Shown here: positions 1-64,000 of the stretch, piece after piece | Numbering within the stretch: position 1 is the stretch's first letter | Layout: every line of letters begins with the position of its first letter | Assembly: GCF_003149145.1 (NCBI RefSeq) | Contig: NZ_QGDQ01000004.1 | Location: 1-64,000 of the forward strand | Direction: 5' to 3' | Source: Quadrisphaera granulorum | GTDB taxonomy: Bacteria > Actinomycetota > Actinomycetes > Actinomycetales > Quadrisphaeraceae | DNA: 64,000 bases | The notes under the pieces: generated by a model | Database searches by the model: none | Told to the model about the DNA's origin: nothing | The model's input: only the letters and a program-made list of their open reading frames with translations | Position numbers and translations under genes: made by a program

Positions 1-96
1 GATGCTGCGTGACCGTCAGCCCTACCGCCCACGGACGACGCCGACGAGCTCTGAGGTGGCCCTGGCCGCTTGACAACGACATAGGGACACCCCCCC
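1..96 (+). mobile_element. Right end of an IS110-family element (first tandem copy, cut by window edge)
   Basis: Bases 2-95 closely match 1479-1570, which is the 3' end of the transposase in the next element plus its right terminus. Both contain TTGACA overlapping the transposase stop, then a shared terminus ending in a run of C. After the C run the two sequences diverge completely, which places the right end near 92-96. The rest of this copy lies left of the window. Confidence 0.85.
2..73 (+). CDS. IS110-family transposase, C-terminal 23 residues only
   Basis: In frame from base 2, the sequence encodes MLRDRQPYRP followed by a diverged tail ending EVALAA and TGA. It matches the last 23 residues of the intact transposase ending at 1549, differing mainly in the tail (RTTPTSSE here, QTSASSAE there). 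The two tandem copies are therefore related but not identical, and did not arise by a very recent duplication of one element. The catalytic parts lie outside the window. Confidence 0.85.
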   Translation: MLRDRQPYRPRTTPTSSEVALAA

Positions 97-100
97 CCGT

Positions 101-322
101 TACCTTCTTGATCACCCCCTCAAGGGGTGGCAGGCCACCGCCGCCGGCATGACTAACTGCCCCTGTGAACCGATGATCTGGGGGGTGTTGTCACCGGCGG
201 CGGCGGGCACCAGTGATCGCTGATAGGGACCCGTGACCTCCATCGCTGTCCGTAACGTGGCTGTGACGCGGGTGCTCCGGCTGGTCTGCCGTCACGACGC
301 CGACGACGACCAGGAGCGCGCG
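101..322 (+). ncRNA. Candidate IS110 bridge-RNA region in the left end
   Basis: IS110-group elements are known to carry a structured bridge RNA in the non-coding left end that pairs with target and donor DNA. Here the 220-bp non-coding left end holds a hairpin at 116-127 (CCCCT/AGGGG). It also holds a 10-bp perfect stem, 138-147 with 194-203, enclosing a loop of about 46 nt, which has the size and shape of a bridge-RNA loop. A sequence ATAGGGAC near 223-230 repeats one in the right end (81-88). Structure and position are seen; function is inferred from the family. Confidence 0.4.
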
Positions 323-1549
323 ATGGACCTGCACAGACCCCACGACTACGAGGTCTACTGCGGACTGGACGTGGGCAAGTCCGACCACCACGCCTGCGCC
401 CTGGACCCCGCCGGCCGCAAGATCCACGACAAGGCCCTCGCCAACGACGAAGCCGCCCTGCGCGCGGTCTTCACCAAGCTCCTCACCCGCGGCCGGGTCC
501 TGGCCGTCGTCGACCAGCCCGCCGCCATCGGCGCCCTGGCCATCGCCGTAGCCCGCGACATGGGTATCGACATCGCCTACCTGCCCGGCCTGACGATGCG
601 GCGCCTGGCCGACCTGCAGCCCGGACAGGCCAAGACCGACGCTCGCGACGCCTACGTCATCGCCGACGCCGCCCGCTCCCACCCCCACACCCTGCGACGG
701 GTCGGCACCGACGATGAGACCCTCGCCGACCTGGGCGTGCTCGCCGGCTACGACGACGACCTCGCCCAGCAGGCCACCCGCCTGACCAACCGCCTGCGCG
801 ACGCCCTCACCCACGTCCACCCCGCCCTAGAACGCCTGCTCAGCAAGCACATGGACCGCGGTGGAGTCCTGGACCTGCTCGCTGCCGCCGGCACCCCCAC
901 GGCCCTGGCAACCCTGGGTGAGCACGGCATCGCCGACCTGCTGCGGCCCCGCTCGCCGCGCCTGGCACGAACCCTGCCAGCACTGATCATCACCACCCTG
1001 ACCCAGCAGAGCGTCACCATCGCCGGCACCGCCGCCTTCAGCCGGGTCATCACCGGAGTCGCAGCTCAGCTGCGCGAGGTCCGCGACGAACGCGCCGCTC
1101 TCGCAGTCGAGCTCGAGGCGCGCCTGGAGGCCCACCCTCTTGCCGAGGTCCTGACCTCGATGCCCGGCGTCGGGGTCAGGACCGCCATCAAGATCCTCAC
1201 GATCATCGGTGACGGCAGCGCGTTCACCAGCGCCGCCCACCTGGCCTCCTACGCCGGGCTGGCGCCGGTGACCCGCAGGTCAGGCTCCTCGATCAGGGGT
1301 GAGAGCCACTCCCAACGCGGGCACCACGCGCTGAAGTCAGCGCTGTTCCTGTCGGCGTTCGCGGCGCTGGGCGACCCGGCCAGCCGGGCCTACTACGACC
1401 GCAAGCGCGCCCAGGGCAAGCTGCACAACGCCGCCCTGATCTGCCTGGCACGTCGCCGCATCGACGTCCTGTTCGCGATGCTGCGTGATCGTCAGCCCTA
1501 CCGACCGCAGACGTCCGCGAGCAGCGCAGAGGTGGCCGTGGCGGCTTGA
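323..1549 (+). CDS. IS110-family transposase (DEDD recombinase)
   Basis: This 408-residue protein is the recombinase of the element. The N-terminal DEDD RuvC-like domain opens with YCGLDVGKSDHHACALD and continues with VVDQP and KTDARDAYVIAD, supplying the acidic residues. The C-terminal Transposase_20 domain contains the helix-hairpin-helix-like MPGVGVRTA and the conserved RRSGSSIRG region that holds the serine nucleophile. Length matches the family (about 400). ATG at 323 is preferred because AGGAG lies 7 nt upstream and the protein then begins just before the conserved domain; a GTG at 233 would extend it into the structured left end. The gene looks intact, so the element may be active. Confidence 0.93.
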   Translation: MDLHRPHDYEVYCGLDVGKSDHHACALDPAGRKIHDKALANDEAALRAVFTKLLTRGRVLAVVDQPAAIGALAIAVARDMGIDIAYLPGLTMRRLADLQPGQAKTDARDAYVIADAARSHPHTLRRVGTDDETLADLGVLAGYDDDLAQQATRLTNRLRDALTHVHPALERLLSKHMDRGGVLDLLAAAGTPTALATLGEHGIADLLRPRSPRLARTLPALIITTLTQQSVTIAGTAAFSRVITGVAAQLREVRDERAALAVELEARLEAHPLAEVLTSMPGVGVRTAIKILTIIGDGSAFTSAAHLASYAGLAPVTRRSGSSIRGESHSQRGHHALKSALFLSAFAALGDPASRAYYDRKRAQGKLHNAALICLARRRIDVLFAMLRDRQPYRPQTSASSAEVAVAA

Positions 1550-1567
1550 CAACGACATAGGGACACC

Positions 1568-2161
1568 CCCCATCGCACGGTCACCCATGACGACGAACCC
1601 CTGCCCACCGACATGCCCGCCGCAGCAGCCGCCGTCGGCATCGACGTCGACCTCGACTCACCCCCGACACACCTCGCCGACGTCCCACGGCTGCTCACGC
1701 TGTGGATCGCCATCGGCGACGCGGACCTGCTCGACTCCTCCACGACGCAGGTCTTCCCGGCCGTGGACGCCGACGTCCTCGCCAGCGACCAGCCGCTCAC
1801 CGCGGAGCATCGGGCCATCGTCGTCGAGACAGCACTGCGCGGCACCATCGACGACGCCTGCCTCGACATCGACGCGGAAGACGACGCCCCCAGCCCCATG
1901 GCCATCGCCGTGCTCCCGGTGCTGTCGATGACCGCCACCGGCCACGACGTCCCCAGCGACGTCCTCGCCAACGCCGACGGCATAGCCAGTACCGGCGCGC
2001 TCGTCCAGGAGCTGCTCGACCTCGGCGTGCTCATCGCCGGCTCCCAGCCGGGCAGCGTCACGGTGAGGCCGGGTCTGGAGCAGATGCTCGCCGGGATCAC
2101 GCTGGACCTGCTCGACGACGTCACCGGCGATGACCACTGGGAGGACGACGACGAGGTGTGA
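1568..2161 (+). pseudogene. C-terminal half of an acidic-tailed family protein, interrupted by tandem IS110 elements
   Basis: Reading in frame from 1568 (PHRTVTHDDEPLPTDM...) the product aligns with residues about 200-399 of the intact paralogue at 14813-16012, which reads PHRDIDQNGLLLPTDV at the same place. Homology runs upstream of the first ATG (1613) right up to the IS terminus, so the gene was split by insertion. Its 5' half should lie left of the tandem elements. Conserved blocks are PRLL near 1685-1696, LVQELLDLGVLIAGSQPGS and VRPGLEQMLA, and an acidic tail (HWEDDDEV). No known domain is recognised. A shortened 182-residue product from ATG 1613 remains possible. Confidence 0.8.
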
Positions 2162-2197
2162 CCGGCACGGGTCGGGGCGAGACCACACCACGCTTCA

Positions 2198-2659
2198 ATG
2201 AGAACCACTATCGTTAACTCGGTGACGGCACAGCTCTCGACCGACCAGTCCCCCGAGGCCCAGCACGTAGAGGCCCAGCTTCCGGAGGACCAGCGCCGCA
2301 GCGCGGTCTTCGTCGCCGAGCGGCCCTGGGGGCAGTTCCAGCAGTTCGTGCTCAACCAGCACTGCACGGTCAAGCTCATCACCGTGGAACCCGGCCGGCG
2401 CCTGTCCCTGCAGAAGCACGCCCTGCGCGACGAGCTGTGGCAGGTGCTCGACGTCCCCCTGGACGTGCAGGTCGGCGAACGCCAGTGGACAGCGCAGGTC
2501 GGCGAGCGCATCTACACCCCCGCCGGGTCCCTGCACCGCCTGGGCAACTCCGGAACCCAGCCCGGTCGCATCCTCGAGGTCGCCTTCGGCCACTTCGACG
2601 AGCAAGACATAGTGCGCCTCCAGGACGACTACGCCCGCCCCGAGACTGACCGGGGCTGA
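2198..2659 (+). CDS. Mannose-6-phosphate isomerase, type II-like cupin protein
   Basis: This 153-residue protein is a single cupin matching the C-terminal isomerase domain of bifunctional type II PMI/GDP-mannose pyrophosphorylases. Visible family signatures are ERPWGQFQQF, VKLITVEPGRRLSLQKHALRDELWQV (metal-site His and Glu in cupin motif 1), IYTPAGSLHRLGN (cupin motif 2) and a C-terminal EVAFGHFDEQDIVRLQDDYAR. It would interconvert fructose-6-P and mannose-6-P in the cytosol, feeding GDP-mannose to glycan synthesis. No nucleotidyltransferase domain is attached. The start is uncertain: ATG 2198 has no clear ribosome site, and GTG 2222 is an alternative. Its neighbours are unrelated, so its link to the polysaccharide locus 30 kb away is only inferred. 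Confidence 0.85.
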   Translation: MRTTIVNSVTAQLSTDQSPEAQHVEAQLPEDQRRSAVFVAERPWGQFQQFVLNQHCTVKLITVEPGRRLSLQKHALRDELWQVLDVPLDVQVGERQWTAQVGERIYTPAGSLHRLGNSGTQPGRILEVAFGHFDEQDIVRLQDDYARPETDRG

Positions 2660-2661
2660 CC

Positions 2662-2933
2662 CGCTTCTCCCAGAACGCCGTCCGTAGCCACCTGCCCGTG
2701 GCTGCAGACGCGCGCATGCGTCGTCGCCCCGCCCGCAACTGCGGCAACCACCCCAACCCTGGAGCTGCTCTCGCGGCTACCGGTTCGCGAGCAGACGACC
2801 CGCGGCGCCGGTGGTGGCCCCGCTCGCCGTCGTCGTCAGTGCTGTTGCCGACCCCAATGCCTGGGGCCGCCGGAGGCACGAGGCACCAGAGTCCAGTCGC
2901 GGCGGTCGACAGCTGCGACGGGGACGACAGCAC
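2662..2933. other. Intergenic 272 bp with one copy of a recurring GTC-rich 14-mer
   Basis: No credible gene is seen between the convergent cupin and lectin genes. The sequence contains TCGCCGTCGTCGTC at 2824-2837, a motif found nine times in the window. No strong terminator hairpin was identified. Confidence 0.5.
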
Positions 2934-3917
2934 TCAGTCGATGCGGACCGTCTGGTCCCAGCAGGCCACACCGGCGTCGTAGGGGTCCAGGCCCAGCGGG
3001 TCGCCGAAGTCGAGCAGGTACTTGTCGTACTCGGCCTGCGCGACCGACCGCTGCTGGAAGGCCGAGCACCCCACGAAACCGGGCGCGCTGGTCTGACCGC
3101 TGCTCGTCCAGCGCTGGTTGGGCTTGAAGGAGTGCTGGCCGATGTCGCGGGTGGTCGCCCACGCCGCGGTGCCGTCGCGGCGGGCGACGACGGCGCTGCC
3201 GTCGTCCTGCAGCACGAAGGTGGCCCGGGAGGCGCGCCAGGTGCCCGAGTTCCACACCGCCCGCGAGCCCGCGTAGGCGACGAGGTTGCCGTCGCCCTGG
3301 AGGACCAGGCGATCCGCGCCGTAGGAGCCCGAGAAGTACAGCGGGCGCCCCTGGGGGCTGTAGAGGTCCTTCGCGCCATAGATGACGGCGTTGCCGTCGT
3401 CCTGCAGCAGCAGCCGGTACGTGCCGTTCGCCGAGGTGACCTGCTGCCCGCGGTAGAGGGCCTGCCCCGACGCCAGGCCCGTGCGGTCCCACCCGGAGTA
3501 CCAGGCAGCGGAGCCGTTGGTCCGGTAGACGACGACGTTGCCGTCGTCCTGCACCCGCAGCACAGCACCAGGGTTGCCATAGCTGCCGGCGTGCCACAGC
3601 ACCCGGCCGTCGGCGGCGTAGATGACGGCGTTGCCGTCGGGCTGCAGCACGAAGCGCGCCCCGGGGTTGCCGCCGGTGCCCGAGCGCCAGGTGGCGCGGT
3701 CGTGAGGGGCGTAGGCCACCAGGTCACCATCGGTTTGGAAGGCCAGGCCGTGGGTGCGGTTCGGGCTCATCAGCCACTGGCCCCCTGACAGCTCCTGGCC
3801 ACCGGACATCCGGTCGCCGCCCGCGGGGCTGGGCGCCGCCGAAGCGGGCGCTGCGGCGGCGAAGGCCACCAGGCAGCCGAGGGCGAGGGAGCAGATCAGA
3901 CGCACCAGCGCGGTCAT
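2934..3917 (-). CDS. Secreted bulb-type (mannose-binding) lectin-domain protein
   Basis: This 327-residue protein starts with a Sec signal peptide (hydrophobic LICSLALGCLVAFAAAAPASA, cleavage near residue 27). B-lectin repeats follow. The sugar-binding signature QxDxNxVxY appears as LQPDGNAVIY, VQDDGNVVVY and LQDDGNAVIY, a variant LQGDGNLVAY has Gly in place of Asp/Asn, and LQDDGSAVVA is degenerate. This gives roughly two three-fold beta-prism domains. The C-terminal 60 residues (GFVGCSAFQQRS to CWDQTVRID) carry two cysteines and match no domain I recognise. The protein probably binds mannose-type glycans outside the cell. GTG- and ATG-rich surroundings offer no competing start; ATG 3917 sits directly before the signal peptide. 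Confidence 0.88.
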   Translation of the reverse strand: MTALVRLICSLALGCLVAFAAAAPASAAPSPAGGDRMSGGQELSGGQWLMSPNRTHGLAFQTDGDLVAYAPHDRATWRSGTGGNPGARFVLQPDGNAVIYAADGRVLWHAGSYGNPGAVLRVQDDGNVVVYRTNGSAAWYSGWDRTGLASGQALYRGQQVTSANGTYRLLLQDDGNAVIYGAKDLYSPQGRPLYFSGSYGADRLVLQGDGNLVAYAGSRAVWNSGTWRASRATFVLQDDGSAVVARRDGTAAWATTRDIGQHSFKPNQRWTSSGQTSAPGFVGCSAFQQRSVAQAEYDKYLLDFGDPLGLDPYDAGVACWDQTVRID

Positions 3918-4021
3918 GGAGATTCCTCGGGCGGAAGCGGTGGAACGACGGCGACGCTAACGGGCGCGGGCGGCCGCGGTGGCGCCTTTGAACGCGGTCC
4001 CCACTCGCGCTGAAGACGCCC

Positions 4022-4243
4022 CTACGCCCGAGTCGATACGGGTGGCAGTTCGTCACCGAGCCGACGGATCGAGCCGGTGAGGACGTTCTTCGAGCGGAGC
4101 TTGACCACGCACACGAGGCCTTCGGGGGTCTGGCGCTGCTCAAGTTCCAGCTGCCGGAAGCCCGCGAGCGCCGCGTCCGTGTAGGTGTCCGCGAGCGCAC
4201 TGCAATCCGAGGTGTCGGCACCGACCGACGGGATTCCTACCAC
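4022..4243 (-). CDS. Small hypothetical protein, possibly a frameshifted secreted protein
   Basis: The 73-residue frame (MVGIPSVGADTSDCSALAD...) matches no family I recognise. In a different frame just upstream (minus strand, 4247-4300) lies VLLRRTLVTVGTAATLAV, which resembles a signal peptide. A one-base frameshift near 4245 would join it to this frame and give a secreted protein of about 100 residues. It is either a small gene with start near 4243 or a decayed one. Codon-position GC looks acceptable, but support is weak. Confidence 0.3.
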   Translation of the reverse strand: MVGIPSVGADTSDCSALADTYTDAALAGFRQLELEQRQTPEGLVCVVKLRSKNVLTGSIRRLGDELPPVSTRA

Positions 4244-4553
4244 CTCAGACCGCCAGGGTCGCCGCCGTACCCACCGTCACCAGAGTCCTTCGCAGCAGCA
4301 CCTGAGCCCCCTCACGCCGTGAAGCCGCGAGTCTGAGGGATGTGGACACGATCACGGCGTGTCCACGTCTCGACACCCAGCACGGCCCCGTCCCGAGGTC
4401 GGGTGCGGCGACGGCATGCGACACCTTGATCGCTTCCGGTGACCTATGCCGTAAAGGAAGGTCGATGGGAGCGGAGTTCTGGGACCAGCGGTCGGAACAC
4501 GCGGTCACGGTGTCCAGGCAGACGCACCTGACCTAGCCCATGGCGTCTGTCCG
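4244..4553. other. Intergenic 310 bp with no recognised gene
   Basis: Apart from the possible signal-peptide frame at 4247-4300 on the minus strand, nothing convincing is seen. No repeat or terminator was recognised. Confidence 0.4.
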
Positions 4554-5108
4554 ATGACGGGGAGGGCGGCTCTCACGCGGATGCGCCAGCTCTGCCAGAG
4601 TCAACCCGTGGAGGGTCTTCTGACGGCCGGCGACACGGTCTCCCTGACGTCGGGGCCGACGTGGCTCTCCTTCCTGGTCATCCAGGCGGCCGCCGTCGTC
4701 GCCAGTGTCCTCGGCAGCTCGGTCATCGCGGCCTTCGTGAACAGCCGTGCGGCGGCGTCCACCGCCTCGGACACCCGGATGCGCGACCAGCTCGCCCTGG
4801 TTCACGACAGCCTTGACGACCTTCGGGACGCCTACGCGAAGCGGCGTCAGCAGTCCGTGGACGACGACACCCTCGACGCTGCCCGGCGGAGATTCGTCGC
4901 CGCCTGCGCCCGGTGCCTCGATGACGGCATCACCGATGCGGGCCGCCGATACGTCATCGTCGGCGACCTGTTCGCCGCAGGCGCCAAGTCACCGGGCTTC
5001 GCCCAAGAGGCCGAGGCTCACGAAGACCTCTCCTCCGCCCTGCGCCTCGCCGGAAAGCGCTACAGCGGAGATCGGCGCCTGGAGCGCGAGAGCCGACGGG
5101 GGCACTGA
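4554..5108 (+). CDS. Hypothetical membrane-anchored protein with cytosolic helical tail
   Basis: This 184-residue protein is not assigned to a family. One hydrophobic helix, about residues 36-62 (TWLSFLVIQAAAVVASVLGSS and on), is followed by a charged, probably helical region (DTRMRDQLALVHDSLDDLRDAY) and a soluble domain rich in Ala, Arg and Asp. The arrangement suggests an N-terminal anchor with a cytosolic coiled-coil-like domain. GTG 4608 is an alternative start that gives a shorter N-terminus. The nearest downstream gene is convergent, so it is probably monocistronic. Confidence 0.5.
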   Translation: MTGRAALTRMRQLCQSQPVEGLLTAGDTVSLTSGPTWLSFLVIQAAAVVASVLGSSVIAAFVNSRAAASTASDTRMRDQLALVHDSLDDLRDAYAKRRQQSVDDDTLDAARRRFVAACARCLDDGITDAGRRYVIVGDLFAAGAKSPGFAQEAEAHEDLSSALRLAGKRYSGDRRLERESRRGH

Positions 5109-5129
5109 AAAGCCCCTGCTCGGTCTGCG

Positions 5130-5444
5130 TCAGACGTAGTGGACGTCCGGCACGTCAAGCTCGGTCTCCTGCAGCCTGTCGGCGACCCCGTATCGCTCGC
5201 CCGACTCCCGGAGGAAGCCGAGGAAGGCGTCGGGCCCTCCGATGAGGACGAGCTTGGCAGCGCCGCGGATCACCACGAGTTCACGTACAAGCTCATCAGC
5301 CGCTGAGGAGGTACCGGCTGCAAGTTCAGAGGCATCGACCACGACGTCCGAGCCATCGAACTGGTCAGGCACGTCCGCACGGTGCATCAGCTCAGCGACG
5401 GCCGCTCGAGTGCCGAACAGGCGCGGAAGCTGCAGACCGATCAT
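5130..5444 (-). CDS. STAS-like domain protein (DUF4325-like)
   Basis: The 104-residue protein reads FGTRAAVAELM, then DVVVDASELAAGTSSAADELVRELV, then a beta strand AKLVLIGGPDAFLGFLRE. This is the pattern of DUF4325 STAS-like proteins (conserved R, V-D, and S-x-x-x-D-E-L-V). Such proteins are small cytosolic domains often found next to signalling or defence genes; no enzymatic role is established. ATG at 5444 is chosen because AGGAGGG lies 9 nt upstream. The open frame continues further 5' but without such a site. Confidence 0.65.
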   Translation of the reverse strand: MIGLQLPRLFGTRAAVAELMHRADVPDQFDGSDVVVDASELAAGTSSAADELVRELVVIRGAAKLVLIGGPDAFLGFLRESGERYGVADRLQETELDVPDVHYV

Positions 5445-5714
5445 GTAGGACGACCCTCCTGAGCGAGCCCCGTAACTCGGCGAGCCCCAACAGTACTCAC
5501 CACGGCCATATGAACCAGAACGACGCTCCGAGGTCAGCCGATCGCGGCGCGCGGTGAGATTGCTTGGCGCTGCAGCGCCCTGGGTTTGGTGGAGGCTGAA
5601 TCGCCGACGAACGCACATTGCAGGCAGAGTGGGCCACCCACCCAACACCACCGCTGGCCCCTCCCTGCCGCGGGACCACAACCCGCGGCGACAGGCGGGC
5701 CCGAGGTCGCGCAC

Positions 5715-5846
5715 CTACCCCAGCAGCCCTGCCTCATGCAGCGCACGCACGAAGCCCGCTATGGCCGCGAGCAGAGCGGCAGCGGCCAGCACACTGGCAT
5801 TCACCTGCGTCCACCGATCACGTCGGCGTCGCTGCCCCTGAGCCAT
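5715..5846 (-). CDS. Small single-pass membrane protein
   Basis: The 43-residue product is MAQGQRRRRDRW followed by a hydrophobic helix (ASVLAAAALLAAIAGFVRAL) and a short tail. The basic N-terminus suggests an N-in orientation. ATG 5846 is preferred over the longer frame because GAGAGGGG lies 7-8 nt upstream. No family is recognised. It is divergent from the gene at 5948. Confidence 0.4.
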   Translation of the reverse strand: MAQGQRRRRDRWTQVNASVLAAAALLAAIAGFVRALHEAGLLG

Positions 5847-5947
5847 GCCTGGTCCCCTCTCGTTTGGTCGTCGTGATGACCAGTCAGCCACGGACCCGGC
5901 ACCGCTCAGGGCTGGACCTCGCGGGGTTGCAACCGGGACGCTGAGAC

Positions 5948-7057
5948 GTGCCACGAAGCGGCCCGAGTACCGCGGACCAGGAACTGCTGGAGGCTGTCAG
6001 CAACGCTGGGCTCCAGGTCTCTCCGGCGCAGCTCGAGCGATGGCGCTCCGCCGGCCTGGTGCCTCGCAACGACCACACCGGCCTGGGGCGCGGTCTGGGG
6101 TCCTCGTCTTCGGTGCCGCCTGAGGCGGTCGCGGCCACGATCGCCATGGCTGTCCACACCCGCGCCGGGCGCTCCCGCCACCAGGCAGTGCTCGAGTGGT
6201 TCCTGCGGGCGTCCCTCGGGACGCACCGCGGCGTCGTCCTGCCCGAACCACCGATCCGACCCGTCCGACAGGCACTCCGGCACGCCGAGTACCGCAACGT
6301 GGCCGCAAAGGTGGCCCGCCAGCTGACCGCCGTGGACGCCGACGAGCGGCTGGACCAGGCCTTCGCGGCAGCCGAGGAGATCGTTCAGCAGATCGAGGTG
6401 AAGGACCCCCAGTCCGGCGAGTTGATGCGGTTGCATCTCCTGGAGGGACTGCCCATCCGCCCCAGCCGCAACCGCCGCCGGGCCGCTCGAACGGCGCTGG
6501 TCCAGGCCGTGGCCATCAGCATCGCCGGCGCCGAGGAGACCGGCTACGAGGCGCTCGTCGACGCGCTGCGACTCAGCCGACCAGACACCTCCTTCACAGC
6601 GTTGGAGGGCACCGACCACCGACTGAGGTTGGCCGCCGAGCTGCTCGCTCCGCCCGACCGCACGCGCCGCTGCTTCGACGCGTCTCCCGATGCGCTGTGC
6701 TCGGCCCGAGACCTGGCCCGCGACCTGGTCGGACTGGGCGCCCTCACGCGGATCGGCCGCTGGGATCCTGACGCCAGCGTGCCCGCCGACCACCTCGCGG
6801 ACGCCTTCACCGCTCACGGCTTCGCCCTCTTCGCCAGACCCGGCTCGTCGCAACTGCGCACCGCGTCATTGGTCGCCGCGGTGCCGCTCTTTCTGGATCC
6901 CGAGCACACCGCCGCCGGTCGACGGCTCCTTGCGGCGATCGGCGAGAGTCCGCGCGAGTGGGCGATGACGCGACTCACCGCCAGATCGTCACCCCCCGTG
7001 ACGTCACCCATTCGCCCCGTCGGCAACCAGCGAGACGCTCAACACTCGCCCGGTTGA
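5948..7057 (+). CDS. Hypothetical protein with MerR-like helix-turn-helix N-terminus
   Basis: This 369-residue protein starts at GTG 5948. Residues 11-41 (DQELLEAVSNAGLQVSPAQL, then ERWRSAGLVPR) resemble the winged-HTH of MerR-type proteins, where R-W-R-x-x-G-L-V-P recognises DNA. The remainder is all-alpha in appearance, Ala/Arg/Leu-rich, with no domain I can name. It may be a cytosolic DNA-binding regulator of unknown target. There is no close same-strand neighbour within 190 bp. Confidence 0.55.
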   Translation: MPRSGPSTADQELLEAVSNAGLQVSPAQLERWRSAGLVPRNDHTGLGRGLGSSSSVPPEAVAATIAMAVHTRAGRSRHQAVLEWFLRASLGTHRGVVLPEPPIRPVRQALRHAEYRNVAAKVARQLTAVDADERLDQAFAAAEEIVQQIEVKDPQSGELMRLHLLEGLPIRPSRNRRRAARTALVQAVAISIAGAEETGYEALVDALRLSRPDTSFTALEGTDHRLRLAAELLAPPDRTRRCFDASPDALCSARDLARDLVGLGALTRIGRWDPDASVPADHLADAFTAHGFALFARPGSSQLRTASLVAAVPLFLDPEHTAAGRRLLAAIGESPREWAMTRLTARSSPPVTSPIRPVGNQRDAQHSPG

Positions 7058-7254
7058 CGATCTGGGGAGGTCCGAGGCGTCGACGACGAGGACGCCCATG
7101 GCCCACCTCCAGCCGGATGCTCCCGAGCATCATCCGTCCGCCACAACACGGAGGAGGCGAATGGTGAAGGGTTGCCGTGGGCCTCCATCCCCTTTGATGG
7201 GGACATCGGGCATCGACGACTCACGCCGCCCTTGACCCACGCTAGGAATCGCCC

Positions 7255-8856
7255 GTGATCTCCCCCTCGCAGCGGCGTCTCCTCACCCCCAGAAGGCTGC
7301 GGCGGCGCGCGGCGACGGCCATGCTCGCCCTGGTCGCGCTGATGGCGGGGATGCTCGGAGTAGCTGCCCCCGCCACGGCAGCCACCGGGAGCCTCATCGC
7401 GCCGAAGCTGTTCCAGGAGCCCAAGGCCGTCGGAGAGACGTTCTTCACCTCGACGTGGACGGCGGTGGAAGGCAAGAACATCGCCACCTCCCTCGTCGGC
7501 TCCCTGGACGGGAGCCAGGACCTCTTCGTCGATGACGTCCTGAAGATCACTTTCACGTACGAGGACGGCTCCACCGAAACCCTCGACCACAACTTCAACG
7601 GCGACGGGTTCTGCTCAGGCATCCGCCCAGTCCCCGAGCTGGACCTGTCGCTCTACCTCAAGCCGGGCAAGACCACGATGACCATCGCGCTCTCCGACTA
7701 CTGCGGAGGCGGCGGCGAGGGCAACAGCGACATCTACATCACGGGTGCCGGCACCTACACCCAGGTCACTCCTGGCGTTCTGCACGAGTGCAAGGGCGGC
7801 ACCGAGGGGAACTGGCGCTTCCACTCGTACGTGAGCGACTCCGACGGCCTCGTGGTGGACAACGCCGCACTGAAGGGGCGCAAGGCGGTGCGCGCCCTGC
7901 AGGTGCCTTACCTCAACATCGCCCTCAGCGAGCGCTCGGCACGGGCCACCTACCGCGCAGAGCTCCGCCCAACTCCCACGCCACAGGCCAACGGCATCAC
8001 GACTGAGCTCATCGCCGGAACCGTAGGGTGCGACGCGACGCGCACCACCGCCAGTTACCTCGTCCGGGGTCTGCCCGGGGGCATGACGCTCACGGTCAGG
8101 CAGACCTACCGCTTCGACCCCGTGAAGAGCGGCGACAGGTGCGAGCCCTCCGGGAAGGTGACGTGCGCCAGGTTCTGGCCGACGCTCGAGTGGAAGACGT
8201 CTCCGATGGTGGGCAATCCGAGGCATATCACGCTGCTCTCCGTCAGCACCGCCCAGCGATTCGACTTCCGGCCGGACGATGCTGAGCTCGGGGCGTGGAT
8301 GGTCGGACAGGACAAGGTCCACGCAGGAAAGAACGTCGGCCTCCTTCACTACCCCGGGACGAAGGAGTTCACGGTCTCGGCGATCGGCAGCAACGAGAGG
8401 AACTGGGACAACTACCACCAGACCTCAAAGATCATGGTGGACATGCCCGGAAACACCGGGGCAGCTGGGTGCCCGGAATGCATCCACATGCACTGGCGCT
8501 GGTCACTCGTGACCAACGCGGGCGCGGTGCGCAGTAATGGGGGGTTCGGTCTCACAAACTTCACCAACGGCAGGCCGGCCGTCCTGCGAGGGTCCCCGCA
8601 GAAGGCAAGCATCACCGTGGTGCGGGAGCACCTTGACCGGGACGAGACGCAGCCGCAGTCGGTCGATGCGCTCGTCAACGACGAGTCCCTCATGGACGGA
8701 CACCCGATCGTCTTCTGGAGGACGTCGAGCGCGGGGATCCAGCAGGCTGACGGCTCGTTCCGCGACGCCGCCTTCCCTCAGCTCTCAGGCAAGCCCGGAG
8801 ACCTCGGCTCGCTCTGGTTCTCCCCACAGCCACCAGTGCTGCCGGGCCCGGCGTGA
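7255..8856 (+). CDS. Secreted hypothetical protein
   Basis: The 533-residue product begins with a twin-basic, long signal sequence (RRLRRRAATAMLALVALMAGMLGVAAPATA), with probable cleavage after ATA near residue 43. A mature part rich in beta-type sequence and several cysteines follows (FCSG, DYCGGGG, HECKGG, GCDAT, RCEPS, TCARF, GCPECIHMHW). The cysteine pattern suggests disulfides in an extracellular protein. No catalytic motif or family is recognised. The start is GTG 7255; an upstream ribosome site is not obvious. The gene stands alone. Confidence 0.6.
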   Translation: MISPSQRRLLTPRRLRRRAATAMLALVALMAGMLGVAAPATAATGSLIAPKLFQEPKAVGETFFTSTWTAVEGKNIATSLVGSLDGSQDLFVDDVLKITFTYEDGSTETLDHNFNGDGFCSGIRPVPELDLSLYLKPGKTTMTIALSDYCGGGGEGNSDIYITGAGTYTQVTPGVLHECKGGTEGNWRFHSYVSDSDGLVVDNAALKGRKAVRALQVPYLNIALSERSARATYRAELRPTPTPQANGITTELIAGTVGCDATRTTASYLVRGLPGGMTLTVRQTYRFDPVKSGDRCEPSGKVTCARFWPTLEWKTSPMVGNPRHITLLSVSTAQRFDFRPDDAELGAWMVGQDKVHAGKNVGLLHYPGTKEFTVSAIGSNERNWDNYHQTSKIMVDMPGNTGAAGCPECIHMHWRWSLVTNAGAVRSNGGFGLTNFTNGRPAVLRGSPQKASITVVREHLDRDETQPQSVDALVNDESLMDGHPIVFWRTSSAGIQQADGSFRDAAFPQLSGKPGDLGSLWFSPQPPVLPGPA

Positions 8857-8876
8857 GGCTTCCGCATGCTCCGTGA

Positions 8877-8890
8877 TCGCCGTCGTCGTC
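8877..8890 (+). repeat. GTC-rich 14-mer copy upstream of acidic-tailed family copy
   Basis: TCGCCGTCGTCGTC lies 87 bp before the GTG of the pseudogene at 8977. This mirrors the copy 240 bp upstream of the intact paralogue (14559-14572). Flanking similarity to the longer repeat element is weak here. Confidence 0.45.
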
Positions 8891-8976
8891 CACCGCTACC
8901 TCCGCGAGGGACGGCCGCTCGGCCTTCGGCAGGGAGCGTCATCGCGTCACCTCCAGCCGTCGGTCAGGGGGGAGCC

Positions 8977-9434
8977 GTGCCTAGGCGGCGCTTCCATCGC
9001 CGGGTCCCGAACCACCGCCCCCGTCGTGTGTCTCATCGGTGGTCACCCCGCTGGCGAAGGTCACGTCGCTGCACGACACGGTGGAGACCTGGCTGACCGA
9101 AGACGCCAGCCCCGCTGGCACCGCCGACGTTGACCCCTTGCTCACCGACCTCACCGTGGCATCGCTGGGCCCGCTCACGGCGTTTCTCGTGAGCACCGAC
9201 CGGTGGACCGGCACCCAGCAAGACCTCGACGACGTGCACTCCCTGCTCGACTGCCTCTCTCCCACCGCGATGCAAGCACGCGCGCTCGCCGAGCTGACCG
9301 ACCTCGGCGTGCTCCGGGAAGGCACCACCCCGGGCAGCCTGGCGGTCACACCAGGCCTGGAAAAAGTGCTGGCAGGCCCGGCGCTCAACCTCCTGGAGGA
9401 GATCACCTTCGACGAGGTCGACGACGAGGTGTGA
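8977..9434 (+). pseudogene. Acidic-tailed family paralogue with a frameshift and two large internal deletions
   Basis: GTG 8977, preceded by GGGGGGAG, begins MPRRRFHRRVPNHRP, matching MPAKRPAHRPPNRRR of the intact copy. A frameshift near 9025-9040 moves the reading to the frame starting at GTG 9039, where TPLAKVTSLHDTVETWL matches TPLEKFRSLHEEVADWL. Compared with the 399-residue paralogue, about 70 residues are then missing, LGPLTAFLVSTDRWTG aligns, about 180 more are missing, and LTDLGVLREGTTPGSLAVTPGLEKVLA with an acidic tail (FDEVDDEV) aligns. Both deletions keep frame. A 131-residue product from GTG 9039 is possible. Confidence 0.75.
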
Positions 9435-9479
9435 CCGGCACGCACGGGCGTCCATCAGCGTGAGCAGTACGGGGCCACG

Positions 9480-9493
9480 GTCGTCGTCCTCAT
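9480..9493 (+). repeat. GTCGTCGTCC[C/T]CAT motif copy
   Basis: GTCGTCGTCCTCAT lies 46 bp after the stop of the pseudogene at 8977-9434. It is identical to 19610-19623 and differs at one base from 14564-14577 and 17197-17210. Confidence 0.45.
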
Positions 9494-9634
9494 CTCCCCC
9501 CGCCTGGACCGCACCGCCAGGCGACGCTCGTCAGCCACCCCCCGAGGTACCGGCTGCAGGTCTGGCGTCGGGGAGCCGGCTCATACGATGCGGCGAGCTG
9601 ACAGCGTCTGACGGCGCAGGGCCGAACGAGGACC

Positions 9635-9780
9635 ATGACCGAAGCGCCGACACTCCTGAGCACGTCTACCTCGTCATCGACGACCTTCTCGATCGCTGAG
9701 CTGGTGGGGCGGGCCGAGGCGGGCCGGCTGGAGATCCCGAGCTTCCAACGCTCCTTCCTCTGGCAGGGGGCGGATGTCCG
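9635..9780 (+). pseudogene. 5' fragment of a DUF262 (GmrSD-type) gene
   Basis: From ATG 9635 the frame reads MTEAPTLLSTSTSSSTTFSI and then AELVGRAEAGRLEIPSFQRSFLW, the conserved N-terminus of DUF262 ParB-like nuclease proteins (S-I-x-E-L, I-P-x-F-Q-R-x-F-x-W). After about residue 48 the reading becomes unrelated low-complexity sequence, so only the first 50 of an expected several hundred residues survive. DUF262 proteins are commonly modification-dependent restriction or defence nucleases. This fragment cannot be active. Confidence 0.6.
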
Positions 9781-10007
9781 GGACTCCCCCGGCGCTCATC
9801 GGATCGACGGTGACCGGCTACTCGGTCGGGCGGAACGGGTTCGACAGCAAGGGCAGCAGCCCCTGGTCCACCACGAAGTCGTCCACGTCGAGGTCGCAGA
9901 CGTTCACCAACATCAGGACCGAGAGCACGTACGTGCTCTCGGTGGCCGCCGTTACCGGCCAGGGCAAGGGGAATGTCGCCACCGTGACGGTCACCATCCC
10001 GCCCTGA
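9774..10007 (+). pseudogene. Orphan fibronectin type III domain fragment
   Basis: The 77-residue frame contains STVTGYSVGRNGFDSKGSS, FTNIRTESTYVLSVAAVTGQ and GKGNVATVTVTIPP. This is the Y-x-V...T-x-Y-x-x-x-V-x-A-V pattern of a single FN3 module with its terminal strand. No signal peptide or partner domain is attached, and it abuts the truncated DUF262 fragment. It looks like the tail of a larger secreted protein left by deletion. Confidence 0.5.
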
Positions 10008-10039
10008 CGCGGCCCGTACCGGATCGGCTTGACGCGGCC

Positions 10040-10050
10040 GTCGTCGTCCT
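10040..10050 (+). repeat. GTC-rich motif copy (GTCGTCGTCCT)
   Basis: A shortened copy of the recurring motif, preceded by GCGGCC as at 19601 and 30903. It sits between the FN3 fragment and the vapBC operon. Confidence 0.3.
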
Positions 10051-10091
10051 TGGTGAGGCCCCGGCTACCTGACCGCCCCCCTCCCACCATA

Positions 10092-10130
10092 TGGAACACA
10101 CATTCCACCTATTTGTGACCACATAGTGGT
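10092..10130 (+). promoter_or_regulatory. Two operator-like palindromes upstream of vapBC
   Basis: The AT-rich stretch before the antitoxin holds TGGAA-N6-TTCCA (10092-10107) and ACCACATAGTGGT (10118-10130), both perfect dyads. VapB/Phd antitoxins typically autorepress from such sites. The dyads and the unusual AT content are seen; the regulatory role is inferred from the family. Confidence 0.5.
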
Positions 10131-10173
10131 AACTTTGCAGTGCCAAAAGAGCGCCACATCAGCTGGAGGAGCC

Positions 10174-10431
10174 ATGACCGAGATCGGGGTCCGTGAGCTG
10201 CGCGACGGACTGAGCCGACACCTGGCACAGGTACGCGAGGGCGCGACGCTGACAGTGACAGACCATGGCCACCCGATCGCCCGACTGGTGCCCTTCACGC
10301 GCCGCAGCGTGCTGGAAGAGCTGATCGCCGAGGGAGTCGCGCGTCGTCCCCACAGAGCCAAACAAGCTTCCCCCGAGCCCGTCACGATCTCATCCACCGT
10401 CAGCGACCTAGTCAGCAACCAGCGCCGGTGA
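10174..10431 (+). CDS. vapB: Phd/YefM-family antitoxin (VapB-type)
   Basis: The 85-residue protein reads IGVRELRDGLSRHLAQVREG, TLTVTDHGHPIARLVP and a polar tail, the classic Phd/YefM antitoxin fold (R-E-L-R; V-T-x-x-G-x-P-I-A-x-L). The N-terminus binds operator DNA and the tail binds and inhibits the toxin. ATG 10174 has GGAGG 5 nt upstream (CTGGAGGAGCC). Its stop overlaps the toxin GTG by 4 nt, so translation is probably coupled. Two palindromes upstream are likely autoregulatory sites. Confidence 0.9.
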   Translation: MTEIGVRELRDGLSRHLAQVREGATLTVTDHGHPIARLVPFTRRSVLEELIAEGVARRPHRAKQASPEPVTISSTVSDLVSNQRR

Positions 10432-10862
10432 TCGCCTACTTCGACACCTCCTCACTGGTTCCGCTGCTGGTCACCGAGGCCGGAAGTGCCATGGCGCGCC
10501 GGCTCTGGGACGGCGCCGAGGTGGTGGTGGTCACCCGCCTAGCCCACGTCGAGGCCTCGGCAGCTCTCGCCGCCGCCGAGCGGGCCGGGCGCATCGACGC
10601 ATCCCAGGAGAGCGCCGCCCGTGCGCTGCTGGAAACGCTGTGGGCCAGCGTCGTCGTCCTCGAGCTGGACGAGACCCTGATGCGGGCCGCCTCACAGCTC
10701 ACCCGTAACCACGGACTGCGGGGCTACGACGCCGTCCACGCCGCCGCCGCCGTTCGCCTGGGCAGCGACGACGACATCGTGGCTGTCTCCGGAGACCGGA
10801 CCATGCTGGCCGCATGGCAACGGATCGGACTGGTGACCGTCAACACCAGCGCAGCCACGTAA
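10428..10862 (+). CDS. vapC: VapC-family toxin (PIN-domain RNase)
   Basis: The 144-residue protein has the PIN acidic centre: MIAYFDTSSLVPLL (first Asp), a Glu in AHVEASAAL, and LRGYDAVHAAAAVRL with a further Asp, plus VSGDRTMLAAW near the C-terminus. Such toxins cleave RNA when freed from the antitoxin. The GTG start at 10428 overlaps the antitoxin stop (GTGA). Size (about 140) and gene order are standard. Assigned substrates vary and cannot be read from the sequence. Confidence 0.9.
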   Translation: MIAYFDTSSLVPLLVTEAGSAMARRLWDGAEVVVVTRLAHVEASAALAAAERAGRIDASQESAARALLETLWASVVVLELDETLMRAASQLTRNHGLRGYDAVHAAAAVRLGSDDDIVAVSGDRTMLAAWQRIGLVTVNTSAAT

Positions 10863-10899
10863 CGCTCGCACGAACAGGACGGCGCCCCGCGCCGCCCAC

Positions 10900-11290
10900 T
10901 ACTCCCCGGGCCTCGTCCACGGGTCGACGAGGCTGAGGTGCAACAGATCGAAGTCAGCGGTGTTCCGCGTGGCCAGAGTCGCTCCCCGCGACCTCACCAC
11001 CGCCGCGATCAGCGCGTCGAGGGCGCTGATCTGGCCCCCTGACGCTCACGCTCGGTCACCACCTCGGGGTAGGCGCCAGCAGCGGCCTCGTCGAAGGGGG
11101 GCACCTTGTCCGCCAGGGCGTGGAACACCCGGCCCGCCGCGGGCGTCAGCGCCTCGCGCCGTCCACCAGCGGGCAGGCGAGCGATGCCGTACCCGACCTC
11201 CGCCACGGTGAGAGCGGTGGTGAAGACGTTCCCGGGCTCCTGGGCCCCGGCCCAGCGCTCGACCGGGACCGCAGGGGCAGCGCGCTGGCA
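10900..11290 (-). pseudogene. Decayed vapC (FitB-like PIN) gene
   Basis: On the minus strand, VFTTALTVAEVGYGIARLP, then FHALADKVPPFDEAAAGAYPE and VTERERQG match the middle of FitB-type PIN toxins (A-E-x-x-x-G-I...PFD-x-x-A). One base later, near 11035, the frame shifts, and ISALDALIAAVVRSRGATL, ATRNTADFDLL and LVDPW continue the family C-terminus to TAG at 10900. The first Asp-containing strand (expected at the N-terminus) is missing. It is therefore both 5'-truncated and frameshifted, and non-functional as read. Confidence 0.75.
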
Positions 11291-11323
11291 ACGCTAGCGA
11301 GCATCCGGTCGCCGAGGAGGGAC

Positions 11324-12547
11324 TTAGCGCGGCACCAGTCCAGCCCCCACGAGGCGGCTGACCAGGCTCGGTTTGCGGGCATGGTCATCGCGCAGTTGGG
11401 CCACCCGACGGGCGAACTCTGCCGAGGTGCCGTTCGCCACGGCGATCACCTGCAGGTCCGCCAGGACCGCGACCGCCTCGTCGTAGGCCTCCGGCTTGGT
11501 CTGGGCGATGAGCGCCTCCACCCGCTGCCAGGCCCCCTCGCCCTGGGACGCGAGGGCCTCCCGCCGGGCGCGGGTCTGCGCGGCCAGACGCTCCTCGCGT
11601 TCCGCCCGCTGGCGCTCGCGCGCTGCCTGCTCGGCGCGCTGGCGCTCCAGCTGCACGGCCGCCTCGGCTCCCAGCAGCTCCCCCGCGGTGCGGCGCTGAC
11701 CAGCGTTGTCGGGCGCTCCCCCGGCCGCGGCGGCAGCCGCAGCTGCGGCGGCGGCACCCCGGAAACCGCGCAGCAGCTCGGCGCGCGCCGCGCCGCCCTG
11801 ACCTGCAAGGAGACGCACCACAACGTCGTCCTTCGTCTGCGCCGGCAGGTCCGCCACGTAGGCGCGCAGCGCCGCCGTCGACGGTTGGGCACCGAGGTCC
11901 GGACTGGCCTGCGCGGCGACGTCCATCAGGTCTTCACTGAGGCCGAAGAAGTGCGCGAACGCCACCAGGCACCCCGGCAGGTCACCCAGGCCGGCGGGGA
12001 CGGGCGGCTCGACGTCGTCGTCGTCCATATGCCCGGCCTGCACCGACAGCAACCACACCAGGTACAGCAGCCGCTGATCCCCCTCCAGCAGCAACGCCCG
12101 CGCCGGCAGGATCTGCCCCAGCCACCCGCCGCCTCCGGGCGCGTCATCCTCGCCCAGGTCGTCGTTGAAGGAGTCGATGAGCTCCTCGGCGAGCTCGCTG
12201 CTGGTGACCGAGTCGACGATGACGCTGAGGATGCGGTGCTCCCCCGCGACGATGACCCTGGCCAGGTCGGTCTCGCCGACGACGGCAGCCGCGTCTTCAT
12301 CGAGCGCGCTCGCTGGCACCCGCAGGAACAGGTGCCGGCTCCCCCAGTTGGTCAGGTAGAGGTGGGCGTCATAGTAGCGGCGCACCAGCGACAGCGGGTC
12401 ACCCCGGAAGCCGCTCCAGTGGTAGACGTTCGTGAACGACGTCGCCGTGATCCGCGCCCGCGTCGACAGGCTCCGCACCTCCGCCTGCTGGGCGGGCGTC
12501 AGCGGCCTGTCGACGGCGACGAACTCCAGGTACTGATACTCGCTCAC
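11324..12547 (-). CDS. Conserved hypothetical protein with C-terminal Arg/Glu-rich coiled coil
   Basis: This 407-residue protein begins MSEYQYLEFVAVDRPLTPAQ when read from GTG 12547. Blocks such as RARITATSFTNVYHWSGFRG, VRRYYDAHLYLTNWG and VIVAGEHRILSVI look like a conserved domain of a widespread actinobacterial hypothetical family, but I cannot name it. A poly-Ala stretch (AAAAAAAAAAAGGAP) separates this from a charged helical segment (LERQRAEQAARERQRAEREE), probably a coiled coil. The longer frame to 12670 runs into the repeat element at 12609, so GTG 12547 is the better start. The Xre/RES operon is divergent. Confidence 0.65.
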   Translation of the reverse strand: MSEYQYLEFVAVDRPLTPAQQAEVRSLSTRARITATSFTNVYHWSGFRGDPLSLVRRYYDAHLYLTNWGSRHLFLRVPASALDEDAAAVVGETDLARVIVAGEHRILSVIVDSVTSSELAEELIDSFNDDLGEDDAPGGGGWLGQILPARALLLEGDQRLLYLVWLLSVQAGHMDDDDVEPPVPAGLGDLPGCLVAFAHFFGLSEDLMDVAAQASPDLGAQPSTAALRAYVADLPAQTKDDVVVRLLAGQGGAARAELLRGFRGAAAAAAAAAAAGGAPDNAGQRRTAGELLGAEAAVQLERQRAEQAARERQRAEREERLAAQTRARREALASQGEGAWQRVEALIAQTKPEAYDEAVAVLADLQVIAVANGTSAEFARRVAQLRDDHARKPSLVSRLVGAGLVPR

Positions 12548-12608
12548 CGTGCAAGCCTGCCGTGCGCTGCGCGCGGCGGCTGCGTGAGGCTCGGCCGGCG
12601 CGGCGGCC

Positions 12609-12705
12609 GTCGTCATCGTCCTCATGGCCCTCCGACTCGACCGGAGCGGTCGGGAGACGTCGTCCGGCACCTCGGAGATGTGGCCCCTTGAGCGTCACGA
12701 GGCGG
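12609..12705 (+). repeat. Dispersed stem-loop element, copy A (right stem arm lost)
   Basis: The order of blocks matches copy B at 14559: GTCATCGTCCTCATGG (12612-12627), then GACCGG, TCGGGAGA, CGGCACCTCGGAGA and TGGCCCCTTGAGCGT (12681-12695). The right arm of the hairpin is replaced by unrelated sequence after TCACGC. It lies between the gene ending its 5' side at 12547 and the Xre-type antitoxin at 12870. It has the same orientation as copies B, C and D. Confidence 0.7.
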
Positions 12706-12869
12706 TCACGCAGTGCACGGCCTCAGCGAGCCTTGAGTCACCCTCACCCCACCGGACACGCTCAGCCGCCACGCTGCTCGACCAGCCGAAAGAGACACCT
12801 TGCTGCTCCACCAGCGGAAAGGCCAGAGTAGTTTGGGCTACTCGGTCTGCACCTATCGCAGGAGGTGCT

Positions 12870-13766
12870 GTGGCGTTTGCCCAGAACGAGGTGAACAAGC
12901 GCCTCGTCTCGATGCCTGCCGGGACCCTCCGCAAGCGGAGTTCCCGAAGCGGAGCACACTCCAGGCTGATCGCCGCTGTGGTGCTCAAGGTCATCGATCA
13001 GCCGAAGCGACCGCGCTCCGCTCTCGTCCGGCTAGGACAGTCGAGCTCGATCTCCCGCGTCCCCCTGGGGTCGTTGATCGTGACGGAGGGACAGACGATC
13101 CTGGTGCGGCGGAGCTCCAGCATCCGCGGCACGAAACGGCACTTCACCATCGTCAACGTGGTCTCTTCACCCTCTGCCCAACACGGCACGCCTCATCGCT
13201 TAGACGACCTGGCCCGAGAGATCCACGTCGACGTCCACGACCTCGTCGACGACGTTCGCGCCGCCGTGGCTCATGTCCCGTTAGCTCCGAAGGTCTACAG
13301 CGATCTCGACGAAGCCGCCCTTCGCGCCCTGCGCGCTGGTGGACTGGCACTCGGAGCGATGCCGCCTCCCACCGAACAAGCCTCCACGTGGACTGACCTC
13401 GAGGGCCGCAAGCTCTTCCGCGAGAGCGTCTCGCTAGAACAGGTCGCACGTCACACGGGGGTCGCCGTGGACGAGCTACTGCGTGCAGTGGCGGAGCGGC
13501 GCCTTCTGTCGATGACGTTGAACGGAGAAGTTCGCCTGCCCGGCTACCAGTTCCGGGAAGACGGCGCTCCACTGGCGGGACTCGACAGAGTGACGACTGC
13601 GCTACCCGAGGGCCTCCACCCCGTGGCCGCCATGCGCTTCCTCACCATGCCGCACCCCGACCTGGAGGTTGCGGGCCAGCCTTTGAGTCCGGTCGAGTGG
13701 CTCAGCCGTGGCCTTGATCCCCTCCCGGTGGTCGAGTTCGCAAACGACCTCGCCCTCGGGCAGTGA
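12870..13766 (+). CDS. Antitoxin with C-terminal MbcA/ParS/Xre toxin-binding domain and long N-terminal extension
   Basis: This 298-residue protein ends with the MbcA/ParS/Xre-type toxin-binding segment: LPEGLHPVAAMRFLTMPHPD, then LEVAGQPLSPVEWLSRG and PVVEFANDLA. Before it lies a helix-turn-helix-like part (SVSLEQVARHTGVAVDELLR, then AVAERRLLSM) that could bind DNA. It neutralises the RES toxin encoded next, with which it overlaps by 4 nt (GTGA). Typical members are about 130-200 residues, so the first 150 residues (a basic, Ser/Arg-rich region) are an unusual extension. GTG 12870 is selected for AGGAGGT just upstream; the open frame continues 5' through repeat copy A without a better start. 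Confidence 0.75.
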   Translation: MAFAQNEVNKRLVSMPAGTLRKRSSRSGAHSRLIAAVVLKVIDQPKRPRSALVRLGQSSSISRVPLGSLIVTEGQTILVRRSSSIRGTKRHFTIVNVVSSPSAQHGTPHRLDDLAREIHVDVHDLVDDVRAAVAHVPLAPKVYSDLDEAALRALRAGGLALGAMPPPTEQASTWTDLEGRKLFRESVSLEQVARHTGVAVDELLRAVAERRLLSMTLNGEVRLPGYQFREDGAPLAGLDRVTTALPEGLHPVAAMRFLTMPHPDLEVAGQPLSPVEWLSRGLDPLPVVEFANDLALGQ

Positions 13767-14473
13767 GCGAACGCCTCCCCCGACCGCAGAGCGCCAACTT
13801 CCCTGACCTCGCGGAGCCCACCTCCGGGCCTCCCTTCGTCCGCGTTCTGACGGCTGGCCACCGCGTCGGGCGCATTTTCATGAAGGGTGGCCCCCACCCA
13901 TCGGCTTGGAGGACCTTCCGCCACTTCGGCCCGACGTCCAACCGCTTCGACCACCACCCGCCTCCGCCAGGCCACCACTCCGTCCGCGCCGTCCAGTACG
14001 CCGCTCCCGGCTGGACGGTCGTCAACACTGCTGGCGCCAGCGTGACCGTCCCCATGCTCCAGGTGTGTCTGCTCGAGGTGTACCGCAGCACCAGAACCGT
14101 CGACGTCGTGCTCAACGAGCCCTGGTACGCGCAGTACGTCCTGGATCGCGATGTCCGACTCCTCGACCTGAGCGACTCGGACTGGATCACCCGAGCCGGC
14201 GGCAACGCCGCGATCAGCAGCGGGGCACACGGCCGCTCCCGTGAGTGGTCTCGAGCCATCTACAACCGCTACGACGTCCAGAGAACAGGGGCTCTGGACG
14301 GGGTCTTCTACCAGTGCTCGAACCTCCCGCGAGCCCGGTCGCTGATGTTCTTCGAGTCAGGGCTCAGCGCGCTACCTGCAACAGCTGAGGTGGAGGTCCC
14401 CCTGGCGCACCCAATCTTGCGCGCGGACATCGAACGTATCTGCCACGAGGCTCGGCTGGCACTGGTGCCCTGA
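13763..14473 (+). CDS. RES-domain toxin
   Basis: The 236-residue protein has the RES pattern: RTFRHFGPTSNRFDHH (the R and the later R-F-D), SVRAVQYAAPGWTV, an E in LLEVYRSTR, then LLDLSDSDWI, REWSRAIYNRYDVQRTGALDG and FYQCS. RES toxins (MbcT/ParT/NatT types) consume or transfer ADP-ribose from NAD+, arresting growth. Known family residues Arg, Glu and Ser are visible. It overlaps the antitoxin stop (GTG at 13763), the standard antitoxin-toxin order. Precise chemistry (NAD+ phosphorolysis or hydrolysis versus protein modification) cannot be told from sequence. Confidence 0.85.
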   Translation: MSERLPRPQSANFPDLAEPTSGPPFVRVLTAGHRVGRIFMKGGPHPSAWRTFRHFGPTSNRFDHHPPPPGHHSVRAVQYAAPGWTVVNTAGASVTVPMLQVCLLEVYRSTRTVDVVLNEPWYAQYVLDRDVRLLDLSDSDWITRAGGNAAISSGAHGRSREWSRAIYNRYDVQRTGALDGVFYQCSNLPRARSLMFFESGLSALPATAEVEVPLAHPILRADIERICHEARLALVP

Positions 14474-14558
14474 CCCGACCGGGACGTTCGTGGTGACCCG
14501 GACGCCACCGCACGGTGATCTGCGGCGGCCAGGGGGCTTCGCCCCGAACGACGCAAGA

Positions 14559-14722
14559 TCGCCGTCGTCGTCCCCATGGCAGTCCATGCGGACCGGACCT
14601 GTTCGGGAGAGATCGTTCGGCCCCTCGGAGAAGTGGCCCTTTGAGAGTGATCGCCTGGTCACTCTCAAAGGGCCACTTCTCCGAGCTCGACGGACCGAAC
14701 ACGCAGGGTCCCCTGGTCACCG
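14559..14722 (+). repeat. Dispersed stem-loop element, copy B (complete, 27-bp perfect stem)
   Basis: The element begins with TCGCCGTCGTCGTC (14559-14572) continuing CCCATGG, then GGACCGGACC, TTCGGGAGA and CGGCCCCTCGGAG. The hairpin arms are 14624-14650 and 14659-14685, a perfect 27-bp inverted repeat with an 8-nt loop, followed by GACGGACCGAACACG and a CAGGGTCC end. It occupies most of the 339-bp gap between the RES toxin and the acidic-tailed family gene. The hairpin could also end transcription from the RES operon. The same block order is seen in copies A and C, and the 3' half in copy D. Confidence 0.85.
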
Positions 14723-14812
14723 ACGGGCGCCCTCTGGAGGGACCCGGGACGGTCACGCCGACCGGACGGGCTCGGCAGCGACGATGTCAGCGGGCTGCGG
14801 CAGAGTGAATCC

Positions 14813-16012
14813 GTGCCCGCGAAGCGTCCTGCCCACCGTCCCCCGAACCGCCGCCGGATCCCACCCGTGCGCGCCTCTTCTCGCACCACACCACTGGAGA
14901 AGTTCAGGTCGCTGCACGAGGAGGTGGCCGACTGGCTGCGGCAGACGGTGCCCGGCATGCCGGAAGAGGCTGTCGTGCCCGTGCTCACGGACATGGAACT
15001 CGCGGTGCGCCTCGCGCAGGAGGCCGCCGGGCTGCAGCACCTTGGGGCGTGGACAGGTGCCCACGTGGAAGGCGTGCTGGTCGCGGCGGCGACGGTGCAG
15101 AAACGACTGCACGAGCAGGCAGGCCCCGAGGGCGTGGACCCGTCGGTCGCAGACTTCGGCAACCGTGTCGCCGCAGCCCTCAGCCCGTTGACGGTCTTCC
15201 TCATGAGCACGGGCCGGTGGACGGGCACCCGGGACGACTTCATCGAGGTGCGCGCCATCCTCGACCAGGTCTCCCCCACGAGCGTCGACGCGCGGGCGCT
15301 GACCGAGGTGCTCGATCGCCCGGAAGACCGCGAGGCCACCGCCGCAGCGCTCGCGCAGACACCGTTGGGCCAGCACCTGGTGTCGCTGCTGCGGTGGCAC
15401 TCCCCGCACCGCGACATCGACCAGAACGGCCTCCTCCTCCCCACGGACGTCGCCGCTGCGGCTGTCGCCGTCGGCCTGGAACCCACCGGTCCGCTGGAGA
15501 GCATCCGCGACGCACCGCGCCTGCTCCACCTGCTGGCGGGCCTGGAAGCCGCCGAACTGCTCGACCGCTCCAGCGGACGTGCCGTGCCCGTGGTCAGCGC
15601 GGACGCCCTGGCCAGCGAGACGCCGCTGAACGCCGAGCAGCTGGTGGTCGCCGCGGCCGGGGCCCTGAAACTGCTCCTCGAGGAGGCCAGCGACGCCGAC
15701 AACGACGACGAGGTGGGCCCGCCGCGGACGAGCGCGCTCATGCTCGCCGCTCTGCCACTGCTGTCTACCGCGGCCATCGGCGGCGAGGTGACCGCCGAGA
15801 TGCTCCGGCAGTCCGACCAGATGGCAGGCAGCTCGATACTCATCGCCGAGCTGCGTGACCTCGGCGTGCTCCGCGACGGCAGCCAGCCGGGCGGCCTGGT
15901 CGTCACGCCTGGGCTGGAGCACCTGCTGGCCAGGCCAACGCTCCAGCTGCTCGAGGAGGCCACCGGCGAAGAGACCTGGGACGACGAGGACTGGGACGAC
16001 GACGAGGACTGA
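14813..16012 (+). CDS. Acidic-tailed protein of an unrecognised family (intact member)
   Basis: This 399-residue protein is the only complete member of a family with four traces in the window. Starting at GTG 14813 it has a basic N-terminus (MPAKRPAHRPPNRRRIPP), a long Ala/Leu-rich helical body with repeated short motifs (LSPLTVFLMSTGRWTGTRDD; IRDAPRLLHLLAGLEAAEL), a probable winged-helix-like block (ILIAELRDLGVLRDGSQPGG, then LVVTPGLEHLLA) and a very acidic C-terminus (TWDDEDWDDDED). No signal peptide, membrane segment or catalytic signature is visible, so it is probably cytosolic. It sits downstream of repeat copy B and upstream of a toxin-antitoxin pair. Function is unknown; I do not recognise a domain. 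Confidence 0.7.
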   Translation: MPAKRPAHRPPNRRRIPPVRASSRTTPLEKFRSLHEEVADWLRQTVPGMPEEAVVPVLTDMELAVRLAQEAAGLQHLGAWTGAHVEGVLVAAATVQKRLHEQAGPEGVDPSVADFGNRVAAALSPLTVFLMSTGRWTGTRDDFIEVRAILDQVSPTSVDARALTEVLDRPEDREATAAALAQTPLGQHLVSLLRWHSPHRDIDQNGLLLPTDVAAAAVAVGLEPTGPLESIRDAPRLLHLLAGLEAAELLDRSSGRAVPVVSADALASETPLNAEQLVVAAAGALKLLLEEASDADNDDEVGPPRTSALMLAALPLLSTAAIGGEVTAEMLRQSDQMAGSSILIAELRDLGVLRDGSQPGGLVVTPGLEHLLARPTLQLLEEATGEETWDDEDWDDDED

Positions 16013-16077
16013 GCGAGCAAACTGCCGGACCTGTGGACAGCGCGAGCGGGCTGTCCGAGGGTTCTGCCATGGTCGAC
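15947..16077 (+). repeat. Long direct repeat, left copy
   Basis: This segment covers the last 66 bp of the acidic-tailed gene and 65 bp beyond. It is repeated at 17298-17409 with a small deletion in the acidic tail and few other changes. Together with repeat copies B and C it shows that the whole 14559-16077 unit was once duplicated. Confidence 0.85.
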
Positions 16078-16087
16078 GCACCAAGAG

Positions 16088-16126
16088 TTGACCGTCTCCC
16101 TGTTTGCCCCTACTTTTTTGGGAGAC
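16088..16126 (+). promoter_or_regulatory. Promoter with overlapping inverted-repeat operator for the HTH/RelE-like pair
   Basis: TTGACC (16088-16093), a 17-nt spacer and TACTTT (16111-16116) form a good sigma-70-type promoter. An inverted repeat GTCTCCC (16094-16100) and GGGAGAC (16120-16126) brackets the -10 region, which suits autorepression by the HTH antitoxin. GGAGGT and ATG 16143 follow. The elements are seen; their use is inferred. Confidence 0.6.
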
Positions 16127-16142
16127 CGTGGAGGAGGTCACC

Positions 16143-16655
16143 ATGAGCGTCATCGACACCGAGGCGACAGCAGCGCTCCGTGACCTGAGCCGCGTCACGA
16201 CCTTGGTGGAAGTCGCCGAGGATCTGGAGGGACGCGACGAGGCGCTCCAGCCCCTGGCGCGGCGCCTCCGGGACGCGGTGTCCTCACAATGGGAGGCAAT
16301 TCCCCCGATGCGGCTCAGCGTCGCAGCCTCGGTACTAGGAGTCGACGTCAAGACGGTGCGGGCATGGATGGAGCGCGGGCTCTTGGAGCGCGCATCGTCG
16401 GCCTCGACATCACGGATGCTCGTGACGGCGCCGTCGGTGTGGCTCGTCATGGATGCGCTGAGCGCACTGCGCGAGGCAGGGCAGACTCGCGGGCTAGCTG
16501 AGGCCGTGATGCGGCGTTTGCGCGACGATGACCTGGCCGCGGATCCCGAGTTCGCGGAGGGCATCGCACAGTGGCGCGCAGGGCTCCTCGCCGACCCGAT
16601 CGTGCTCCCTGAGGACGACGCCGACGACGCTGCCGGGGAGCCCGCTTCAGCGTGA
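16143..16655 (+). CDS. Helix-turn-helix antitoxin-like protein
   Basis: The 170-residue protein contains MRLSVAASVLGVDVKTVRAW followed by MERGLL, a MerR/excisionase-like HTH (residues about 56-81). A helical part (LSALREAGQTRGLAEAVMRR) and an acidic, flexible tail (EDDADDAAGEPASA) follow. That architecture is common in HTH antitoxins encoded before a RelE-like toxin. ATG 16143 is preceded by GAGGAGGT at a good distance; an upstream TTG at 16104 lies inside the promoter. The stop overlaps the next GTG by 4 nt. Confidence 0.65.
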   Translation: MSVIDTEATAALRDLSRVTTLVEVAEDLEGRDEALQPLARRLRDAVSSQWEAIPPMRLSVAASVLGVDVKTVRAWMERGLLERASSASTSRMLVTAPSVWLVMDALSALREAGQTRGLAEAVMRRLRDDDLAADPEFAEGIAQWRAGLLADPIVLPEDDADDAAGEPASA

Positions 16656-17095
16656 CGCAGGTCAGACAGGTCAGGCCTACACCGAGGGCAGCTTCGCAGA
16701 TCAGCGCGCTGACCAACGAGAACAAGGACGCGTTCGAGCAGTGGGTGCGCGAGGTCCGCAGGCAGGGCTGTGCGGCCATGGAGTACGCGCTCACCGGCGA
16801 GGATCTCGCCGGGCTGTGCTGCAGTCACCTGCGTGGAAGGTGGCGTGTCATCGCGGCCTTCCCTGAGGCAACTCTCGTGGTGGTGGTCGCTGTCGGAGAG
16901 CATCGGGACGGCAAGCCCGACGACGTCTACGACAGCCTCTACGCCGCGATGGGGATCGAAGAGCCGCCGGGCCGGCGGGACAAGCCCTCGTGCTGCGAGC
17001 CGGACGGTTCCGACCCTGCGGTCAGCGGAGAGCTCGTGGATGCGGTCTCGCGGCGGGTTCGTGGAGCCGCCCGTCGAGGCAGACGACGTTCGTAG
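16652..17095 (+). CDS. RelE/ParE-like toxin candidate
   Basis: This 147-residue protein starts at GTG 16652 in the GTGA overlap. The core has DAFEQWVREVRRQGCAAMEY, HLRGRWRVIAAFPEATLVVV and VAVGEHR, resembling the RelE-superfamily pattern (basic residues, L-x-G-x-W-R, strand, then H-R) with a Y-D-x-L-Y motif near the end. The C-terminal 40 residues are Arg-rich (RRVRGAARRGRRRS) and may bind RNA. It pairs with the HTH protein as a probable type II toxin-antitoxin operon. Toxicity and RNase activity are inferred only. Confidence 0.6.
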   Translation: MTQVRQVRPTPRAASQISALTNENKDAFEQWVREVRRQGCAAMEYALTGEDLAGLCCSHLRGRWRVIAAFPEATLVVVVAVGEHRDGKPDDVYDSLYAAMGIEEPPGRRDKPSCCEPDGSDPAVSGELVDAVSRRVRGAARRGRRRS

Positions 17096-17191
17096 CGATT
17101 CCTGAGCACGGACACGGCGTCTCGCACCGACGCCCACGCCCGCGGGCCATGCGCTGGGCCCGGGAACCGGGCAGCGCCGGACGCCACGTTG

Positions 17192-17409
17192 TCGCCGTCG
17201 TCGTCCCCATGAAACTCCACATGGACCGGACCTTTTCGGGAGACGTCCGGCCCCTCGGAGAACCGAACACTCAGAGTCCTCTGGCCATCCCCTCAACCTG
17301 CTCGAGGAGGCCACCGGCGAAGCCCACTGGGACGACGAGGACTGAGCGAGCAACTGCCGGACCTGTGGACAGCGCGAGCGGGCTGTCCGAGGGTTCTGCC
17401 ATGGTCGAC
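17192..17409 (+). repeat. Stem-loop element copy C fused to a scrap of the acidic-tailed gene
   Basis: Bases 17192-17284 match copy B from TCGCCGTCGTCGTC and CCCCAT through GGACCGGACCT, TTCGGGAGA and CGGCCCCTCGGAGAA, then jump directly to CCGAACAC, so the hairpin has been deleted. Bases 17298-17409 match 15947-16077. The unit 14559-16077 therefore reappears here with about 1.3 kb lost. This is what fills the 353-bp gap between the RelE-like toxin and the Uma2 gene. Confidence 0.85.
17298..17345 (+). pseudogene. 3' scrap of an acidic-tailed family gene
   Basis: CTGCTCGAGGAGGCCACC onward encodes LLEEATGEAHWDDED and TGA, the last residues of the family. It is joined to repeat copy C and has no start or body. 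It is the fourth trace of the family in the window. Confidence 0.75.
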
Positions 17410-17448
17410 ACCCACGACGCCGACAACGCGCAGGAGGGAAGGACACCG

Positions 17449-17976
17449 ATGAGCACGCTCTTCGTAGAGAACGACCCAGTCGTAGAAGCCCTGCTCGCCC
17501 GACGTCGCGAGCTCGGGCTGGACGGCAAGGACGAGGTCTGGGAGGGGGTCTACCACGTGGCGCCGCACGAACACGGCCGCAACGGCGTCACGGCCATGGC
17601 GCTGGTCGAGCACCTGAACGCCACAGCTCGCCGCGCCGGACTCCAGCCAGGCGGCTCGTTCAACCTCGGTGAGCCCGGTGACTTCCGCGTCCCCGACCTC
17701 GGCTTCCACCGCGCCGGGGAGCCGTCTCAGCTCTACTACGCCTCAGCGGCGCTGGTGATCGAGGTGCTCAGTCCCCGCGATGAGACCTTTGCCAAGTTCG
17801 GCTTCTACGCCGCCCGCGGCGTCGAGGAGGTGTGGGTGGTCGACCCGCTGACCCGGTCGGTACGTATCTGGCAGCTCGATCCGACCACGGTCGACTACCG
17901 CGAGACCGGCTCCAGCGACCTGCTCGGCCTCACCGCCACCTCCGTGGCCGAGCAGCTGGCCTGGCCCGAGGGCTGA
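17449..17976 (+). CDS. Uma2-family (DUF820) endonuclease-like protein
   Basis: The 175-residue protein shows the Uma2/DUF820 PD-(D/E)xK-like core: FRVPDLGFHRAG, then SAALVIEVLSPRDETFAKFG, FYAARGVEEVWVVDPLTRSV and RIWQLD. The E-V-L-S-P and the D-E-T...K-F pattern are typical. Family members are predicted restriction-type nucleases of unclear target, abundant in mobile and cyanobacterial genomes. ATG 17449 is chosen because GGAGGGAAGG lies 7 nt upstream; ATG 17401 lies within the duplicated segment. Confidence 0.85.
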   Translation: MSTLFVENDPVVEALLARRRELGLDGKDEVWEGVYHVAPHEHGRNGVTAMALVEHLNATARRAGLQPGGSFNLGEPGDFRVPDLGFHRAGEPSQLYYASAALVIEVLSPRDETFAKFGFYAARGVEEVWVVDPLTRSVRIWQLDPTTVDYRETGSSDLLGLTATSVAEQLAWPEG

Positions 17977-18055
17977 GCCCAGCAGGCCGCCCAGCGTCGC
18001 CCCGTTGCTGCCGGCGAGAGACAGCACCATCACGAGACACGACAAGAGAGACCCT

Positions 18056-19510
18056 GTGGCGAAGAACAAGAAGACCCGGCAGCGCACGCAGCGTGCCTCC
18101 CTCGAACGCCGCGCCAAGCGCCTCGATGGCAGGGGCCAACGCGCCGATGCCGGGTTCGGATCCGGCGCGGCCTTCGGCCTGGGCGGTGGGGAGTCCGGAG
18201 CACCGCTCGACCCGGCCGTCGCTGTCCGCGACGCCATCGACGACGCCATCGCCCAGGCGGCCAACGCCGCCGGCTGCCGCTGCTCACGTGACCACTCAGG
18301 TCAGCTCGACGCGGTGATGCCCCCTCTGGTGGACGCGTCGGCGCCGGTGGCGCGACTCCCCCGCGTGCAGGCCGCCGCCATGGCGCACGTGCGCGCCATG
18401 CTGCTGGCGGTGGTGGAGCAGCGGTGGCAGCAGGGCTGGGAACCCGCAGACGTCCTGCGCCTGGCGCGGCGCCGCCTCAGCCGCGTTCACGTCTACCTGC
18501 TGGGGGCGGCAGTGGCCGAGCAGCTCTCCCGCTACCCGGCAGACTCCGTGGAGGTCCGCTGGGACGACCAGCTCCAGGCAGCGGGGTGGCGCTCCCGCGC
18601 AGAGGGCGCCTCGGCACTGGCCGACGCCATGGGCAGCTGGCCCGGCGGGTGGCCGGCGCTGGCGCGGCCCACCGTCGAGCTGATCGGCATGCTCGCCGCC
18701 CAGGGCACGCTCCCGCCCGTCAGCGCAGCGCCCGGGGGCCTGGCGCAGAAGGCACGCGCGGCCAGGTCGTCAGCTGATCGTGCTGCCGACGTCGACGCCA
18801 AGGTCCTCGCCAAGGTGCGCGCCCTGCTCGCCAAGGCGGAGTCCACCGACTACCCTGCCGAGGCGGAGACGTTCACCGCCGCCGCGCAGAGCCTGATGGC
18901 CCGTCACAGCATCGACGCAGCCCTGTTGGCAGCCAGCCAGCCCGACAGCGGACAGGGCGACGGGGTCCGCTGCCTGCGTCTCGACGTCGAAGCCCCGTAC
19001 GAGAACGCCAAGGCGCTGCTGCTGCAGTGCATCGCCGACGCTAACCGGTGCCGCGCGGTATGGGCCTCAGACGCCGGCTTCTCCAACGTCATCGGCTACC
19101 CCAGCGACCTGCTCGCGGTGGAGGTCCTCTACACGTCGCTGCTCGTCCAGGCCCTCACCTCCCTCACCGCCGCAGGTCGCAGCGCGGAGGCCGGAGCCCG
19201 CAGCCGGTCCGCGACGTTCCGGCGCTCCTACCTGCACTCCTACGCCCAGCGGATCGGTGAGCGCCTCACGCTGGCCTCCGAGACCACCACCAACGAGGTC
19301 GCCGCCGGCACGTCACAAGCTCTGCTGCCGGTGCTCGCCGCACGCAGCAAGGCCGTGGAGGACACGGTGGAGGAGCTGTTCCCCCACGTCCAGCGCAAGG
19401 CCACCTCGACGGTCGACCCCGCCGGGTGGGCGTCCGGGCGAGCAGCCGCTGACCTCGCCTCCCTGGCCCCCGGCGCCGAAGTCGGCGACGGAAGCACCGC
19501 GGGACGCTGA
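18056..19510 (+). CDS. DUF2786-domain protein
   Basis: The 484-residue protein begins MAKNKKTRQRTQRASLERRA from GTG 18056, a basic nucleic-acid-like N-terminus. DUF2786 is clear in the centre (KVLAKVRALLAKAESTDYPA, EAETFTAAAQSLMARHSID, about residues 248-285). A C-terminal domain follows (AKALLLQCIADANRCRAVW, then SAT-F-RRSYLHSYAQRIGER) that usually accompanies DUF2786. The biochemical role is unknown; the family occurs in phages and actinobacteria. It follows the Uma2 gene by 79 bp on the same strand and may be co-transcribed. Confidence 0.8.
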   Translation: MAKNKKTRQRTQRASLERRAKRLDGRGQRADAGFGSGAAFGLGGGESGAPLDPAVAVRDAIDDAIAQAANAAGCRCSRDHSGQLDAVMPPLVDASAPVARLPRVQAAAMAHVRAMLLAVVEQRWQQGWEPADVLRLARRRLSRVHVYLLGAAVAEQLSRYPADSVEVRWDDQLQAAGWRSRAEGASALADAMGSWPGGWPALARPTVELIGMLAAQGTLPPVSAAPGGLAQKARAARSSADRAADVDAKVLAKVRALLAKAESTDYPAEAETFTAAAQSLMARHSIDAALLAASQPDSGQGDGVRCLRLDVEAPYENAKALLLQCIADANRCRAVWASDAGFSNVIGYPSDLLAVEVLYTSLLVQALTSLTAAGRSAEAGARSRSATFRRSYLHSYAQRIGERLTLASETTTNEVAAGTSQALLPVLAARSKAVEDTVEELFPHVQRKATSTVDPAGWASGRAAADLASLAPGAEVGDGSTAGR

Positions 19511-19609
19511 GCGTGCCCCACCCCGACGTGACGATCAAGGACGTTGTGCACGGCGGACGGTGGCGCGGAGGTCACGCGACAGCGTGGTGCCGCGCGGGCG
19601 CGGCCGTCC

Positions 19610-19623
19610 GTCGTCGTCCTCAT
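19610..19623 (+). repeat. GTCGTCGTCCTCAT motif copy
   Basis: This copy is identical to 9480-9493 and lies in the 153-bp convergent gap between the DUF2786 and AAA ATPase genes. It is preceded by GCGCGGGCGCGGCCGTCC; the same GCGCGGGCGCGGCCGTCCG recurs at about 21905, next to the AAA-gene fragment. Confidence 0.4.
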
Positions 19624-19663
19624 CCATCCGGAAAGGGGCGGCCCGCATGCAAGCGGTCGCGCG

Positions 19664-21094
19664 TCAGCGCCAGGCGTCGACCAGCTGCTCGGGGCCAATC
19701 ACTGTGAGGGCGACACCTCCGCCGACCCGGCTGCCCGCCCGGCTCACCACGAGCAGCGGGGTAGCGCTGGATGCTCCCGGCACGCGGTCGCGCGCGCGGA
19801 CCAGCTCAGAGAGGTCGTGCTCGTCGAAGGGCTGACGCTCCAGCCACTTCACCGACCCCACGGCCGTGACGCGGTCGGCGACCGGAGCTCGGTCAGCTAC
19901 CACCAGGTCCACCTCGACGTCGTTGCTGCGCGTCCAGTAGCCGCCGACCACGCCGTCAGCGCCCCCACGGTGCTCGACGTCCAAACGCGCCAGTGACTCC
20001 CTGACCAGCGGCTCCACCGCCCGGCCACGCCACGAGGGCCACGAAGCCTTGATGCGTTCCAGCACCCGGTCTCCCCTGCCCCTCTCGACCTCCGCGAGGT
20101 GGGGCCCGAGGAAGGCGAGCCAGAACCGCAGGTGGGGATCGGCCACGCGATAGCGCTTCTCGCGCGACGCCCTGGTGGACAGCGGCACGTCAGCAGCGAC
20201 CACGCGCTTGTCCTGCAGCAGCTCCAGAGAGCGCTGCAGCGACGCGGCCTGCAGTCCTCCCGCCTTCTGGCCGATCGCCGAGAAGGTCCGCTCCCCCGCA
20301 CCGATCGTGCCGAGAACCCGGCGCGCCTGGACGTCGGAGGGGAACTCCGCCGCCAGCGACCTCTCGCCACTGACCACCAAAGCCGACGTCGACCTGCCCA
20401 GCACCTCCTCCAGGTGCTCCCACAGCGTCAGACCCGGTCGCCACTCCTCGCAGACCATCGGCAGTCCACCCGTCACCAGCTGCGCATCGATCGCGTCGGC
20501 GGCCTCGAGGCCGACCATCTCGCCGACCTCCGCCGGACTCAGCGGCGGCACCACCAGCTCCGTGGCCCGCTGGTGGAAGGGACGCCCGTAGGCGTTGAGC
20601 GCCTCCATCATCGCCAAGTCGGACCCGATCCCCACGAGCAACAGCTGCCGCCTGGACAGCACCCTGTCGAAGACCTTCTGCAGCGTGCCCTCCAGTGCCG
20701 GCTCCTCGCCGGTCAGGTACGGCAGCTCATCGAGGACGACGACGGCGGGGCCATCAGCCGGCAACGCACTGGCCACCAAGCCGAGCGCGGCTTCCCACGA
20801 CCCAGGGGTCACCTCGGCGAACAGCTCAGCGCCGGGCAACGACGACGACGCCACCTCCTCCGCGAAGAGCCGCAGCTCAAGGTCAGGGCGCTGCCGAGAG
20901 GCGGTGAAGTAGACGTGAGGCACCCCGGTCCGCTGGAGGAACTCCTCCACCAGCCGCGACTTGCCCACACGACGACGACCCCGCACCAGCAACGCTCGCC
21001 CGGGCCGCTCCCCGCCGGCCCTGACGACGTCGAGGAGACGCTGCAGCTCCTCGAGCTGCCCCCGCCGACCGATGAACGCCCCTGCCTGACCCAC
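19664..21094 (-). CDS. AAA-type ATPase with DUF234 C-terminal domain
   Basis: This 476-residue protein belongs to the ATPase_2/DUF234 group. Walker A is LLVRGRRRVGKSRLVEEF (residues about 35-52), Walker B is VVVLDELPYLTG, and sensor-like LLLVGIGSDLAMM follows. A winged-helix region (IGQKAGGLQAASLQRSLELL, RYRVADPHLRFWL) leads to the C-terminal nuclease-like DUF234 part (VEVDLVVADRAPVADRVTAV, then GSVKW). Such proteins are STAND-like NTPases of uncertain role, often in mobile or defence contexts. The GTG at 21094 follows a TAGTAT box by 6 nt, so the transcript may be leaderless. Confidence 0.88.
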   Translation of the reverse strand: MGQAGAFIGRRGQLEELQRLLDVVRAGGERPGRALLVRGRRRVGKSRLVEEFLQRTGVPHVYFTASRQRPDLELRLFAEEVASSSLPGAELFAEVTPGSWEAALGLVASALPADGPAVVVLDELPYLTGEEPALEGTLQKVFDRVLSRRQLLLVGIGSDLAMMEALNAYGRPFHQRATELVVPPLSPAEVGEMVGLEAADAIDAQLVTGGLPMVCEEWRPGLTLWEHLEEVLGRSTSALVVSGERSLAAEFPSDVQARRVLGTIGAGERTFSAIGQKAGGLQAASLQRSLELLQDKRVVAADVPLSTRASREKRYRVADPHLRFWLAFLGPHLAEVERGRGDRVLERIKASWPSWRGRAVEPLVRESLARLDVEHRGGADGVVGGYWTRSNDVEVDLVVADRAPVADRVTAVGSVKWLERQPFDEHDLSELVRARDRVPGASSATPLLVVSRAGSRVGGGVALTVIGPEQLVDAWR

Positions 21095-21140
21095 GACAAA
21101 ATACTATCCCAAGTGATAGTTACGTGGATGATAGTTTCAT
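21095..21140 (-). promoter_or_regulatory. Promoter/operator of the AAA ATPase gene, probably leaderless
   Basis: On the minus strand TAGTAT (21106-21101) lies 6 nt before the GTG start, the spacing typical of leaderless actinobacterial transcripts. It overlaps a dyad ACTATC-N6-GATAGT (21103-21120), and a further GATAGT lies at 21130-21135. The regular repeats suggest a regulator site over the promoter. Confidence 0.5.
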
Positions 21141-21288
21141 GGGTGCCGCTAGGTCTCGAGGGGTGCCGCGGCGGCCTCGGTGACGACGGCCAACCGCAAG
21201 CCTGCTGATGACCGGCTCGTCGTCATCGTCGGAGTTCTACCCCGGGAGGTCCATACGCGGTGCCACGACGTCCGGAGGCGTCCGCTCC

Positions 21289-21347
21289 AGCATGCAGAAG
21301 TCGTCGCCTCGGCCCTCCGAGCCACCCTTTGCCGACTTCTGCATGCT
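21289..21347. repeat. Inverted repeat E1 with 15-bp perfect arms
   Basis: AGCATGCAGAAGTCG (21289-21303) is perfectly complementary to 21333-21347, with a 29-nt GC-rich loop. The right arm contains GCCGACTTCTGCA (21331-21343), which also occurs in inverted repeat E2 at 31965-31977. Confidence 0.7.
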
Positions 21348-21399
21348 CGACGGGACGGGCCCGAGACGTCGGTGACGACGCACACGCTGCGCCACGACC

Positions 21400-21900
21400 T
21401 CATCGACCGAGGACGGCGTCCAACACGTCGAGCATCACCGAGACGCGTCTCAGCATCTGACGCACCCTTCTCGCGCGTGAGGTAGGTCGTGCCGTACTGC
21501 GCGGTGTCCTTGTCCTCGAGGAGCCGCTTGAGCGCTCTCGCGCTCTCCTCGGCCCCACGGATGGTCTCGAGGACGTCAGCCGCCTGACCGTGGTCCTGAC
21601 CTCGCGGACGCTTCCCGAGGAGCCCGCGGTCCAGCTCGGCCCGCGGCCGGTTGGCCCCCGTCGCCGCATCGACCACCGGGTAGAGGACGTGCTCGGTGTT
21701 CAGGACGTACTCCGTGGCGCTCCCTACCCGACGCGCCGAGACGACACCCTGCTCCACGAGCCTCGCGAGCGCGCTGAGCGTCCCGGGGTACGACCCCACA
21801 CCCGCCTGCAGGTGCACCGCACGTCCCGTCAAGGGCACCGGACGGCTCCACAGCGCGAACAGGACCGCCGCCTGCACAGGGGAGATGGGCAGAACCTCGC
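21400..21900 (-). pseudogene. Decayed HEPN/MNT-type toxin-antitoxin remnant
   Basis: On the minus strand a winged-helix part (ISPVQAAVLFALWSRPVPLT, then YPGTLSALARLVEQGVVSAR and SATEYVLNTEHVLYPV) resembles the HTH of nucleotidyltransferase antitoxins. It passes abruptly into AEESARALKRLLEDKDTAQY and G-T-T-Y-L-T-R-E-K, a HEPN-like C-terminus. Near 21470 the frame shifts, and RQMLRRVSVMLDVLDAVLGR completes it, ending at 21400. The nucleotidyltransferase body and most of HEPN are missing. Family assignment is inference from these short segments. Confidence 0.45.
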
Positions 21901-21904
21901 GACG

Positions 21905-22065
21905 CGCTGCGCGGGCGCGGCCGTCCGTCGGCAACGCACTGGCCGCCAGTCCGAGCGCCGCTCCCCACGACCCGGGGGTCACCTCGGCGAACAGCTCACC
22001 GCCGGGCAACGACGAGGCCGCCACCTCCTCCGCGAAGAGCCGCAGCTCAAGATCAGGGCCGCCGC
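21905..22065 (-). pseudogene. Duplicated internal fragment of the AAA ATPase gene
   Basis: The minus strand encodes DLELRLFAEEVAASSLPGGE and LFAEVTPGSWGAALGLAASA, nearly identical to residues about 78-120 of the ATPase at 19664-21094 (DLELRLFAEEVASSSLPGAE...). It is cut at both ends, continuing into the HEPN/MNT remnant on one side. A third short trace (GCGAGCCGCAGCTCAAGGC) lies at 22139-22157. The fragments indicate that a second, related ATPase gene once stood here. Confidence 0.75.
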
Positions 22066-22252
22066 AGCGTGCTCGGAACGTTTGCAGGGTCGCCACCAAC
22101 GGTGCACAGCCTGCGAAGATGCCGCCGCCTCCTCGGCTGCGAGCCGCAGCTCAAGGCCAAGGCGTCGCCCACACGGCGACGGACATCACGCGTAACGCCA
22201 CCGAAACTGCATGACGATAGTTCTCTGACGGATCCACATCATGAGGAGACTG

Positions 22253-23401
22253 ATGTCGTCCATCGCGACAAAAGCGCCGAAAATTGGCCACATTCCTTCG
22301 CTCAATGGACTGCGCGCCATAGCAATTGGCATCGTCGTATGGGCGCACGCACATTTTCCGGGCCATCTTGCAGGCGGACTGGGAGTCAGCCTCTTCTTCT
22401 TCTTGAGTGGGTATCTCATCACCACCCTCCTGCGCGCCGAGTACGATCGGTACGAGAAGATCTCGTTCAGTGACTTCTACAAGCGGCGCGCGCTTCGCAT
22501 CTTCCCGCCTATGTATATCGTCATCGCGATGGTCATTCTCCTGTCGCTCGTGGGCTTCTTGCCGAACACGATGACCGCAGGTGGCGCAGCATCGACGGCC
22601 CTCTTCTTGACGAACTATTGGATCATCACTCACGGGCACGAAGGGGTGCCCGCGGGCCTCGGCATCTTCTGGTCCCTTGCCGTGGAGGAGCACTTCTACC
22701 TTGTGTTCCCGCTCATGTACGTCGCCATGAGGAAGTGGCTCCCCAAGCGAGCGCATCAGGTATCGCTGCTACTGGGCCTGTGCTTCATCGTCCTGGCATG
22801 GCGAATATTTCTGTGGATGAATGGCGCCAGCGGGCCCAGGTTGTACTACGCAACCGATACGCGCATGGACGCCCTTTTATGGGGAGCCATCCTCGCCATT
22901 GGCTTCAATCCGGTCTACGGCGAGGCGCGGCTTCCGTCGCGCCCCTGGGCCGGAACCGCCATCGTCATCGCTTCGGCTGCCGCCTTCTATGCCAGCTCGA
23001 AGATTCCGGGGCAATTTGTGATCGGATTCACCATACAAAGTATTGCCGCCTTCGGCATCTTCGTCCCCTTGATCCTTGCCCCGAAGAGCCGGCTTGGTCG
23101 TCTTCTCAACTGGAAACCCATCGCCTGGATCGGGGTAATTTCGTACTCCCTCTACCTTTTTCACCGCTGGCTGCTCGAGGCAGCAGAGTTCTGGGCACCC
23201 GACCTCGGAGCCCTTGGCGCCGTCTGCGCGATCGTTTGCGCAGTCCTTCTCTCGTGGGCTATGCGTGCATGGGTCGAGAAGCCCCTTGCACGTAGGCGCA
23301 AGCAGCTCAGCCGCGTCGGGGAGAGTTCCGTGACGCCGCAGCTCAGCGGCGTCACGTCGGAATCACCGGCGAAGCCGGCCGAAGAGCCGGCCGCAGGGTG
23401 A
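22253..23401 (+). CDS. Acyltransferase 3 family membrane protein (OafA/YrhL-like)
   Basis: The 382-residue integral membrane protein has about ten hydrophobic segments. Family motifs are SLNGLRAIAIGIVVWAHAHF (catalytic His in the first helix), FFFLSGYLITTLL, FYKRRALRIFPPMY, FWSLAVEEHFYLVFPLM and WIGVISYSLYLFHRWL. It should transfer acyl groups (often acetyl) to extracytoplasmic or lipid-linked sugars. ATG 22253 has GAGGAG 5 nt upstream, so the ATG at 22241 is not used. Base composition is visibly more AT-rich than the neighbours (codons such as ATT, ATA and TTT are frequent), suggesting acquisition. It is grouped with the pyruvyl-transferase-like gene downstream. Confidence 0.92.
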   Translation: MSSIATKAPKIGHIPSLNGLRAIAIGIVVWAHAHFPGHLAGGLGVSLFFFLSGYLITTLLRAEYDRYEKISFSDFYKRRALRIFPPMYIVIAMVILLSLVGFLPNTMTAGGAASTALFLTNYWIITHGHEGVPAGLGIFWSLAVEEHFYLVFPLMYVAMRKWLPKRAHQVSLLLGLCFIVLAWRIFLWMNGASGPRLYYATDTRMDALLWGAILAIGFNPVYGEARLPSRPWAGTAIVIASAAAFYASSKIPGQFVIGFTIQSIAAFGIFVPLILAPKSRLGRLLNWKPIAWIGVISYSLYLFHRWLLEAAEFWAPDLGALGAVCAIVCAVLLSWAMRAWVEKPLARRRKQLSRVGESSVTPQLSGVTSESPAKPAEEPAAG

Positions 23402-23874
23402 GCGGACCGCACGCACTACTCCCGCCGACCTCGCGCACGTCACCGCCCTCCAGGCGCTGTAGGCCTCCCCGCGCCGCAACCCGATGGCTCACCCCCCAGA
23501 GGACCGGGCGGTGCACCCGCCCAAAGGTGCTCCACGCAAGCACTTCCGACTGGGCTCTCGACACAGCTTCCTCATCGTGAACATCCGCGACTCTTCGTCA
23601 CCACCTCCTGCTGGCCTTCGGGGTGCCAGCGGGTTCCCACCTGCAGAGATGCCCTCATTCGTGAGCAAGTACGGATCGCGGGCTCCCACTCAAGGGGGAC
23701 ACGGCTACGCTGCGCGAGCAAGGGTGCGATCGCCCCGGTGAACTGTGGCAGCCGATTCCTTTTCGACTGCCGCAGGCGGGAGCACCTTGGCTCTCCGCCT
23801 TGACTGCTTCTCGCATCGCTTCGCGGCGATCACGTCCTCGCGTGACGGAGTCCTTCGAGGCAACGGGGAATGTG
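23402..23874. other. Intergenic 473 bp with no recognised gene
   Basis: Short open frames are present on both strands, but none has a ribosome site plus recognisable protein. Composition shifts here between GC-rich and less GC-rich sequence, as at the edge of an insertion. No repeat or RNA was identified. Confidence 0.4.
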
Positions 23875-24666
23875 ATGGCGAATGTCGAGCTTGTCCACTG
23901 GAATCCGTGGCGGCCGCAACGCGTCTCGTTCGGAAAGTATCGGACCTTCAAGTTTCGAGTGAGCAACTTCGGCGACCTCCTCGGACCACTCCTGGTCAAG
24001 AAACTTCTCGCCGAGCAGGGAATCTGCCGCAAGGCAGCCACCACGAAGCGAAGGCTTCTGACGGTGGGATCCGTCATGCTGCTGGCCAGGAACGGTGACA
24101 CCGTGTGGGGAACGGGGGTCAACGGGAAGAGCTTGCAGGCCGAGTACAAGTTCACAGAACTTGACATCCGCGCTGTTCGCGGGCCACTGACGGCCGATTT
24201 CCTGCGCAAGCGCGGCCTGGACGTCCCTGACGTGTACGGCGATCCAGGACTGCTCGTGTCGCACATCGCGCCACGGCGCCACCTGCCGCTTCCCAAGAAA
24301 CCGTCTTCGGTGGTCTACATGCCGAACATGCATGACGCACCAAAGTGGACGCACCTCCCGGGTTGCCTGTCACCGCAGATGCCCCTGAAGAGGATCGCGG
24401 CGTCGATCGCCAATGCCGAACTTGTCATCGCATCGTCTCTGCACGCCATCGTCTTGGCGGACAGCTACGGCATCCCTTCACAGCTTGTGAGATCACAAGA
24501 AGAGCCCATGTTCAAGTACGAGGACTACTTCCTGGGAACGGGCCGCACGGACTGGCGAGTCGCCGACACCCCGGAGCACGCCCGCCGGCTGGGAGGCGAG
24601 GAACCCACCACGTGGGACTCCAAGCCCCTTCTCGCCGCTTTTCCCGTCGATCTCTGGCAAACCTGA
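23875..24666 (+). CDS. Polysaccharide pyruvyl transferase family protein
   Basis: The 263-residue protein has the PS_pyruv_trans pattern: FRVSNFGDLLGPLLVKKLLA near the N-terminus, TVGSVMLLARNGDTVWGTG, AVRGPLTADFLRKRGLDVPD, VYGDPGLLV, and ELVIASSLHAIVLADSYGIP near the C-terminus, the last being the conserved S-x-H-x-x-x-x-A motif. Such enzymes transfer pyruvyl from PEP to form ketals on glycan residues in the cytosol. ATG 23875 (or the adjacent GTG 23872) begins just before the conserved region; upstream codons show no family similarity. Like the acyltransferase before it, it seems less GC-rich than the surrounding genes. Confidence 0.85.
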   Translation: MANVELVHWNPWRPQRVSFGKYRTFKFRVSNFGDLLGPLLVKKLLAEQGICRKAATTKRRLLTVGSVMLLARNGDTVWGTGVNGKSLQAEYKFTELDIRAVRGPLTADFLRKRGLDVPDVYGDPGLLVSHIAPRRHLPLPKKPSSVVYMPNMHDAPKWTHLPGCLSPQMPLKRIAASIANAELVIASSLHAIVLADSYGIPSQLVRSQEEPMFKYEDYFLGTGRTDWRVADTPEHARRLGGEEPTTWDSKPLLAAFPVDLWQT

Positions 24667-24770
24667 TCGAGCCCTCGCAGCCGCAGCGCGGAAGCACAGC
24701 GCCGCACCCGCGGTCGCTCCCCTCTAGAAGGGATGCCCGGCAGGCGCCAGGAACAGCAAGCCTCGACACC

Positions 24771-25550
24771 GTGATCAAACGCCCGCTCATCGCGGTTCTG
24801 ACTGCTGCGCTCCTCCTCGTAGGGGCCTCGCCGGCAATGGCCTACCAGCAGCACCAGAACGCCTACTACTACTCGCACTGGTCGGTGAACGGCGCCGACG
24901 TCGGATTCTGGAACACCGACCAGCTCGTCACTGTGAACAGCAAGGCCGCCTACACCTTCTGGGCGCAGATGTGGACCTGGACCGCGGCCCCCGACGGCGG
25001 GTACGTCGGCCTGCAGACCAACGGCAACCGCTTCAATGGCACCACCGGAGACACCGCGATCTTCTCCCTGTGGAACGCCACCGCCGCCTCTGGGCCCTCC
25101 TGCGGGACTTTCGGCGGCGAGGGTTCGGGCATGTCCTGCCGCCTGCCGTACACGATCACCACCGGCACCGCCTACCGGCTGCGCGTCTGGAGGCTGGACG
25201 CCGACGCCTCCGGGCAGTGGTGGGGCGCGTGGATCAAGAACCAGTCGACCGGCAAGGAGGTCTACGTCGGCTCCCTGCGCGTGGCCCCCCAGGCAACAGC
25301 GATGACCAACGTCCAGAACTTCGTCGAGTACTTCGGGCCCGCCAAGGCATGCTCGGCGGTGCCCAAGTCGAGCGCCACGTGGACCAGGCCCAGCTTCAAC
25401 AGCGACGGCAAGGGGGGCTATGCCCAGCGCGGGACCTACGCCGCCCAGCCCGGCGACAAGGGTGCCTGCACCGGAGGTAGCGCCAAGGCAACCACCGTGT
25501 CCGGAGTCAACAAGGTGACCGTGGTGCTCGGAGGCTCCGCGGGAGCCTGA
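24771..25550 (+). CDS. Secreted DUF3472-like protein
   Basis: The 259-residue product has a clean signal peptide (MIKRPLIAVLTAALLLVGAS, cleaved after AMA). The mature domain reads AQMWTWTAAPDGGYVGLQTN, then IFSLWNATAASGPSCG, CRLPYTITTGTAYRLRVWRL and VQNFVEYFGP. This matches DUF3472, a beta-sandwich thought to bind glycans (G-Y-x-G-x-Q...I-F-S-x-W). Paired cysteines (SCGTF...MSCRL; AC..AC) suggest disulfides. GTG 24771 directly precedes the signal peptide; the open frame upstream overlaps the pyruvyl-transferase gene and is not used. Confidence 0.7.
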   Translation: MIKRPLIAVLTAALLLVGASPAMAYQQHQNAYYYSHWSVNGADVGFWNTDQLVTVNSKAAYTFWAQMWTWTAAPDGGYVGLQTNGNRFNGTTGDTAIFSLWNATAASGPSCGTFGGEGSGMSCRLPYTITTGTAYRLRVWRLDADASGQWWGAWIKNQSTGKEVYVGSLRVAPQATAMTNVQNFVEYFGPAKACSAVPKSSATWTRPSFNSDGKGGYAQRGTYAAQPGDKGACTGGSAKATTVSGVNKVTVVLGGSAGA

Positions 25551-25593
25551 CCCGACGGCCCCTGTCCTGAAACGGGCAGGGAGTCGATGCGCC

Positions 25594-25680
25594 GTGCTGT
25601 CCGACAGTGGCCCCTTGAGCGTCACCAGCCCGTCACGCTCAAGGGGCCAATCCTTCCCAGCTCCATGGACCGAACACGCC
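25594..25680 (+). repeat. Dispersed stem-loop element, copy D
   Basis: TGGCCCCTTGAGCGT (25608-25622) pairs perfectly with 25635-25649 over 15 bp with a 12-nt loop. After the stem come AGCTCCATGGACCGAACACG, matching the 3' part of copy B (GAGCTCGACGGACCGAACACG). The 5' GTC-rich block is absent. It lies between convergent genes and may act as a two-way terminator. Confidence 0.75.
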
Positions 25681-25759
25681 CTGTCACGGGAGCTGCGCCA
25701 CCACGACACTGCTGATCCAGCACTCGGGACGACGGCGAGCAGTGCTGTGTGCCCGGCAA

Positions 25760-26368
25760 TCACGACAGATCCATCCGGCGGCCCAGCTCCGCGAACTCCA
25801 GCCGCGAGTCCAGGCGCAGGCCCGCCGCCGCAGACTTCTGCCGCAGCCGCTTCAGGTAGGTCTTCACCGTCTCCAGGCCCACGTCCATCCGCCGCGCCAC
25901 CGACTTCGCCGGGAGACCCGTCGCGTACAGCGTGAGCACCTCCAGCTCCCGCTGGGTGAACAGACGGCGCAGCTCCATGACCTGCTCCAACCGCTCGGCC
26001 ATCGCCGCGGCCACCGCCAGTTCACCGCGGCCAGCTCGGTGCACCACGTCGACGAGTTCGGCCAGAGAGCTCTCGCACAGCACCACTCCGCGAGCGCCCG
26101 CCTCGAGCGCGGCGACCGCCTCCCCCGGACGGTCGACACCGTCCAGCGCCACCACCGCAACCAGTCCCCGCTCCACCGCGGAGCGGATCTCCCCGACGGC
26201 GTCGAGCACCTTGCCCACCACCACGAGTTCGCCGAGCCTCGTCCCCTCCGGCAGCTCCTCGAGGGCCACCTGCAACCCCAGCTTCACCACCGGACGGTCA
26301 TCGAGGACGACGACGGCCACGGCGCGCACTGCGGGACCGCCGCCCGCAACGTCGTCGTCCTGCTCCAC
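25760..26368 (-). CDS. LuxR-type regulator with shortened receiver-like domain (paralogue 1)
   Basis: From GTG 26368 (GGAGG just upstream) the product is 202 residues. The N-terminal part (VVVLDDRPVVKLGLQVALEE) looks like a response-regulator receiver but is short, and the usual D-x-M-P around the phosphorylation site reads ALDGVDRPG. The C-terminal LuxR HTH is clear: RLFTQRELEVLTLYATGLPA, KSVARRMDVGLETVKTYLKR and LRQKS. Two paralogues lie at 60897 and 62165. It is transcribed away from the PP2C-FHA pair, sharing its promoter region, so it may control signalling or polysaccharide genes. Confidence 0.8.
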   Translation of the reverse strand: MEQDDDVAGGGPAVRAVAVVVLDDRPVVKLGLQVALEELPEGTRLGELVVVGKVLDAVGEIRSAVERGLVAVVALDGVDRPGEAVAALEAGARGVVLCESSLAELVDVVHRAGRGELAVAAAMAERLEQVMELRRLFTQRELEVLTLYATGLPAKSVARRMDVGLETVKTYLKRLRQKSAAAGLRLDSRLEFAELGRRMDLS

Positions 26369-26593
26369 CGCTCCTCCTCGCACCGGGGGCGGCTGATCAC
26401 CAGCCCTGGCGGAAGAGAACCGGTGCGCTGCCCGCGGCGTCAGGACAGGCCACCCCTTGCGCCCGACCGAGGTCATGGGCTAAGGGCAGACGGCGACCCG
26501 CGGGGGCAGGGGTGCCCCCGCCTCACCCCGCCCCCGCCGCGATGCTCGGGGGGCACCGCGACAGCGGAGCCGCGCCCTTCCCGGAGGTCACCG

Positions 26594-27394
26594 ATGCGGC
26601 AAGTCAGGAGCGCGCAGGCTACGAGTGGGGGGCGATGTCACCGCAGTGAGGTGGCAGTGGTGGGCCTGACCCACCGCGGCAGCACGCGCGAGCGCAACGA
26701 AGACGCGCTGCTGCTCGGGGGCCGGATCAGCCAGACGGACGTGGGCACGCCCACCCGCGTCGTCCTGCCCGAAGCTGGTGGGCTGGTCGCTGTGGCGGAC
26801 GGGCTCGGCGGACGTCCCGCCGGTGACCGCGCCAGCAGGGCAGCGCTGCTGGCCCTCTCGCGATGGCCGCTCGCTGAGCTCGACGGCACCCGCACCACCG
26901 CGCAACTCACCGAGCAGTTCACCGCGGCGCTCACCGAGGCGGGCAGCGCCGTACGCGCCGACTCCTGGGGGTGCGAGGAGCGACGCGGGATGGCGACGAC
27001 GGTGGCCGGCCTGGCCTTCACCACCGACGGCCAGGCGATCACCTTCAACGTGGGCGACAGCCGCTGCTACCGCTCGACCCGAACCGGAATGGAGCAGGTC
27101 AGCACCGACGACGCCCGGTCGCGCACCGTGCTCACGCAGGTCATCGGCGGCACCGCAGCTCCCACCGGTGACGTCGACGCGCACCTCACCGCGATGCCCG
27201 CCGAGCCCGGCACGCGCTTTCTCGTGTGCACGGACGGGCTCCACGGCGCCGTCCCCGATGAGGTGCTCGCGGCGGTGCTCCGCGCGGACCGGACCCTGGA
27301 GCAGGTGGTGGAGCGCCTGCAGCTGCTCGCGCTGCAACTGGGAACCACCGATGACCTGACCCTCGCCGTCGCCGAAGTCGTGGGAGAACGCTGA
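26594..27394 (+). CDS. PP2C-family Ser/Thr protein phosphatase
   Basis: The 266-residue protein has the PP2C metal and substrate motifs in order: GLTHRGSTRERNEDALL (R and the ED pair), VAVADGLGGRPAGDRAS (D-G-x-G-G), MATTVAGLAF, FNVGDSRCYR, RFLVCTDGLHGAVPDE and TTDDLTLAVAEV. It should dephosphorylate Ser/Thr-phosphorylated proteins in the cytosol, opposing the kinase encoded at 28245. ATG 26594 has GGAGG 8 nt upstream. Gene order PP2C-FHA-kinase supports one signalling unit. Confidence 0.9.
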   Translation: MRQVRSAQATSGGRCHRSEVAVVGLTHRGSTRERNEDALLLGGRISQTDVGTPTRVVLPEAGGLVAVADGLGGRPAGDRASRAALLALSRWPLAELDGTRTTAQLTEQFTAALTEAGSAVRADSWGCEERRGMATTVAGLAFTTDGQAITFNVGDSRCYRSTRTGMEQVSTDDARSRTVLTQVIGGTAAPTGDVDAHLTAMPAEPGTRFLVCTDGLHGAVPDEVLAAVLRADRTLEQVVERLQLLALQLGTTDDLTLAVAEVVGER

Positions 27395-27425
27395 CAGCAC
27401 GGGCGCTGAGTGGGACGCTGCGCCG

Positions 27426-28214
27426 GTGCCGCAGCAGCACGAGGGGTACGCCGTCATCAGCGCCGGCCGGCAACGCGTCCGCCTGCCCGTCGGGGCGGCG
27501 ATCACCGCCGGCCGCAGCAGCAGCACCGACCTGCAGATCGGGCACTCCCCCACTGACCTGCGCGTGCCCCGCCTGGCGGTGCGCCTCGAGTGCCGCCGCG
27601 ACGGCGTGCTCATCTTCAACACCTCCGACAAGCGCACCATCACCGCCGAGGTGTGGCCCGGGCCCGGGTTCGCCGTGCCCCCGCTCTCGCTGGCCGGCAG
27701 CGCCCCGCACGCGACGGTGACCCTCGTCATCCATGGCACCGCCGGTGCCCGCCACACCATCACCGTCGACTCCACCCGCCTCCCCGGAGCCTCGGCCCAC
27801 CTCAGCGGCAATCCCAGCGGGTGGGACGAGGGCGACGACGACGCCGACCAGCGCACCATCGGCTACGAGCGCCTGACGTGGGTCACCGACCGCCAACGCC
27901 AGCTGCTGTGCGCGCTCGTGCTGCCGCTGCGCTTCGGCTGGCGGGACCTGGCGGCGGTGCCCACGTACGCGCAGGTGGTGGAGATCCTCGCCGAACGCGG
28001 CATCCACCTCAGTGCCAAGCACGTGCGCAACACCCTTGACGAGATCCGCCTGCGGACAGCGCTCGACCACCACGTCGACGACATCCACAGCGACGGCCCC
28101 TGCAGCTCCCCCGAACCGCCCAGCTCTTACCTGCCCGCCTTCGCGCAGTGGGTGCTCGTCTCCGGCACCGTCACCGACGACGAGCTGGCCGCCTTCGACG
28201 ACCTCGCCCACTAG
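27426..28214 (+). CDS. FHA-like phosphopeptide-binding protein
   Basis: The 262-residue protein has an N-terminal beta-rich region with the FHA-like start VRLPVGAAITAGRSSSTDLQ and a RLAVRLECRRDG strand. The usual S-R-x-H of FHA is replaced by V-P-R-L-A-V. The C-terminal half (LTWVTDRQRQLLCALVLPLR, then AERGIHLSAKHVRNTLDEIR) looks like a winged helix. It lies 31 bp after the phosphatase on the same strand. It could link phosphorylation to another output, but phosphothreonine binding is uncertain given the altered motif. Confidence 0.6.
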   Translation: MPQQHEGYAVISAGRQRVRLPVGAAITAGRSSSTDLQIGHSPTDLRVPRLAVRLECRRDGVLIFNTSDKRTITAEVWPGPGFAVPPLSLAGSAPHATVTLVIHGTAGARHTITVDSTRLPGASAHLSGNPSGWDEGDDDADQRTIGYERLTWVTDRQRQLLCALVLPLRFGWRDLAAVPTYAQVVEILAERGIHLSAKHVRNTLDEIRLRTALDHHVDDIHSDGPCSSPEPPSSYLPAFAQWVLVSGTVTDDELAAFDDLAH

Positions 28215-28215
28215 A

Positions 28216-28242
28216 CACCCGGGCGCACTCGTCAACCGGGTG
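28216..28242. terminator. Bidirectional hairpin between FHA-like and kinase genes
   Basis: CACCCGG (28216-28222) pairs with CCGGGTG (28236-28242) in the 30-bp gap between two convergent stops. No U-tract is present, which is usual for this GC content. Confidence 0.5.
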
Positions 28243-28244
28243 CG

Positions 28245-31200
28245 CTAGACGACGGCGCCGGCCGCCCGCGCGACGACGTCCTGCCAGTCGGGCTCGCGCG
28301 GCGCGTTCACCTGCCGACCTGCGGCGATGAGGCGCTGCGCGCGCTCTGCGCCCAGCTCCTGCTCCAGTGCGTCGACCAGCGGCGGGACCGGCTCCTCCTG
28401 CGGCATGAAGTCCTCGGTGTAGCCGAGCACCGAGCCCAGCAGCACCGCGGCGACCTCGGGCCGCGAGCCGACCGCCTGCGCCACCCCCTCCATCCACGCC
28501 TCGACGTACTCGTCGTGGGAGGAGATGGTCAGCGTCACGGCCTCCTTCCAGGCACGGCCGTGAGCTGCGGCGGCGCTCTCGGTATCTCCGGTGAGCCGGG
28601 CGATCCGGGCCCGCTCGAGGTGGCGGACCATGGCGTGCCCAGCGACGCCGTCATCGCCGTCCGGCGGGAGCTGCACCCGCTCGAGCGCCCCGCGGGCGGC
28701 GTCAAGCTCACCCTGTGCGCGCAGGGCACGGGCCCGCCGCAACTGGCACGACTCCACCTGCGACTGCACCTGTGCCTGCGCTGCGCGCGCCTCGCCCTCG
28801 TCGAGGAGCCGGTGGGCCGTCGCCCAGTCGCGGAGGTCCATGTGTGCCTGGGCGGCGAGCGTGGTCCGGTAGACGCGCAGCGACTCCGCCGGCGCATCGG
28901 CGCCGTCCAGCGCGTCGAAGCTGTCGAGCACGGTCAGCGCTTCGCGCGGGTTCCCCGCCCTGAGCAGCACCTCGGCGAGGTTGATGAAGATCCACCCACG
29001 GGCGCGCGGGTCCTGCGACGTCCGCAGCTGACGACGCAGGAACGTGACGACCCAGTCGGGGTCAGCGGGGGCGACCATCCCGCTGATCACCACCAGCTGT
29101 CCCTCCAGCGCCCACAGCGGCGTGTGCCGGAACCGCTCGGCAGGCCCGTCGAGAAGGCGGCGCACGTCGGCGAGGGCTGCCCGCGCGTCGCCGACGGTGG
29201 TCGCGTACCCGAGCTGGGCGATGCGCAGGTCGACGACGGCGCTGGCGTCCACCTCCTCGCCGTCCGCCTGAGCCAGCGCAGCGGTGAGCTCGGTGTCGGC
29301 GCGTTCCAGCCAGCTGGCGGCGTGCTCCCACAGCCCGGCGTTGAAGGCGGCCGCCTCCGCCGCGGTCAAGCACCACAGGCGCGCCGCGAGCGGGCCACCG
29401 GGCCGGCTCAGCACGTCGGTGACCAGGGACAGCACGTCGAGCGGACGCCACTGCTGGAGCAGCTCGATGATGATCGGTTGCAGCAGCATCAACTCGGCGT
29501 CACGGTCATCCGCGTCTCGCGCCACCGCCAGGGCCGCGAGGAGGTTGTGCAGCTCGCGACTGGCCAGGCCTCGCACCCGCAGGGCCTGCTCCCGCGTGCG
29601 CCCCTCGGGCAACGTCACCGCGCGCACGTAGTGCGCGGCAAACTGCGCGCGGACGGCCGCGGCCTCGCCGGCAGCCTCGAGCCGCTCCGCAGCGAACTCG
29701 CGGGTGGTCACGAGCAGGCTGTAGCGGTCTTCCGCTGCATCGGCGGCGCCGTCGCCGTCGTCGTCTTCCCCGCTGAGGTGGGCGCGCACGAGGTTGCGCT
29801 CGACGAGCCAGGCGAGCACGTCGACCACGCGCCCGGGCTCCCCCATCGACGCGACAGCCTCGGCGGCGTCCAGCGTGAAGGTGCCCGGGAAGACGGACAG
29901 CACGCGCAGCAGCTGGCGCTCGGACTCGCCGAGCAGGTCGTACGACCACGCGAACGTGGCGGCCAGGGTCTGCTGACGCTCCGCCGACGTCCGCGCCGCC
30001 AGCGGCGGCGTGCCCAGCGCCCAGGAGAGCCGCAGCAGCAACGCCTGCGGCGACAGCACCCGGCTGTGCCCCGCCACCAGCTCCAGCGCGAGAGGCAACC
30101 CGTCGACCCGGGAGCAGATCTCGGCGACAGCGCGGGCGTTGCGCTCCGTCAGCCGGAACGTGCTGCGCGCCGCCCGCGCTCGCTGCACGAACAGGGCCAC
30201 CGACGGCACGCGGGCCAGCGCCTCGACGTCGGCTGCACTCGCGTCGCCCTGCATCGCGGATCGCTGCCGCGCGGGCACGGGCAGCGGCTCGACCGCGTGC
30301 ACCACCTCACCGCGCAGGCCCAACGGCTCACGGGAGGTGCTGAGGACTCGCAGCTCCGGTCCGCCGCGGAGGACGTCGACGACGGCGACCACCTGCGGGA
30401 GCAACTGCTCCAGGTTGTCGAGCACGAGCAGGCCACGCTGGGAGGCGGCCCAGCCGGCAAGCGCTGCCGTCACGTCGGCGCCGGAGACCTCCAGCCCGAC
30501 GGCGGCCGCGATCAGCCCGGGCACGCGCTCTGCCGAGGTCTCCGCGGTGAGGTCGACGAACCACGCCGCGCCACCTTCAGCGCGGGCCACCACCTCCTGC
30601 GCGAGACGCGTCTTGCCGACACCACCCGGACCGACGAGCGTCACCAGGCGCTCGCTGAGCAGGAGCTCGGTGACCTCGCTGACGGCCTCGGCGCGGCCAA
30701 GCAGGGAACGTGCCGACGCGGGCGGGGTGTTCGGGGGCTGCGGGGTAGTCAGGGGCTGCGGGGCGGGCGAAACCTCGCTGAGCTCGGTGGCTTCGGTGGC
30801 TTCGGTGGGCTCGGTGGCTTCGGTGGGCTCGCCGGCCCCGCTGGCCGACCGGTGGGCGGGGCCTGCCTGCAAGAACCGGATGCTCGGCGCAGCCGCACGG
30901 GCGCGGCCGTCGCCGTCGTCGTCCTGCTCTGTTTCATCCAGCACGATGCCGGCGGCTGCGGCGCGGACGGCGTCGGCCAGGCGTCTCACCGTGCGGAAGC
31001 GGTGGGCCGGGTCCTTGTGCATGGCGGTGGCGACGACCGCATCGAGGGCGTGGCGGACGGCGGGGTCGGAGAGGTCGTCGCGCTCGTGAGGGGTGGTGTC
31101 GGCGCTGGGGGCCGGCAGGGGCGGCACCGGGGTCAGGCGGTGCGCGTCGAGCACGTCGGCCCGCGTGGCGCCCTGGAACGGAGGGTGGCCGGTCAGGCAG

Positions 31201-31799
31201 TGGAAGAGCAGCGCGCCGAGGGTGTAGACGTCGGCGGTGGCGTCGATCGGGCCACCGGCCGCCTGCTCGGGCGGCATGTACGCCACCGTGCCCACCCGCA
31301 TGCCGCTGCGTTGGCCCGGGGCGACGGGCAGCGCAAGGCCGAAGTCGCACAGGTAGAGGTGGTCACGTCGTCCCCGGGCCATGAGCACGTTGCCGGGCTT
31401 GACGTCGCGGTGCACCAGGCCCCGGGCGTGGGCGGCGGACAGTGCCTCGGCGATCTGCTCGACGACGTCGACGGTCTGCGACAGCGTGAGCGGGCCCGCG
31501 GCCAGCACGGACGACAGGGTCGGACCCTCGACGAGGGCCATGTCCAGGTACAGCCGGCCGTCGACCTCGCCGAAGGTGTGCACCGGCACCACGTGCGGGT
31601 GGGTCAGCGAGGTGACCGTGCGCACCTCGTCCCGGAACCGACGGCGGAACTCGTCGTCGGCGGAGAGCTCGGGGGCCAGCACCTTGAGCGCCACCCGCCG
31701 TCCGCGGACGGTGTCGTGGGCGGCGTACACCACGCCCATGCCACCGCGGCCCAGCACAGACTCCAGCCGGTACGACGCGAAGTGGTCACCGACGTCCAC
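28245..31799 (-). CDS. Ser/Thr protein kinase fused to NB-ARC-type ATPase and TPR-like region
   Basis: This 1184-residue protein starts at GTG 31799. Residues 10-275 are a Hanks-type kinase: GRGGMGVVY (17-25), catalytic Lys 39 in VALKVL, HRDVKPGN (130-137), DFG (152-154) and a MPPEQA segment (175-180). A linker follows with an acidic DDDGDG stretch and Glu/Pro/Thr repeats (residues about 293-345). The NTPase begins LLGRAEAV; its P-loop is GPGGVGKT (390-397) and Walker B is LLVLDNLEQLL. The rest is a helical, TPR-like half typical of LuxR/AfsR-type STAND proteins, with no terminal HTH seen. There is no transmembrane helix, so it is cytosolic. It is convergent with the phosphatase and FHA-like genes. 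Confidence 0.93.
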   Translation of the reverse strand: MDVGDHFASYRLESVLGRGGMGVVYAAHDTVRGRRVALKVLAPELSADDEFRRRFRDEVRTVTSLTHPHVVPVHTFGEVDGRLYLDMALVEGPTLSSVLAAGPLTLSQTVDVVEQIAEALSAAHARGLVHRDVKPGNVLMARGRRDHLYLCDFGLALPVAPGQRSGMRVGTVAYMPPEQAAGGPIDATADVYTLGALLFHCLTGHPPFQGATRADVLDAHRLTPVPPLPAPSADTTPHERDDLSDPAVRHALDAVVATAMHKDPAHRFRTVRRLADAVRAAAAGIVLDETEQDDDGDGRARAAAPSIRFLQAGPAHRSASGAGEPTEATEPTEATEATELSEVSPAPQPLTTPQPPNTPPASARSLLGRAEAVSEVTELLLSERLVTLVGPGGVGKTRLAQEVVARAEGGAAWFVDLTAETSAERVPGLIAAAVGLEVSGADVTAALAGWAASQRGLLVLDNLEQLLPQVVAVVDVLRGGPELRVLSTSREPLGLRGEVVHAVEPLPVPARQRSAMQGDASAADVEALARVPSVALFVQRARAARSTFRLTERNARAVAEICSRVDGLPLALELVAGHSRVLSPQALLLRLSWALGTPPLAARTSAERQQTLAATFAWSYDLLGESERQLLRVLSVFPGTFTLDAAEAVASMGEPGRVVDVLAWLVERNLVRAHLSGEDDDGDGAADAAEDRYSLLVTTREFAAERLEAAGEAAAVRAQFAAHYVRAVTLPEGRTREQALRVRGLASRELHNLLAALAVARDADDRDAELMLLQPIIIELLQQWRPLDVLSLVTDVLSRPGGPLAARLWCLTAAEAAAFNAGLWEHAASWLERADTELTAALAQADGEEVDASAVVDLRIAQLGYATTVGDARAALADVRRLLDGPAERFRHTPLWALEGQLVVISGMVAPADPDWVVTFLRRQLRTSQDPRARGWIFINLAEVLLRAGNPREALTVLDSFDALDGADAPAESLRVYRTTLAAQAHMDLRDWATAHRLLDEGEARAAQAQVQSQVESCQLRRARALRAQGELDAARGALERVQLPPDGDDGVAGHAMVRHLERARIARLTGDTESAAAAHGRAWKEAVTLTISSHDEYVEAWMEGVAQAVGSRPEVAAVLLGSVLGYTEDFMPQEEPVPPLVDALEQELGAERAQRLIAAGRQVNAPREPDWQDVVARAAGAVV
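30780..30835 (+). repeat. Tandem 9/12-bp repeats in the kinase linker
   Basis: Units of GGTGGCTTC and GGTGGGCTC alternate across 30786-30835, encoding Thr-Glu-Ala and Thr-Glu-Pro repeats on the minus strand (TEPTEATEATEL). They keep frame. Such short tandem repeats can change length by slippage. Confidence 0.7.
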
Positions 31800-31913
31800 G
31801 CATGGCCCCCTCTGGTCCGGGCGGAGGCAGAGGTTAGCGAATGATCACGCGCGCTGGGGCGCCTGTGGTGCTGCTCCCCTGTGCCTCCGGCTGCCCGACC
31901 GCCACCTGCCTCC

Positions 31914-31990
31914 GTGACGACGGACGTGCACAACCTCGCGACACGCCACGCAGAGCCGGCCTCGGCCGACTTCTGCACGTCCGTTGTCAC
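31914..31990. repeat. Inverted repeat E2 with 17-bp arms
   Basis: GTGACGACGGACGTGCA (31914-31930) pairs with 31974-31990 at 16 of 17 positions, with a 43-nt loop. It shares GCCGACTTCTGCA with E1. It fills the 251-bp gap between the kinase start and the GH16 stop and may end transcription of neither or both strands. Confidence 0.65.
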
Positions 31991-32050
31991 CACAGATCTA
32001 GCCGCCCGGCCGGCGGGGAGGGCTGACGTAGCGAGGCCGGGCAACTGGAC

Positions 32051-33913
32051 TCAGGTGTAGACGCGGACCCAGTCGACGTAGAGGTCGCTGACCTGCCCGG
32101 TGGCTGCCAGGTCGACGTCGTAGCCGCCCCCGGTCGCAAGATCGAGGAGGAAGAAGAACGGCTGGTCGGCCAGGCCGAGCTGGTCGAGGTGGGCGGTCTG
32201 CCTCCCGTCGACGAAGAACCTCGCCGAGCCGTCGGGCATCACCTGCACGCCGTAGGTGTGCCACTGCGCTGCCCAGTCGAAGCCGCGGCCGTAGTCCCAG
32301 CGACAGTCGAGCTTGCCGTCGCTGCCCTTCGGGGCACCGAAGGCGTGCGTGGTGTGGCAGCCGCCGGTGGGGTTGTGGCCGTACATCTCGATGGCGTCGA
32401 GCTCGCCGGAGGTCTTGCCGTCCGAGCGCGGGGTACCGCTCTCGGAGTTGAGCATCCAGAACGCCGGCCACGCGCCGGCACCGGGTGCGCCGAGCATCCG
32501 CGCCTCGAAGTAGCCCTGCTGGGCGCTGAACCCACTGCCGCCGTACCGCTGCGAGGAGAGGATCCCCGCGGCGTGCGGCTGGCCCCACGTGGCCTTCGGG
32601 GCCAGCGAGCCGATGGGCTGGGCGCGCACCCGCAGGAAGCCGCCGGGCACGGTGGCCAGGGTGTTGGCGCCGTCGGCCGGGTCGGCGAACAGCGCGCTGC
32701 CGAACTGCGACCCGCCGCCCGGCTCGGGCTTGATGGCGGCGTACTGCGCCCCCCAGCCGCTCTGCGTGGCCGACAGCGGACCGGTGAACTCGTCGCTGTA
32801 CTGCAGGGTCATGCCCGCGGGGGCGTGGTCGTCGGTGCCGTGCGGGGCGGCAGCGCCGGTGTCCTTGAGCAGTTGCACGTACAGCGGCTGCAGGGGCCGG
32901 CCGGCGGAGCTGGTGGCGGTGGCCTTGAGGGCATACGGACCGCGCGGCAGGGCACTGACGTCGGCGGTGAGCACCGCGTGCCCGGAGGCGTCGGCGGTGG
33001 CGGTGGCCACCCGCCGCAGCGGCGCCTGCAGCGACGAGCTGGCGGCGGTCGCGGCCCACACCGACACCGCGGCACCCGCCGGGGCGTTGAGCACCACCGT
33101 GGCGGTGACGCCGGTGCTCGACCCCGGCGTGGGGCAGGCGAGGCTGAGCCGGTCCGGCAGCACGGGCGCGACGCTCGCCGTCGTCGTCCCCCTCCCTGAT
33201 TCCGAGGACGACGACGAGCAGCCGGCGCGCGGCGGCGTGACCGCGTAGGTCGGCGAGCTCGCGGGCGCGTCCCAGCGGGGCGGCGTACTGCCGACGGCAT
33301 ACGCCGTGAGCTCACGCAGGGCGACCGGCGCGCCGGACACCTGGCGGCGCAGCTCCAGGCGCACCGAAGTGGTGGCGCGCGGCGCGAACGCCACCGTGGT
33401 GGGCATGGCACCGCCAGCGGCGATGCCGGAGACCGGTAGCGAGGAGCCGTCGGAGAAGCGGATCACGCCGTACAGCGCTGCGGCGTTCGGCTGGGTGGGG
33501 TCGGTGGCGTCGGCGGTGGAGCCGAAGACCTGCACGCTCGCGATGCGGCGGGCCTCCGGCCAGCTCAGCTGCACCCACGGGGCGCCGTCACCGGCCGCGG
33601 CCGACCATTCGGCGCCCAGGGCACGGTGCGGGACGTCGCCGTCGAGGAGAGCCGCGGCGGACGCCCCGGGTGCGGCGGAAGAGCTGCTGGTGAGGGCGCC
33701 GCGGGTGGAGGCGGGGGCTTCCGTGGCGGCGGTCGCACCGATCGCGCTGGGGCCCACCAGGGCGAGCGCGCCGAGCGCCACCGCGGCGCTCCTCAGGCGG
33801 GATCGCACCCCTGCACGGGCGCGTGCAGGATGCGCGGAAGCGGAGCGGGGCACCTGACGAGTCTGTCCGGCAAGGCCCCCGTGCGGGCGGCTTCGCCGGA
33901 CCCGGCGCGTCAC
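32051..33913 (-). CDS. Secreted GH16-family glycoside hydrolase-like protein (paralogue 1)
   Basis: The 620-residue protein has a long basic N-terminus with a hydrophobic signal helix (SAAVALGALALVGPSAIGAT, cleavage after ATA). A discoidin-like sugar-binding module (WVQLSWPEARRIASVQVFGS...VRLELRRQVSGAP) and an Ig-like linker follow. The C-terminal GH16 beta-jelly roll has GYFEARMLGAPGAGAWPAFW and the catalytic E-L-D-A-I-E (E504, D506, E509), so nucleophile and acid/base are present. It ends LYVDWVRVYT, typical of GH16. The likely substrate is a beta-glucan or the locus-encoded polysaccharide. A close paralogue lies at the other edge of the locus (53463). Confidence 0.88.
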   Translation of the reverse strand: MTRRVRRSRPHGGLAGQTRQVPRSASAHPARARAGVRSRLRSAAVALGALALVGPSAIGATAATEAPASTRGALTSSSSAAPGASAAALLDGDVPHRALGAEWSAAAGDGAPWVQLSWPEARRIASVQVFGSTADATDPTQPNAAALYGVIRFSDGSSLPVSGIAAGGAMPTTVAFAPRATTSVRLELRRQVSGAPVALRELTAYAVGSTPPRWDAPASSPTYAVTPPRAGCSSSSSESGRGTTTASVAPVLPDRLSLACPTPGSSTGVTATVVLNAPAGAAVSVWAATAASSSLQAPLRRVATATADASGHAVLTADVSALPRGPYALKATATSSAGRPLQPLYVQLLKDTGAAAPHGTDDHAPAGMTLQYSDEFTGPLSATQSGWGAQYAAIKPEPGGGSQFGSALFADPADGANTLATVPGGFLRVRAQPIGSLAPKATWGQPHAAGILSSQRYGGSGFSAQQGYFEARMLGAPGAGAWPAFWMLNSESGTPRSDGKTSGELDAIEMYGHNPTGGCHTTHAFGAPKGSDGKLDCRWDYGRGFDWAAQWHTYGVQVMPDGSARFFVDGRQTAHLDQLGLADQPFFFLLDLATGGGYDVDLAATGQVSDLYVDWVRVYT

Positions 33914-33944
33914 CAGGGTGGCGAACGCCCATGATCACGGAGGG

Positions 33945-35138
33945 TCAGTCGAGCTTGACGAGGCCTCGCTTGAGCTGGCGGGCGGCCTGCGCGATGCGCT
34001 GCTCGTTCTCGATGAGCGCGAACCGGACGTAGTCATCACCCTGCGGCCCGAAGCCGACACCGGGCGAGACCGCCACGTCGCACTCGTTGACGATGAGCTT
34101 GGCGAACTCGATGGACTTCAGCTCCGCGTACGGCTCGGGGATGCGCGCCCAGGCGAACATCGTTCCCTTGGGCTTGGGTAGCGGCCAACCCGCCCGATCC
34201 AGCCCCTCGACCAGCGCGTTGCGGCGCGACTCGTACACCGACGAGGTCCACTGCGGGTAGTCGAGCTCCTCGTTGAGGGTCACGGTCGCCGCGATCTGGA
34301 TCGGCTGGAACGTGCCGTAGTCGAGGTAGCTCTTGAGCTTGGCGAGCGCCGCGACCACCTCGCGGTTGCCCACGAGGAACGCCACGCGCCAGCCGGCCAT
34401 CGAGTACGACTTCGTCATCGAGTACAGCTCGACGGCCACCTCCTTCGCGCCCTCGCACTCCATGATCGACGGGGGCTTCCATCCGTCGAAGGTGGTGTCG
34501 GCGTAGGCGAAGTCGTGCACGAGCACCACGTCGCGCTCGCGCGCCCAGTCGACAAGGCGCTGCAGGTCGGCCTTGGACACGACGGCCGTCGTGGGGTTGT
34601 GCGGGAACGACAGGACGACGACGCGCGGCTTCGGCCAGCCGTACTCCCACGCCTGCATGACGTTGTCGACGTAGTCGTGCGCCTCGCCGTCCGGGCCCTT
34701 CGGGCCGATGGGCACCTGCCGGGCGTCGGCCCCGGCGAAGTACGGCCCCCAGATGTGGATCGGGTACGACGGCGACGGCACCAGCGCGGCGTCTCCCGCC
34801 TGGAGCAGCACCCACATGAGGTGGGAGAAGCCCTCCTTGGCGCCGATGGTGCTGATGACCTCGGTGTCCGGGTCGAGGTGGACGCCGAACCGCCGCTGGT
34901 AGAGGGCGGCCACGGCCTCGCGCAGCTTTGGCAGCCCGCGTGAGGAGGAGTAGCGGTGGTTGCGGGAGTTGTGCGCGGCCTCGGCGAGCTTCTCCACGGC
35001 GGTGGCCGGGGAGGGCAGGTCGGGGTTGCCGAAGCCCAGGTCGACGACGTCACGACCGGCCCGGCGCGCCTGCTGCTTCAGTCCGTCGATGATGGTGAAC
35101 ACGTACGGGGGCAGGCCCTGGATGCGCCGGAACTCCAT
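33945..35138 (-). CDS. alaC: Alanine-type aminotransferase (AlaC-like, PLP-dependent)
   Basis: The 397-residue class I/II aminotransferase starts MEFRRIQGLPPYVFTIIDGL. Visible signatures are DLGFGNPDLPSP, VISTIGAKEGFSHLMWVLLQ, PSPSYPIHIWGPYFAGA, LSFPHNPTTAVV, VHDFAYADTTFDG and the PLP-lysine motif SMTKSYSMAGWR, then RFALIENEQRI with the substrate-binding Arg. The sequence pattern fits the glutamate-pyruvate transaminase AlaC branch of the LL-DAP aminotransferase-like group. It is cytosolic central metabolism and probably unrelated to the polysaccharide genes on either side; its orientation also differs from the GT genes next to it. Confidence 0.88.
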   Translation of the reverse strand: MEFRRIQGLPPYVFTIIDGLKQQARRAGRDVVDLGFGNPDLPSPATAVEKLAEAAHNSRNHRYSSSRGLPKLREAVAALYQRRFGVHLDPDTEVISTIGAKEGFSHLMWVLLQAGDAALVPSPSYPIHIWGPYFAGADARQVPIGPKGPDGEAHDYVDNVMQAWEYGWPKPRVVVLSFPHNPTTAVVSKADLQRLVDWARERDVVLVHDFAYADTTFDGWKPPSIMECEGAKEVAVELYSMTKSYSMAGWRVAFLVGNREVVAALAKLKSYLDYGTFQPIQIAATVTLNEELDYPQWTSSVYESRRNALVEGLDRAGWPLPKPKGTMFAWARIPEPYAELKSIEFAKLIVNECDVAVSPGVGFGPQGDDYVRFALIENEQRIAQAARQLKRGLVKLD

Positions 35139-35206
35139 GGGCCGTGAGCCTACTTCTGCGCCGCGCGGCGGTCCCGGGCCAAGTCGGCGTGGTAGGCACT
35201 GCCCCC

Positions 35207-36343
35207 GTGACCGTCTCCGCGTCCCGACCCCGCTGGCTCGTCATGGCCACCCACGTGCCGGCGTCGGGCCGCCTGGGCGGCATCGTGAGGTACACCGTGG
35301 AGGTGGCGCGGGCACTGCAGCGTCGCGACGACGTCGAGGTGCACCTGCTGACCTCCGCCGCCGCTGCCGAGCCCCTCGCCGAGCTCGTGGGCGGGCCGGC
35401 GCGAGTGCACGCCGTCCCCGCCGTCCTCGACGGTCGCGCCGGCCCACTGCTGCCCCCGTACGAGAGGTACCTGCTGGGCTGGACCCTGCGCGACTCCTTC
35501 GACGTGGTCCACGGCTCCAAGCACCTCGTGCCCTCCCGCGCCCCCGGCTTCACCGCCAAGACGGTGCTCACGGTGCACGACATGATCCTCGCCGACCGGC
35601 CCGCCGACTTCCCGCCGGCCAAGCGCGTGCTGCTGCAACGCCCCTACGCGGCGTCCATCCGCCAGGCCGACTCGCTCATCTGCGTCAGCGGCGCCACACG
35701 CGACCGGTTGCTCGCGCACCACCCGCAGGTCGCCGACCGCGCCGCCGTCGTGCTCTCGGCCACCAGCCCCACCCTGCTCGAGGCCGACCCCACGCCGGTG
35801 GACCAGCTCGCCGGCAAGCGCTTCGGGCTGATCGTGGGTGACACCACGCAGCGCAAGAACGTCGCCACCGCGGTGTCCGCGTGGGCGCGGACGCTGCGCG
35901 AGCACCCGGAACACTCCGACGCCGTGCTCGCGCTGGTCGGTCCGCCCGCGTGGGGCACCGAGGCCTACGGACCCGACCGCGCCGCCCTGGTCGCCTCCGG
36001 GCACCTGGTGCAGCTGCAGGGCATCGACGACGCCGCCCTCCGCTGGTGCTATGAGAACGCCGCGGTGGTGCTCGCCCCGAGCCTCGTCGAGGGCTTCGGG
36101 CTGCCCGCCGTCGAGGCCCTGGACCTGGGCGCCTCGCTGGTGACCAGCACCGACCCGGCACTCGTCGAGGTCAGCGGTGACCGCGCGCTGCACGTCCCGG
36201 CGCTCGACGTGGCCGGCTGGGCGACGGCGATCGCCTCCCACCTCGCCCCGGGGACCGCGCGTCGCGGGCGACCCGCCGACGCCGTCCGCACCTGGGACGA
36301 GGTCGCCGAGGACACCGTGAAGGTGGTCTTGCACCGCGCGTGA
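35207..36343 (+). CDS. Glycosyltransferase family 4 protein (GT4)
   Basis: The 378-residue cytosolic enzyme has a GT-B fold. N-terminal MATHVPASGRLGGIVRYTVE forms the acceptor loop, TVLTVHDMILAD lies mid-domain, and the C-terminal donor site includes RFGLIVGDTTQRKNVATAVS and VVLAPSLVEGFGLPAVEALD (E-x7-E). GTG 35207 places the start just before the first strand; the frame upstream to 35144 overlaps the divergent aminotransferase promoter. It likely adds a nucleotide-sugar residue to the repeat unit. Substrate cannot be read. Confidence 0.9.
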   Translation: MTVSASRPRWLVMATHVPASGRLGGIVRYTVEVARALQRRDDVEVHLLTSAAAAEPLAELVGGPARVHAVPAVLDGRAGPLLPPYERYLLGWTLRDSFDVVHGSKHLVPSRAPGFTAKTVLTVHDMILADRPADFPPAKRVLLQRPYAASIRQADSLICVSGATRDRLLAHHPQVADRAAVVLSATSPTLLEADPTPVDQLAGKRFGLIVGDTTQRKNVATAVSAWARTLREHPEHSDAVLALVGPPAWGTEAYGPDRAALVASGHLVQLQGIDDAALRWCYENAAVVLAPSLVEGFGLPAVEALDLGASLVTSTDPALVEVSGDRALHVPALDVAGWATAIASHLAPGTARRGRPADAVRTWDEVAEDTVKVVLHRA

Positions 36344-36595
36344 ACCGCAGGTGAATGTTGTGTTTCTCCGCGCAGAGCGCTAATACCAGACGCTGATACC
36401 AAAGGGGCAAAACGGACGTTCACTCGTTGTGGGCATTCCCGCTGCCCCTGGAGTTACGCCATAGTGGGACCGTCCACTTCCCTCCTAGGGTCCGTGGGCT
36501 GGCGCGAAGAAGCTCCCCGGGGGGCCTTCGCGCCAGGGGGGAGGGCTGCGCGCCTCGAGGTCAGGTCCCACCTGTCTACCCCGGAAGGTGCTCGC
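36344..36595 (+). promoter_or_regulatory. Leader region with direct repeats and a strong hairpin
   Basis: TAATACCA and TGATACCA (about 36382-36402) form a spaced direct repeat resembling an operator, with TTGTGT 17 nt upstream of TAATAC as a weak promoter. Farther on, 36499-36509 pairs perfectly with 36526-36536 (CTGGCGCGAAG arms). GGAAGG and ATG 36596 follow. The hairpin stands 60 bp before the gene, so it might attenuate transcription or protect the leader. Confidence 0.45.
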
Positions 36596-37783
36596 ATGTC
36601 GCAGCAGCCGCGCGCCACGATCGTCCATGAACGGTTCACCGAGTACGCCGGCTCCGAGGCCGTCGTCGAAGCGCTTGCCCGTCGCTGGACCTCCGCTCCG
36701 CTGCTGGCTCCTGTGGGGCGTCGCGGGGTGCTCCCGTCCGACCTCGAGCTCCGGCTGACCACCACGCCGCTGAGTCGCCTCCTGCGCGGCAGCACCTACG
36801 CCCACCTCCTGCCGGCGCTGCCCGTGGCCATGCGCACCCTGCGCCTGCCCGAGTCCGACGTCGTCATTGCCTCCCACCACGCCTTCGCCACCCAGGTAGC
36901 GATGAGCACCTCCACACCCGTCGTGGCGTACGTCCACACCCCGGCGCGCTGGATCTGGGAGTCCTCGATGCGCAATGCCGAGGGCGGTGGCCTGGGCGCC
37001 GCCGGCCTGGCGGCGTTCTCGGCAGCGTTCAAGCCGTTCGACCGTGAGGCCGCCCAGCACGTGCACACGATGCTGGCCAACTCCTCGTTCGTGGCCGACC
37101 GCATCCGCCGCTGGTGGGGCCGTGAGGCCGAGGTGGTCGCTCCCCCGGTGAACACCGACTACTACCGCCCCGACCACCGCACGCCCCGTGAGGACTTCTT
37201 CCTCCTCGCCGGGCGTCTCGTGCCCTACAAGCGCCCCGACCTGGCCATCCAGGCAGCGGCCCGTGCCGGCGTCAAGCTGATCGTGGCCGGCGAGGGCCGA
37301 GCGATGGAGCACGTCAAAGCGCTGGCCGGCCCGGAGACCACGTTCGTCGGGCGTGTCAGCGACGACGAGCTGCGCAGCCTCTTCCGCCGCTGCCGCGCCC
37401 TGCTCATGCCCGGCGTGGAGGACTTCGGCATCGTGCCGGTGGAGGCTCAGGCCTGCGGCGCTCCCGTCATCGGCATCGGCGAGGGCGGCACGCTCGACAC
37501 CATCCGTCCGGGGGTCACCGGTGAGCTCGTCACCCCGGTGATGGACGACGCCACCGCCGAGGTCGATGCGTGGGCGCAGGCCCTGGTCGACTTCGAGCCC
37601 TCTGCGTACGACTCTACGAAGATCCGCGCCCACGCCGAGACCTTCTCCCGCGCCAGCTTCAGCGCCCGCATGGGCGCCGTCGTCGACCGGGTGCTGCAGG
37701 GCCCGGCAGTGCCCCGTCCTCGCCGTCACCCGCTGGGCATCCCCACCGCCGCCGCTCCCGGCCAGCTGGCCGCCGCCGGATGA
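36596..37783 (+). CDS. Glycosyltransferase family 4 protein (mannosyltransferase-like)
   Basis: The 395-residue GT-B protein reads ATIVHERFTEYAGSEAVVEA, VVAYVHTPARWIWESSMRNA, VNTDYYRPDHRTPREDFFLL, AGRLVPYKRPDLAIQAAARA and RALLMPGVEDFGIVPVEAQA. The R-x-x-x-Y-K-R and E-D-F-G-I-V-P-V-E patterns are typical of WbaZ/mannosyltransferase-like GT4 enzymes. GGAAGG lies 8 nt before ATG 36596. Its last base overlaps the next gene (ATGA), so the acyltransferase is co-translated. Confidence 0.9.
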   Translation: MSQQPRATIVHERFTEYAGSEAVVEALARRWTSAPLLAPVGRRGVLPSDLELRLTTTPLSRLLRGSTYAHLLPALPVAMRTLRLPESDVVIASHHAFATQVAMSTSTPVVAYVHTPARWIWESSMRNAEGGGLGAAGLAAFSAAFKPFDREAAQHVHTMLANSSFVADRIRRWWGREAEVVAPPVNTDYYRPDHRTPREDFFLLAGRLVPYKRPDLAIQAAARAGVKLIVAGEGRAMEHVKALAGPETTFVGRVSDDELRSLFRRCRALLMPGVEDFGIVPVEAQACGAPVIGIGEGGTLDTIRPGVTGELVTPVMDDATAEVDAWAQALVDFEPSAYDSTKIRAHAETFSRASFSARMGAVVDRVLQGPAVPRPRRHPLGIPTAAAPGQLAAAG

Positions 37784-39195
37784 ACCCCGCCGGCAGAACT
37801 CCCCGACTGCCGGCGCTCGACGGACTGCGTGGCCTCGCCGCCCTCGTGGTGGTGCTGTTCCACGCAGCCGTCATCGTCCCCTCGCTGGGACGCCCCTACG
37901 GCCCTGACCCGGCCCCAGGCACCCCCTGGGTGCTCGCACAGACGCCGCTGCACGTGCTGTGGTCCGGCGAAGAAGCGGTCTACGTCTTCTTCGTCCTCTC
38001 GGGCTTCGTCCTCGCCCTGCCCCTGGTCAACGGGGCACGTCCGGCACTGCGCACCTGGGTCGTCTACTACCCGCGGCGGCTCGTGCGGCTCTACCTGCCG
38101 GTGGCGGCCAGCCTCGTGCTCGCTCTCCTCGCGGTCACGCTGGTGCCACGCACCGTGCACGAGGGCGCCAGCTGGTGGCTCAACGGGCACGCGGAGCCGG
38201 TCACGGCCGCGGGCCTGGTGAAAGACCTCACGCTGGTAGCGGGCAACACCTGGCTCAACAGCCCGCTGTGGTCGCTGCGATGGGAAGTGCTCTTCTCCCT
38301 CGCCCTACCGGCGTACGTGCTGTTCGCCCGGATCACGCGCCGTGTCTGGTGGCTGGCCGCAGGTCTGCTGGCGCTCGCCACCGCGGCGTTCGCCCACTTG
38401 GACGTGCAGGCGCTGTTCTACCTGTCGATGTTCGCGATCGGTGCCGTAGCGGCCGTCCACTCAGAGGCACTGCGCCAGCGTGTGGAGTCGTGGGGTCGCG
38501 TCGGCTGGATCACGGTGGCCGTCGTCGCCGTGGCCCTGCTTGAAGTGACCTACCTCGCGCCGCAGGTGCACCTCACGAAGTTCGCGGGGCTCGTCGCCGC
38601 CGTCGGGGTGTTCCTGCTGTTCCTCGGGGCGGGTCCGGTGGTCCGCTTCGGCGCCAGCCGGCCCGTGGCGTGGCTCGGCAAGATCTCCTTCAGCCTCTAC
38701 CTCGTCCACGTGCCGGTGCTGGTGAGCATCGGACAGGTAGCGACCATGCTCGGGGCCCCCGCGGCAGCGGCCCTCGCTGTCGTGGTGGGCCTCCCGCTGA
38801 GCCTGCTGCTGGCGGCAGGGTTCCACCGCGTCTGCGAGTCTCCCTCGCACCGGCTGTCGCTGCGGGCGGGCAGAGCGGTGGGAGACCTCTACGACAGGTT
38901 CCTCCACCGTCCCCTGGTGCTGCCGGAGACCCCGCAGCTCACCTGGGCCGACCGCGACATGACGCCGCCGGCGCCGCGCAGCGAACGGCCGGACGCACAG
39001 CCGGTGGCCGCACGCCTGGCCACCCGGCCGCTCACGCCACCGCGTGGAGTACCCGCGGTCCTCGCCCAGCGCGGACCAGCCCCGCAGACGGGCCCCATCG
39101 TGCCGCCGCATCCGCATCCGCAAGCGCAGCACCATCCAGCCCCGGCGACTTCGGTCTCGTCGGCGGGAGAGCCCGTCACCAGCGACACCGCGTAA
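37780..39195 (+). CDS. Acyltransferase 3 family membrane protein
   Basis: The 471-residue protein has the acyltransferase-3 motifs LPALDGLRGLAALVVVLFHA, YVFFVLSGFVLALPLV, PRRLVRLYLPVAASLVL, WSLRWEVLFSLALPAYV and WLGKISFSLYLVHVPVLV, with about ten hydrophobic helices. A Pro-rich, disordered tail of about 90 residues (from WADRDMTPPAPRSE) has no counterpart in the other two family members here. It should O-acylate an exported or lipid-linked sugar. The ATG at 37780 overlaps the preceding stop. Confidence 0.92.
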   Translation: MNPAGRTPRLPALDGLRGLAALVVVLFHAAVIVPSLGRPYGPDPAPGTPWVLAQTPLHVLWSGEEAVYVFFVLSGFVLALPLVNGARPALRTWVVYYPRRLVRLYLPVAASLVLALLAVTLVPRTVHEGASWWLNGHAEPVTAAGLVKDLTLVAGNTWLNSPLWSLRWEVLFSLALPAYVLFARITRRVWWLAAGLLALATAAFAHLDVQALFYLSMFAIGAVAAVHSEALRQRVESWGRVGWITVAVVAVALLEVTYLAPQVHLTKFAGLVAAVGVFLLFLGAGPVVRFGASRPVAWLGKISFSLYLVHVPVLVSIGQVATMLGAPAAAALAVVVGLPLSLLLAAGFHRVCESPSHRLSLRAGRAVGDLYDRFLHRPLVLPETPQLTWADRDMTPPAPRSERPDAQPVAARLATRPLTPPRGVPAVLAQRGPAPQTGPIVPPHPHPQAQHHPAPATSVSSAGEPVTSDTA

Positions 39196-39243
39196 CGACA
39201 CCGAGTGACAACACCGCGTCACGCCAAGAGACACCGACACGCA

Positions 39244-39279
39244 GCGAAGGGCCGGGAGCTGATGCTTCCGGCCCTTCGC
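39244..39279. terminator. Strong bidirectional hairpin between convergent genes
   Basis: GCGAAGGGCCGG (39244-39255) pairs perfectly with 39268-39279 (12 bp, 12-nt loop). It lies in the 111-bp gap between the acyltransferase and the GMC-epimerase gene, which are convergent. Confidence 0.75.
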
Positions 39280-39306
39280 CGTTGCTCGCCGTTGCCCGAC
39301 TGTCCG

Positions 39307-41955
39307 TCAGGAGGCCTCGGCGGCCAGCTCGGCGAGCGCGAGCGCCCGCGCGCGAGACATCCCGTACGGCGGGCGCCACCCGGCGGCGCGCAGCTTGTCG
39401 CCGGAGAACCGCAGGCGCCACAGCGGGTTGCCCAGCGCGGGCACCTTGAAGCGCCGCAGGTCGTTGGCCCAGTCCAGGACCCCCGGGGCCGGAGGCAGGA
39501 GGAGCTTGCGGTCACCGGTGACGCCCGCGGCGTCCCGCAGGAACGACGCGTGGGTGGCACCGGGGGCGTCGTCCTCGGAGACGTTGAACACCTCCACCGA
39601 GCCCGGCGCCCCGTGGCCGGCCAGGCCGCGGGCCAGGCACCAGATGGCTGCGTCGGAGACGTCGCGCACGTACACGTGGTGCGCGTGGCGGTGTCCGCCG
39701 ATGACGCGCTTGCCGATGCCCCAGCGCGCCACCTCGGCCACCTGGTGGACGTCGACCACCACGGTGGGCCGCAGCACGGCGTAGCGCGTCTGCGAGGCTG
39801 CCTCGCGGACCGCGAGTTCGCCGAGCAGCTTGGTGCGGCCGTAGGCGCGCACATAGGCCAGCGCGAGGTACTCCGCGGGCACGTCACGGTCGGGCGTGAG
39901 GGTCGGTGAGTCTTCCGTGACGGTGCGGCGACGGGCGCTGCCGTACACCGACACCGTGCTCGTGTAGACGAAGGACGCGACCCCCGCCCGCTCAGCGGCC
40001 CGTGCGAGGGTGCCGGTAGCGCGGTGGTTCACCGCCTCCATGACCTCCTGGTCGCCGATCTCCGCGGCGAGGTGCAGCACGCCGTGCACGCCTGCGAGCA
40101 GGCTGTCAGCGGTGGCGTCGTCGAGGGTGCGCAGGTCGACCTGGCGCCACTCGAGCGATCCCCCTGCCCCGTCAGCTGCGCCGCTGACCTCGGCGACCGG
40201 GCGCGACGTCGTGGCGCGCACGCGGTACCCGCGCGCGAGCAGGTCTTCGCGCACCACCCTGCCGATGCGCCCCGTGGCGCCGGTGAGGAGCACCGTGGTC
40301 TCGTCGGGGCGCGCCGGGCGATGCTCAGCCGGCGCCAGCTCGGGCGCCACGGCCACGCTCGCACGTAGGTGGTCGGCCAGGCGCACGCTCATCGCCACGG
40401 CCAGCTGCGTGGGGTTGCAGTGGCCCGCGGTGGGGAACGTGGAACTGCCCACCACGTACAGCCCGGCCACGCCGTGGACCTGGCCGTCGACGTCGACGAC
40501 GCCGGTGGACGGGTCGGACGACATGCGCGTCGTGCCCGTGGGGTGGGCGACGTCGACGAAGCTCGGCGGCAGCTCGCCGTCCTCGTAGACCCACGGCTCC
40601 AGGCGCGGCGCGGGCAAGCCCATACGGGGCAGCTGCTCGGCCACCACCTGCGCCATCCGCTTCATGGAGCGAGTCTCGTCGTCGTGGATGCGCCAGTCCA
40701 GGCGCGGCAGCGGGTTGCCGAACGGGTCGAGCGCGTCCGACAGCGTGATGCGGGAGTCGGGGTCGGGCCGCTGCTCGGCCATGACCAGCAACACCAGGCC
40801 GTCGAGCTTGCGGGGCACGCCGTTGCGCTCCACGAGGTAGTCCTTGACACCGCGGGCGAGCAGCGGCGCGTTGCGCGCCACGGCAGCCACCTCGCGGGGG
40901 CTGGGGTGGCCACCGGCGATACGGCGCAGGGCGGCCCACGGGTCGTCGTCGGACCACTGCTCGTTGACGTAGGCGCTGACGTTGAGCAGCTGCTCCGCGC
41001 GCTGCAGCTCGGGGCTGAGCCGCAGCCCGCCGCGGAAGAAGCGGCCCTGCACGTTGTAACGGCCCAACCGCTTGGTGAGCTGGGCGGTGGTGGTGACGTC
41101 GAAGTCACCGACGGGACCGCGCGGGTGGTCCATGAGGAACCTGCCGACGAGGTCACGGTCGTTGCCGACGCCGTGCTGAGCGGTCTCACGAGAGGCGAGG
41201 AGCAGCCGCGCGTTCTCCACACCGCCGGTGGCCAGGACGACGGTGCGCGCCAGCACCTCGAAGGGCTGCCCGGACGGCGGGGTGACGCGCACGCCCCGCA
41301 CCGCGCCACCGTGCGGCTCCACGAGCACGGAGGTCACCGTGGCGCTTAGGACGACGGTGGTCTCCGGCCCGACGCGCTCGGTGACGGTGCGCCCGAAGCG
41401 CGCGTACTCGAAGGGGTAGCTCTCGCGCGGGTCGCGGGAGAACTGCCAGAAGTAGCTGAGCAGCTGGGAGGGGTCGGGCTCGGCCTCGGCCGGTGGCTTG
41501 CGGCGGCCCGCGAGCGCCCAGAACTCCTCGCCGGTGTACCCGGAGCCGACGGCCAGGCCCAGGTGGGCGGCGCTGCGGTCGTAGTAGGGCTTCAGGGTGG
41601 CGGGGTCGATCGGCCAGCCGGAGTGGGGCACCCAGGGGCGGTGCTCGAAGTCGATCTCGTCGAAGGTGCCGCAGCGCCCACCCCAGGTGTGGGAGGAGCC
41701 GCCGAGCACGCGGTTGCGCACCGACCACTGGTCTTCCGCGCGGGGACGCCCGACGCTCTCCACGACGTCGAGGGCGTCTGCGAGGTCGGTGCGGTCGGTG
41801 GCGCCGCTCTCCAGCAGGAGCACCCTTAACCCGCTTCCGGCCAGCTCGGAGGCCAGCGAGGTGCCGGACGGACCGGAGCCCACCACCACCACGTCAGCAC
41901 CCGCGAGAGCGGTCGAGTCGGTGGCGCCACGGTCGGCAAGGTCGATCACGGGCAT
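39307..41955 (-). CDS. Fusion of GMC-type FAD oxidoreductase and extended SDR epimerase
   Basis: The 882-residue protein starts at ATG 41955 (AGGGGAGTGG upstream). Residues 1-540 form a GMC oxidoreductase: the Rossmann motif VVVVGSGPSGTSLASELAGS, VLGGSSHTWGGRCGTF, and the C-terminal VVGSSTFPTAGHCNPTQLAV. Residues about 550-882 are an extended SDR: VLLTGATGRIGRVVREDLLA, LDDATADSL, SFVYTSTVSVYGSARRRTV, and the catalytic Y705-G-R-T-K709. The enzyme could oxidise a sugar alcohol and then act on the nucleotide sugar. No stop or ribosome site separates the halves. It is divergent from the mutase-like gene. Confidence 0.88.
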   Translation of the reverse strand: MPVIDLADRGATDSTALAGADVVVVGSGPSGTSLASELAGSGLRVLLLESGATDRTDLADALDVVESVGRPRAEDQWSVRNRVLGGSSHTWGGRCGTFDEIDFEHRPWVPHSGWPIDPATLKPYYDRSAAHLGLAVGSGYTGEEFWALAGRRKPPAEAEPDPSQLLSYFWQFSRDPRESYPFEYARFGRTVTERVGPETTVVLSATVTSVLVEPHGGAVRGVRVTPPSGQPFEVLARTVVLATGGVENARLLLASRETAQHGVGNDRDLVGRFLMDHPRGPVGDFDVTTTAQLTKRLGRYNVQGRFFRGGLRLSPELQRAEQLLNVSAYVNEQWSDDDPWAALRRIAGGHPSPREVAAVARNAPLLARGVKDYLVERNGVPRKLDGLVLLVMAEQRPDPDSRITLSDALDPFGNPLPRLDWRIHDDETRSMKRMAQVVAEQLPRMGLPAPRLEPWVYEDGELPPSFVDVAHPTGTTRMSSDPSTGVVDVDGQVHGVAGLYVVGSSTFPTAGHCNPTQLAVAMSVRLADHLRASVAVAPELAPAEHRPARPDETTVLLTGATGRIGRVVREDLLARGYRVRATTSRPVAEVSGAADGAGGSLEWRQVDLRTLDDATADSLLAGVHGVLHLAAEIGDQEVMEAVNHRATGTLARAAERAGVASFVYTSTVSVYGSARRRTVTEDSPTLTPDRDVPAEYLALAYVRAYGRTKLLGELAVREAASQTRYAVLRPTVVVDVHQVAEVARWGIGKRVIGGHRHAHHVYVRDVSDAAIWCLARGLAGHGAPGSVEVFNVSEDDAPGATHASFLRDAAGVTGDRKLLLPPAPGVLDWANDLRRFKVPALGNPLWRLRFSGDKLRAAGWRPPYGMSRARALALAELAAEAS

Positions 41956-42106
41956 GGCCACTCCCCTGGTGGGTCTACCGGTCGGTCTGCCGGTACGTCT
42001 TGGCGCGGCGACCCTAGCGGTGCCCCTGACCTTCTTGGGGGGACTGGCGCCGGGGCTGATGGCAAGGGTCCCCCCGTCAGGGGGCGAGTAGCCCATACTC
42101 CGCCGC

Positions 42107-43459
42107 ATGCCTTCGATGCCCTCACCGCCGGCAAGCGACCACTACGACGCGTTGGTCCTCGGAGCGGGGATCAGCGGCCTGGTGTCCGCATCGGTGCTGC
42201 TGGAGCAGGGCGCGCGGCGCATCGCCGTCGTCGACGTCTACCCCCGCGCGGGCGGCAACCACCTCGATGTGGAGATCGGGCCGTACACGTTCGACATCGG
42301 CAGCCTGGTGTTCCAGGACGACTCCCCCCTGCTGCGTCACTTCCCCGAGCTGCTGCCGCTGTACGTGCCGATCGACCCGTCGTGGTTGCGCCTGAACCCC
42401 CAGGGCACCGTGACCACGTACCCGTTCTCCCCTCGTGACGACATCCTCCGCGCCGGCCCGGTGGAGGTCGTGCGGCTGCTCGCGTCAGCGGTGTCCGCGC
42501 GGCTCAAGCGCGCTCCGCAGCGCAACGCGCGCGACTTCGCCGAGCACTGGCTGGGCCCGCGCTTCGTGCACCGCAGCGGCCTGGGCAGCTACATGGAGCG
42601 GTTCTGCGGGGTGCCGACCGACCAGATCGACACCGAGTTCGCGCAGAGCCGGATGATGTGGATCGCCGAGCACGCGCAGGTGCGCAACCTCATCAACCGC
42701 GTGCTGGAGCCGCTGCGTCGCCGCCCCGCGGCGGGCCCCACCAACCAGCAGCTGGCGCGGCCCCGCTCGGGCTTCGCGGAGCTGTACGCCCCCGTCGTCG
42801 CCGGTCTGGAGGCCCGAGGGGTGACGTTCACCGTCGGGACCGAGCTGAAGGCTCTGGAGCGCACGGACCAGGGCCATGGGGACGACGACGGCGACCGCAT
42901 GTTCACGCTGCACACCGGCGCGGGAGCGTTCAGCGCCCCGCGGGTGGTGTCGACGGTTCCCGTGGACGTAGCACTCGACCTGTGCGACCTGCGAGAAGGG
43001 CGAGAGCCGCTGCCCACGGTGCGCCTGGTCACCCTCTTCTACAGCTTCGCCGGGAAGCGCGGCTTCGACTCCTCGGTGTTCTACAACTTCTCCCACGAGG
43101 GCACCTGGAAGCGCCTGACGGTGTACTCCGACTTCTACGGCCCCGCGCAGGAGCGGGAGTTCTTCGCGGTGGAGGTGGTCTCCTCCCGCGGCGCGCAGAC
43201 CGCTGAACAGGCCGACGCCGCCTTCCGCGAGCACGTGGCCGCCAACGGTCTGCTGCGCGGTGACCTGCGCCTGGAGGGCAGCCACGTGCTCGAGCACGCC
43301 TACCCCATCTACACACTCGGCAGCGGCGAACGAGCACGCGAGGCGATGGCTGCGCTGCGCGCCTACGGCGTGGAGTCCCTGGGCCGCCAGGGCGCGTTCC
43401 AGTACCAGCCGACGGCGCGACACTCCACGCTGGAGGCAGAAGCAGCGCTTCGACGCTGA
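42107..43459 (+). CDS. FAD/NAD-binding UDP-galactopyranose-mutase-like protein
   Basis: The 450-residue protein has G-x-G-x-x-G at residues 19-24 (ALVLGAGISGLVSASVLLEQ), VVDVYPRAGGNHLDVEIGPY, a C-terminal FAD strand (ALRAYGVESLGRQGAFQYQP) and LVTLFYSFAG. The G-G-N-x-x-D and H-F-P patterns fit the UGM/NAD-binding_8 group of flavoproteins, which includes mutases and desaturases. It probably modifies a nucleotide sugar in the cytosol. Residues about 257-264 encode HGDDDGD from a copy of the GTC-rich repeat on the other strand. A short intergenic region (151 bp) is shared with the divergent GMC fusion. Confidence 0.72.
   Translation: MPSMPSPPASDHYDALVLGAGISGLVSASVLLEQGARRIAVVDVYPRAGGNHLDVEIGPYTFDIGSLVFQDDSPLLRHFPELLPLYVPIDPSWLRLNPQGTVTTYPFSPRDDILRAGPVEVVRLLASAVSARLKRAPQRNARDFAEHWLGPRFVHRSGLGSYMERFCGVPTDQIDTEFAQSRMMWIAEHAQVRNLINRVLEPLRRRPAAGPTNQQLARPRSGFAELYAPVVAGLEARGVTFTVGTELKALERTDQGHGDDDGDRMFTLHTGAGAFSAPRVVSTVPVDVALDLCDLREGREPLPTVRLVTLFYSFAGKRGFDSSVFYNFSHEGTWKRLTVYSDFYGPAQEREFFAVEVVSSRGAQTAEQADAAFREHVAANGLLRGDLRLEGSHVLEHAYPIYTLGSGERAREAMAALRAYGVESLGRQGAFQYQPTARHSTLEAEAALRR
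42876..42894 (-). repeat. GTC-rich repeat copy inside the mutase-like gene
   Basis: The minus strand reads TCGCCGTCGTCGTCCCCAT, identical to the start of repeat copy B. On the gene's strand it encodes an acidic HGDDDGD insertion in a loop between two beta strands. Confidence 0.6.
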
Positions 43460-43479
43460 GGGCGGGCACTCTGAATCAT

Positions 43480-44382
43480 GTGGCTACCTCTCTCGCCCTG
43501 AATCCGAGCGGTACTCGAGCCTTCCCCCTGTTGCCGCGCCGCGACAGCGCCGCGGGCCGCGCCGTGGTGACCACGGCGGGTCTGGTCGAGCGTCTCGACC
43601 CGAGCGCGATGTCCCTGCCGCTGGCCCTGCGGCGGTCCTCCACGCCGCCGGCAGTCGTCACGTGTGTCTACCGGCGGCGCAACGCCGACCTCGTGACCGC
43701 CCTGGCCGGCCCCGAGCACGAGCGCCTGGCCTCCGGCACCCGCTGGAGCAGCTGGGCACTCGACGAGAGCGCCCCTGAGCTGGCGGCCAGCACGGTGGGC
43801 ACCGGCCCCGGAGCGCGTCTGGAGCTGCACGAGGCAATGCTCGAGCGGGCCGTCCCGCGCGAGGACGACTACTGGGTGATCACCGACGACGACGTGCGCC
43901 TGCCTGCGGGCGGGATGCAGCTGCTGCTGCGCGTGGCCGCAGCGGCGGGCCTGGACGTCAGCGGCCCGTCGCACTCGTACACGAGCTTCTGGAGCCACCG
44001 TTTCACCCTGAAGCGGCCCCTGAGCATCGCGCGGCTGACCCACTTCGTGGAGATCGGGCCGATCGTGGTGCTCTCGCCGCGCGCCCGCGCGGCGCTCCTG
44101 CCGCTGCCCACCGCCTCGGTGACCGGGTGGGGGCTGGAGTCGTACTGGTCCTCGCTCCGCCGCCCCGACCTGCGCTGCGGACTCATCGACGCCGTCACGG
44201 TGCGCCACCTCACGCCGATGGGCACCGGGTACGACGCCGAGGCCGAGTACGAGCGGGGGGTGGAGTTCGCCCAGAGCCTCGGCGTGGACGACTTCCAGGC
44301 CGACCAGCGCGCCATGATGACGACCGTGGCGACGTGGCGCCCCGGGCAGGTCTCGCCCCCGTGGGTGGTCCGCGCCGGGTGA
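43480..44382 (+). CDS. Glycosyltransferase-like protein (DUF707-like)
   Basis: The 300-residue protein contains DDYWVITDDDVRLPAGGMQL, with a D-D-D metal/nucleotide motif, SHRFTLKRPLSIARLTHFVE, IGPIVVLSPRA, and SVTGWGLESYW followed by CGLIDAVTVRHLTPMG. This order (DXD, F-V-E-I, G-W-G-L, I-D...V-x-H) resembles DUF707, a glycosyltransferase-related family. GTG 43480 starts 20 bp after the flavoprotein. It is probably cytosolic. The assignment is moderate since I have no search result. Confidence 0.55.
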   Translation: MATSLALNPSGTRAFPLLPRRDSAAGRAVVTTAGLVERLDPSAMSLPLALRRSSTPPAVVTCVYRRRNADLVTALAGPEHERLASGTRWSSWALDESAPELAASTVGTGPGARLELHEAMLERAVPREDDYWVITDDDVRLPAGGMQLLLRVAAAAGLDVSGPSHSYTSFWSHRFTLKRPLSIARLTHFVEIGPIVVLSPRARAALLPLPTASVTGWGLESYWSSLRRPDLRCGLIDAVTVRHLTPMGTGYDAEAEYERGVEFAQSLGVDDFQADQRAMMTTVATWRPGQVSPPWVVRAG

Positions 44383-44553
44383 TGTCACTGCAGGTCACTC
44401 CGGGATCCACCGAGGGTGACGTGATCGGGCGCGGTGCCCCCTCTCTTGGGGGAACTTCGGCACGCGCTGCCTCTCGGCGGGGTGCCAGCCGTGGACGCGC
44501 GGGCATCATGGCGACCGCGCGTCGACCTGCACCCAACCCAGACAGGAACCGCC

Positions 44554-45627
44554 ATGAGGATCATGCACCTGCTCAAGCACGCGGTTCGGGGAAATGGGCA
44601 CGTGCACGTCGCCGTCGACCTGGCGTGCGCGCAGGCCGACGCGGGGCACCAGGTGTGGTTCGCCAGTGCGCGCGGCTCCTACGACGAGCTGCTGCGCAAG
44701 CACGGCGTGCATGTCACCGACCTCCCCGAGCCCACGGGCAAGAAGGAGATCGTCCGCAACGCCAAGGCGATGCTGTCGCTCGCCGCCCGCACGCGGCCGG
44801 ACATCATGCACGCACACATGATGAGCTCGGCGCTGGTGGCCTTCCCGGTGTCCAAGGTGATCGGCGCGACGCTGGTGACCACCGTGCACAACAGCTTCGA
44901 CGGGCACTCGAAGCTCATGCGCCTGGGCAGGATGGTCATCGCGGTGAGCGAGGCCGAGCGCCAGCAGCTCATCCAGCGGGGGTTCAAGCCCGACCGGGTC
45001 GTGACCGTGCTCAACGGCGCGGATGCCTCCCCTCGTGAGGAGCTGCCGCGGGACGACATCGGCGATCTCCGCCGACCCGCCGTCCTGTCCCTGTCAGGGC
45101 TGCACGCCCGCAAGGCCGTCGACGACATCATCAGCGCGTTCGCCCTGGTCCACCCTGAGCACCCCGAGTGGCACCTCAACATCGTGGGGTGGGGTCCGGA
45201 CCGCGAGAAGCTCGAGGCACAGGCGCGTGAGCTGGGCTTGGCCGAGTCCGTGCACTTCCTGGGCACGACGCTGACGCCGCGCTACCTGCTCGACCAGGCG
45301 GACATCTTCGCGTCCGCGTCCCTGGCCGACCCGTGCCCGCTGACCACCACCGAGGCGCGCGGCTCCGGCTGCGCGCTCATCGGTACCACGGTCGGCGGCG
45401 TGCCCGAGGTGCTCGAGCACGGCAAGGCCGGCCAGCTGGTGCCCCCGCGCGATCCGGCGGCGCTGGCTCAGGCGATGCGTCGCCTCATGGCCGACCCCGC
45501 CGAGCTGGCGGCGTGGCGAGAACGCTCGCGTACGGGCGCGGAGCACTTCACGGTCGCGCGGGTGGCTCGCGACCACGAGGACGTCTACCGCTTGGCGATG
45601 GGTGCGCGGCGGCGAACCGCCCGGTAA
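44554..45627 (+). CDS. Glycosyltransferase family 4 protein
   Basis: The 357-residue GT-B protein starts MRIMHLLKHAVRGNGHVHVA and includes PDIMHAHMMSSALVAFPVSK, TLVTTVHNSFDGHSK, VSEAERQQLIQRGFKPDRVV, LSLSGLHARKAVDDIISAFA and IFASASLADPCPLTTTEARG in the donor domain. ATG 44554 follows CAGGAACC by 7 nt. The last 43 bp overlap the 3' end of the convergent gene at 45585. Sugar specificity is not visible. Confidence 0.88.
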   Translation: MRIMHLLKHAVRGNGHVHVAVDLACAQADAGHQVWFASARGSYDELLRKHGVHVTDLPEPTGKKEIVRNAKAMLSLAARTRPDIMHAHMMSSALVAFPVSKVIGATLVTTVHNSFDGHSKLMRLGRMVIAVSEAERQQLIQRGFKPDRVVTVLNGADASPREELPRDDIGDLRRPAVLSLSGLHARKAVDDIISAFALVHPEHPEWHLNIVGWGPDREKLEAQARELGLAESVHFLGTTLTPRYLLDQADIFASASLADPCPLTTTEARGSGCALIGTTVGGVPEVLEHGKAGQLVPPRDPAALAQAMRRLMADPAELAAWRERSRTGAEHFTVARVARDHEDVYRLAMGARRRTAR

Positions 45628-46874
45628 CCGTTGCGCAGGCCGTACAGCGCCTCCACGGCCAGCAGCACCGGCAGCCGCAGCGGGGTGGCCGACCTGGCCA
45701 CCTCGCCCTCGCGCCACATGCCGTCGCTGCGAAGCACCTCGAGGAGCCCCCGCTGCTCGGGCTGGGTCCAGGTCTCCTCGCGGCCGAAACCGTGGGACCG
45801 CGCCTCCACCGACATCGCCCAACCGTGGTCGGGCGTGGGCAGGACGACGGCGCGGTGCAACTGCCCCCAGGCACGGTCGGCGTCGAGCACCACCTTCTCG
45901 GCGGGTGCGGGCGGCAGGGCGTCGAGGTAGGCGAGCACCCCGGCGAACGGGGTGCCCGGTGCCGGCACCACGAGGTCCTCCCAGCCGTCCACCTCGGTAT
46001 CGGCCACGACGCGGCCGTCGGCGCGGCGCTCGAAGCGGCTCGTGCTGCGCAGCGGCGGCTCGAACAGCCACTCCACGAAGTGCCAGTAGCGCAGCAGCAC
46101 GCTGCGCCGCTGCAGCAGTGAATAGTCGTGGGCGGTGACCGAGAGCCCGTAGGTGCGGTGGTCGGCGGCGGTGCCGGGGCGGAAGGAGCGCGCGATGAGC
46201 GCGCAGCTCGTCTGCTCCCGCAGCCCGGCCTCCGCGAGTAGGTCGCGCGTGGTGCCGTAGAGGCCGGTGTCGACGAGCAGCGCGTGCTGGCGCCCGTCGA
46301 GCTGCTGGCGCAGGTGCTCCACGAAGAGATCCGCCTGCTCCTCCAGCGCCTCAGTCACGAGCGCGCCGTCGGGCGAACGCAGCAGTGCGGCGAGGCCGTC
46401 CGGCGTGAACGGCTGGGATAGCGGCGCGGCCGCACCGGCAGGCAGCTGCTCCGGCCCGACGCCGCTGAGGGCCTTCACGGCCGCCCCCAGGTCGAGGACG
46501 GCGAACTCCTTGGCCAGCGCAGCGGCGGCCGAGGGCAGCAGGTGGTCCAGGCCCTCGCGCGGGGTGCGGACCAGCACGGGGCGCACCGCCGCGAGCCGGG
46601 AGACCATCAGGGGGCGCAGGGACACGGCGGTCGGTAGCCCCGAGGAGGCAAGGAAGCGCTCGTGGGCCAGCTGCATCCGCAGCCCGCCGCGGGCGCAGAA
46701 GAGCATGGCCGTGTCCTCGGGACGCTCCAGCTGGGTGCCGAGCGTCCACAGCCGCAGACAGAACTCGGCGACCACCGGGCCCAGCACGTCACGCCCGAAG
46801 GACTCCGGCGTCACCTCGGCGGACCGGGGCGCCCCGCCCAGCTCGCGCGTGGCGCTCGTCGTCGTCGTGCTCAT
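45585..46874 (-). CDS. COG5610 C-terminal-like partner of the HAD protein
   Basis: The 429-residue protein has AMLFCARGGLRMQLAHERFL, then VSLRPLMVSRLAAVRPVL, resembling the second half of COG5610 proteins found in capsule loci (F-L-A-R-D-G...Y...S-R). The usual R-D-G reads R-G-G here. Mid-protein HALLVDTGLYGTTRDLLAEA and a C-terminal basic end are conserved in appearance. ATG 46874 has GAGGAGGG upstream and overlaps the HAD stop by 4 nt, so the two are made together. In other organisms the two parts can be one protein. Function is unknown, probably in glycan assembly. Confidence 0.6.
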   Translation of the reverse strand: MSTTTTSATRELGGAPRSAEVTPESFGRDVLGPVVAEFCLRLWTLGTQLERPEDTAMLFCARGGLRMQLAHERFLASSGLPTAVSLRPLMVSRLAAVRPVLVRTPREGLDHLLPSAAAALAKEFAVLDLGAAVKALSGVGPEQLPAGAAAPLSQPFTPDGLAALLRSPDGALVTEALEEQADLFVEHLRQQLDGRQHALLVDTGLYGTTRDLLAEAGLREQTSCALIARSFRPGTAADHRTYGLSVTAHDYSLLQRRSVLLRYWHFVEWLFEPPLRSTSRFERRADGRVVADTEVDGWEDLVVPAPGTPFAGVLAYLDALPPAPAEKVVLDADRAWGQLHRAVVLPTPDHGWAMSVEARSHGFGREETWTQPEQRGLLEVLRSDGMWREGEVARSATPLRLPVLLAVEALYGLRNGYRAVRRRAPIAKR

Positions 46875-47719
46875 CGAGCCCTCCTCAGGGCGGAGGGCAG
46901 CGCCGCGGCGCCGCCGAGGATCTTGGCCGCGCGGAACGCGCCCTCGCGCGGTAGGTGCACCGCCGTCCAACCGGCCTCGCGTGACCTCTGCACGTCGGCG
47001 CTCGGGTGGTCACCGACGTGCACGGCGCGGGCCGGGTCGACACTCTCGCGCTGCGCGACCAGCGGGTACAGCCCGCCGCGGTGCTTGGTGGCGCCCTCGT
47101 CGGCGCTGGAGTACACCCTGTCGATCGGGAGCTCACGCGAGCCGAGGCCACCGGAGGATCCCCCGGTCCGGTCGGCGCCGGTGACAGTAGCGAGCAGCCA
47201 GCGGACGTCGTCCTCGCTGTAGTAGGTGTCCGAGACCGCCACGACGCGCACGCCGGCGGCACGCACGCGGCGGAAGACCGCCAGCAGCGGGCGGTTGGGC
47301 CGCAGGTGCTCGGCATCGACGGCGAGCTCGGCGTCGTGCAGGGTCTTCGCCGCGCCGTCTCCCAGCCCGAGGGAGGCGGCCACCGCGGCGCACATCATCG
47401 TCAGCGACGCCTCGCCGTCCGGCCGCTCCATCGACACGGCCCGGTACCCCGACGCGTGCGCCTCCCAGCGCAGCCGCGCCAAGGCGCCCGGGTCGACCCC
47501 CAGCTCGGGGGCGGCGCGGCGCGCCGCCGCCGCCAGACGCTGGGCCTCGGTGGTGTGGTCTCGCAGCAGCACGGTGTCGAAGACGTCCGTGGTGAGCAGC
47601 TGCACGTCGCCGCGCAGCACCTCGCGCTCCAGCTGCGCGAGCCGCTCGCGCTGGTGCAGCGCCCGGCCGACCCGGCTCCTGATCCCGTCCACCCTGCTCA
47701 CGAGCGGCGAGCCTGGCAC
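46871..47719 (-). CDS. HAD-superfamily hydrolase-like protein (COG5610 N-terminal type)
   Basis: The 282-residue protein has HAD motif I as LLTTDVFDTVLLRD (D-x-D with the second Asp replaced by Val-Phe-Asp), motif II RVVAVSDTYYSEDDV, a Lys in GATKHRGGL and motif III/IV VHVGDHPSADV. The context (capsule locus, COG5610 partner overlapping its stop) suggests a role in polysaccharide biosynthesis or handling. The first motif is slightly atypical, so phosphatase activity is not certain. It is divergent from the flippase gene. Confidence 0.75.
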   Translation of the reverse strand: MPGSPLVSRVDGIRSRVGRALHQRERLAQLEREVLRGDVQLLTTDVFDTVLLRDHTTEAQRLAAAARRAAPELGVDPGALARLRWEAHASGYRAVSMERPDGEASLTMMCAAVAASLGLGDGAAKTLHDAELAVDAEHLRPNRPLLAVFRRVRAAGVRVVAVSDTYYSEDDVRWLLATVTGADRTGGSSGGLGSRELPIDRVYSSADEGATKHRGGLYPLVAQRESVDPARAVHVGDHPSADVQRSREAGWTAVHLPREGAFRAAKILGGAAALPSALRRAR

Positions 47720-47787
47720 AGACCGGACAGGTCGGGCAGCCCCCGGTCAGGTGGTCGGAGCACAAGCGGTCCCGTGGGGATGAGGCG

Positions 47788-49323
47788 GTGACACGCTGGT
47801 CACACAGGGTTCAGCACCCCGTCACCCGCCTGGCCGGGCCAGCTGAGAGGTTCCTGAAGAGCGACGCTCGCCGTCCCTTACAGCACCTACCCTCCACATT
47901 TGTGACGAACGCCGCGGGAGAGACCACGAACCCTCCGGAAGGAGGCCACCCCCGCGGCGGCGCGAAGATCGACGCGGAGCCCTCGCAGCCGGCTCCGCCC
48001 GCCGCGAACCTGCGGCGCGCCGTGGGGTTCATGACCGTCTCGAGCTTCCTCGTGCCGCTGGCCGGGCTGCTCACGCAGCCGCTGTTCGCGCGTGCCCTCG
48101 GTGTCGACGGCCGCGGTGAGCTGCAGGCGGCGCTCGCGCCGGCGGCGCTGGCCACCGCGGTGGCTACCCTCGGCCTGCCCGACGCACTGACGTACTTCAC
48201 CGCGCGCAACCCGCGCATCACGCGGGTGGCACTGGCGTGGGCCGGCACGCTGTCGCTGCTCGTCGGCGTCGTGTGCCTGGCCGTGGTGTGGGGGCTGCTG
48301 CCGTGGTTGAGCAAGGGTGACGCCCAGCTGGGCGAGTACATCCTGGTCGGGATGGTCCTGGCGATCCCGCTGCTCGCGGTCGGTGCCCTGCGGGGCGCTG
48401 CCATGGGGCACCAGCTGTGGCGCCGGGTGGCGCTGGAGTCGTTCGTCAACATCACCCTGCGGGTCGGCAGCCTGGTCGTGCTGTTCGTCATGGGCCACCT
48501 GACGCCGCTGGCCGCCGTCGTCGTCACCTCCGTGACGCCGCTCCTGGCGGGCCTGGTCTACCTGCCGCTGCTGCGCAGCTCGGCGCATCACCCGGAGGCC
48601 ACCGAGGAGCAACCGAACGGCGTGCTCAGACCGCTGCTGTCCTTTGGGGCGCGGGTGTGGTTCGGATCGGTGGCCAGCATGCTGCTCTCCCGCGTGAGCC
48701 AGGTGCTCATGGTGCCGCTGAGCAGCACCTACGACCTCGGCCTCTACGCCGTGGCGTCCACCATCTCCGACCTGCCACTGCTCGTGGCGCTCGCTGTCGC
48801 CGGTGCGCTCATGGGCGTCAACGCCCGCTCCAACGACCCGGTGCAGGTGGCCACCACCACACGCCTGGGCGTGCTGCTGGGCGCGGTGGGCTGCGGGGGC
48901 CTGGCGGTGACCCTGCCGTTCTGGATCGTGCCGCTGTTCACCGAACAGTTCGCCGCCGCGCTCATACCGACGTTGATGCTCATCGCGTCAGCGCTCATCT
49001 GCGTGCCGGGCCTCATGACCGGCGCGAGCCTGTCGGCGTTCGGGCGGCCTGGTCTGCGCAGCACCGGCCTGGTGGTGACCGTGGTGGTGAACGTCACCGC
49101 GTTCGTGACGCTGGTACCGCTGCTGGGCGTCTACGGCGCCTGCTGGACGTCGATCATCAGCAACGTGGTGCTCACCAGCTGGAACGTCATCGCCGCGTCG
49201 AAGGTCATGGGGCTTCCCCCGACGATGTTCCTCGTACCGCGCGGCAGCGACGTGTCCCTCGCCTGGACCGAGGGCCTGCGCCTGGTGAACCGGGTGCTGC
49301 CCGGCCGCCGCGCGGCCGCCTGA
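47788..49323 (+). CDS. Wzx-like polysaccharide flippase (MOP superfamily)
   Basis: This up to 511-residue protein has about 12-14 membrane helices, for example TVSSFLVPLAGLLTQPLFAR, LSLLVGVVCLAVVWGLL and LRVGSLVVLFVMGHLTPLAA, ending VNVTAFVTLVPLLGVYGACW. This is the layout of Wzx flippases that move lipid-linked repeat units across the membrane. The start is uncertain: GTG 47788 includes a poorly conserved leader of about 75 residues, GTG 47902 is an alternative, and transmembrane segments begin near residue 80. It is convergent with the Wzz/Wzc-like gene 4 bp away. Confidence 0.85.
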   Translation: MTRWSHRVQHPVTRLAGPAERFLKSDARRPLQHLPSTFVTNAAGETTNPPEGGHPRGGAKIDAEPSQPAPPAANLRRAVGFMTVSSFLVPLAGLLTQPLFARALGVDGRGELQAALAPAALATAVATLGLPDALTYFTARNPRITRVALAWAGTLSLLVGVVCLAVVWGLLPWLSKGDAQLGEYILVGMVLAIPLLAVGALRGAAMGHQLWRRVALESFVNITLRVGSLVVLFVMGHLTPLAAVVVTSVTPLLAGLVYLPLLRSSAHHPEATEEQPNGVLRPLLSFGARVWFGSVASMLLSRVSQVLMVPLSSTYDLGLYAVASTISDLPLLVALAVAGALMGVNARSNDPVQVATTTRLGVLLGAVGCGGLAVTLPFWIVPLFTEQFAAALIPTLMLIASALICVPGLMTGASLSAFGRPGLRSTGLVVTVVVNVTAFVTLVPLLGVYGACWTSIISNVVLTSWNVIAASKVMGLPPTMFLVPRGSDVSLAWTEGLRLVNRVLPGRRAAA

Positions 49324-49327
49324 GCGG

Positions 49328-50680
49328 CTACTCCCCGAGCTGGGGCAGCGGCTGGGCGACCTGCACCGGCTTCGTCCGGCCCAGGTCGATACTGCGCACC
49401 CGGTCCAGCGCGAGGCTGGCGTTCTCGACGCCGACGCCGGCCAGGAGCTCGAGGGCGTAGAGGAGGTCGGCTCGGGTGGTGGCGCCGGACTCGACCACGA
49501 GGAGGGTGCTGTGCGAGAGCGCTGCCACCACTGACGACTCCGACCGCTCGACCAGCGGCGGGCAGGTCAGGAGCACGTAGTCGAACCTGTCGACGAGGCT
49601 GTCGATGAGCTGGCGCATCGACTGCGTGCTCAGCATCTGCGCGGACGACTCCTTGACGTGCCCTGCGCCGATCGTCCACACACCCTCGGAGGCACCGGGA
49701 GCGAGGACCTCGTCGAGAGTGGCGCTGCCGCCGAGGACGTCTGCCACACCCGGGGCATTGGCGCCGGTGTCCTGCGGGCGACGCCGGCGCGTCTGCACGG
49801 GCCGCAGGTCGGTGTCGACGACGACGACGTTCAGCCCGATCTCTCCCAGCACGCCCGACAGCTGCCGGGCCACCCCGGCAGTGTCGGAGGCGCTGGTGAC
49901 GCCGGCGATGGCGATGGCTCCGCCCACCTGGGCGCTGAACTGGAGATTGGCGCGCAGGTGGCGGAAGGACTCCAGCCGCAGGTCCGTCGCGGCGCCGGGC
50001 CGTCCGCCGCGACCGAGGCGACTGCCGGGCGCAGGCAGGGAGGTGGTGGTGGCCAACCGGGTACCGCGCGGGAGGTCGGCGAGACTGCGGATACGCGTGT
50101 CGAGCGCCTGCGCCACCACCAGCGCGCCGACGCCCAGGGCGAGACCGACGACGGCGCCGATGAGCAGGTTGTTCTTCGGCCGTGGGGTGTCGGGGGTGGC
50201 CGCGGCCACGGCCGGGGTCACCACGTCGAGCCGCAGCGGTGAGGAGCCACCGCCGTCGATGGTGCGGGCCTGGTCGATGAGGGCGTCGGCCACCGCGTTG
50301 GCGCGGTCCGCCGCCAGCGTGCCGGAGTCTCCCGAGCCCACGACGTTGAGGATCGCCGTGCCGGTGATGGCGTTGGCCGAGGCATTGCTGCGCAGCGTCT
50401 CGACGTCCTGCCCCAGCGCCGCGGCGGCGTTCTGCAGCACCGCGGTGGAGGTGGCGAGCTGGGCGTAGGTGCCGGTCCGCTCGGTGGCGAAGGCGTTGCC
50501 CGCCGCGAGGCCGGTGGCGGTGCCGTCGTTGGTGGTGGTGACCACCACCTGGGCGGTGGCGCCGTAGACCGGCGTCATGAAGGCGGTGGCGAGGTTGGCG
50601 AGCCCCAGCCCGACCAGCGTGGTGGCCACGATGATCAGCCAGCCCCGCCTGAGCATGCGCAGGTAGTCGGACAGCGTCAT
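49328..50680 (-). CDS. Wzz/Wzc-like chain-length protein with degenerate P-loop
   Basis: The 450-residue protein has a Wzz topology: N-terminal helix (WLIIVATTLVGLGLANLATA), a periplasmic-type helical region, and a second helix (NNLLIGAVVGLALGVGALVV, residues 170-189). The cytosolic part is bacterial tyrosine kinase-like (LRANLQFSAQVGGAIAIAG, VVVVDTDLRPVQ at 285-296), but the Walker A position reads SASDTAGVAR (263-272) with no G-K-S/T, and there is no Tyr-rich tail. It probably sets chain length or assembles export machinery without kinase activity. Its start overlaps the previous stop. Confidence 0.82.
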   Translation of the reverse strand: MTLSDYLRMLRRGWLIIVATTLVGLGLANLATAFMTPVYGATAQVVVTTTNDGTATGLAAGNAFATERTGTYAQLATSTAVLQNAAAALGQDVETLRSNASANAITGTAILNVVGSGDSGTLAADRANAVADALIDQARTIDGGGSSPLRLDVVTPAVAAATPDTPRPKNNLLIGAVVGLALGVGALVVAQALDTRIRSLADLPRGTRLATTTSLPAPGSRLGRGGRPGAATDLRLESFRHLRANLQFSAQVGGAIAIAGVTSASDTAGVARQLSGVLGEIGLNVVVVDTDLRPVQTRRRRPQDTGANAPGVADVLGGSATLDEVLAPGASEGVWTIGAGHVKESSAQMLSTQSMRQLIDSLVDRFDYVLLTCPPLVERSESSVVAALSHSTLLVVESGATTRADLLYALELLAGVGVENASLALDRVRSIDLGRTKPVQVAQPLPQLGE

Positions 50681-51897
50681 CAGCGAACTCCTCGGGTGGG
50701 CAGGACGGCGAGTCGCCGGCGCGCGGGCTGTCGATGCGCGAGTGCTTCGCGCAGGACGCTGAGGTGCGACGCTGTCACCTCGGAGCGGGAGAACCCGGCG
50801 GCGACGGCGCGGCGTGCGCTCACGGCCTCCGGGCGGGCCAGGTCCGGCGCGCGGCCGGCCAGGCGGACGAGCGCGGCGGCGAGGGAGGCCGGGTCTTCCG
50901 GGGCGGCCAGCTCGCCGATCTCGGGGCTCGTGATGATGTCGGCGGGGCCGAACTCGCAGTCGGTGGCCACGAGCGGCAGTCCCAGGTCGAGAGCCTCCAC
51001 GAGGGCCACGCCGAACCCTTCCCAGCGGGAGGCGAGCACGAAGGCATCAGCGGCCACGAGGTGGCGCACCGGGTCGGTGGCGTAGCCCTCGAACGTCACG
51101 ACGTCGTCGAGGCCCAGTTCGGTGCATCGCCGCCGCAGCTCGGGCTCGGTGTCTCCGCTGCCGACCAGGGAAAGGTGGACGGGCGGCAGGTCGGGGCGGG
51201 CCAGCGCGAGCGCTTCGAGCAGGAGGTCCTGCCCCTTCTGATAGGACAGGCGCGCCACGCAGACGAGCCGCAGGACGCCGTCGTCCGTCGTCCCCGTCCC
51301 CGACGTCCCGCTGCCGGTGGCCTGCAGCCCTCCGAAGCCGCGGACCGGGTTCGGGACGTAGCGCACGGGACGCCCGCACCCGACGAGCGTCTCGGCGGCC
51401 CGCGCCAGCGACGGCGAGACGGCGAGGACCGTGGCGGCGCGGGGCCCCACGAGGTGCCGGTAGAGCCAGTAGGCCACCTTGGTGCGGCGGGTGCCGTCAC
51501 CCTCTTCCACGCGGGGATTACCGTGCAGGTGCGTGACGAACGCCGGGTTGCCCAGGCCCCGCGTGGCCAGCCACACGGTGACGGCGGCCTCCACCTGGGG
51601 CACCACGAGAACGTCGGGGCGGATCCGGGCGACGGCGGCTCGCACCGCCCGCGGCAAGGTGCGGAGCCGGTCGGCGCCGAGCACGTGCTGGGTGTACGGG
51701 GTGTCGCGCAGCACGGGCTCGTCAAAGGCGTTGGAGAAGATCACGTGCACGTCGAGCTCGTCACCGTGCTCGCCGGCCAAGCCCGACGCCACCTCGTGCA
51801 CCACACGCTCGATGCCTGCGAAGTGCTCGGACGGAGAGACGAAGTACGCCACCGTCACCTGGTCGCCGCGGGCCATGCGCGGGAGAGTAGTCATCAA
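50680..51897 (-). CDS. Glycosyltransferase family 4 protein
   Basis: The 405-residue GT-B protein contains AYFVSPSEHFAGIERVVHEV, PAFVTHLHGNPRVEEG, YVPNPVRGFGGLQATG, LVCVARLSYQKGQDLLLEAL and AFVLASRWEGFGVALVEALD (E-x7-E). The central linker TGSGTSGTGTTDDGV is low complexity. It overlaps the Wzy-like stop (ATGA) upstream and the Wzz-like start (TGATG) downstream, so the three are one operon. Specificity is unknown. Confidence 0.9.
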   Translation of the reverse strand: MMTTLPRMARGDQVTVAYFVSPSEHFAGIERVVHEVASGLAGEHGDELDVHVIFSNAFDEPVLRDTPYTQHVLGADRLRTLPRAVRAAVARIRPDVLVVPQVEAAVTVWLATRGLGNPAFVTHLHGNPRVEEGDGTRRTKVAYWLYRHLVGPRAATVLAVSPSLARAAETLVGCGRPVRYVPNPVRGFGGLQATGSGTSGTGTTDDGVLRLVCVARLSYQKGQDLLLEALALARPDLPPVHLSLVGSGDTEPELRRRCTELGLDDVVTFEGYATDPVRHLVAADAFVLASRWEGFGVALVEALDLGLPLVATDCEFGPADIITSPEIGELAAPEDPASLAAALVRLAGRAPDLARPEAVSARRAVAAGFSRSEVTASHLSVLREALAHRQPARRRLAVLPTRGVR

Positions 51898-53294
51898 AGC
51901 CCTGCCTGCGGTCGTGGTGAGAGCCGCACGGGCGCCTCCACACGAGCCGGTTCGGCTGGTCGGCGTAGTGACGCATCACGAGCCACCCGTGGCAGGGTGC
52001 GAGCCCGCTGGCTGCGCTGGAGCGCTGCGTGGGCGAGCACCCCCAGCGACATCCACATGACGCCGCTGGTGTCGGCGAGGTCCGGTCCGGCGATCACCTT
52101 GGCCACCAGGAGCGCCAGCAGAGTCCATACGACGGGGCGGTACCGCTTGTTGGGCCACGCCTCACGGATGACGATCCACAGGGTGGCCACGAGCAGCAAG
52201 GCGCCCACCACACCGACGGTGCTGAGCAGCGACGCCGCGAACGACGAAGCCCGGTTGGCCCCCAGGCCCACCCCGAAGCCGTACGTGTTCCACACCAGCT
52301 CGTAGGAGTAGGAATCGGCTCCGGATCGCTCCTCGTAGGAGGAAGAGTCGACCTTGTCGCTGACGATGAGGCCGAGGAAGTTGGACAGCGCCGGCAGCAC
52401 CCACAGCGAGGCGATGGCCGCCAGGCACAGCACGGTGGCGGTGACCTGGCTCAGCGGCCCGCGCCGCAGGACGAACTGGACCGCGGCGATCGCGACAGCC
52501 AGACCGGCCACCACGACACCCGCCACGAAGAACGTGGCTGACGTGGCGATGAGACCTAGGTAGAGCGCCATGGCGAAGCAGAAGACCAGGCCCGTGCGGT
52601 GCCACCCGCGCACGGACCTCACGCGCGAGGCGGTGTACGCCATCGTCATGAGCGAGGAGGCGGCCAGCCCCGAGGGCTCGGACATGATCCCGCGGACGCG
52701 CGGCTGACCGCCGGGCAGCGTCTCCTGGAAGGTGAAGGCCGGGGAGTTGTCGAAGAAGCCCCGGGGGAACGGCGCCCCGAGGGTTCCGAGGTAGGCCCAG
52801 AACGAGAAGACCGTGCACAGGCAGACCGCGATACCCACCACCTCGGGCCCGGTGTACCGCGAACGGGCCAGGTAGACCACCACGCACACCGACAGGGCGA
52901 GGTAGCCGATCTGCGCGATGTTCGACTTGGTGAGCAGGCCCGCGGACAGCTGTGCGTCGGCGCCACTGGGCAGCAGCACCGGCAGGCCGTTGAAGAACAG
53001 CGGCGCCAGCAGGGTGACCATGAGCGCGACCGGCACGAGCAGCACGAGCGGCTGCACGCCGGGAATGGGCGGGAGCTCGCGCTCGGGCTCCTGGGCGCGA
53101 CGGAGGAAGCGCAGCATCACGCCCACGGCCGCCCCCACGGCCACGGCGTAGAAGGTGGGGACAGCGATGGCACCGGCCACGGCCGCCGCGCCCACGGGCG
53201 TGGCACCCCCCAGGGCCAGCGCGCGCCCGTAGCCGCGGCGTCCCATCACGCCGTAGACGATGACCGCGACGGTCACCAGGGTCAGGGTGGTCAT
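51894..53294 (-). CDS. Wzy/O-antigen-ligase-like membrane protein
   Basis: The 466-residue protein has about 11-12 membrane helices, with a large polar loop between the last pairs (SDKVDSSSYEERSGADSYSY, then ELVWNTYGFGVGLGANRASS), which is where Wzy/WaaL proteins hold their catalytic Arg/His residues. The family likely polymerises or ligates repeat units outside the membrane. ATG 53294 with GGAAGGGG upstream is chosen; the open frame upstream is antisense to the promoter of the next gene. It overlaps the GT4 gene by 4 nt. Confidence 0.82.
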   Translation of the reverse strand: MTTLTLVTVAVIVYGVMGRRGYGRALALGGATPVGAAAVAGAIAVPTFYAVAVGAAVGVMLRFLRRAQEPERELPPIPGVQPLVLLVPVALMVTLLAPLFFNGLPVLLPSGADAQLSAGLLTKSNIAQIGYLALSVCVVVYLARSRYTGPEVVGIAVCLCTVFSFWAYLGTLGAPFPRGFFDNSPAFTFQETLPGGQPRVRGIMSEPSGLAASSLMTMAYTASRVRSVRGWHRTGLVFCFAMALYLGLIATSATFFVAGVVVAGLAVAIAAVQFVLRRGPLSQVTATVLCLAAIASLWVLPALSNFLGLIVSDKVDSSSYEERSGADSYSYELVWNTYGFGVGLGANRASSFAASLLSTVGVVGALLLVATLWIVIREAWPNKRYRPVVWTLLALLVAKVIAGPDLADTSGVMWMSLGVLAHAALQRSQRARTLPRVARDASLRRPAEPARVEAPVRLSPRPQAGL

Positions 53295-53450
53295 GCGGGC
53301 CCCTTCCAGCCGCTGGCCAGCGGACTGTCGGACTTCACGCCCGCGCTCGCGGGCGACCCGGAACACCCGCCGCGTGGGATAGTAGGGCGCCCTCAGCGCC
53401 CACGGACGTGCGTCGGCTGCAGCCAGGCTGCTGCCACCCGTCCAGCCCGT

Positions 53451-53465
53451 GGAGGAACCACCATT
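53451..53465 (+). promoter_or_regulatory. Ribosome site followed by a probable ATT start codon
   Basis: GGAGGA (53451-53456) is followed after 6 nt by ATT (53463-53465), which begins IRRTAITALAAALVVGVVAT. Reading in frame from 53283 to 53463 I find no ATG, GTG or TTG, and no stop. The ribosome site thus marks ATT as the likely initiation codon. Confidence 0.55.
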
Positions 53466-55580
53466 CGCCGCACCGCGATCACCGCCCTCGCCGCCGCCCT
53501 CGTGGTCGGCGTCGTGGCCACCGGCGTGTGGTGGTGGCAGCGCCCGGCAGGCCCGCTGGAGGTGACGGCGTCCGCGTCGGCCGGTGGCACGGATCCTGCG
53601 GCCCTGCTGAAGGGCGACGTCGACGGCGGCGCTCCGGCGGACGGCCGCGCTGCCGCGTGGCGCAGCGAGGCTCCGGGCGTGGGCCAGTGGGTCCAGCTCA
53701 CGTACGCACGGCCCCAGGAGTTCGACAGGGTGCGGATGGCTCCGGCCACGGCGGACGAGGCGCTGCGGGCGGCGCTCGTGGTGTTCGACTCGGGCGCCTC
53801 GCTGCTGGTCCACGCCGGTACGGACGGCGTCGTCGACGTGTCCTTCCCGGCCCGCAGCGCGACGACGGTGCGGGTGGTGGTGGCCGAGGCCGCCTCCGAC
53901 GACGGCGCCGTGGCCCTCGCTGGCCTGCGCCTCGACGACAGTGCCGACTCCGCGCCCAAGCCCCTGGGCCCGGGTGACCGGGTGCAGGTCACGACGTCGA
54001 GCGGGGACGGCGGCGCGGCCCTCACCGACGGTGATCCCGCAAAGGGCGACGCCGGCGCCGCGTGGACCGCGGGCCCGGACGACAGCAATCCGTCCGTGAC
54101 GCTCGCCTGGGGTGCTCCGCGCGTGGTCACGGGCCTGCAGGTCATGGGACCGGCCACGGCAGTGCCCGACCCGAAGCAGCCCGCCGCGGCGCAGCTGTCA
54201 GGTGTGCTGCGCTTCGATGACGGCAGCAGCGTGGTGGTCTCCGGCATCGAGGGCGGGTCCGACCAGCCGACCACCGTCGCGTTCTCGCCTCGCGTGGCCA
54301 GCCGCGCGGTGCTGGAGCTGCAGCGCGTGGCGTCCGGCGCCCCGCTGGGCCTGCGGGAGGTGTCGCTGCAGGGCGAGGGCACGACGCCGCCGGTGTGGCC
54401 CAGCTCCGGGCCGACGCACACCGTGGAGCCCACGGCCACCACCTGCGCCGTCGACGGCCAGGGCGCCGCCACGGGCGCTCCGACGCCGGACGCCGACCAC
54501 CCGGTGGTGCTGCTGTGCCCGACGGTGGGGTCAGCGATCTCCGGGCGGGCACGCATCGTCGTCGGCGCCGCGACGGGTACCACCGTGAGCGCCTCGGCGG
54601 CCACAGCCGGCTCCGGCGGGCGCCAGGGCCCGGTGACGCAGCTGGCGACGGCGGTAGCCGACGCTCAGGGGCGAGCGGTGCTGGAGTTCGCCACCGATGA
54701 GCTGCCGTCCGGGCCGATCGGCGTACAGGTCGATGCGTCGGGCGCCTTCGGCGCGCGGAACCCGCTACGGGTGCCGCTGGTCAACCTCGGCGGGCGCGAG
54801 CTCACGGCACCGTCCGATGCCCCCCGCGGCATGACCCTGCAGTGGAGCGACGACTTCGACACCCCGCTGTCGGCCACGATCGACGGCGACGGCGCCGTGT
54901 ACGCGGCTCGCAAGCCGACGATCAAGGGCGGGGAGACCTTCGGCGACGCGGGCTTCGGAGACCCGGGCGACCCGGCATCCCCCCTGGCGACCCTCGACCC
55001 GGCGGCGGTGCAGGGCGGATACCTGCGGATGCGCGCGGACGACGGCTCCGGCGGGGGCGAGCGGTACGCATCGCTGCTCTCCTCGCTGCGCGTGGGTGCC
55101 GGCGGCTTCGCGGCCCAGTACGGCTACTTCGAGGCGCGGATGCTCGGGGGACCGGGTCTGGGCTCGTGGCCGGCCTTCTGGGCGCTGAACACCCAGAGCG
55201 CCACGGCCGACAGCGACGAGGCCGGAGAAGCCGACGCGGTGGAGCTGTACGGGCACAACACCACGGGCAGCTGCCACAGCACGCACGACTACTCCCCCGA
55301 CCCAGCCCAGCGAGACGCGGGCACCTTCACGTGCCTCGACAACAACGGCTTCCCCGACTGGTCGCTGACGTGGCACACCTACGGCATGCGGATCACGCCC
55401 GACACCGTGACCTACTTCATCGACGGCACGCAGGTCGCGGAGCAGCCCAAGCTGGGGCGCTCGCAGGAGCCGTACTTCTTCTTGCTCGACCAGGCGCTGG
55501 GCGGCGGCTGGCCGGTCGACCTGTCCCCCACGTCGGGCCTCACCGACACCTACGTCGACTGGGTGCGCATCTACACGTGA
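53463..55580 (+). CDS. GH16-family glycoside hydrolase-like secreted/anchored protein (paralogue 2)
   Basis: The 705-residue protein begins (from ATT 53463) with a signal or anchor helix (AITALAAALVVGVVATGVWW). Two discoidin-like modules follow, the second reading TGLQVMGPATAVPDPKQPAA, then LELQRVASGAPLGLREV as in paralogue 1. The GH16 domain has GYFEARMLGGPGLGSWPAFW and the catalytic E-A-D-A-V-E (E589, D591, E594), ending YVDWVRIYT. The tail is closely similar to the protein at 32051, so the two are duplicates with different N-terminal modules. They flank the polysaccharide genes and could trim or remodel the product. Confidence 0.85.
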   Translation: MRRTAITALAAALVVGVVATGVWWWQRPAGPLEVTASASAGGTDPAALLKGDVDGGAPADGRAAAWRSEAPGVGQWVQLTYARPQEFDRVRMAPATADEALRAALVVFDSGASLLVHAGTDGVVDVSFPARSATTVRVVVAEAASDDGAVALAGLRLDDSADSAPKPLGPGDRVQVTTSSGDGGAALTDGDPAKGDAGAAWTAGPDDSNPSVTLAWGAPRVVTGLQVMGPATAVPDPKQPAAAQLSGVLRFDDGSSVVVSGIEGGSDQPTTVAFSPRVASRAVLELQRVASGAPLGLREVSLQGEGTTPPVWPSSGPTHTVEPTATTCAVDGQGAATGAPTPDADHPVVLLCPTVGSAISGRARIVVGAATGTTVSASAATAGSGGRQGPVTQLATAVADAQGRAVLEFATDELPSGPIGVQVDASGAFGARNPLRVPLVNLGGRELTAPSDAPRGMTLQWSDDFDTPLSATIDGDGAVYAARKPTIKGGETFGDAGFGDPGDPASPLATLDPAAVQGGYLRMRADDGSGGGERYASLLSSLRVGAGGFAAQYGYFEARMLGGPGLGSWPAFWALNTQSATADSDEAGEADAVELYGHNTTGSCHSTHDYSPDPAQRDAGTFTCLDNNGFPDWSLTWHTYGMRITPDTVTYFIDGTQVAEQPKLGRSQEPYFFLLDQALGGGWPVDLSPTSGLTDTYVDWVRIYT

Positions 55581-55603
55581 GCGTCAGCTGTCGCCCCCAG
55601 GAC

Positions 55604-56605
55604 TCAACGGCCGTAGCGCATCCGCAGTAGCGGCGGCAGCAGCGGGCGGGGCGCCAGCTGCATCAGCAGCGACCAGGCGGCAATCGACAGCCGCTTGCCG
55701 AGGGGCTCCGGTCCGGGCCAGCCCGGCGAGCGCAGCACGTCGGCCAGTCGTCGCATCGCGGAGTCACCCGGGAGCCCCGGCAGCCGGGGGGCGAGCCGGG
55801 CGGCCGCGCAGCGGAACTGCAGCAGCTCACGGCTGCGGAACAGGGGCGCCTCGGCGACGGGCCCGCTCCATGGCCCCAGACCAGCGGCGCGCTGCGCGTA
55901 CGTCCACCGCACCCGCGCCCGTTGCACCTCGCGGGAGAAGCGGGTGGGGTCGGTGAGCAGGGCGCTGTCCTGACCGGGGTGCTGGCGGTACCCGACGCAC
56001 ACTCCGGGCAGCGAGACCACGTCTCCCAGGAGCGGCGCGGCGGCCAGGCACACCGAGTCGAGGAAGTCACCCGCGTCCGGCCCTGCGGGCAAGATGCGCT
56101 CCAGGTACCAGCGGGCGTAGGCGTTGCCCGATCCGGGTGGGGTGGGGTAGGCGGAGGTCTGGAGCACCCAGCGGCGCACCTGCTCGGGTGTGGGCGGGGC
56201 CGGCGCATAGCTGGGGAAGGGCTCCCCGAGTGGGCGGCCGGCGGGGTCGACGCGCTGCATCTGCAGCTGGACCTTGCTGGTCCGCGGACCCATGGCCTCA
56301 GCGATGCGGCGGGCCGCCTCGGGCGGGAGCACGTCGTCGGCGTCCAGGAAGATCACGACGTCGCCGGTGGACTTGAGGAAACCCGCGTTCGCGGCCTCGC
56401 GCTGCTGGCCGTGCTCGAGGTGCAGGGCCGTCACGCGGCCCGAGTAGCGGGAGACGACGTCCCGGGAGTCGTCGGTCGAGCCGTTGTCGACGACGACGAC
56501 CTCCACGTCCGGCCACTCCAGCGCCAAGGCGCTGTCGATGGCCTCCGCGAGGAAGTGCGCGTAGTTGTAGTTGGCGATGACCACGCTGAGCCGCACAGAG
56601 CACAC
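55604..56605 (-). CDS. Glycosyltransferase family 2 protein (tandem paralogue a)
   Basis: This up to 333-residue GT-A protein starts with RLSVVIANYNYAHFLAEAID, VEVVVVDNGSTDDSRDVVSR and DVVIFLDADDVLPPEAARRI (the D-x-D), then a C-terminal helical part with a GCVGYRQHPGQ-like segment (VSLPGVCVGYRQHPGQDS). It is close to the next gene upstream (56720) over the whole length. GTG 56605 is the annotated start, but GTG 56596 aligns with the paralogue's start. It is probably membrane-associated but has no clear transmembrane helix. Confidence 0.9.
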   Translation of the reverse strand: MCSVRLSVVIANYNYAHFLAEAIDSALALEWPDVEVVVVDNGSTDDSRDVVSRYSGRVTALHLEHGQQREAANAGFLKSTGDVVIFLDADDVLPPEAARRIAEAMGPRTSKVQLQMQRVDPAGRPLGEPFPSYAPAPPTPEQVRRWVLQTSAYPTPPGSGNAYARWYLERILPAGPDAGDFLDSVCLAAAPLLGDVVSLPGVCVGYRQHPGQDSALLTDPTRFSREVQRARVRWTYAQRAAGLGPWSGPVAEAPLFRSRELLQFRCAAARLAPRLPGLPGDSAMRRLADVLRSPGWPGPEPLGKRLSIAAWSLLMQLAPRPLLPPLLRMRYGR

Positions 56606-56719
56606 CCAAGCAAGGTCGTGTTCCGCCGATGACCGGGGCAGGGCTGAACGGGCAGCTGATCGGGTGTCGATGTCCCCGGACAGGGGACAGCGTTCCGTGC
56701 GGAGTGCCCCGCGCGCCGT

Positions 56720-57697
56720 TCAGCGCGAATAGCGCAGGCGCAACAGCCGCGGCACGGCGGTAGAGGGTGCCAGCAGCACCGCGAGGGTCCACCCGGCGAT
56801 CAGCAGGCGAACTTTCACCGGCTCCGGGCCGGGCCAGGTGGGCGAGCGGAACGCGTCGAGGACACGCCGGGAGGTGCCGTCACCCGGGAGCGGGCTGGGC
56901 GCGGAAGCGACCCGTGAGGCGGCTGCGCGGAACTGCAGCAGCTCGCGGCTGCGGAACAGCGGAGTGTCATCGAGGGCGGCACCGCTCGCCGCGAGCGCGA
57001 AGCGCCAGCGCGCCCGGGCGCGGCCCACCTCGCGGGCGAAGCGGGAGAGGTCACCCAGCAGGGAGGAGTCCTGGGCGGAGTGCTGGCGATACCCGACCAG
57101 CACGCCGGGCAGCGACACCACGTCACCGAGCAGCGGGGCCGCGGCCAGGCAGGCGGAGTCCGCTGCGGCGCCCACCTCGGGACCGACGGGGAAGATCCGC
57201 TCGAGGAACCAGCGGGCGTACGCGTTGCCCGAGCCTGGCGGGGTGGGGTAGGCGGTCGTCGTCGTCGCCCAGTGGCGCACCTGCGCGGGCGTCGGCGGCG
57301 GCGCGAAATCAGGGAAGGGCTCCCCCACGGGCTGACCGTCCTCGGTGATGCGCTGCATCTGCAGCTGCACCTTGGAGGTCCTGGGCGTCATGACGGCGTC
57401 GACGCGGCGGGCGACCGCGGGTGGGAGCACGTCGTCGGCGTCGAGGAAGACCACCACGTCACCGCTGCTTGCGGCGAAGCCGTGGTTGCACGCGGCGCGC
57501 TGGCCGCCGTTCTCGGTGAAGATCGCCGTGACGGTGGAGCCGTAACCCTTGATGACCTCGACGGAGTCGTCCGTGGAGCCATCGTCGACGACGACGACCT
57601 CCACGTCCGGCCAGTCGATCGCCAGGGCGCTGTCGATCGCCGCAGACAGGAAGCGCGCGTAGTTGTAGTTGGCGATGACCACGCTGAGGCGGTGCAC
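56720..57697 (-). CDS. Glycosyltransferase family 2 protein (tandem paralogue b)
   Basis: From GTG 57697 (GAGAGGTGA upstream) the 325-residue product reads MHRLSVVIANYNYARFLSAA, VEVVVVDDGSTDDSVEVIKG and DVVVFLDADDVLPPAVARRV. Like paralogue a it has KVQLQMQRI and VSLPGVLVGYRQHSAQDSSL in the second half. The pair is a tandem duplication that has diverged, probably to use different sugars or linkages. It starts 2 nt after the stop of the gene at 57700. Confidence 0.9.
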   Translation of the reverse strand: MHRLSVVIANYNYARFLSAAIDSALAIDWPDVEVVVVDDGSTDDSVEVIKGYGSTVTAIFTENGGQRAACNHGFAASSGDVVVFLDADDVLPPAVARRVDAVMTPRTSKVQLQMQRITEDGQPVGEPFPDFAPPPTPAQVRHWATTTTAYPTPPGSGNAYARWFLERIFPVGPEVGAAADSACLAAAPLLGDVVSLPGVLVGYRQHSAQDSSLLGDLSRFAREVGRARARWRFALAASGAALDDTPLFRSRELLQFRAAASRVASAPSPLPGDGTSRRVLDAFRSPTWPGPEPVKVRLLIAGWTLAVLLAPSTAVPRLLRLRYSR

Positions 57698-57699
57698 GC

Positions 57700-58617
57700 T
57701 CACCTCTCGGCGGGGATCTCGAGTGCCCTCTCCGGGGTAAACCGGCCACGTGCCACGTCTCCGAAGGCGCGGAGGTTGCCGACCAGGCGCCGGCGCCGCC
57801 AGGAGCGCTCGGGATGGGCGATGGAGAAGACGGCGTTCTTGACCACGCGTCGGCCCATCTCGTCGGCTAGGAGCCACAGCGGGAACGACCCGACGTGGTG
57901 GAGGTAGGCAGGGTTCATGACCTGGAAGTACCCGAGGCGCTCGTGCGCGGTGCGTCCACCGGAGCGGACGCCTCGGTGGACGATGACGCAGTCGTCGACC
58001 TTGGCGAGCACACCGTGACGCATCATGCGGCGGGCGTAGTCGTGGTCTTCGAGCCAGCCGTACAGGGGCAGGCGATCATCGAATCGCTCCCCCGCAGCGC
58101 GGGTCACCGCGAAGTTGCAGCCGTACAGGGTGCGGCTGCGCCGCCACGCCTTCGTGAGGGGCTCGCGGGAGGACGCCTCGAGGGCCCTCGATGCCTCCTC
58201 CAGGGAGATCTCCTGCTGAGACGTCCCCACAGCTCCGTCGAGCAGCACCCGCCCGGTCAGGGCGACCACCTCCGGGTGGGTCTTGAAGAAGTTCATCGCG
58301 CGCTCGATGAAGTCGGGGCGGACCACGGCGTCGTCGTCGAAGAAGAAGACGTGCGTGGCATCGGGCACCGCATCCATCCCGGCGTTGCGCTGCGACGTCA
58401 GGCCGCGCGCGTGCACGAGCAGCACGCCCTCGGGCAGCGGCTCGTCGGGGAGGCTCTTGGCGTCCGGCACCGACACCACGGTGGTCAGGTCGGTGTAGGT
58501 CTGGCGCCTGAGATCGGCCAGCACCTCGGCCAGGAGGGCGGGACGCCCCGCGCTGGCTAGGACGACGGCGACCCGCGGGGCCGACGTCGGAGTGCTGGAG
58601 ACGCTGGAGGTCGTCAC
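57700..58617 (-). CDS. Glycosyltransferase family 2 protein
   Basis: The 305-residue protein from GTG 58617 (GGGAGAG upstream) starts RVAVVLASAGRPALLAEVLA, has QRNAGMDAVPDATHVFFFDD then DAVVRPDFIERA (the D-D-D metal site), SRTLYGCNFAVTR, and LPLYGWLEDHDYARRMMRHG, typical of rhamnosyl/galactosyltransferase-like GT2 enzymes. It is divergent from the acyltransferase at 58741 and leads the two paralogous GT2 genes in one operon. Confidence 0.88.
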   Translation of the reverse strand: MTTSSVSSTPTSAPRVAVVLASAGRPALLAEVLADLRRQTYTDLTTVVSVPDAKSLPDEPLPEGVLLVHARGLTSQRNAGMDAVPDATHVFFFDDDAVVRPDFIERAMNFFKTHPEVVALTGRVLLDGAVGTSQQEISLEEASRALEASSREPLTKAWRRSRTLYGCNFAVTRAAGERFDDRLPLYGWLEDHDYARRMMRHGVLAKVDDCVIVHRGVRSGGRTAHERLGYFQVMNPAYLHHVGSFPLWLLADEMGRRVVKNAVFSIAHPERSWRRRRLVGNLRAFGDVARGRFTPERALEIPAER

Positions 58618-58740
58618 GGAGGCTCTCCCGTCGGCGGCTGCGCGGCGCTTGGACTGTAGCGGCCCGAGGCCACCTGCGGAGCAGGGGAATCTGACCCGCG
58701 GGTCAGCCGCAGCGGGCACCGACGTGGCACGGTCCGGCGC

Positions 58741-59784
58741 ATGGTCGTGCAGAAAACCCGTCTGACATGGGCTGACGTGGCGCGGGGCGCCGCCATGGTG
58801 CTCGTCGTGTTCGCGCACGCGCTCCAGCTCATGGACGCCTACGGATGGCGCACCGGCGCCCTCGACACGGTGAACCTTTACCTGACCGTGCTCCGGATGC
58901 CGCTGTTCTTCCTCGTCTCGGGGATCTTCGCCGCCACCGCCATCCAGCGGACGTGGCGCGGGCTGTTCGCCTCTCGCCTGGCCCTGCTCATCTACCTGTA
59001 CCTGCTCTGGAGCGTGGTGCGGGCGCTGTGGTTCTCCGTGGTGCCCTGGCCCCTGAACGAGACCCCGCCGTGGGTGGCGCTGCTCATCGCGCCGGTGTGG
59101 CCCACCGCGGGCCTGTGGTTCCTCTACGCCCTCGTGCTCTACCTGCTGCTCGCCAAGGCGACAGCGACGTGGCCCACCTGGGCGCCGCTCGCGCTCACCG
59201 GTGCCCTGTCCGTCGCGGCTGCATACGACGTCGTGCCCACGGGGGGCAACGGCGTGTGGCGCTCGGTGGCCATGTACGCCTTCTTCTTCCTCCTGGGGGC
59301 GCGGCTGTCGCAGGTGTGGACGTCACTAGCCGCCCGCGCGACGCTGATGAAGGCTGTGGGCGCGGCCCTCGTGGTGCCCCTGAGCGTGGTCGCGTTCACG
59401 CTGCTGCCCGTTCCGTTGCGGGGCATCGGGCGCACGAGCCTGTCCCTGCTGTGCGTGATCGCCTGCCTGATCGTCGCCGCTGTCGTCGCCCGATGGACTC
59501 CTCTGGCCCGGCCCCTGCGGTACGTGGGTGAGCGCACCATCGCCGTGTACGTCGTGCACCCGCTGCTGCTGGCCGCGCTCGTGCCGGCGTTGCCCGTCGG
59601 GTCCACACCGGCTGTGGTCGCCGTCGTCGTCCTCACCGCCGTCGCGGTCGTGGTCCCCCTGCTGCTGCGGCGAGTGCTCGTCAGGGCCAGCGGGTTCTTC
59701 GACCTGCCTGCTCCTCTCGTCCGCCGGCTCGCGCCGTACGCGGAGCGGGCGCCTCGCCCGAGATCTCCCCTGCCCGCCGACTGA
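58741..59784 (+). CDS. Acyltransferase 3 family membrane protein
   Basis: The 347-residue protein starts MVVQKTRLTWADVARGAAMV and has LVVFAHALQLMDAYG (His), LRMPLFFLVSGIFAATAI, WFLYALVLYLLLAKATATW and YVGERTIAVYVVHPLLLAAL. It has about ten hydrophobic helices, the usual family layout, but lacks the long tail of the member at 37780. A run of GTC codons at 59618-59631 matches the recurring 14-mer and here encodes a transmembrane Val stretch. It likely acylates an exported sugar. Confidence 0.9.
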   Translation: MVVQKTRLTWADVARGAAMVLVVFAHALQLMDAYGWRTGALDTVNLYLTVLRMPLFFLVSGIFAATAIQRTWRGLFASRLALLIYLYLLWSVVRALWFSVVPWPLNETPPWVALLIAPVWPTAGLWFLYALVLYLLLAKATATWPTWAPLALTGALSVAAAYDVVPTGGNGVWRSVAMYAFFFLLGARLSQVWTSLAARATLMKAVGAALVVPLSVVAFTLLPVPLRGIGRTSLSLLCVIACLIVAAVVARWTPLARPLRYVGERTIAVYVVHPLLLAALVPALPVGSTPAVVAVVVLTAVAVVVPLLLRRVLVRASGFFDLPAPLVRRLAPYAERAPRPRSPLPAD

Positions 59785-59836
59785 CTCGCCCGCGTGATCC
59801 CTGGTCCCCACAAGCCGGGATGGCACGATCACGCGG

Positions 59837-60859
59837 ATGCGAGCACCGCGGCAAGCCTCCGCCCCCCTCGGGGCCCTCGTGCTCGCCGCGGCGATCGTCC
59901 TCGGTGCGCTCGTGCTGTCTCTCGCGCCGCTGGTCGGCTGGGAGCGTCAGCAGGTCATCGCCCCGGCGCTGCCTGCCCGGAGCGCCCTCACCGCGGCAGC
60001 CTCCGTCGCCCTGGTGCTCGCGCTCGTCGCGCTCGCCGTGCGGCGTACCCGGGCGGCGGCCCTGCCGCTGGTGGTGGCGCTCGCACTGGCCGTGGGCCTC
60101 CACGCGCCCGTGCTGGTCTCCCACGGCCTGAGCACCGACCCGGTGGCGGCCCCCGGCCCCGGTCAGCTGCGGGTGCTGTCCTGGAACACCAACGGCGCCC
60201 TGGTCACGCCCGACGTCATCGCACGCCTCGCGGCCGACCAGGACGCTGACGTCGTCGTGCTCCCCCAGCGGGCGCTGAAGGATCCGAAGGACCGGTACCG
60301 GACAGCCTTCGCCGACGCCGGGCACCCCATGGAGCGAGCGAGCACTCCCGGCTACCGCATCCAGACCGCCGTCTGGCTCACCCCCGACCTGGCCCCGCTG
60401 TACCGCTACCGCTCCGGACCCGACCCCTGGAAGTCCGTTGCCCTCCTGCCCGCCGACCCCGACGCGCAGGTCGACGGAGCCCCGCTTCCGACCATCGTCG
60501 CCCTGCATGCACCCTGGCCCGTCGGCCCGACCCTCAGCGGCTGGAAGCGCGACATCGCCTGGGTGACCGAGCTGTGCTCGACCGAGGTTCCCGTGGTGGT
60601 GGCCGGCGACTTCAACGCCAGCATCGACGTCTTCGGCGGGCCGTCGCTCGGCCGCTGCGTCGACGCCGCGCACCAGCGCGACGGCGCGGCTGTCGGATCC
60701 TGGCCGACGTGGGCGCCACCGGTGCTGTCGATGCCCATCGACCACGTGCTCTCCACGCCGGAGGCAGGACGCGTGGTGAGCTTCTCCGTCCTCAGGAGCG
60801 AGGACGACTCCGGCACCCGGCACCGGCCCGTGATGGCCGTGGTGCAGCGGGGCCGCTGA
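59837..60859 (+). CDS. Membrane protein with endonuclease/exonuclease/phosphatase domain
   Basis: The 340-residue protein has three N-terminal hydrophobic helices (residues about 10-95), then an EEP domain: LRVLSWNTNGALVTPDVIAR, DADVVVLPQRALKDP, TIVALHAPWPVGP, VVVAGDFNASIDVFG, MPIDHVLSTPEAGRV and DSGTRHRPVMAV. The family's metal-binding Glu in the second motif reads Q144, while the D-x-N, D-H and final H motifs are intact. The active site probably faces outward. Its partners at this locus suggest a role in glycan-lipid or nucleotide handling, but none is certain. Confidence 0.8.
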   Translation: MRAPRQASAPLGALVLAAAIVLGALVLSLAPLVGWERQQVIAPALPARSALTAAASVALVLALVALAVRRTRAAALPLVVALALAVGLHAPVLVSHGLSTDPVAAPGPGQLRVLSWNTNGALVTPDVIARLAADQDADVVVLPQRALKDPKDRYRTAFADAGHPMERASTPGYRIQTAVWLTPDLAPLYRYRSGPDPWKSVALLPADPDAQVDGAPLPTIVALHAPWPVGPTLSGWKRDIAWVTELCSTEVPVVVAGDFNASIDVFGGPSLGRCVDAAHQRDGAAVGSWPTWAPPVLSMPIDHVLSTPEAGRVVSFSVLRSEDDSGTRHRPVMAVVQRGR

Positions 60860-60896
60860 CCGTTGGCTCAGCACGCATGCGAGAGCAGCACGCCGG

Positions 60897-61505
60897 TCAG
60901 AGCAGGTCGAGGCGGCGCGCCAGGGCCGCCAGCTCCAACCGCGTGCCGGTGGGGACCCCGGCCGGGCGGGCCTTCTCCCGTAGCCGCTTGAGGTAGGTCT
61001 TGACGGTCTCCACCCCCACGTCCATGCGGCGGGCCACCGACTTGGCGGCCATCCCCGTGGCGTAGAGGCGCAGCACCTCCAGCTCGCGGGGCGTGAAGAG
61101 GGCGCGTAGGCGTTCCAGCTCCTCCAACCGCACCGCGAGGCTGCTGGCGACGGTCCGCTGACCCGCGGTGGCACGGCGGACCACCTCCACGAGCTCGGCC
61201 ACCGTGCCCGTCGAGAGCGCGACGCCGCGCGCGCCGGCAGCCAGGGCCGCTGCTGCGCGGGCGGGGTGGTCGGCGTCGTCGACGACGACGACGACGGCCC
61301 GTCCCCGCTGCACGGCGGCCTCCACGAGCTCCAGCGCCTGGGGCACCGCCCCGACCACGAGCACGCCGGCGGCCTCGGGAACGCCGGCCAGCGCGGTCTG
61401 CAGGCCGAGCGCTACGAGGGGCCTGGCATCGAGCACGGTGGCGAGGGCGGACGAGCGCCCGTCGACGGGTACGGGCAGGCGCGTGTCATCACGCGGGTGG
61501 GGCAC
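60897..61505 (-). CDS. LuxR-type regulator with shortened receiver-like domain (paralogue 2)
   Basis: From GTG 61505 (GGAGG 9 nt upstream) the protein is 202 residues, the same length as paralogue 1. The N-terminal part reads ATVLDARPLVALGLQTALAG and VVVVDDADHPARAAAALAAG, a receiver-like but short sequence. The C-terminal HTH reads LFTPRELEVLRLYATGMAAK, SVARRMDVGVETVKTYLKRL and REKA. It is convergent with the EEP gene and divergent from the HTH-membrane gene. Confidence 0.82.
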   Translation of the reverse strand: MPHPRDDTRLPVPVDGRSSALATVLDARPLVALGLQTALAGVPEAAGVLVVGAVPQALELVEAAVQRGRAVVVVVDDADHPARAAAALAAGARGVALSTGTVAELVEVVRRATAGQRTVASSLAVRLEELERLRALFTPRELEVLRLYATGMAAKSVARRMDVGVETVKTYLKRLREKARPAGVPTGTRLELAALARRLDLL

Positions 61506-61670
61506 GGGTCGGGTCCTCCTCGCCGCGCTGGTGTCTCCGCGCGGACACCCTGTCCCCACATCTGGGGCGCTGACGGCGCTCACGTTGCGTGGCCAGGGCT
61601 CTGACCTGGAACGTAAACATCCCAACAATTGATGTGCTCGCCAGAGGCACCACTCGGAATCAACTGATCA
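61506..61670. promoter_or_regulatory. Divergent promoter region with AT-rich dyad
   Basis: An unusually AT-rich stretch (about 61610-61670) holds ACATC-N9-GATGT (61617-61635) and TGATCA near 61663-61668, just before ATG 61671. It lies between the LuxR-type gene and the membrane-anchored HTH gene and is a plausible operator. Confidence 0.4.
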
Positions 61671-62168
61671 ATGGAGGCCCGCGTGGTCGGACGCCCGGAG
61701 CGTGAGCTCCTCGACGACGGCTCCGCACTGGTGGCCCTTGCCCTGGCTCTGCGCGAGCTGCGGCGCACCGCCGGGAGCCCCAGCTACCGCGAGATGGGGC
61801 AGCGCGTCCACCGGTCCCCCACCACGCTGTCGGAAGCCGCCGGCGGCGAGCGGCAGCCGACGTGGGACACCGTCCACGCCTATGTCACGGCGTGCGGGGG
61901 CTCCCCTGACGACTGGCGGGAGCGGTGGGAGGCCGCCGCACGGCGCGCAGCGCCTGCTCCGGCCGCCACAGTGTCGCCTCCCGCACCTGCTCCGGAGCCC
62001 GCGTCGGCGCCCGTGGACGACCGCGGCGCGGCAATTGCGGAGCGGCGCCCCAGGGCCCCGCGCTGGTGGTGGGTGCTGGTGGTGGTCGCCGCCGCGTTCC
62101 TGGGGCTCGGCCTCGGCGTGGGTCTCGCCCTCGGCGGGGCGCTGGCCAGGTCGGGGCGCGCCCGCTAG
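61671..62168 (+). CDS. Membrane-anchored helix-turn-helix protein
   Basis: The 165-residue protein has an Xre-like HTH (SYREMGQRVHRSPTTLSEAA, then GGERQPTWDTVHAYVTACGG, residues about 42-80), a Pro/Ala-rich spacer and one C-terminal helix (WWWVLVVVAAAFLGLGLGVG). This is a widespread actinobacterial layout of unknown signal. Its 3' end overlaps the convergent LuxR-type stop at 62165. The start ATG 61671 has no clear ribosome site. Confidence 0.75.
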   Translation: MEARVVGRPERELLDDGSALVALALALRELRRTAGSPSYREMGQRVHRSPTTLSEAAGGERQPTWDTVHAYVTACGGSPDDWRERWEAAARRAAPAPAATVSPPAPAPEPASAPVDDRGAAIAERRPRAPRWWWVLVVVAAAFLGLGLGVGLALGGALARSGRAR

Positions 62169-62869
62169 GGCGCCCCGCGATCCAGGAGGTCGAGGCGGCG
62201 CGCGAGGGCCTCCAGCTCCAGCCGGGTCTCGGTGGGGACGCCCGCGGCGCGGGCCTTTTCCCGGAGCCTCTTGACGTAGGTCTTCACCGTCTCGAGGCCC
62301 ACGTCCATCCGCCGCGCCACCGACTTGGCCGGCATGCCCGTGGCGTACCACCGCAGCGCCTCCAGCTCCCGAGCACTGAAGCAGGCGCGCAGCTCCCGCA
62401 GCTCCCGCACCCGCTCGGCGGTCGAGGCAGCGACGGTCAGACGGCCGCGTGTGGCGCCTAGCACCACGCGGACCAGCTCGGGCACGCCTTCGCTGGTCAG
62501 AGCCACCCCGCGAGCGCCGGCCTCGACGGCGGCGACGGCAGCGCCCGGCCCGTCGGCGTCGTCGAGGACCACCACCACGGTGAGACCGCGCTCGGCCGCG
62601 ACGCGGACCGCCTCAAGGGCCCCCGACACGTGACCCACCACCACGACGCCGGCTGCCTCGGGCACGCTCGCGAGGCTGACCTGCAGGCCGAGGGCCACGA
62701 CGGGGCGGGCGTCGAGGACCGTGGCGAGCACGGGCGGCGGCACTGGCGAGGCGCCGACCACGGCCCGTGGTGATGGCAGTGGTGATGATGGTGATGCTGT
62801 GCGCTCCTCGAGCGCGATAGCTCCCTCGGCCCGTCGTTGCAGCACGGACGTGTCGTCGATGCCCTCCAC
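62165..62869 (-). CDS. LuxR-type regulator with shortened receiver-like domain (paralogue 3)
   Basis: The 234-residue protein (GTG 62869, AGGGGGG upstream) has a 45-residue N-terminal leader, then ATVLDARPVVALGLQVSLAS, VVVVLDDADGPGAAVAAVEA, and the HTH ACFSARELEALRWYATGMPA, KSVARRMDVGLETVKTYVKR and LREKA. It is clearly related to the regulators at 25760 and 60897, so the genome seems to have amplified this family. Target genes are unknown. Confidence 0.82.
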   Translation of the reverse strand: MEGIDDTSVLQRRAEGAIALEERTASPSSPLPSPRAVVGASPVPPPVLATVLDARPVVALGLQVSLASVPEAAGVVVVGHVSGALEAVRVAAERGLTVVVVLDDADGPGAAVAAVEAGARGVALTSEGVPELVRVVLGATRGRLTVAASTAERVRELRELRACFSARELEALRWYATGMPAKSVARRMDVGLETVKTYVKRLREKARAAGVPTETRLELEALARRLDLLDRGAP

Positions 62870-62974
62870 GAAGCCCCCCTCAGCGCAGTGGTGGTCGACT
62901 GATCCGCAGAGAGTCGCACCGGCGCGGCCCGCGGGCCAGCCCGGGCGGCTCCGCCGGCGTGGGAGTGAGGCAGG

Positions 62975-64000
62975 TCACTCGACGGCAGCCCGCAGGAGTG
63001 CCGTGGCGGTCCGGGTGAACGCCAGCTCGCCGTCGCGGGCGCCGTCGTCGCCGGTGGCCACCGTGCGGGACAGCTCGCCCTGGAAGATCGCCAGGCTGGT
63101 GCGGGCGTACGTCTCACGTGAGACACCGGTGCGGAACCTCCACCCGGCGGCCTCGATGACGGCCTCACCGTGCGCGAGCGCTGCCGCGTCGGCGACGGCG
63201 AAGTGCTCGGCAAGGACATCGACGATGCCCGAGCGGGTCGCCATCGTCGTGAGCAGCAGACGCATCCGGAAGCGCGCGGTGACGTCGGGATGGCTCCATC
63301 CCTCCCGGATCTCCCTCGTCACCCGCGCGATCCGCTCCTGCACGGTCTCCGAGCGCGGCGGGTCGAGCTCCACCGGCACCAGGTCGGACCGTGCCACGCA
63401 CCAGCGGACCAGGTCGTCGATGTAGTGCTCGTGCAGGGCCCACCGGTCCCGCATCTGCGCGGCGGTCGCGCGATGGCCGGCGGCGCGGGCCTCGGCGACC
63501 ACCCGCGCCGTGGAGATCGAGGCGAAGAAACGCGGCTCGGTGGCGGACTCTGCCAGCCCGAACTCCTCGGCGAGCACTGCCAGGCCGCCGCGGAGCAGCT
63601 GGAGGGTGATGCCGTCGTCCACGAGGCGGCGCTGGGCGGCCGCGGTGGTGCGCGTGCCAGTCTCGGGGTCCATGAGGTGCGGCAGCACCTCAGCGAGCGA
63701 GGTCCGCGGAGGGATGGCCGCCACGGGATTGCCGTGCTCAGGCACGGCGTCGACAGGCACAGCGTCGGCGAACGGGCCGGAGAGGGGTTCGGTCCACGCC
63801 CGCACGAGCGCGGTGAACCCGAACGCGAAGTCGCCGGAGGCGGTCGCGCGGGCCGCCTCGTTGCTTTCGAAGGACATGAACCGCAAGAGGACGCCCTCGC
63901 TGAGGCTGTGGACGCCGCGTGCCAGCTGATCGGTGGAGACGTCATCGCGCAGGCGCAGCCCGAGTCGCCGCAGGGTCGGCAGGAGCAGCGCCAGCCAGGC
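62975..64000 (-). CDS. TetR-like regulator, partial (5' end beyond right edge)
   Basis: The frame stays open to base 64000, where the first residues visible are AWLALLLPTLRRLGLRLRDD, then VSTDQLARGVHSLSEGVLLR, which resembles a TetR ligand-domain helix. A second helical domain follows (STARVVAEARAAGHRATAAQ, ...VDVLAEHFAVADAAALAHGE). The start lies outside the window. The N-terminal HTH of TetR is not visible, so the assignment is tentative. The gene is 341 codons or more, longer than a standard TetR protein, and may carry two ligand domains. Confidence 0.5.
   Translation of the reverse strand, partial: AWLALLLPTLRRLGLRLRDDVSTDQLARGVHSLSEGVLLRFMSFESNEAARATASGDFAFGFTALVRAWTEPLSGPFADAVPVDAVPEHGNPVAAIPPRTSLAEVLPHLMDPETGTRTTAAAQRRLVDDGITLQLLRGGLAVLAEEFGLAESATEPRFFASISTARVVAEARAAGHRATAAQMRDRWALHEHYIDDLVRWCVARSDLVPVELDPPRSETVQERIARVTREIREGWSHPDVTARFRMRLLLTTMATRSGIVDVLAEHFAVADAAALAHGEAVIEAAGWRFRTGVSRETYARTSLAIFQGELSRTVATGDDGARDGELAFTRTATALLRAAVE

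What the first reader, a model, noticed from the sequence alone, without database searches (positions are those of the whole stretch)
1..2161. Tandem IS110 elements split a gene at a precisely readable junction
Host-gene homology resumes in frame at codon 1568, directly after the IS right end, with PHR as in the paralogue. The first element's tail differs from the second by several residues, so two distinct but related elements inserted side by side, or one duplicated long ago. IS110 tandem junctions are of interest because a bridge RNA directs site choice.
Basis: partly seen in the sequence, partly recalled or inferred. Interest (0 to 1): 0.65.

Follow-up and report, generated by a model that had tools for sequence, protein, structure and literature searches.

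The report
Two RNA-guided jumping genes stacked together
Two related copies of an RNA-guided mobile element (IS110 family) sit head to tail inside one bacterial gene of unknown function; the missing left half of the gene was found on another piece of the same draft genome, and the guide RNA's run of six Gs explains why both copies lie in a run of Cs.

Summary
Window base 1 is the first base of contig C4 of a draft genome; the contig breaks inside a multi-copy element, IS-A. Window 1-95 is the right end of IS-A. A complete second element, IS-B (96-1567), follows, then the 3' part of a gene (1568-2161). The body of IS-A is not in the assembly, so its continuity is inferred. IS-B carries an ordinary IS110 bridge RNA in its leader: covarying stems (10 of 26 pairs compensatory), a donor guide that covaries with the right end in 37 of 37 elements at two positions, and a G6 right target guide. 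About 60 relatives insert at CC followed by CCCC, so the core is CC inside a C-run and cannot be placed to the base. The joint has nine Cs, six more than one circle joint would leave, and its promoter hexamers are 24 rather than 18 bp apart. New member of a known kind; modest interest.

The parts
1..89 (+). Right end of IS-A: transposase C-terminus, stop codon and terminal RE with TTGACA at 70-75
   Evidence: Identical 95 bp at the ends of contigs C60 and C40; 86% to IS-B right end
90..98 (+). Tandem joint: nine Cs between RE-A (GACA) and LE-B (GTTACC); core CC of each element lies within it
   Evidence: Sequence and comparison of about 60 homologous ends
96..1567 (+). IS-B, complete IS110 element (flanking core CC placed at 96-97 and 1566-1567; register uncertain in the C-runs)
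   Evidence: End alignment with homologues
113..129 (+). Bridge RNA 5' hairpin
   Evidence: Alignment A1; 3 of 4 pairs show compensatory change
134..208 (+). Bridge RNA target-binding stem-loop
   Evidence: 22 pairs in three helices, 96-100% of cells paired, compensatory changes in 7 pairs
179..185 (+). Right target guide UGGGGGG (approximate limits), complementary to CCCCCCA at the host junction
   Evidence: Conserved G-run in leaders; C-run right of nearly all insertions
222..231 (+). Left donor guide, ATAGGGAC...; matches RE CATAGGGAC
   Evidence: 37 of 37 elements co-vary at two positions
252..257 (+). Right donor guide GUAACG, complementary to LE CGTTAC
   Evidence: Conserved in nearly all of 24 aligned leaders
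323..1549 (+). IS-B transposase gene, 408 aa
   Evidence: Pfam and NCBIfam IS110
1546..1565 (+). Right end of IS-B; TTGACA at 1546-1551 overlaps the stop codon
   Evidence: End alignment
1566..2161 (+). C6 right target (1566-1571) and 3' part of the interrupted gene (PHR at 1568-1576 onward); 5' part lies on contig C47

Best explanation
Two related but distinct IS110 elements, IS-A then IS-B, lie head to tail in the same orientation inside one host gene. Both carry the same RNA right target guide (six Gs), which pairs with a run of Cs next to a CC core. The run of Cs coding for the conserved Pro at S-P-H-R was the target. Shown: both gene halves, LE-A at the left border, RE-A joined to LE-B, RE-B at the right border, the bridge RNA fold, and the donor-guide match. 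Inferred: a complete IS-A fills the assembly gap; the elements arrived by two RNA-guided insertions into one C-run (or as one composite unit); the gene lost its function.
For: Contig ends C47 (gene 5' part + LE-A) and C4 (RE-A + IS-B + gene 3' part) fit each other to the codon. The paralogue and a syntenic orthologue are uninterrupted there. LE-A is distinguishable from LE-B (91%) and RE-A from RE-B (86%), so a single element does not explain the ends. Bridge RNA: 96% of cells paired against 88.6% shuffled and 45-61% when slid; 43 double-change cells against 15 expected. Donor guide and RE: G/G 23, A/A 14 at one position; A/A 28, G/G 9 at another; no mismatch. Target: CC left of the LE in 54 of 54; right-flank positions 1-6 are 85-99% C over 74 ends. 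IS-A and IS-B leaders share CTGGGGGGTGTT.
Against: No contig holds IS-A's body, so the number of elements in the gap is not proven. Three RE-A ends but only two LE-A ends are assembled. The nine-C joint has six more Cs than two clean insertions into a C6 target leave, so a longer original run, slippage or composite transposition must be assumed. No clear covariation was found between the left target guide and left flanks.
Confidence: 0.88

Rival explanations
1. The pair moved into the gene as one composite unit: excision used LE-A and RE-B, so the nine-C joint already existed elsewhere and the target here was only C6. (A rival on the history, not on the arrangement.)
For: Outer borders T-CCC-GTTACC and GACA-C6-ATCGC give exactly TCC CCC CAT CGC (S-P-H-R), the paralogue's length, with no extra Pro codons; C9 = C6 + CCC looks like a preserved older junction.
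Against: No second copy of the pair is in the genome; composite transposition in IS110 was not tested here and no report was found in the papers searched.
Confidence: 0.3
2. Assembly chimera: RE-A was wrongly joined to LE-B, and the gene holds only one element.
For: Window base 1 is a contig end inside a repeat; C4, C60 and C40 share the same 95 bp.
Against: The gene's 5' part on C47 runs into LE-A, not LE-B, while the 3' part follows RE-B, so two different elements border the gene independently of the C4 joint.
Confidence: 0.05
3. IS-B arose by duplication of IS-A in place and has diverged since.
For: Same family, same orientation, same gene.
Against: LE and RE differ by 9-14%, while IS-A copies at other sites agree to the base over the assembled ends, so IS-A spread recently and IS-B diverged long before.
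Confidence: 0.05

Closest known systems
IS110-group elements with bridge RNA, type IS621 (PMC11208160, PMC11208158)
   Same: DEDD + Transposase_20 recombinase; guide RNA in the leader upstream of the gene; target loop then donor loop; 5' side guide matches the bottom strand, 3' side guide the top strand; core dinucleotide; TTGACA in RE facing LE
   Different: Core CC instead of CT; right target guide is a run of Gs; left target seems barely specified; here two elements are stacked with a nine-C joint
ISEc21, an IS110-type element with seekRNA (PMC11187229)
   Same: Guide RNA from the non-coding region upstream of tnp; promoter formed when ends are joined
   Different: Defined target sequence; the word 'tandem' does not occur in its text

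Membership tests
IS110 family (IS110 group) | DEDD_Tnp_IS110 plus Transposase_20 recombinase | tested here: met
   Pfam 155.7 and 75 bits; NCBIfam transpos_IS110 215.5 bits against cut-off 140
IS110 family (IS110 group) | Long non-coding leader between LE and the gene, short RE (IS1111 has the reverse) | tested here: met
   About 225 nt before ATG 323, 16 nt between the stop codon and the C-run
IS110 family (IS110 group) | Leader RNA with two guide stem-loops | tested here: met
   Target stem-loop with compensatory change; donor loop by guide match only, its stem was not counted
IS110 family (IS110 group) | Donor guides match the RE and LE tips | tested here: met
   LDG-RE covariation 37 of 37 at two positions; RDG GTAACG matches CGTTAC
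IS110 family (IS110 group) | Target guides match the flanks | tested here: inconclusive
   Right guide G6 matches C6 flanks; left guide shows no convincing match
IS110 family (IS110 group) | Circular intermediate whose RE-LE joint forms a promoter | not testable with these tools
   TTGAC is near-invariant in RE; a three-C joint puts TTGACA 18 bp from TTACCT; the consensus scan found no promoter in window 1-400

The most novel reading that the evidence does not exclude
In this actinobacterial IS110 clade the guide has drifted to a nearly pure right-hand G6 rule with little left specificity. Targets are therefore C-runs, each insertion leaves a C6 beside its right end that is again a target, and elements can stack in tandem or spread C-runs.
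Probability: 0.2. Interest if true: 0.45.

Novelty: new member of a known kind. Interest (0 to 1): 0.3.

Why it matters
It is a clean natural example of guide-directed stacking of two IS110 elements, with both gene halves, both sets of ends, the joint and the guide RNA readable. The clade would suit a test of how little left-hand pairing a bridge RNA needs, and of whether the C number in the joint switches the junction promoter off.

Tried and rejected
Looked for IS-A's body in the own genome by DNA and protein: absent. Rfam: no bridge RNA family matched window 1-3000. Single-sequence folding of the leader was only weakly better than shuffles (z -1.84), so covariation was used instead. Left target guide against left flank: no convincing signal in six registers. 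Consensus promoter scan: nothing. Plasmid collection: only partial matches at 60-80% identity, mostly left ends, no record covering 80% of the joint query. Literature searches for stacked or tandem IS110 elements found no description.

Full report
Setting. The window is bases 1-64000 of contig C4 (179,752 bp) of an 86-contig, 4.88 Mb draft actinobacterial genome. Base 1 is therefore a contig end. The first 95 bases are identical to the ends of contigs C60 and C40, which continue into different flanks after the C-run. These are right ends of one multi-copy element, here IS-A. A 98-bp left end of IS-A stands at the ends of contigs C5 and C47. The body of IS-A is in no contig: a protein search finds only the IS-B transposase and a 31% relative on C6. 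The break is the usual collapse of a repeat.

The observation. Window 1-95 and 1477-1571 are two versions (86%) of the same transposase tail and right end. Between them lies a complete IS110 element, IS-B. It has a leader from about 98, a gene at 323-1549 (408 aa; DEDD_Tnp_IS110, Transposase_20, NCBIfam transpos_IS110), and a right end TTGACAACGACATAGGGACA at 1546-1565.

The refutation test. The reverse complement of C47 ends with ...LVSTGRWTGTMDDLADVRAVLDEVSPSAVQARALVEVLDRPEDPEAEAAAIAALPLTQHLVSLLRWTS and runs straight into LE-A. It is 60% identical to the paralogue at C4:14993-16009 over 139 aa. In a joint alignment the C47 half stops and the C4 half starts at the paralogue's LLRWHS|PHR. A sister-species genome (G001) has an uninterrupted orthologue, followed by the same cupin-like gene as window 2198-2659 (82-87% identity). 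So the gene was split here. The gene has no Pfam or NCBIfam name.

Order of parts. Gene 5' part | LE-A ... RE-A | C9 | LE-B ... RE-B | C6 | gene 3' part. LE-A and LE-B differ by 9% and RE-A and RE-B by 14%, so the left border (LE-A on C47) and the right border (RE-B on C4) belong to different elements. This supports two elements without relying on the C4 contig end. What fills the gap between LE-A and RE-A is inferred to be one IS-A copy of about 1.5 kb. More than one copy cannot be excluded: three RE-A ends but only two LE-A ends are assembled.

The element family. About 60 homologous loci were aligned at their ends. LE is CC|CGTTACCTT and RE is CTTGAC-N4-7-CATAG(G/A)G(A/G)CA|CC. The leader is strongly conserved (24 sequences, alignment A1). 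The consensus fold has 26 pairs, 10 with compensatory change; 96% of cells pair against 88.6% in shuffles and 45-61% when slid; 43 double-change cells against 15.2. The fold was derived from the same alignment, so the slid control favours it to some degree; the shuffle control and the double changes are the stronger evidence. The largest stem-loop (window 134-208) carries GACTAACTGCCCC on its 5' side and GATCTGGGGGGTGTTGTC on its 3' side. By position this is the target-binding loop as defined for IS621 (PMC11208160). After it come GCTGATAGGGACC (219-231) and GTAACG (252-257). The first matches the RE tip and the second is complementary to the LE tip, as left and right donor guides should be. 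Where the RE has CATAGAG or CATAGAGGC types, the leader changes in step: at two positions 37 of 37 elements agree (six elements of the CATAGGGGC type were not scored because the leader motif was not found by the pattern used). Related elements count more than once in this tally. It is direct evidence for a bridge RNA with a donor loop.

The target. Left of LE stands CC in 54 of 54. To the right of GACA the six positions are C in 85-99% of 74 ends, after which composition is near background. The conserved G-run of the leader fits this C-run as the right target guide. For IS-B the guide UGGGGGG pairs with CCCCCCA at 1566-1572. I found no convincing left target guide signal. Because core and target are all C, the exact crossover cannot be read. 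With the core set at the first CC, the empty site is TCC CCC CAT CGC = S-P-H-R, in frame and of the paralogue's length; joining at only two Cs would put the halves out of frame.

The joint. RE-A and LE-B are separated by nine Cs. A clean circle joint would have three (GACACCCGTTACC), and a single insertion into C6 would leave three at one side and six at the other. Nine equals six (a whole right target) plus three. This fits two insertions into one run of about twelve Cs (also in frame), or entry of the pair as a unit from elsewhere, or slippage. These were not separated. Other single elements have 7-11 Cs on one side, so long runs are not unusual. A junction promoter is known for joined ends in IS621 (PMC11208160). 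Here TTGACA to TTACCT would be 18 bp in a three-C joint but 24 bp in the nine-C joint, so the stacked joint is predicted to be a poor promoter. This is inference; the scan found no consensus promoter in window 1-400. For IS621 some low-frequency insertions resembled the donor sequence (PMC11208160), which offers a general route to stacking.

How common. The right-end pattern occurs at about 95 places in 43 of 396 genomes of the order. The joint pattern occurs once, here. That pattern allows only the GAC type of right end (about two thirds of them), and draft assemblies lose stacked copies, so one is a lower bound.

Verdict. The thing itself is an ordinary IS110 pair with a well-supported bridge RNA; the C-run target and the nine-C joint are the mildly unusual parts.

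Noticed in passing
L141 (contig C47), about 420-450 bp before the IS-A border on the reverse strand: The 5' part of the split gene has a frameshift at a C-run relative to its homologues; either the gene was already decaying or decayed after the insertion (or a sequencing error).
   Followed up: partly
window 9060-9440: A third, much shortened paralogue of the split gene: N-terminal and C-terminal parts fused in frame with the middle missing.
   Followed up: partly
L052 (Nocardioides MAG-46), about 2280-2320: An IS110 right end followed directly by CGTTACCTTCTCC, like the first bases of a left end, with one C and no element after it; possibly the scar of a second stacked pair.
   Followed up: partly
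G001 contigs C4, C7, C8, C19, C24: The sister-species assembly also breaks at contig ends inside a close relative of IS-A, so the element is multi-copy there too.
   Followed up: no
window 2934-3917 (-): Secreted-looking protein with about five repeats of a QxDGNxVxY type (bulb-lectin-like) motif.
   Followed up: no
L028, L032, L044, L063: Some single elements sit in very long C-runs (left plus right 16-19 Cs), more than a C6 target explains; C-runs may grow at these insertions.
   Followed up: no

Follow-up and report, generated by a model that had tools for sequence, protein, structure and literature searches.

The window, by which we mean the whole 64,000-nucleotide stretch of Quadrisphaera granulorum DNA that was analysed, carries a single gene in which a GMC oxidoreductase is fused to an extended SDR protein, and we put at roughly one in two (about 0.5) the probability that its product serves an exopolysaccharide pathway as a bifunctional enzyme, a redox epimerase working in two steps. 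The proposed mechanism is as follows: the GMC half, with FAD, would act on a pyranose within a cytoplasmic precursor and oxidise one of its secondary hydroxyls, and the tethered SDR half, with NADPH, would reduce the resulting keto sugar from the opposite face. The net effect would be the inversion of one carbon centre, and NADPH would draw the reaction forward. The substrate is probably a sugar that the gene cluster already uses, either as a nucleotide sugar or on a lipid carrier. The order of the two steps, their action at the same carbon and the use of NADPH are the parts of this scheme that we infer.

Translation of the minus strand from 39307 to 41955 gives 882 residues and a stop without interruption; the plus strand of the same interval contains stops in the equal register, and the initial annotation had named no strand. 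Its description of a single 882-residue frame containing a GMC flavoenzyme and an extended SDR with an intact Y-x-x-x-K was borne out by this translation, by Pfam and by the catalytic residues (Table 1 and below). We also looked in the sequence for a stop between the halves, which that annotation had held would speak against a fusion, and none is present; given this, and fused relatives in five other genomes plus one distant one, an assembly artefact or missed stop was rejected. A mechanical open reading frame call is longer (933 residues, from an ATG at 42108). This start was rejected because a Shine-Dalgarno-like AGGGGAG (41961-41967, minus strand) precedes the ATG at 41955 with a five-base gap, and because relatives also have Met in the alignment column of that ATG. 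By codon position, the G+C contents of the 933-residue frame are 0.74/0.54/0.93, as expected for coding sequence in a window of 71.5% G+C. A search of the organism's own genome with the 882-residue protein found itself as the single full match, and two others at 0.001 that are weak and partial. A scan for promoters and terminators found 0 and 0, respectively. Phage records gave no match to the protein at 1e-20, and a viral structure library matched GMC and SDR proteins separately (best E 8.3e-15). No signal peptide is apparent by eye at the N terminus of the 882-residue protein, which agrees with a cytoplasmic site of action.

Table 1. The fused gene, its parts and the surrounding polysaccharide genes (window coordinates)
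Feature	Position	Strand	Basis or remark
GT4 glycosyltransferase GT4a	35144..36343	+	Pfam
GT4 glycosyltransferase GT4b	36464..37783	+	Pfam
Membrane acyltransferase (Acyl_transf_3)	37783..39195	+	Pfam
Fused GMC oxidoreductase - extended SDR gene, 882 aa	39307..41955	-	Open frame; Pfam of both halves; full-length relatives in other genera
SDR half, residues 548-882	39310..40314	-	TGATGRIG 558-565, RATTSR 580-585, Thr667, YGRTK 705-709, HRHAHHVYV 755-763
Linker, residues 536-547	40315..40350	-	AlphaFold2 pLDDT <50
GMC half, residues 1-535	40351..41955	-	GSGPSG 26-31, His471, Asn514
FAD/NAD(P)-binding amine-oxidase-like protein ("UGM-like", a convenience label only)	42107..43459	+	Divergent neighbour; frequent cluster companion
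GT4 glycosyltransferase GT4c	44434..45627	+	Pfam; family matched in 16/16 compared regions
Homologue of C-terminal part of rhizobial 655-aa 'hydrolase'	45585..46970	-	No Pfam match
Homologue of N-terminal part of rhizobial 'hydrolase' (HAD-like in R. binae)	46871..47719	-	No Pfam match of its own
Flippase (Polysacc_synt, Wzx-like)	47788..49323	+	Pfam
Wzz-type chain-length protein	49328..50680	-	Pfam
GT4 glycosyltransferase GT50680	50680..51897	-	Pfam and synteny
Possible Wzy-like membrane protein	51894..53813	-	Synteny only; no Pfam match of its own

Residues 1-535 are a predicted GMC flavoenzyme of the sugar-oxidising branch. The Pfam profile GMC_oxred_C passes its cut-off (90.3 versus 24.6 bits, residues 397-522), and GMC_oxred_N falls just below its cut-off of 23 in the window protein (22.5 bits) and reaches 34 in the split orthologue L013. 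Besides the FAD motif GxGxxG, this half contains HPTGTTRM with His471 and GHCNPTQ with Asn514. We take these two residues to be the catalytic pair of the GMC family; they align with the corresponding residues of FAD glucose dehydrogenase and are kept in 26 of 26 aligned GMC rows. The nearest PDB entries by sequence profile are FAD glucose dehydrogenase and fructose dehydrogenase, followed by an entry named 6'''-hydroxyparomomycin C oxidase; pyranose oxidases rank lower. The model of the GMC half aligns with fructose dehydrogenase (Z 31.0, 458 residues aligned, 4.3 Å), a C-glycoside oxidase (Z 30.0, 293 residues, 2.5 Å), a bacterial pyranose 2-oxidase with mangiferin (Z 29.6, 397 residues, 3.6 Å) and DaCGO1 (Z 29.3, 385 residues, 3.6 Å). 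This nearness to sugar dehydrogenases and oxidases, taken with the epimerase/reductase fold and NADP-like motif of the SDR half (below), favours the two-step reading; counting against it, choline oxidase (Z 26.9) and other non-sugar GMC proteins align too, at lower Z. Two more precise identities were tried and rejected: the pyranose 2-oxidase model TIGR02462 scores 63.4 bits against a cut-off of 544.9, and mycofactocin MftG models score 44.2, 42.1 and 40.1 bits against cut-offs of 300, 387.45 and 400, respectively.

Could the GMC half instead turn a primary alcohol, that at C6, into an aldehyde, with the SDR half carrying out an adjoining step, so that the pair inverts no stereocentre? The name 6'''-hydroxyparomomycin C oxidase implies a primary alcohol and so lends this some weight, but the same entry is also titled C-glycoside oxidase. 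Most of the nearest structures, in sequence as in fold, are of enzymes that act on ring or secondary carbons, so we regard oxidation at C6 as quite unlikely.

The SDR half passes the Epimerase profile PF01370 (68.5 versus 20.9 bits, residues 555-776) and contains the TGxxGxxG and YxxxK motifs; Thr667, Tyr705 and Lys709 are presumably its catalytic residues. The Tyr and Lys of YxxxK are present in 15 of 15 aligned SDR rows, and HRHAHHVYV or a close variant is present in 13 of them, the distant rows L021 and L022 being those that deviate. The fold class and catalytic residues of both halves are thus established, and the retention of catalytic residues in both favours the two-step reading. Is the SDR half a reductase or an epimerase? 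Fold and family score alone do not settle the point, in that the structure matches of its predicted model are tied between reductases and epimerases, among them cinnamoyl-CoA reductase (Z 22.5, 274 residues aligned, 3.8 Å), MoeE5 (Z 22.2, 259 residues, 4.1 Å), kavalactone reductase (Z 22.0, 265 residues, 3.6 Å) and UDP-GlcNAc 4-epimerase (Z 21.7, 250 residues, 3.3 Å). The best PDB sequence match is the NAD-binding UDP-GlcNAc C4-epimerase 6wjb (E 6.5e-18), and cinnamoyl-CoA reductase is fifth (E 8.6e-15); because 6wjb precedes the NADP-type reductases, a classical epimerase is a possible identity for this half. The segment GYRVRATTSRP, which includes RATTSR and which we take to be an NADP-reductase type of motif, aligns with GYTVRGTVRNP of cinnamoyl-CoA reductase.

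These matches also bear on a different outcome, in which the keto sugar made by the GMC half is kept or tailored and the SDR half works on another carbon (as an epimerase or reductase of a keto intermediate, for instance), giving a modified and not simply inverted sugar. The tied fold matches and the epimerase as best sequence match suit this outcome, as does a DegT aminotransferase, a keto-consuming enzyme, beside the GMC gene of Rhizobium SL42 (L023), which belongs to the same broad GMC group. The NADP-reductase-like motif speaks against it, as do the cluster comparisons below, and we think a modified sugar rather improbable.

The AlphaFold2 model of the whole protein has a mean pLDDT of 76.4 and a pTM of 0.61 (14 aligned rows), and that of the SDR half alone a pLDDT of 77.7 and a pTM of 0.81 (8 rows). 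The linker is predicted to be a loose joint, and residues 89-95, 178-183, 295-308, 670-677, 687-699 and 827-848 are other low-confidence stretches; confidence is likewise low for a number of active-site loops, the GGSSHTWGG region among them. Because of this low confidence in the linker and the active-site loops, the model does not fix the placing of one site relative to the other, and a shared channel is not claimed.

Full-length matches identify five further fused orthologues, in Modestobacter muralis (L004), Demequina (L005), Lichenibacterium (L006), Paracoccus (L014) and a member of the Modestobacter family (G1331, 61% over residues 1-879), and Paraburkholderia phymatum (L022) has a distant fused protein (about 30-36%). 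Adjacent but separate GMC and SDR genes are found in rhizobia (L007-L010, L013, L015, L024, L025, L039, L059 from R. etli IE4771, L060 from R. phaseoli, in which both halves were matched, and G528), with a distant split pair in Sinorhizobium fredii (L021). Overlaps between the separate genes measure 11 bases in L013, 20 in L015 and 11 in L059. The genetic coupling of the halves is thereby established, and this Rosetta-stone pattern (fused in the window, L004, L005, L006, L014 and G1331; adjacent genes in rhizobia, overlapping in the annotated cases) favours the two-step reading. Related GMC proteins also occur without this SDR, which counts against the same reading: solo relatives are found in Acidobacteriaceae (L011, where another PF01370 SDR gene lies about 0.4 kb downstream), Mesorhizobium (L012), L016-L020 and Rhizobium SL42. 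Their existence, like the flexible linker of about 12 residues, would be expected if the halves were independent enzymes with unrelated substrates, joined for equal dosage only. The overlap of the genes where the halves are split, and their joint presence or absence in rhizobial clusters (below), argue against such independence, which we consider the least likely of the explanations weighed here.

In a tree of the GMC sequences the core rows form one 14-row clade (support 100/100) that includes the solo GMC protein of Acidobacteriaceae, and within it eight rhizobial split rows form a subclade (99/95); in the SDR tree a clade unites the five fused rows (98/97). Because the distant representatives from S. 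fredii (split) and P. phymatum (fused) fall outside, at least two changes between the fused and split states are needed. Neorhizobium EC2-8 (L025/L038), G1331, G528, L059 and L060 were left out of the trees, the first because several of its cluster genes are broken into short frames.

How frequent is the fusion? Genome counts were made with the window protein as query and are lower bounds, since the searches score only few candidates per genome; as the centres G399, G401 and G394 and the genome G397 were known beforehand, the frequencies are not blind. At the level of the class, at least 6 of 394 genomes match at 1e-60, and among these matches the window's own is the only full-length fusion (at least 1/394). 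Among near relatives at least 4 of 59 match at 1e-40, again with the window's own as the sole fused one, and 0 of 5 other members of its genus matched at that threshold. At least 49 of 297 Rhizobiaceae genomes have some match at 1e-30, nearly all to GMC alone, with at least 3 carrying the split pair and no fused form recognised in the 297. The phylum of the rhizobia has at least 4 of 398 genomes with a match at 1e-70 (at least 2 with the pair, both already known), and that of the Acidobacteriaceae relative has at least 1 of 199, the centre genome itself, with GMC only. In the Modestobacter family at least 8 of 112 genomes match at 1e-70 and at least 2 are fused, one being the centre. Among 72,556 plasmid records, 302 matched at E 1e-5, 14 of them with at least 80% query coverage. 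Two long frames near GMC genes in the window's family (L054 and L055; 1100 and 1252 residues) were examined as further fusions and rejected; in these the GMC part ends the protein, and the remainder has no recognisable second coding domain. The fusion is thus repeated across genera though rare: the annotators' statement that they knew of no common fusion of these two families holds as to rarity in the genomes sampled (at least 1/394 in the class and at least 2/112 in the Modestobacter family, with none recognised in 297 Rhizobiaceae), but the arrangement recurs in other genera and in a conserved cluster.

The cluster context is likewise established. Clusters homologous to that of the window (Table 1) occur on plasmids of rhizobia and Paracoccus, where sugar-transferase, export and GNVR/Wzz-type genes are found in addition; the possible Wzy-like protein of the window is 25-30% identical to rhizobial proteins, one of which has a sub-threshold Wzy_C match. 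Most fused and split relatives sit at exopolysaccharide genes: such genes lie upstream of the Lichenibacterium fusion, two cluster glycosyltransferases stand beside the split pair of L008, and the S. fredii pair adjoins a pyruvyltransferase, two GT2s and one GT4. The Modestobacter fusion is at a contig end with no matched cluster genes adjoining, and its cluster is on another contig; no cluster gene was matched in the surroundings of the Paraburkholderia fusion.

Are the two halves gained and lost independently of the rest of the cluster? We compared 12 module-bearing regions, picked by searching with the fusion, with four module-free regions, picked by searching with the protein encoded at 42107, using 22 family queries. 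Both GMC and SDR are present in 12 of 12 of the former (which were chosen through the fusion search) and neither is present in 4 of 4 of the latter, the related clusters of CIAT 899, R. tumorigenes 1078, R. lusitanum and R. rhododendri. A search with the fusion of the complete plasmid records of these four strains, which covered plasmids only and had no positive control, gave no match at 1e-10. In rhizobia, then, the halves are gained or lost together as a unit. In the best matched comparison, Root1220 and CIAT 899 share the same 14 of the 22 family rows (13 families and a cross-match between two GT2s) and differ by exactly GMC plus SDR; R. lusitanum has the same 14 rows as CIAT 899, also without GMC and SDR, and R. 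tumorigenes 1078 and R. rhododendri lack the 'hydrolase' and have a YdcF match. Because the queries were taken from GMC-positive clusters, a gene confined to GMC-negative clusters would escape this comparison; in CIAT 899, the stretch spanned by matched frames has a single unmatched gap of more than 1 kb, 6645-8019 of L040.

In the Geodermatophilaceae one pair repeats this contrast only roughly: G1386 has most of the G1331 cluster genes and lacks the module, but it also has a second sugar-transferase match, a 26% epimerase match and one extra GT2, the last of which counts against the two-step reading. G1386 has a partial 37.6% match to the GMC half at the edge of its stretch, 18.5 kb from the 42107 homologue, and no SDR match. 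The more divergent clusters of G1371 and G1410 likewise lack the pair in the stretches read.

In the best matched rhizobial clusters the module comes and goes while the glycosyltransferase families stay the same, which suggests, most simply, that it remodels a sugar already handled by the pathway. No other tested family accompanies the module there, which weakens the case for a tailored keto sugar, and the all-or-none presence in these clusters, together with the logic of the DprE1/DprE2 pair (below), favours the two-step reading. The earlier proposal that an oxidised sugar may be passed from one site to the other is supported in part: it fits a sugar-oxidising GMC branch, the kept catalytic residues, the split-gene orthologues, the polysaccharide clusters and the joint presence or absence. 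More tentatively, and with the odds against it, the GMC-SDR proteins might constitute a kind of sugar epimerase that has so far gone unrecognised. Driven by NADPH, such an enzyme would invert in one direction only and would change a residue of the exopolysaccharide unit while this is growing on its lipid; a strain could then rewrite one coat sugar (e.g. glucose to a rare C2 or C3 epimer) by acquiring a single module and with no new glycosyltransferase.

The nearest known parallel is the oxidase DprE1 and the reductase DprE2, which invert one carbon of polyprenyl-linked ribose for a cell-surface glycan (PMC11127046); its authors state that they are aware of no other epimerases in O-polysaccharide side-chain systems. 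The likeness would lie in the proposed logic of an oxidase and a reductase acting on one sugar carbon; the Dpr enzymes are, however, separate proteins with a known substrate, whereas the window protein has tethered halves and a GMC oxidase. DprE1 presumably belongs to a flavoprotein family other than GMC, and a DprE1-family oxidase was rejected as an identity, as no DprE1-type family is among the 17 Pfam matches of the window protein. Pyranose 2-oxidase, the C-glycoside oxidases and the FAD glucose and fructose dehydrogenases share sequence, fold and the His/Asn pair with the GMC half, and we know of no pyranose oxidase, C-glycoside oxidase or FAD sugar dehydrogenase that has an SDR half. Epimerases of the GalE type and CDP-tyvelose 2-epimerase share the extended SDR fold and YxxxK with the other half. 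NAD-dependent sugar epimerases are reported to perform both steps with one tightly bound NAD (PMC9207888), whereas the window protein has a joined flavin half and an NADP-like motif. In the two-step epimerisation of deoxynivalenol by a quinone-dependent dehydrogenase and a yeast, two agents also reportedly invert a carbon jointly (PMC10146952), but this is detoxification of a non-sugar by other proteins. Titles and abstract openings among the open-access matches listed contained no description of a GMC-SDR fusion. The protein arrangement is new, and the working principle that it would serve is a known one.

If the two-step reading is true, the DprE1/DprE2 principle has been realised a second time with unrelated proteins, and bacteria of different phyla alter one surface-polymer sugar through a single optional module. 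Matched clusters with and without the module exist in cultured rhizobia, so that its role can be tested; the prediction is that the sugar is changed in one polymer and not in the other. A tethered oxidase-reductase pair might also be a tool for rare-sugar production.

The amine-oxidase-like protein encoded at 42107 is part of the same cluster and often accompanies the module. Homologues cover at least 80% of it in 17 of 19 matching plasmid records, and one is also carried by 11 of the 12 plasmid records whose GMC-SDR genes are closest (H1-H12), Paracoccus being the exception. It follows the fusion immediately in Demequina; the match in Lichenibacterium is only 27% and lies elsewhere. Homologues were found in 5 of 297 Rhizobiaceae genomes, including 3 of the 3 with the GMC-SDR pair, and in 5 of 112 Modestobacter-family genomes, including both fused ones. 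At 0.01 the PDB offers a single match to it, with the N-terminal region of spermine oxidase.

The comparison of clusters also shows the reverse of the GMC-SDR case: the rhizobial 655-aa 'hydrolase' (a HAD-like part plus an unknown part) is a single protein in rhizobia and corresponds to two adjoining genes in the window, in Demequina and in G1331, a fusion-bearing genome of the Modestobacter family. The family of the FAD/NAD(P)-binding protein encoded divergently from the fusion is often included in the cluster across phyla; no solved relative of this protein was found beyond its N-terminal part. The 300-aa ORF listed below matched nothing in Pfam or in the compared clusters.

Lone GMC relatives occur elsewhere. 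In genome G678 (C1 4378583-4381587, loci L085/L086) a gap of ~90 bases separates one of them (43%) from a homologue, at 46%, of the window's FAD/NAD(P)-binding protein, and the other tested cluster genes had no match in the 35 kb read. In Rhizobium SL42 (locus L023, 10466-13665) the GMC relative adjoins an NRPS/PKS cluster and an aminotransferase of the DegT type, which suggests a keto-to-amino variant there. In Neorhizobium EC2-8 several genes of the cluster shared with the window are split up into short frames, reflecting either decay or sequencing error.

Features of the window discussed here
Feature	Position	Strand	Remark
FAD/NAD(P)-binding protein	42107-43459	+	
300-aa ORF	43480-44382		sits between two cluster genes
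'Hydrolase' counterparts	45585-46970 and 46871-47719	-	two neighbouring genes
Large protein	28245-31799		GRGGMGVVY seen by eye; presumably serine/threonine-kinase-like
Transposase	233-1549		by eye, taken by us to be IS110-like
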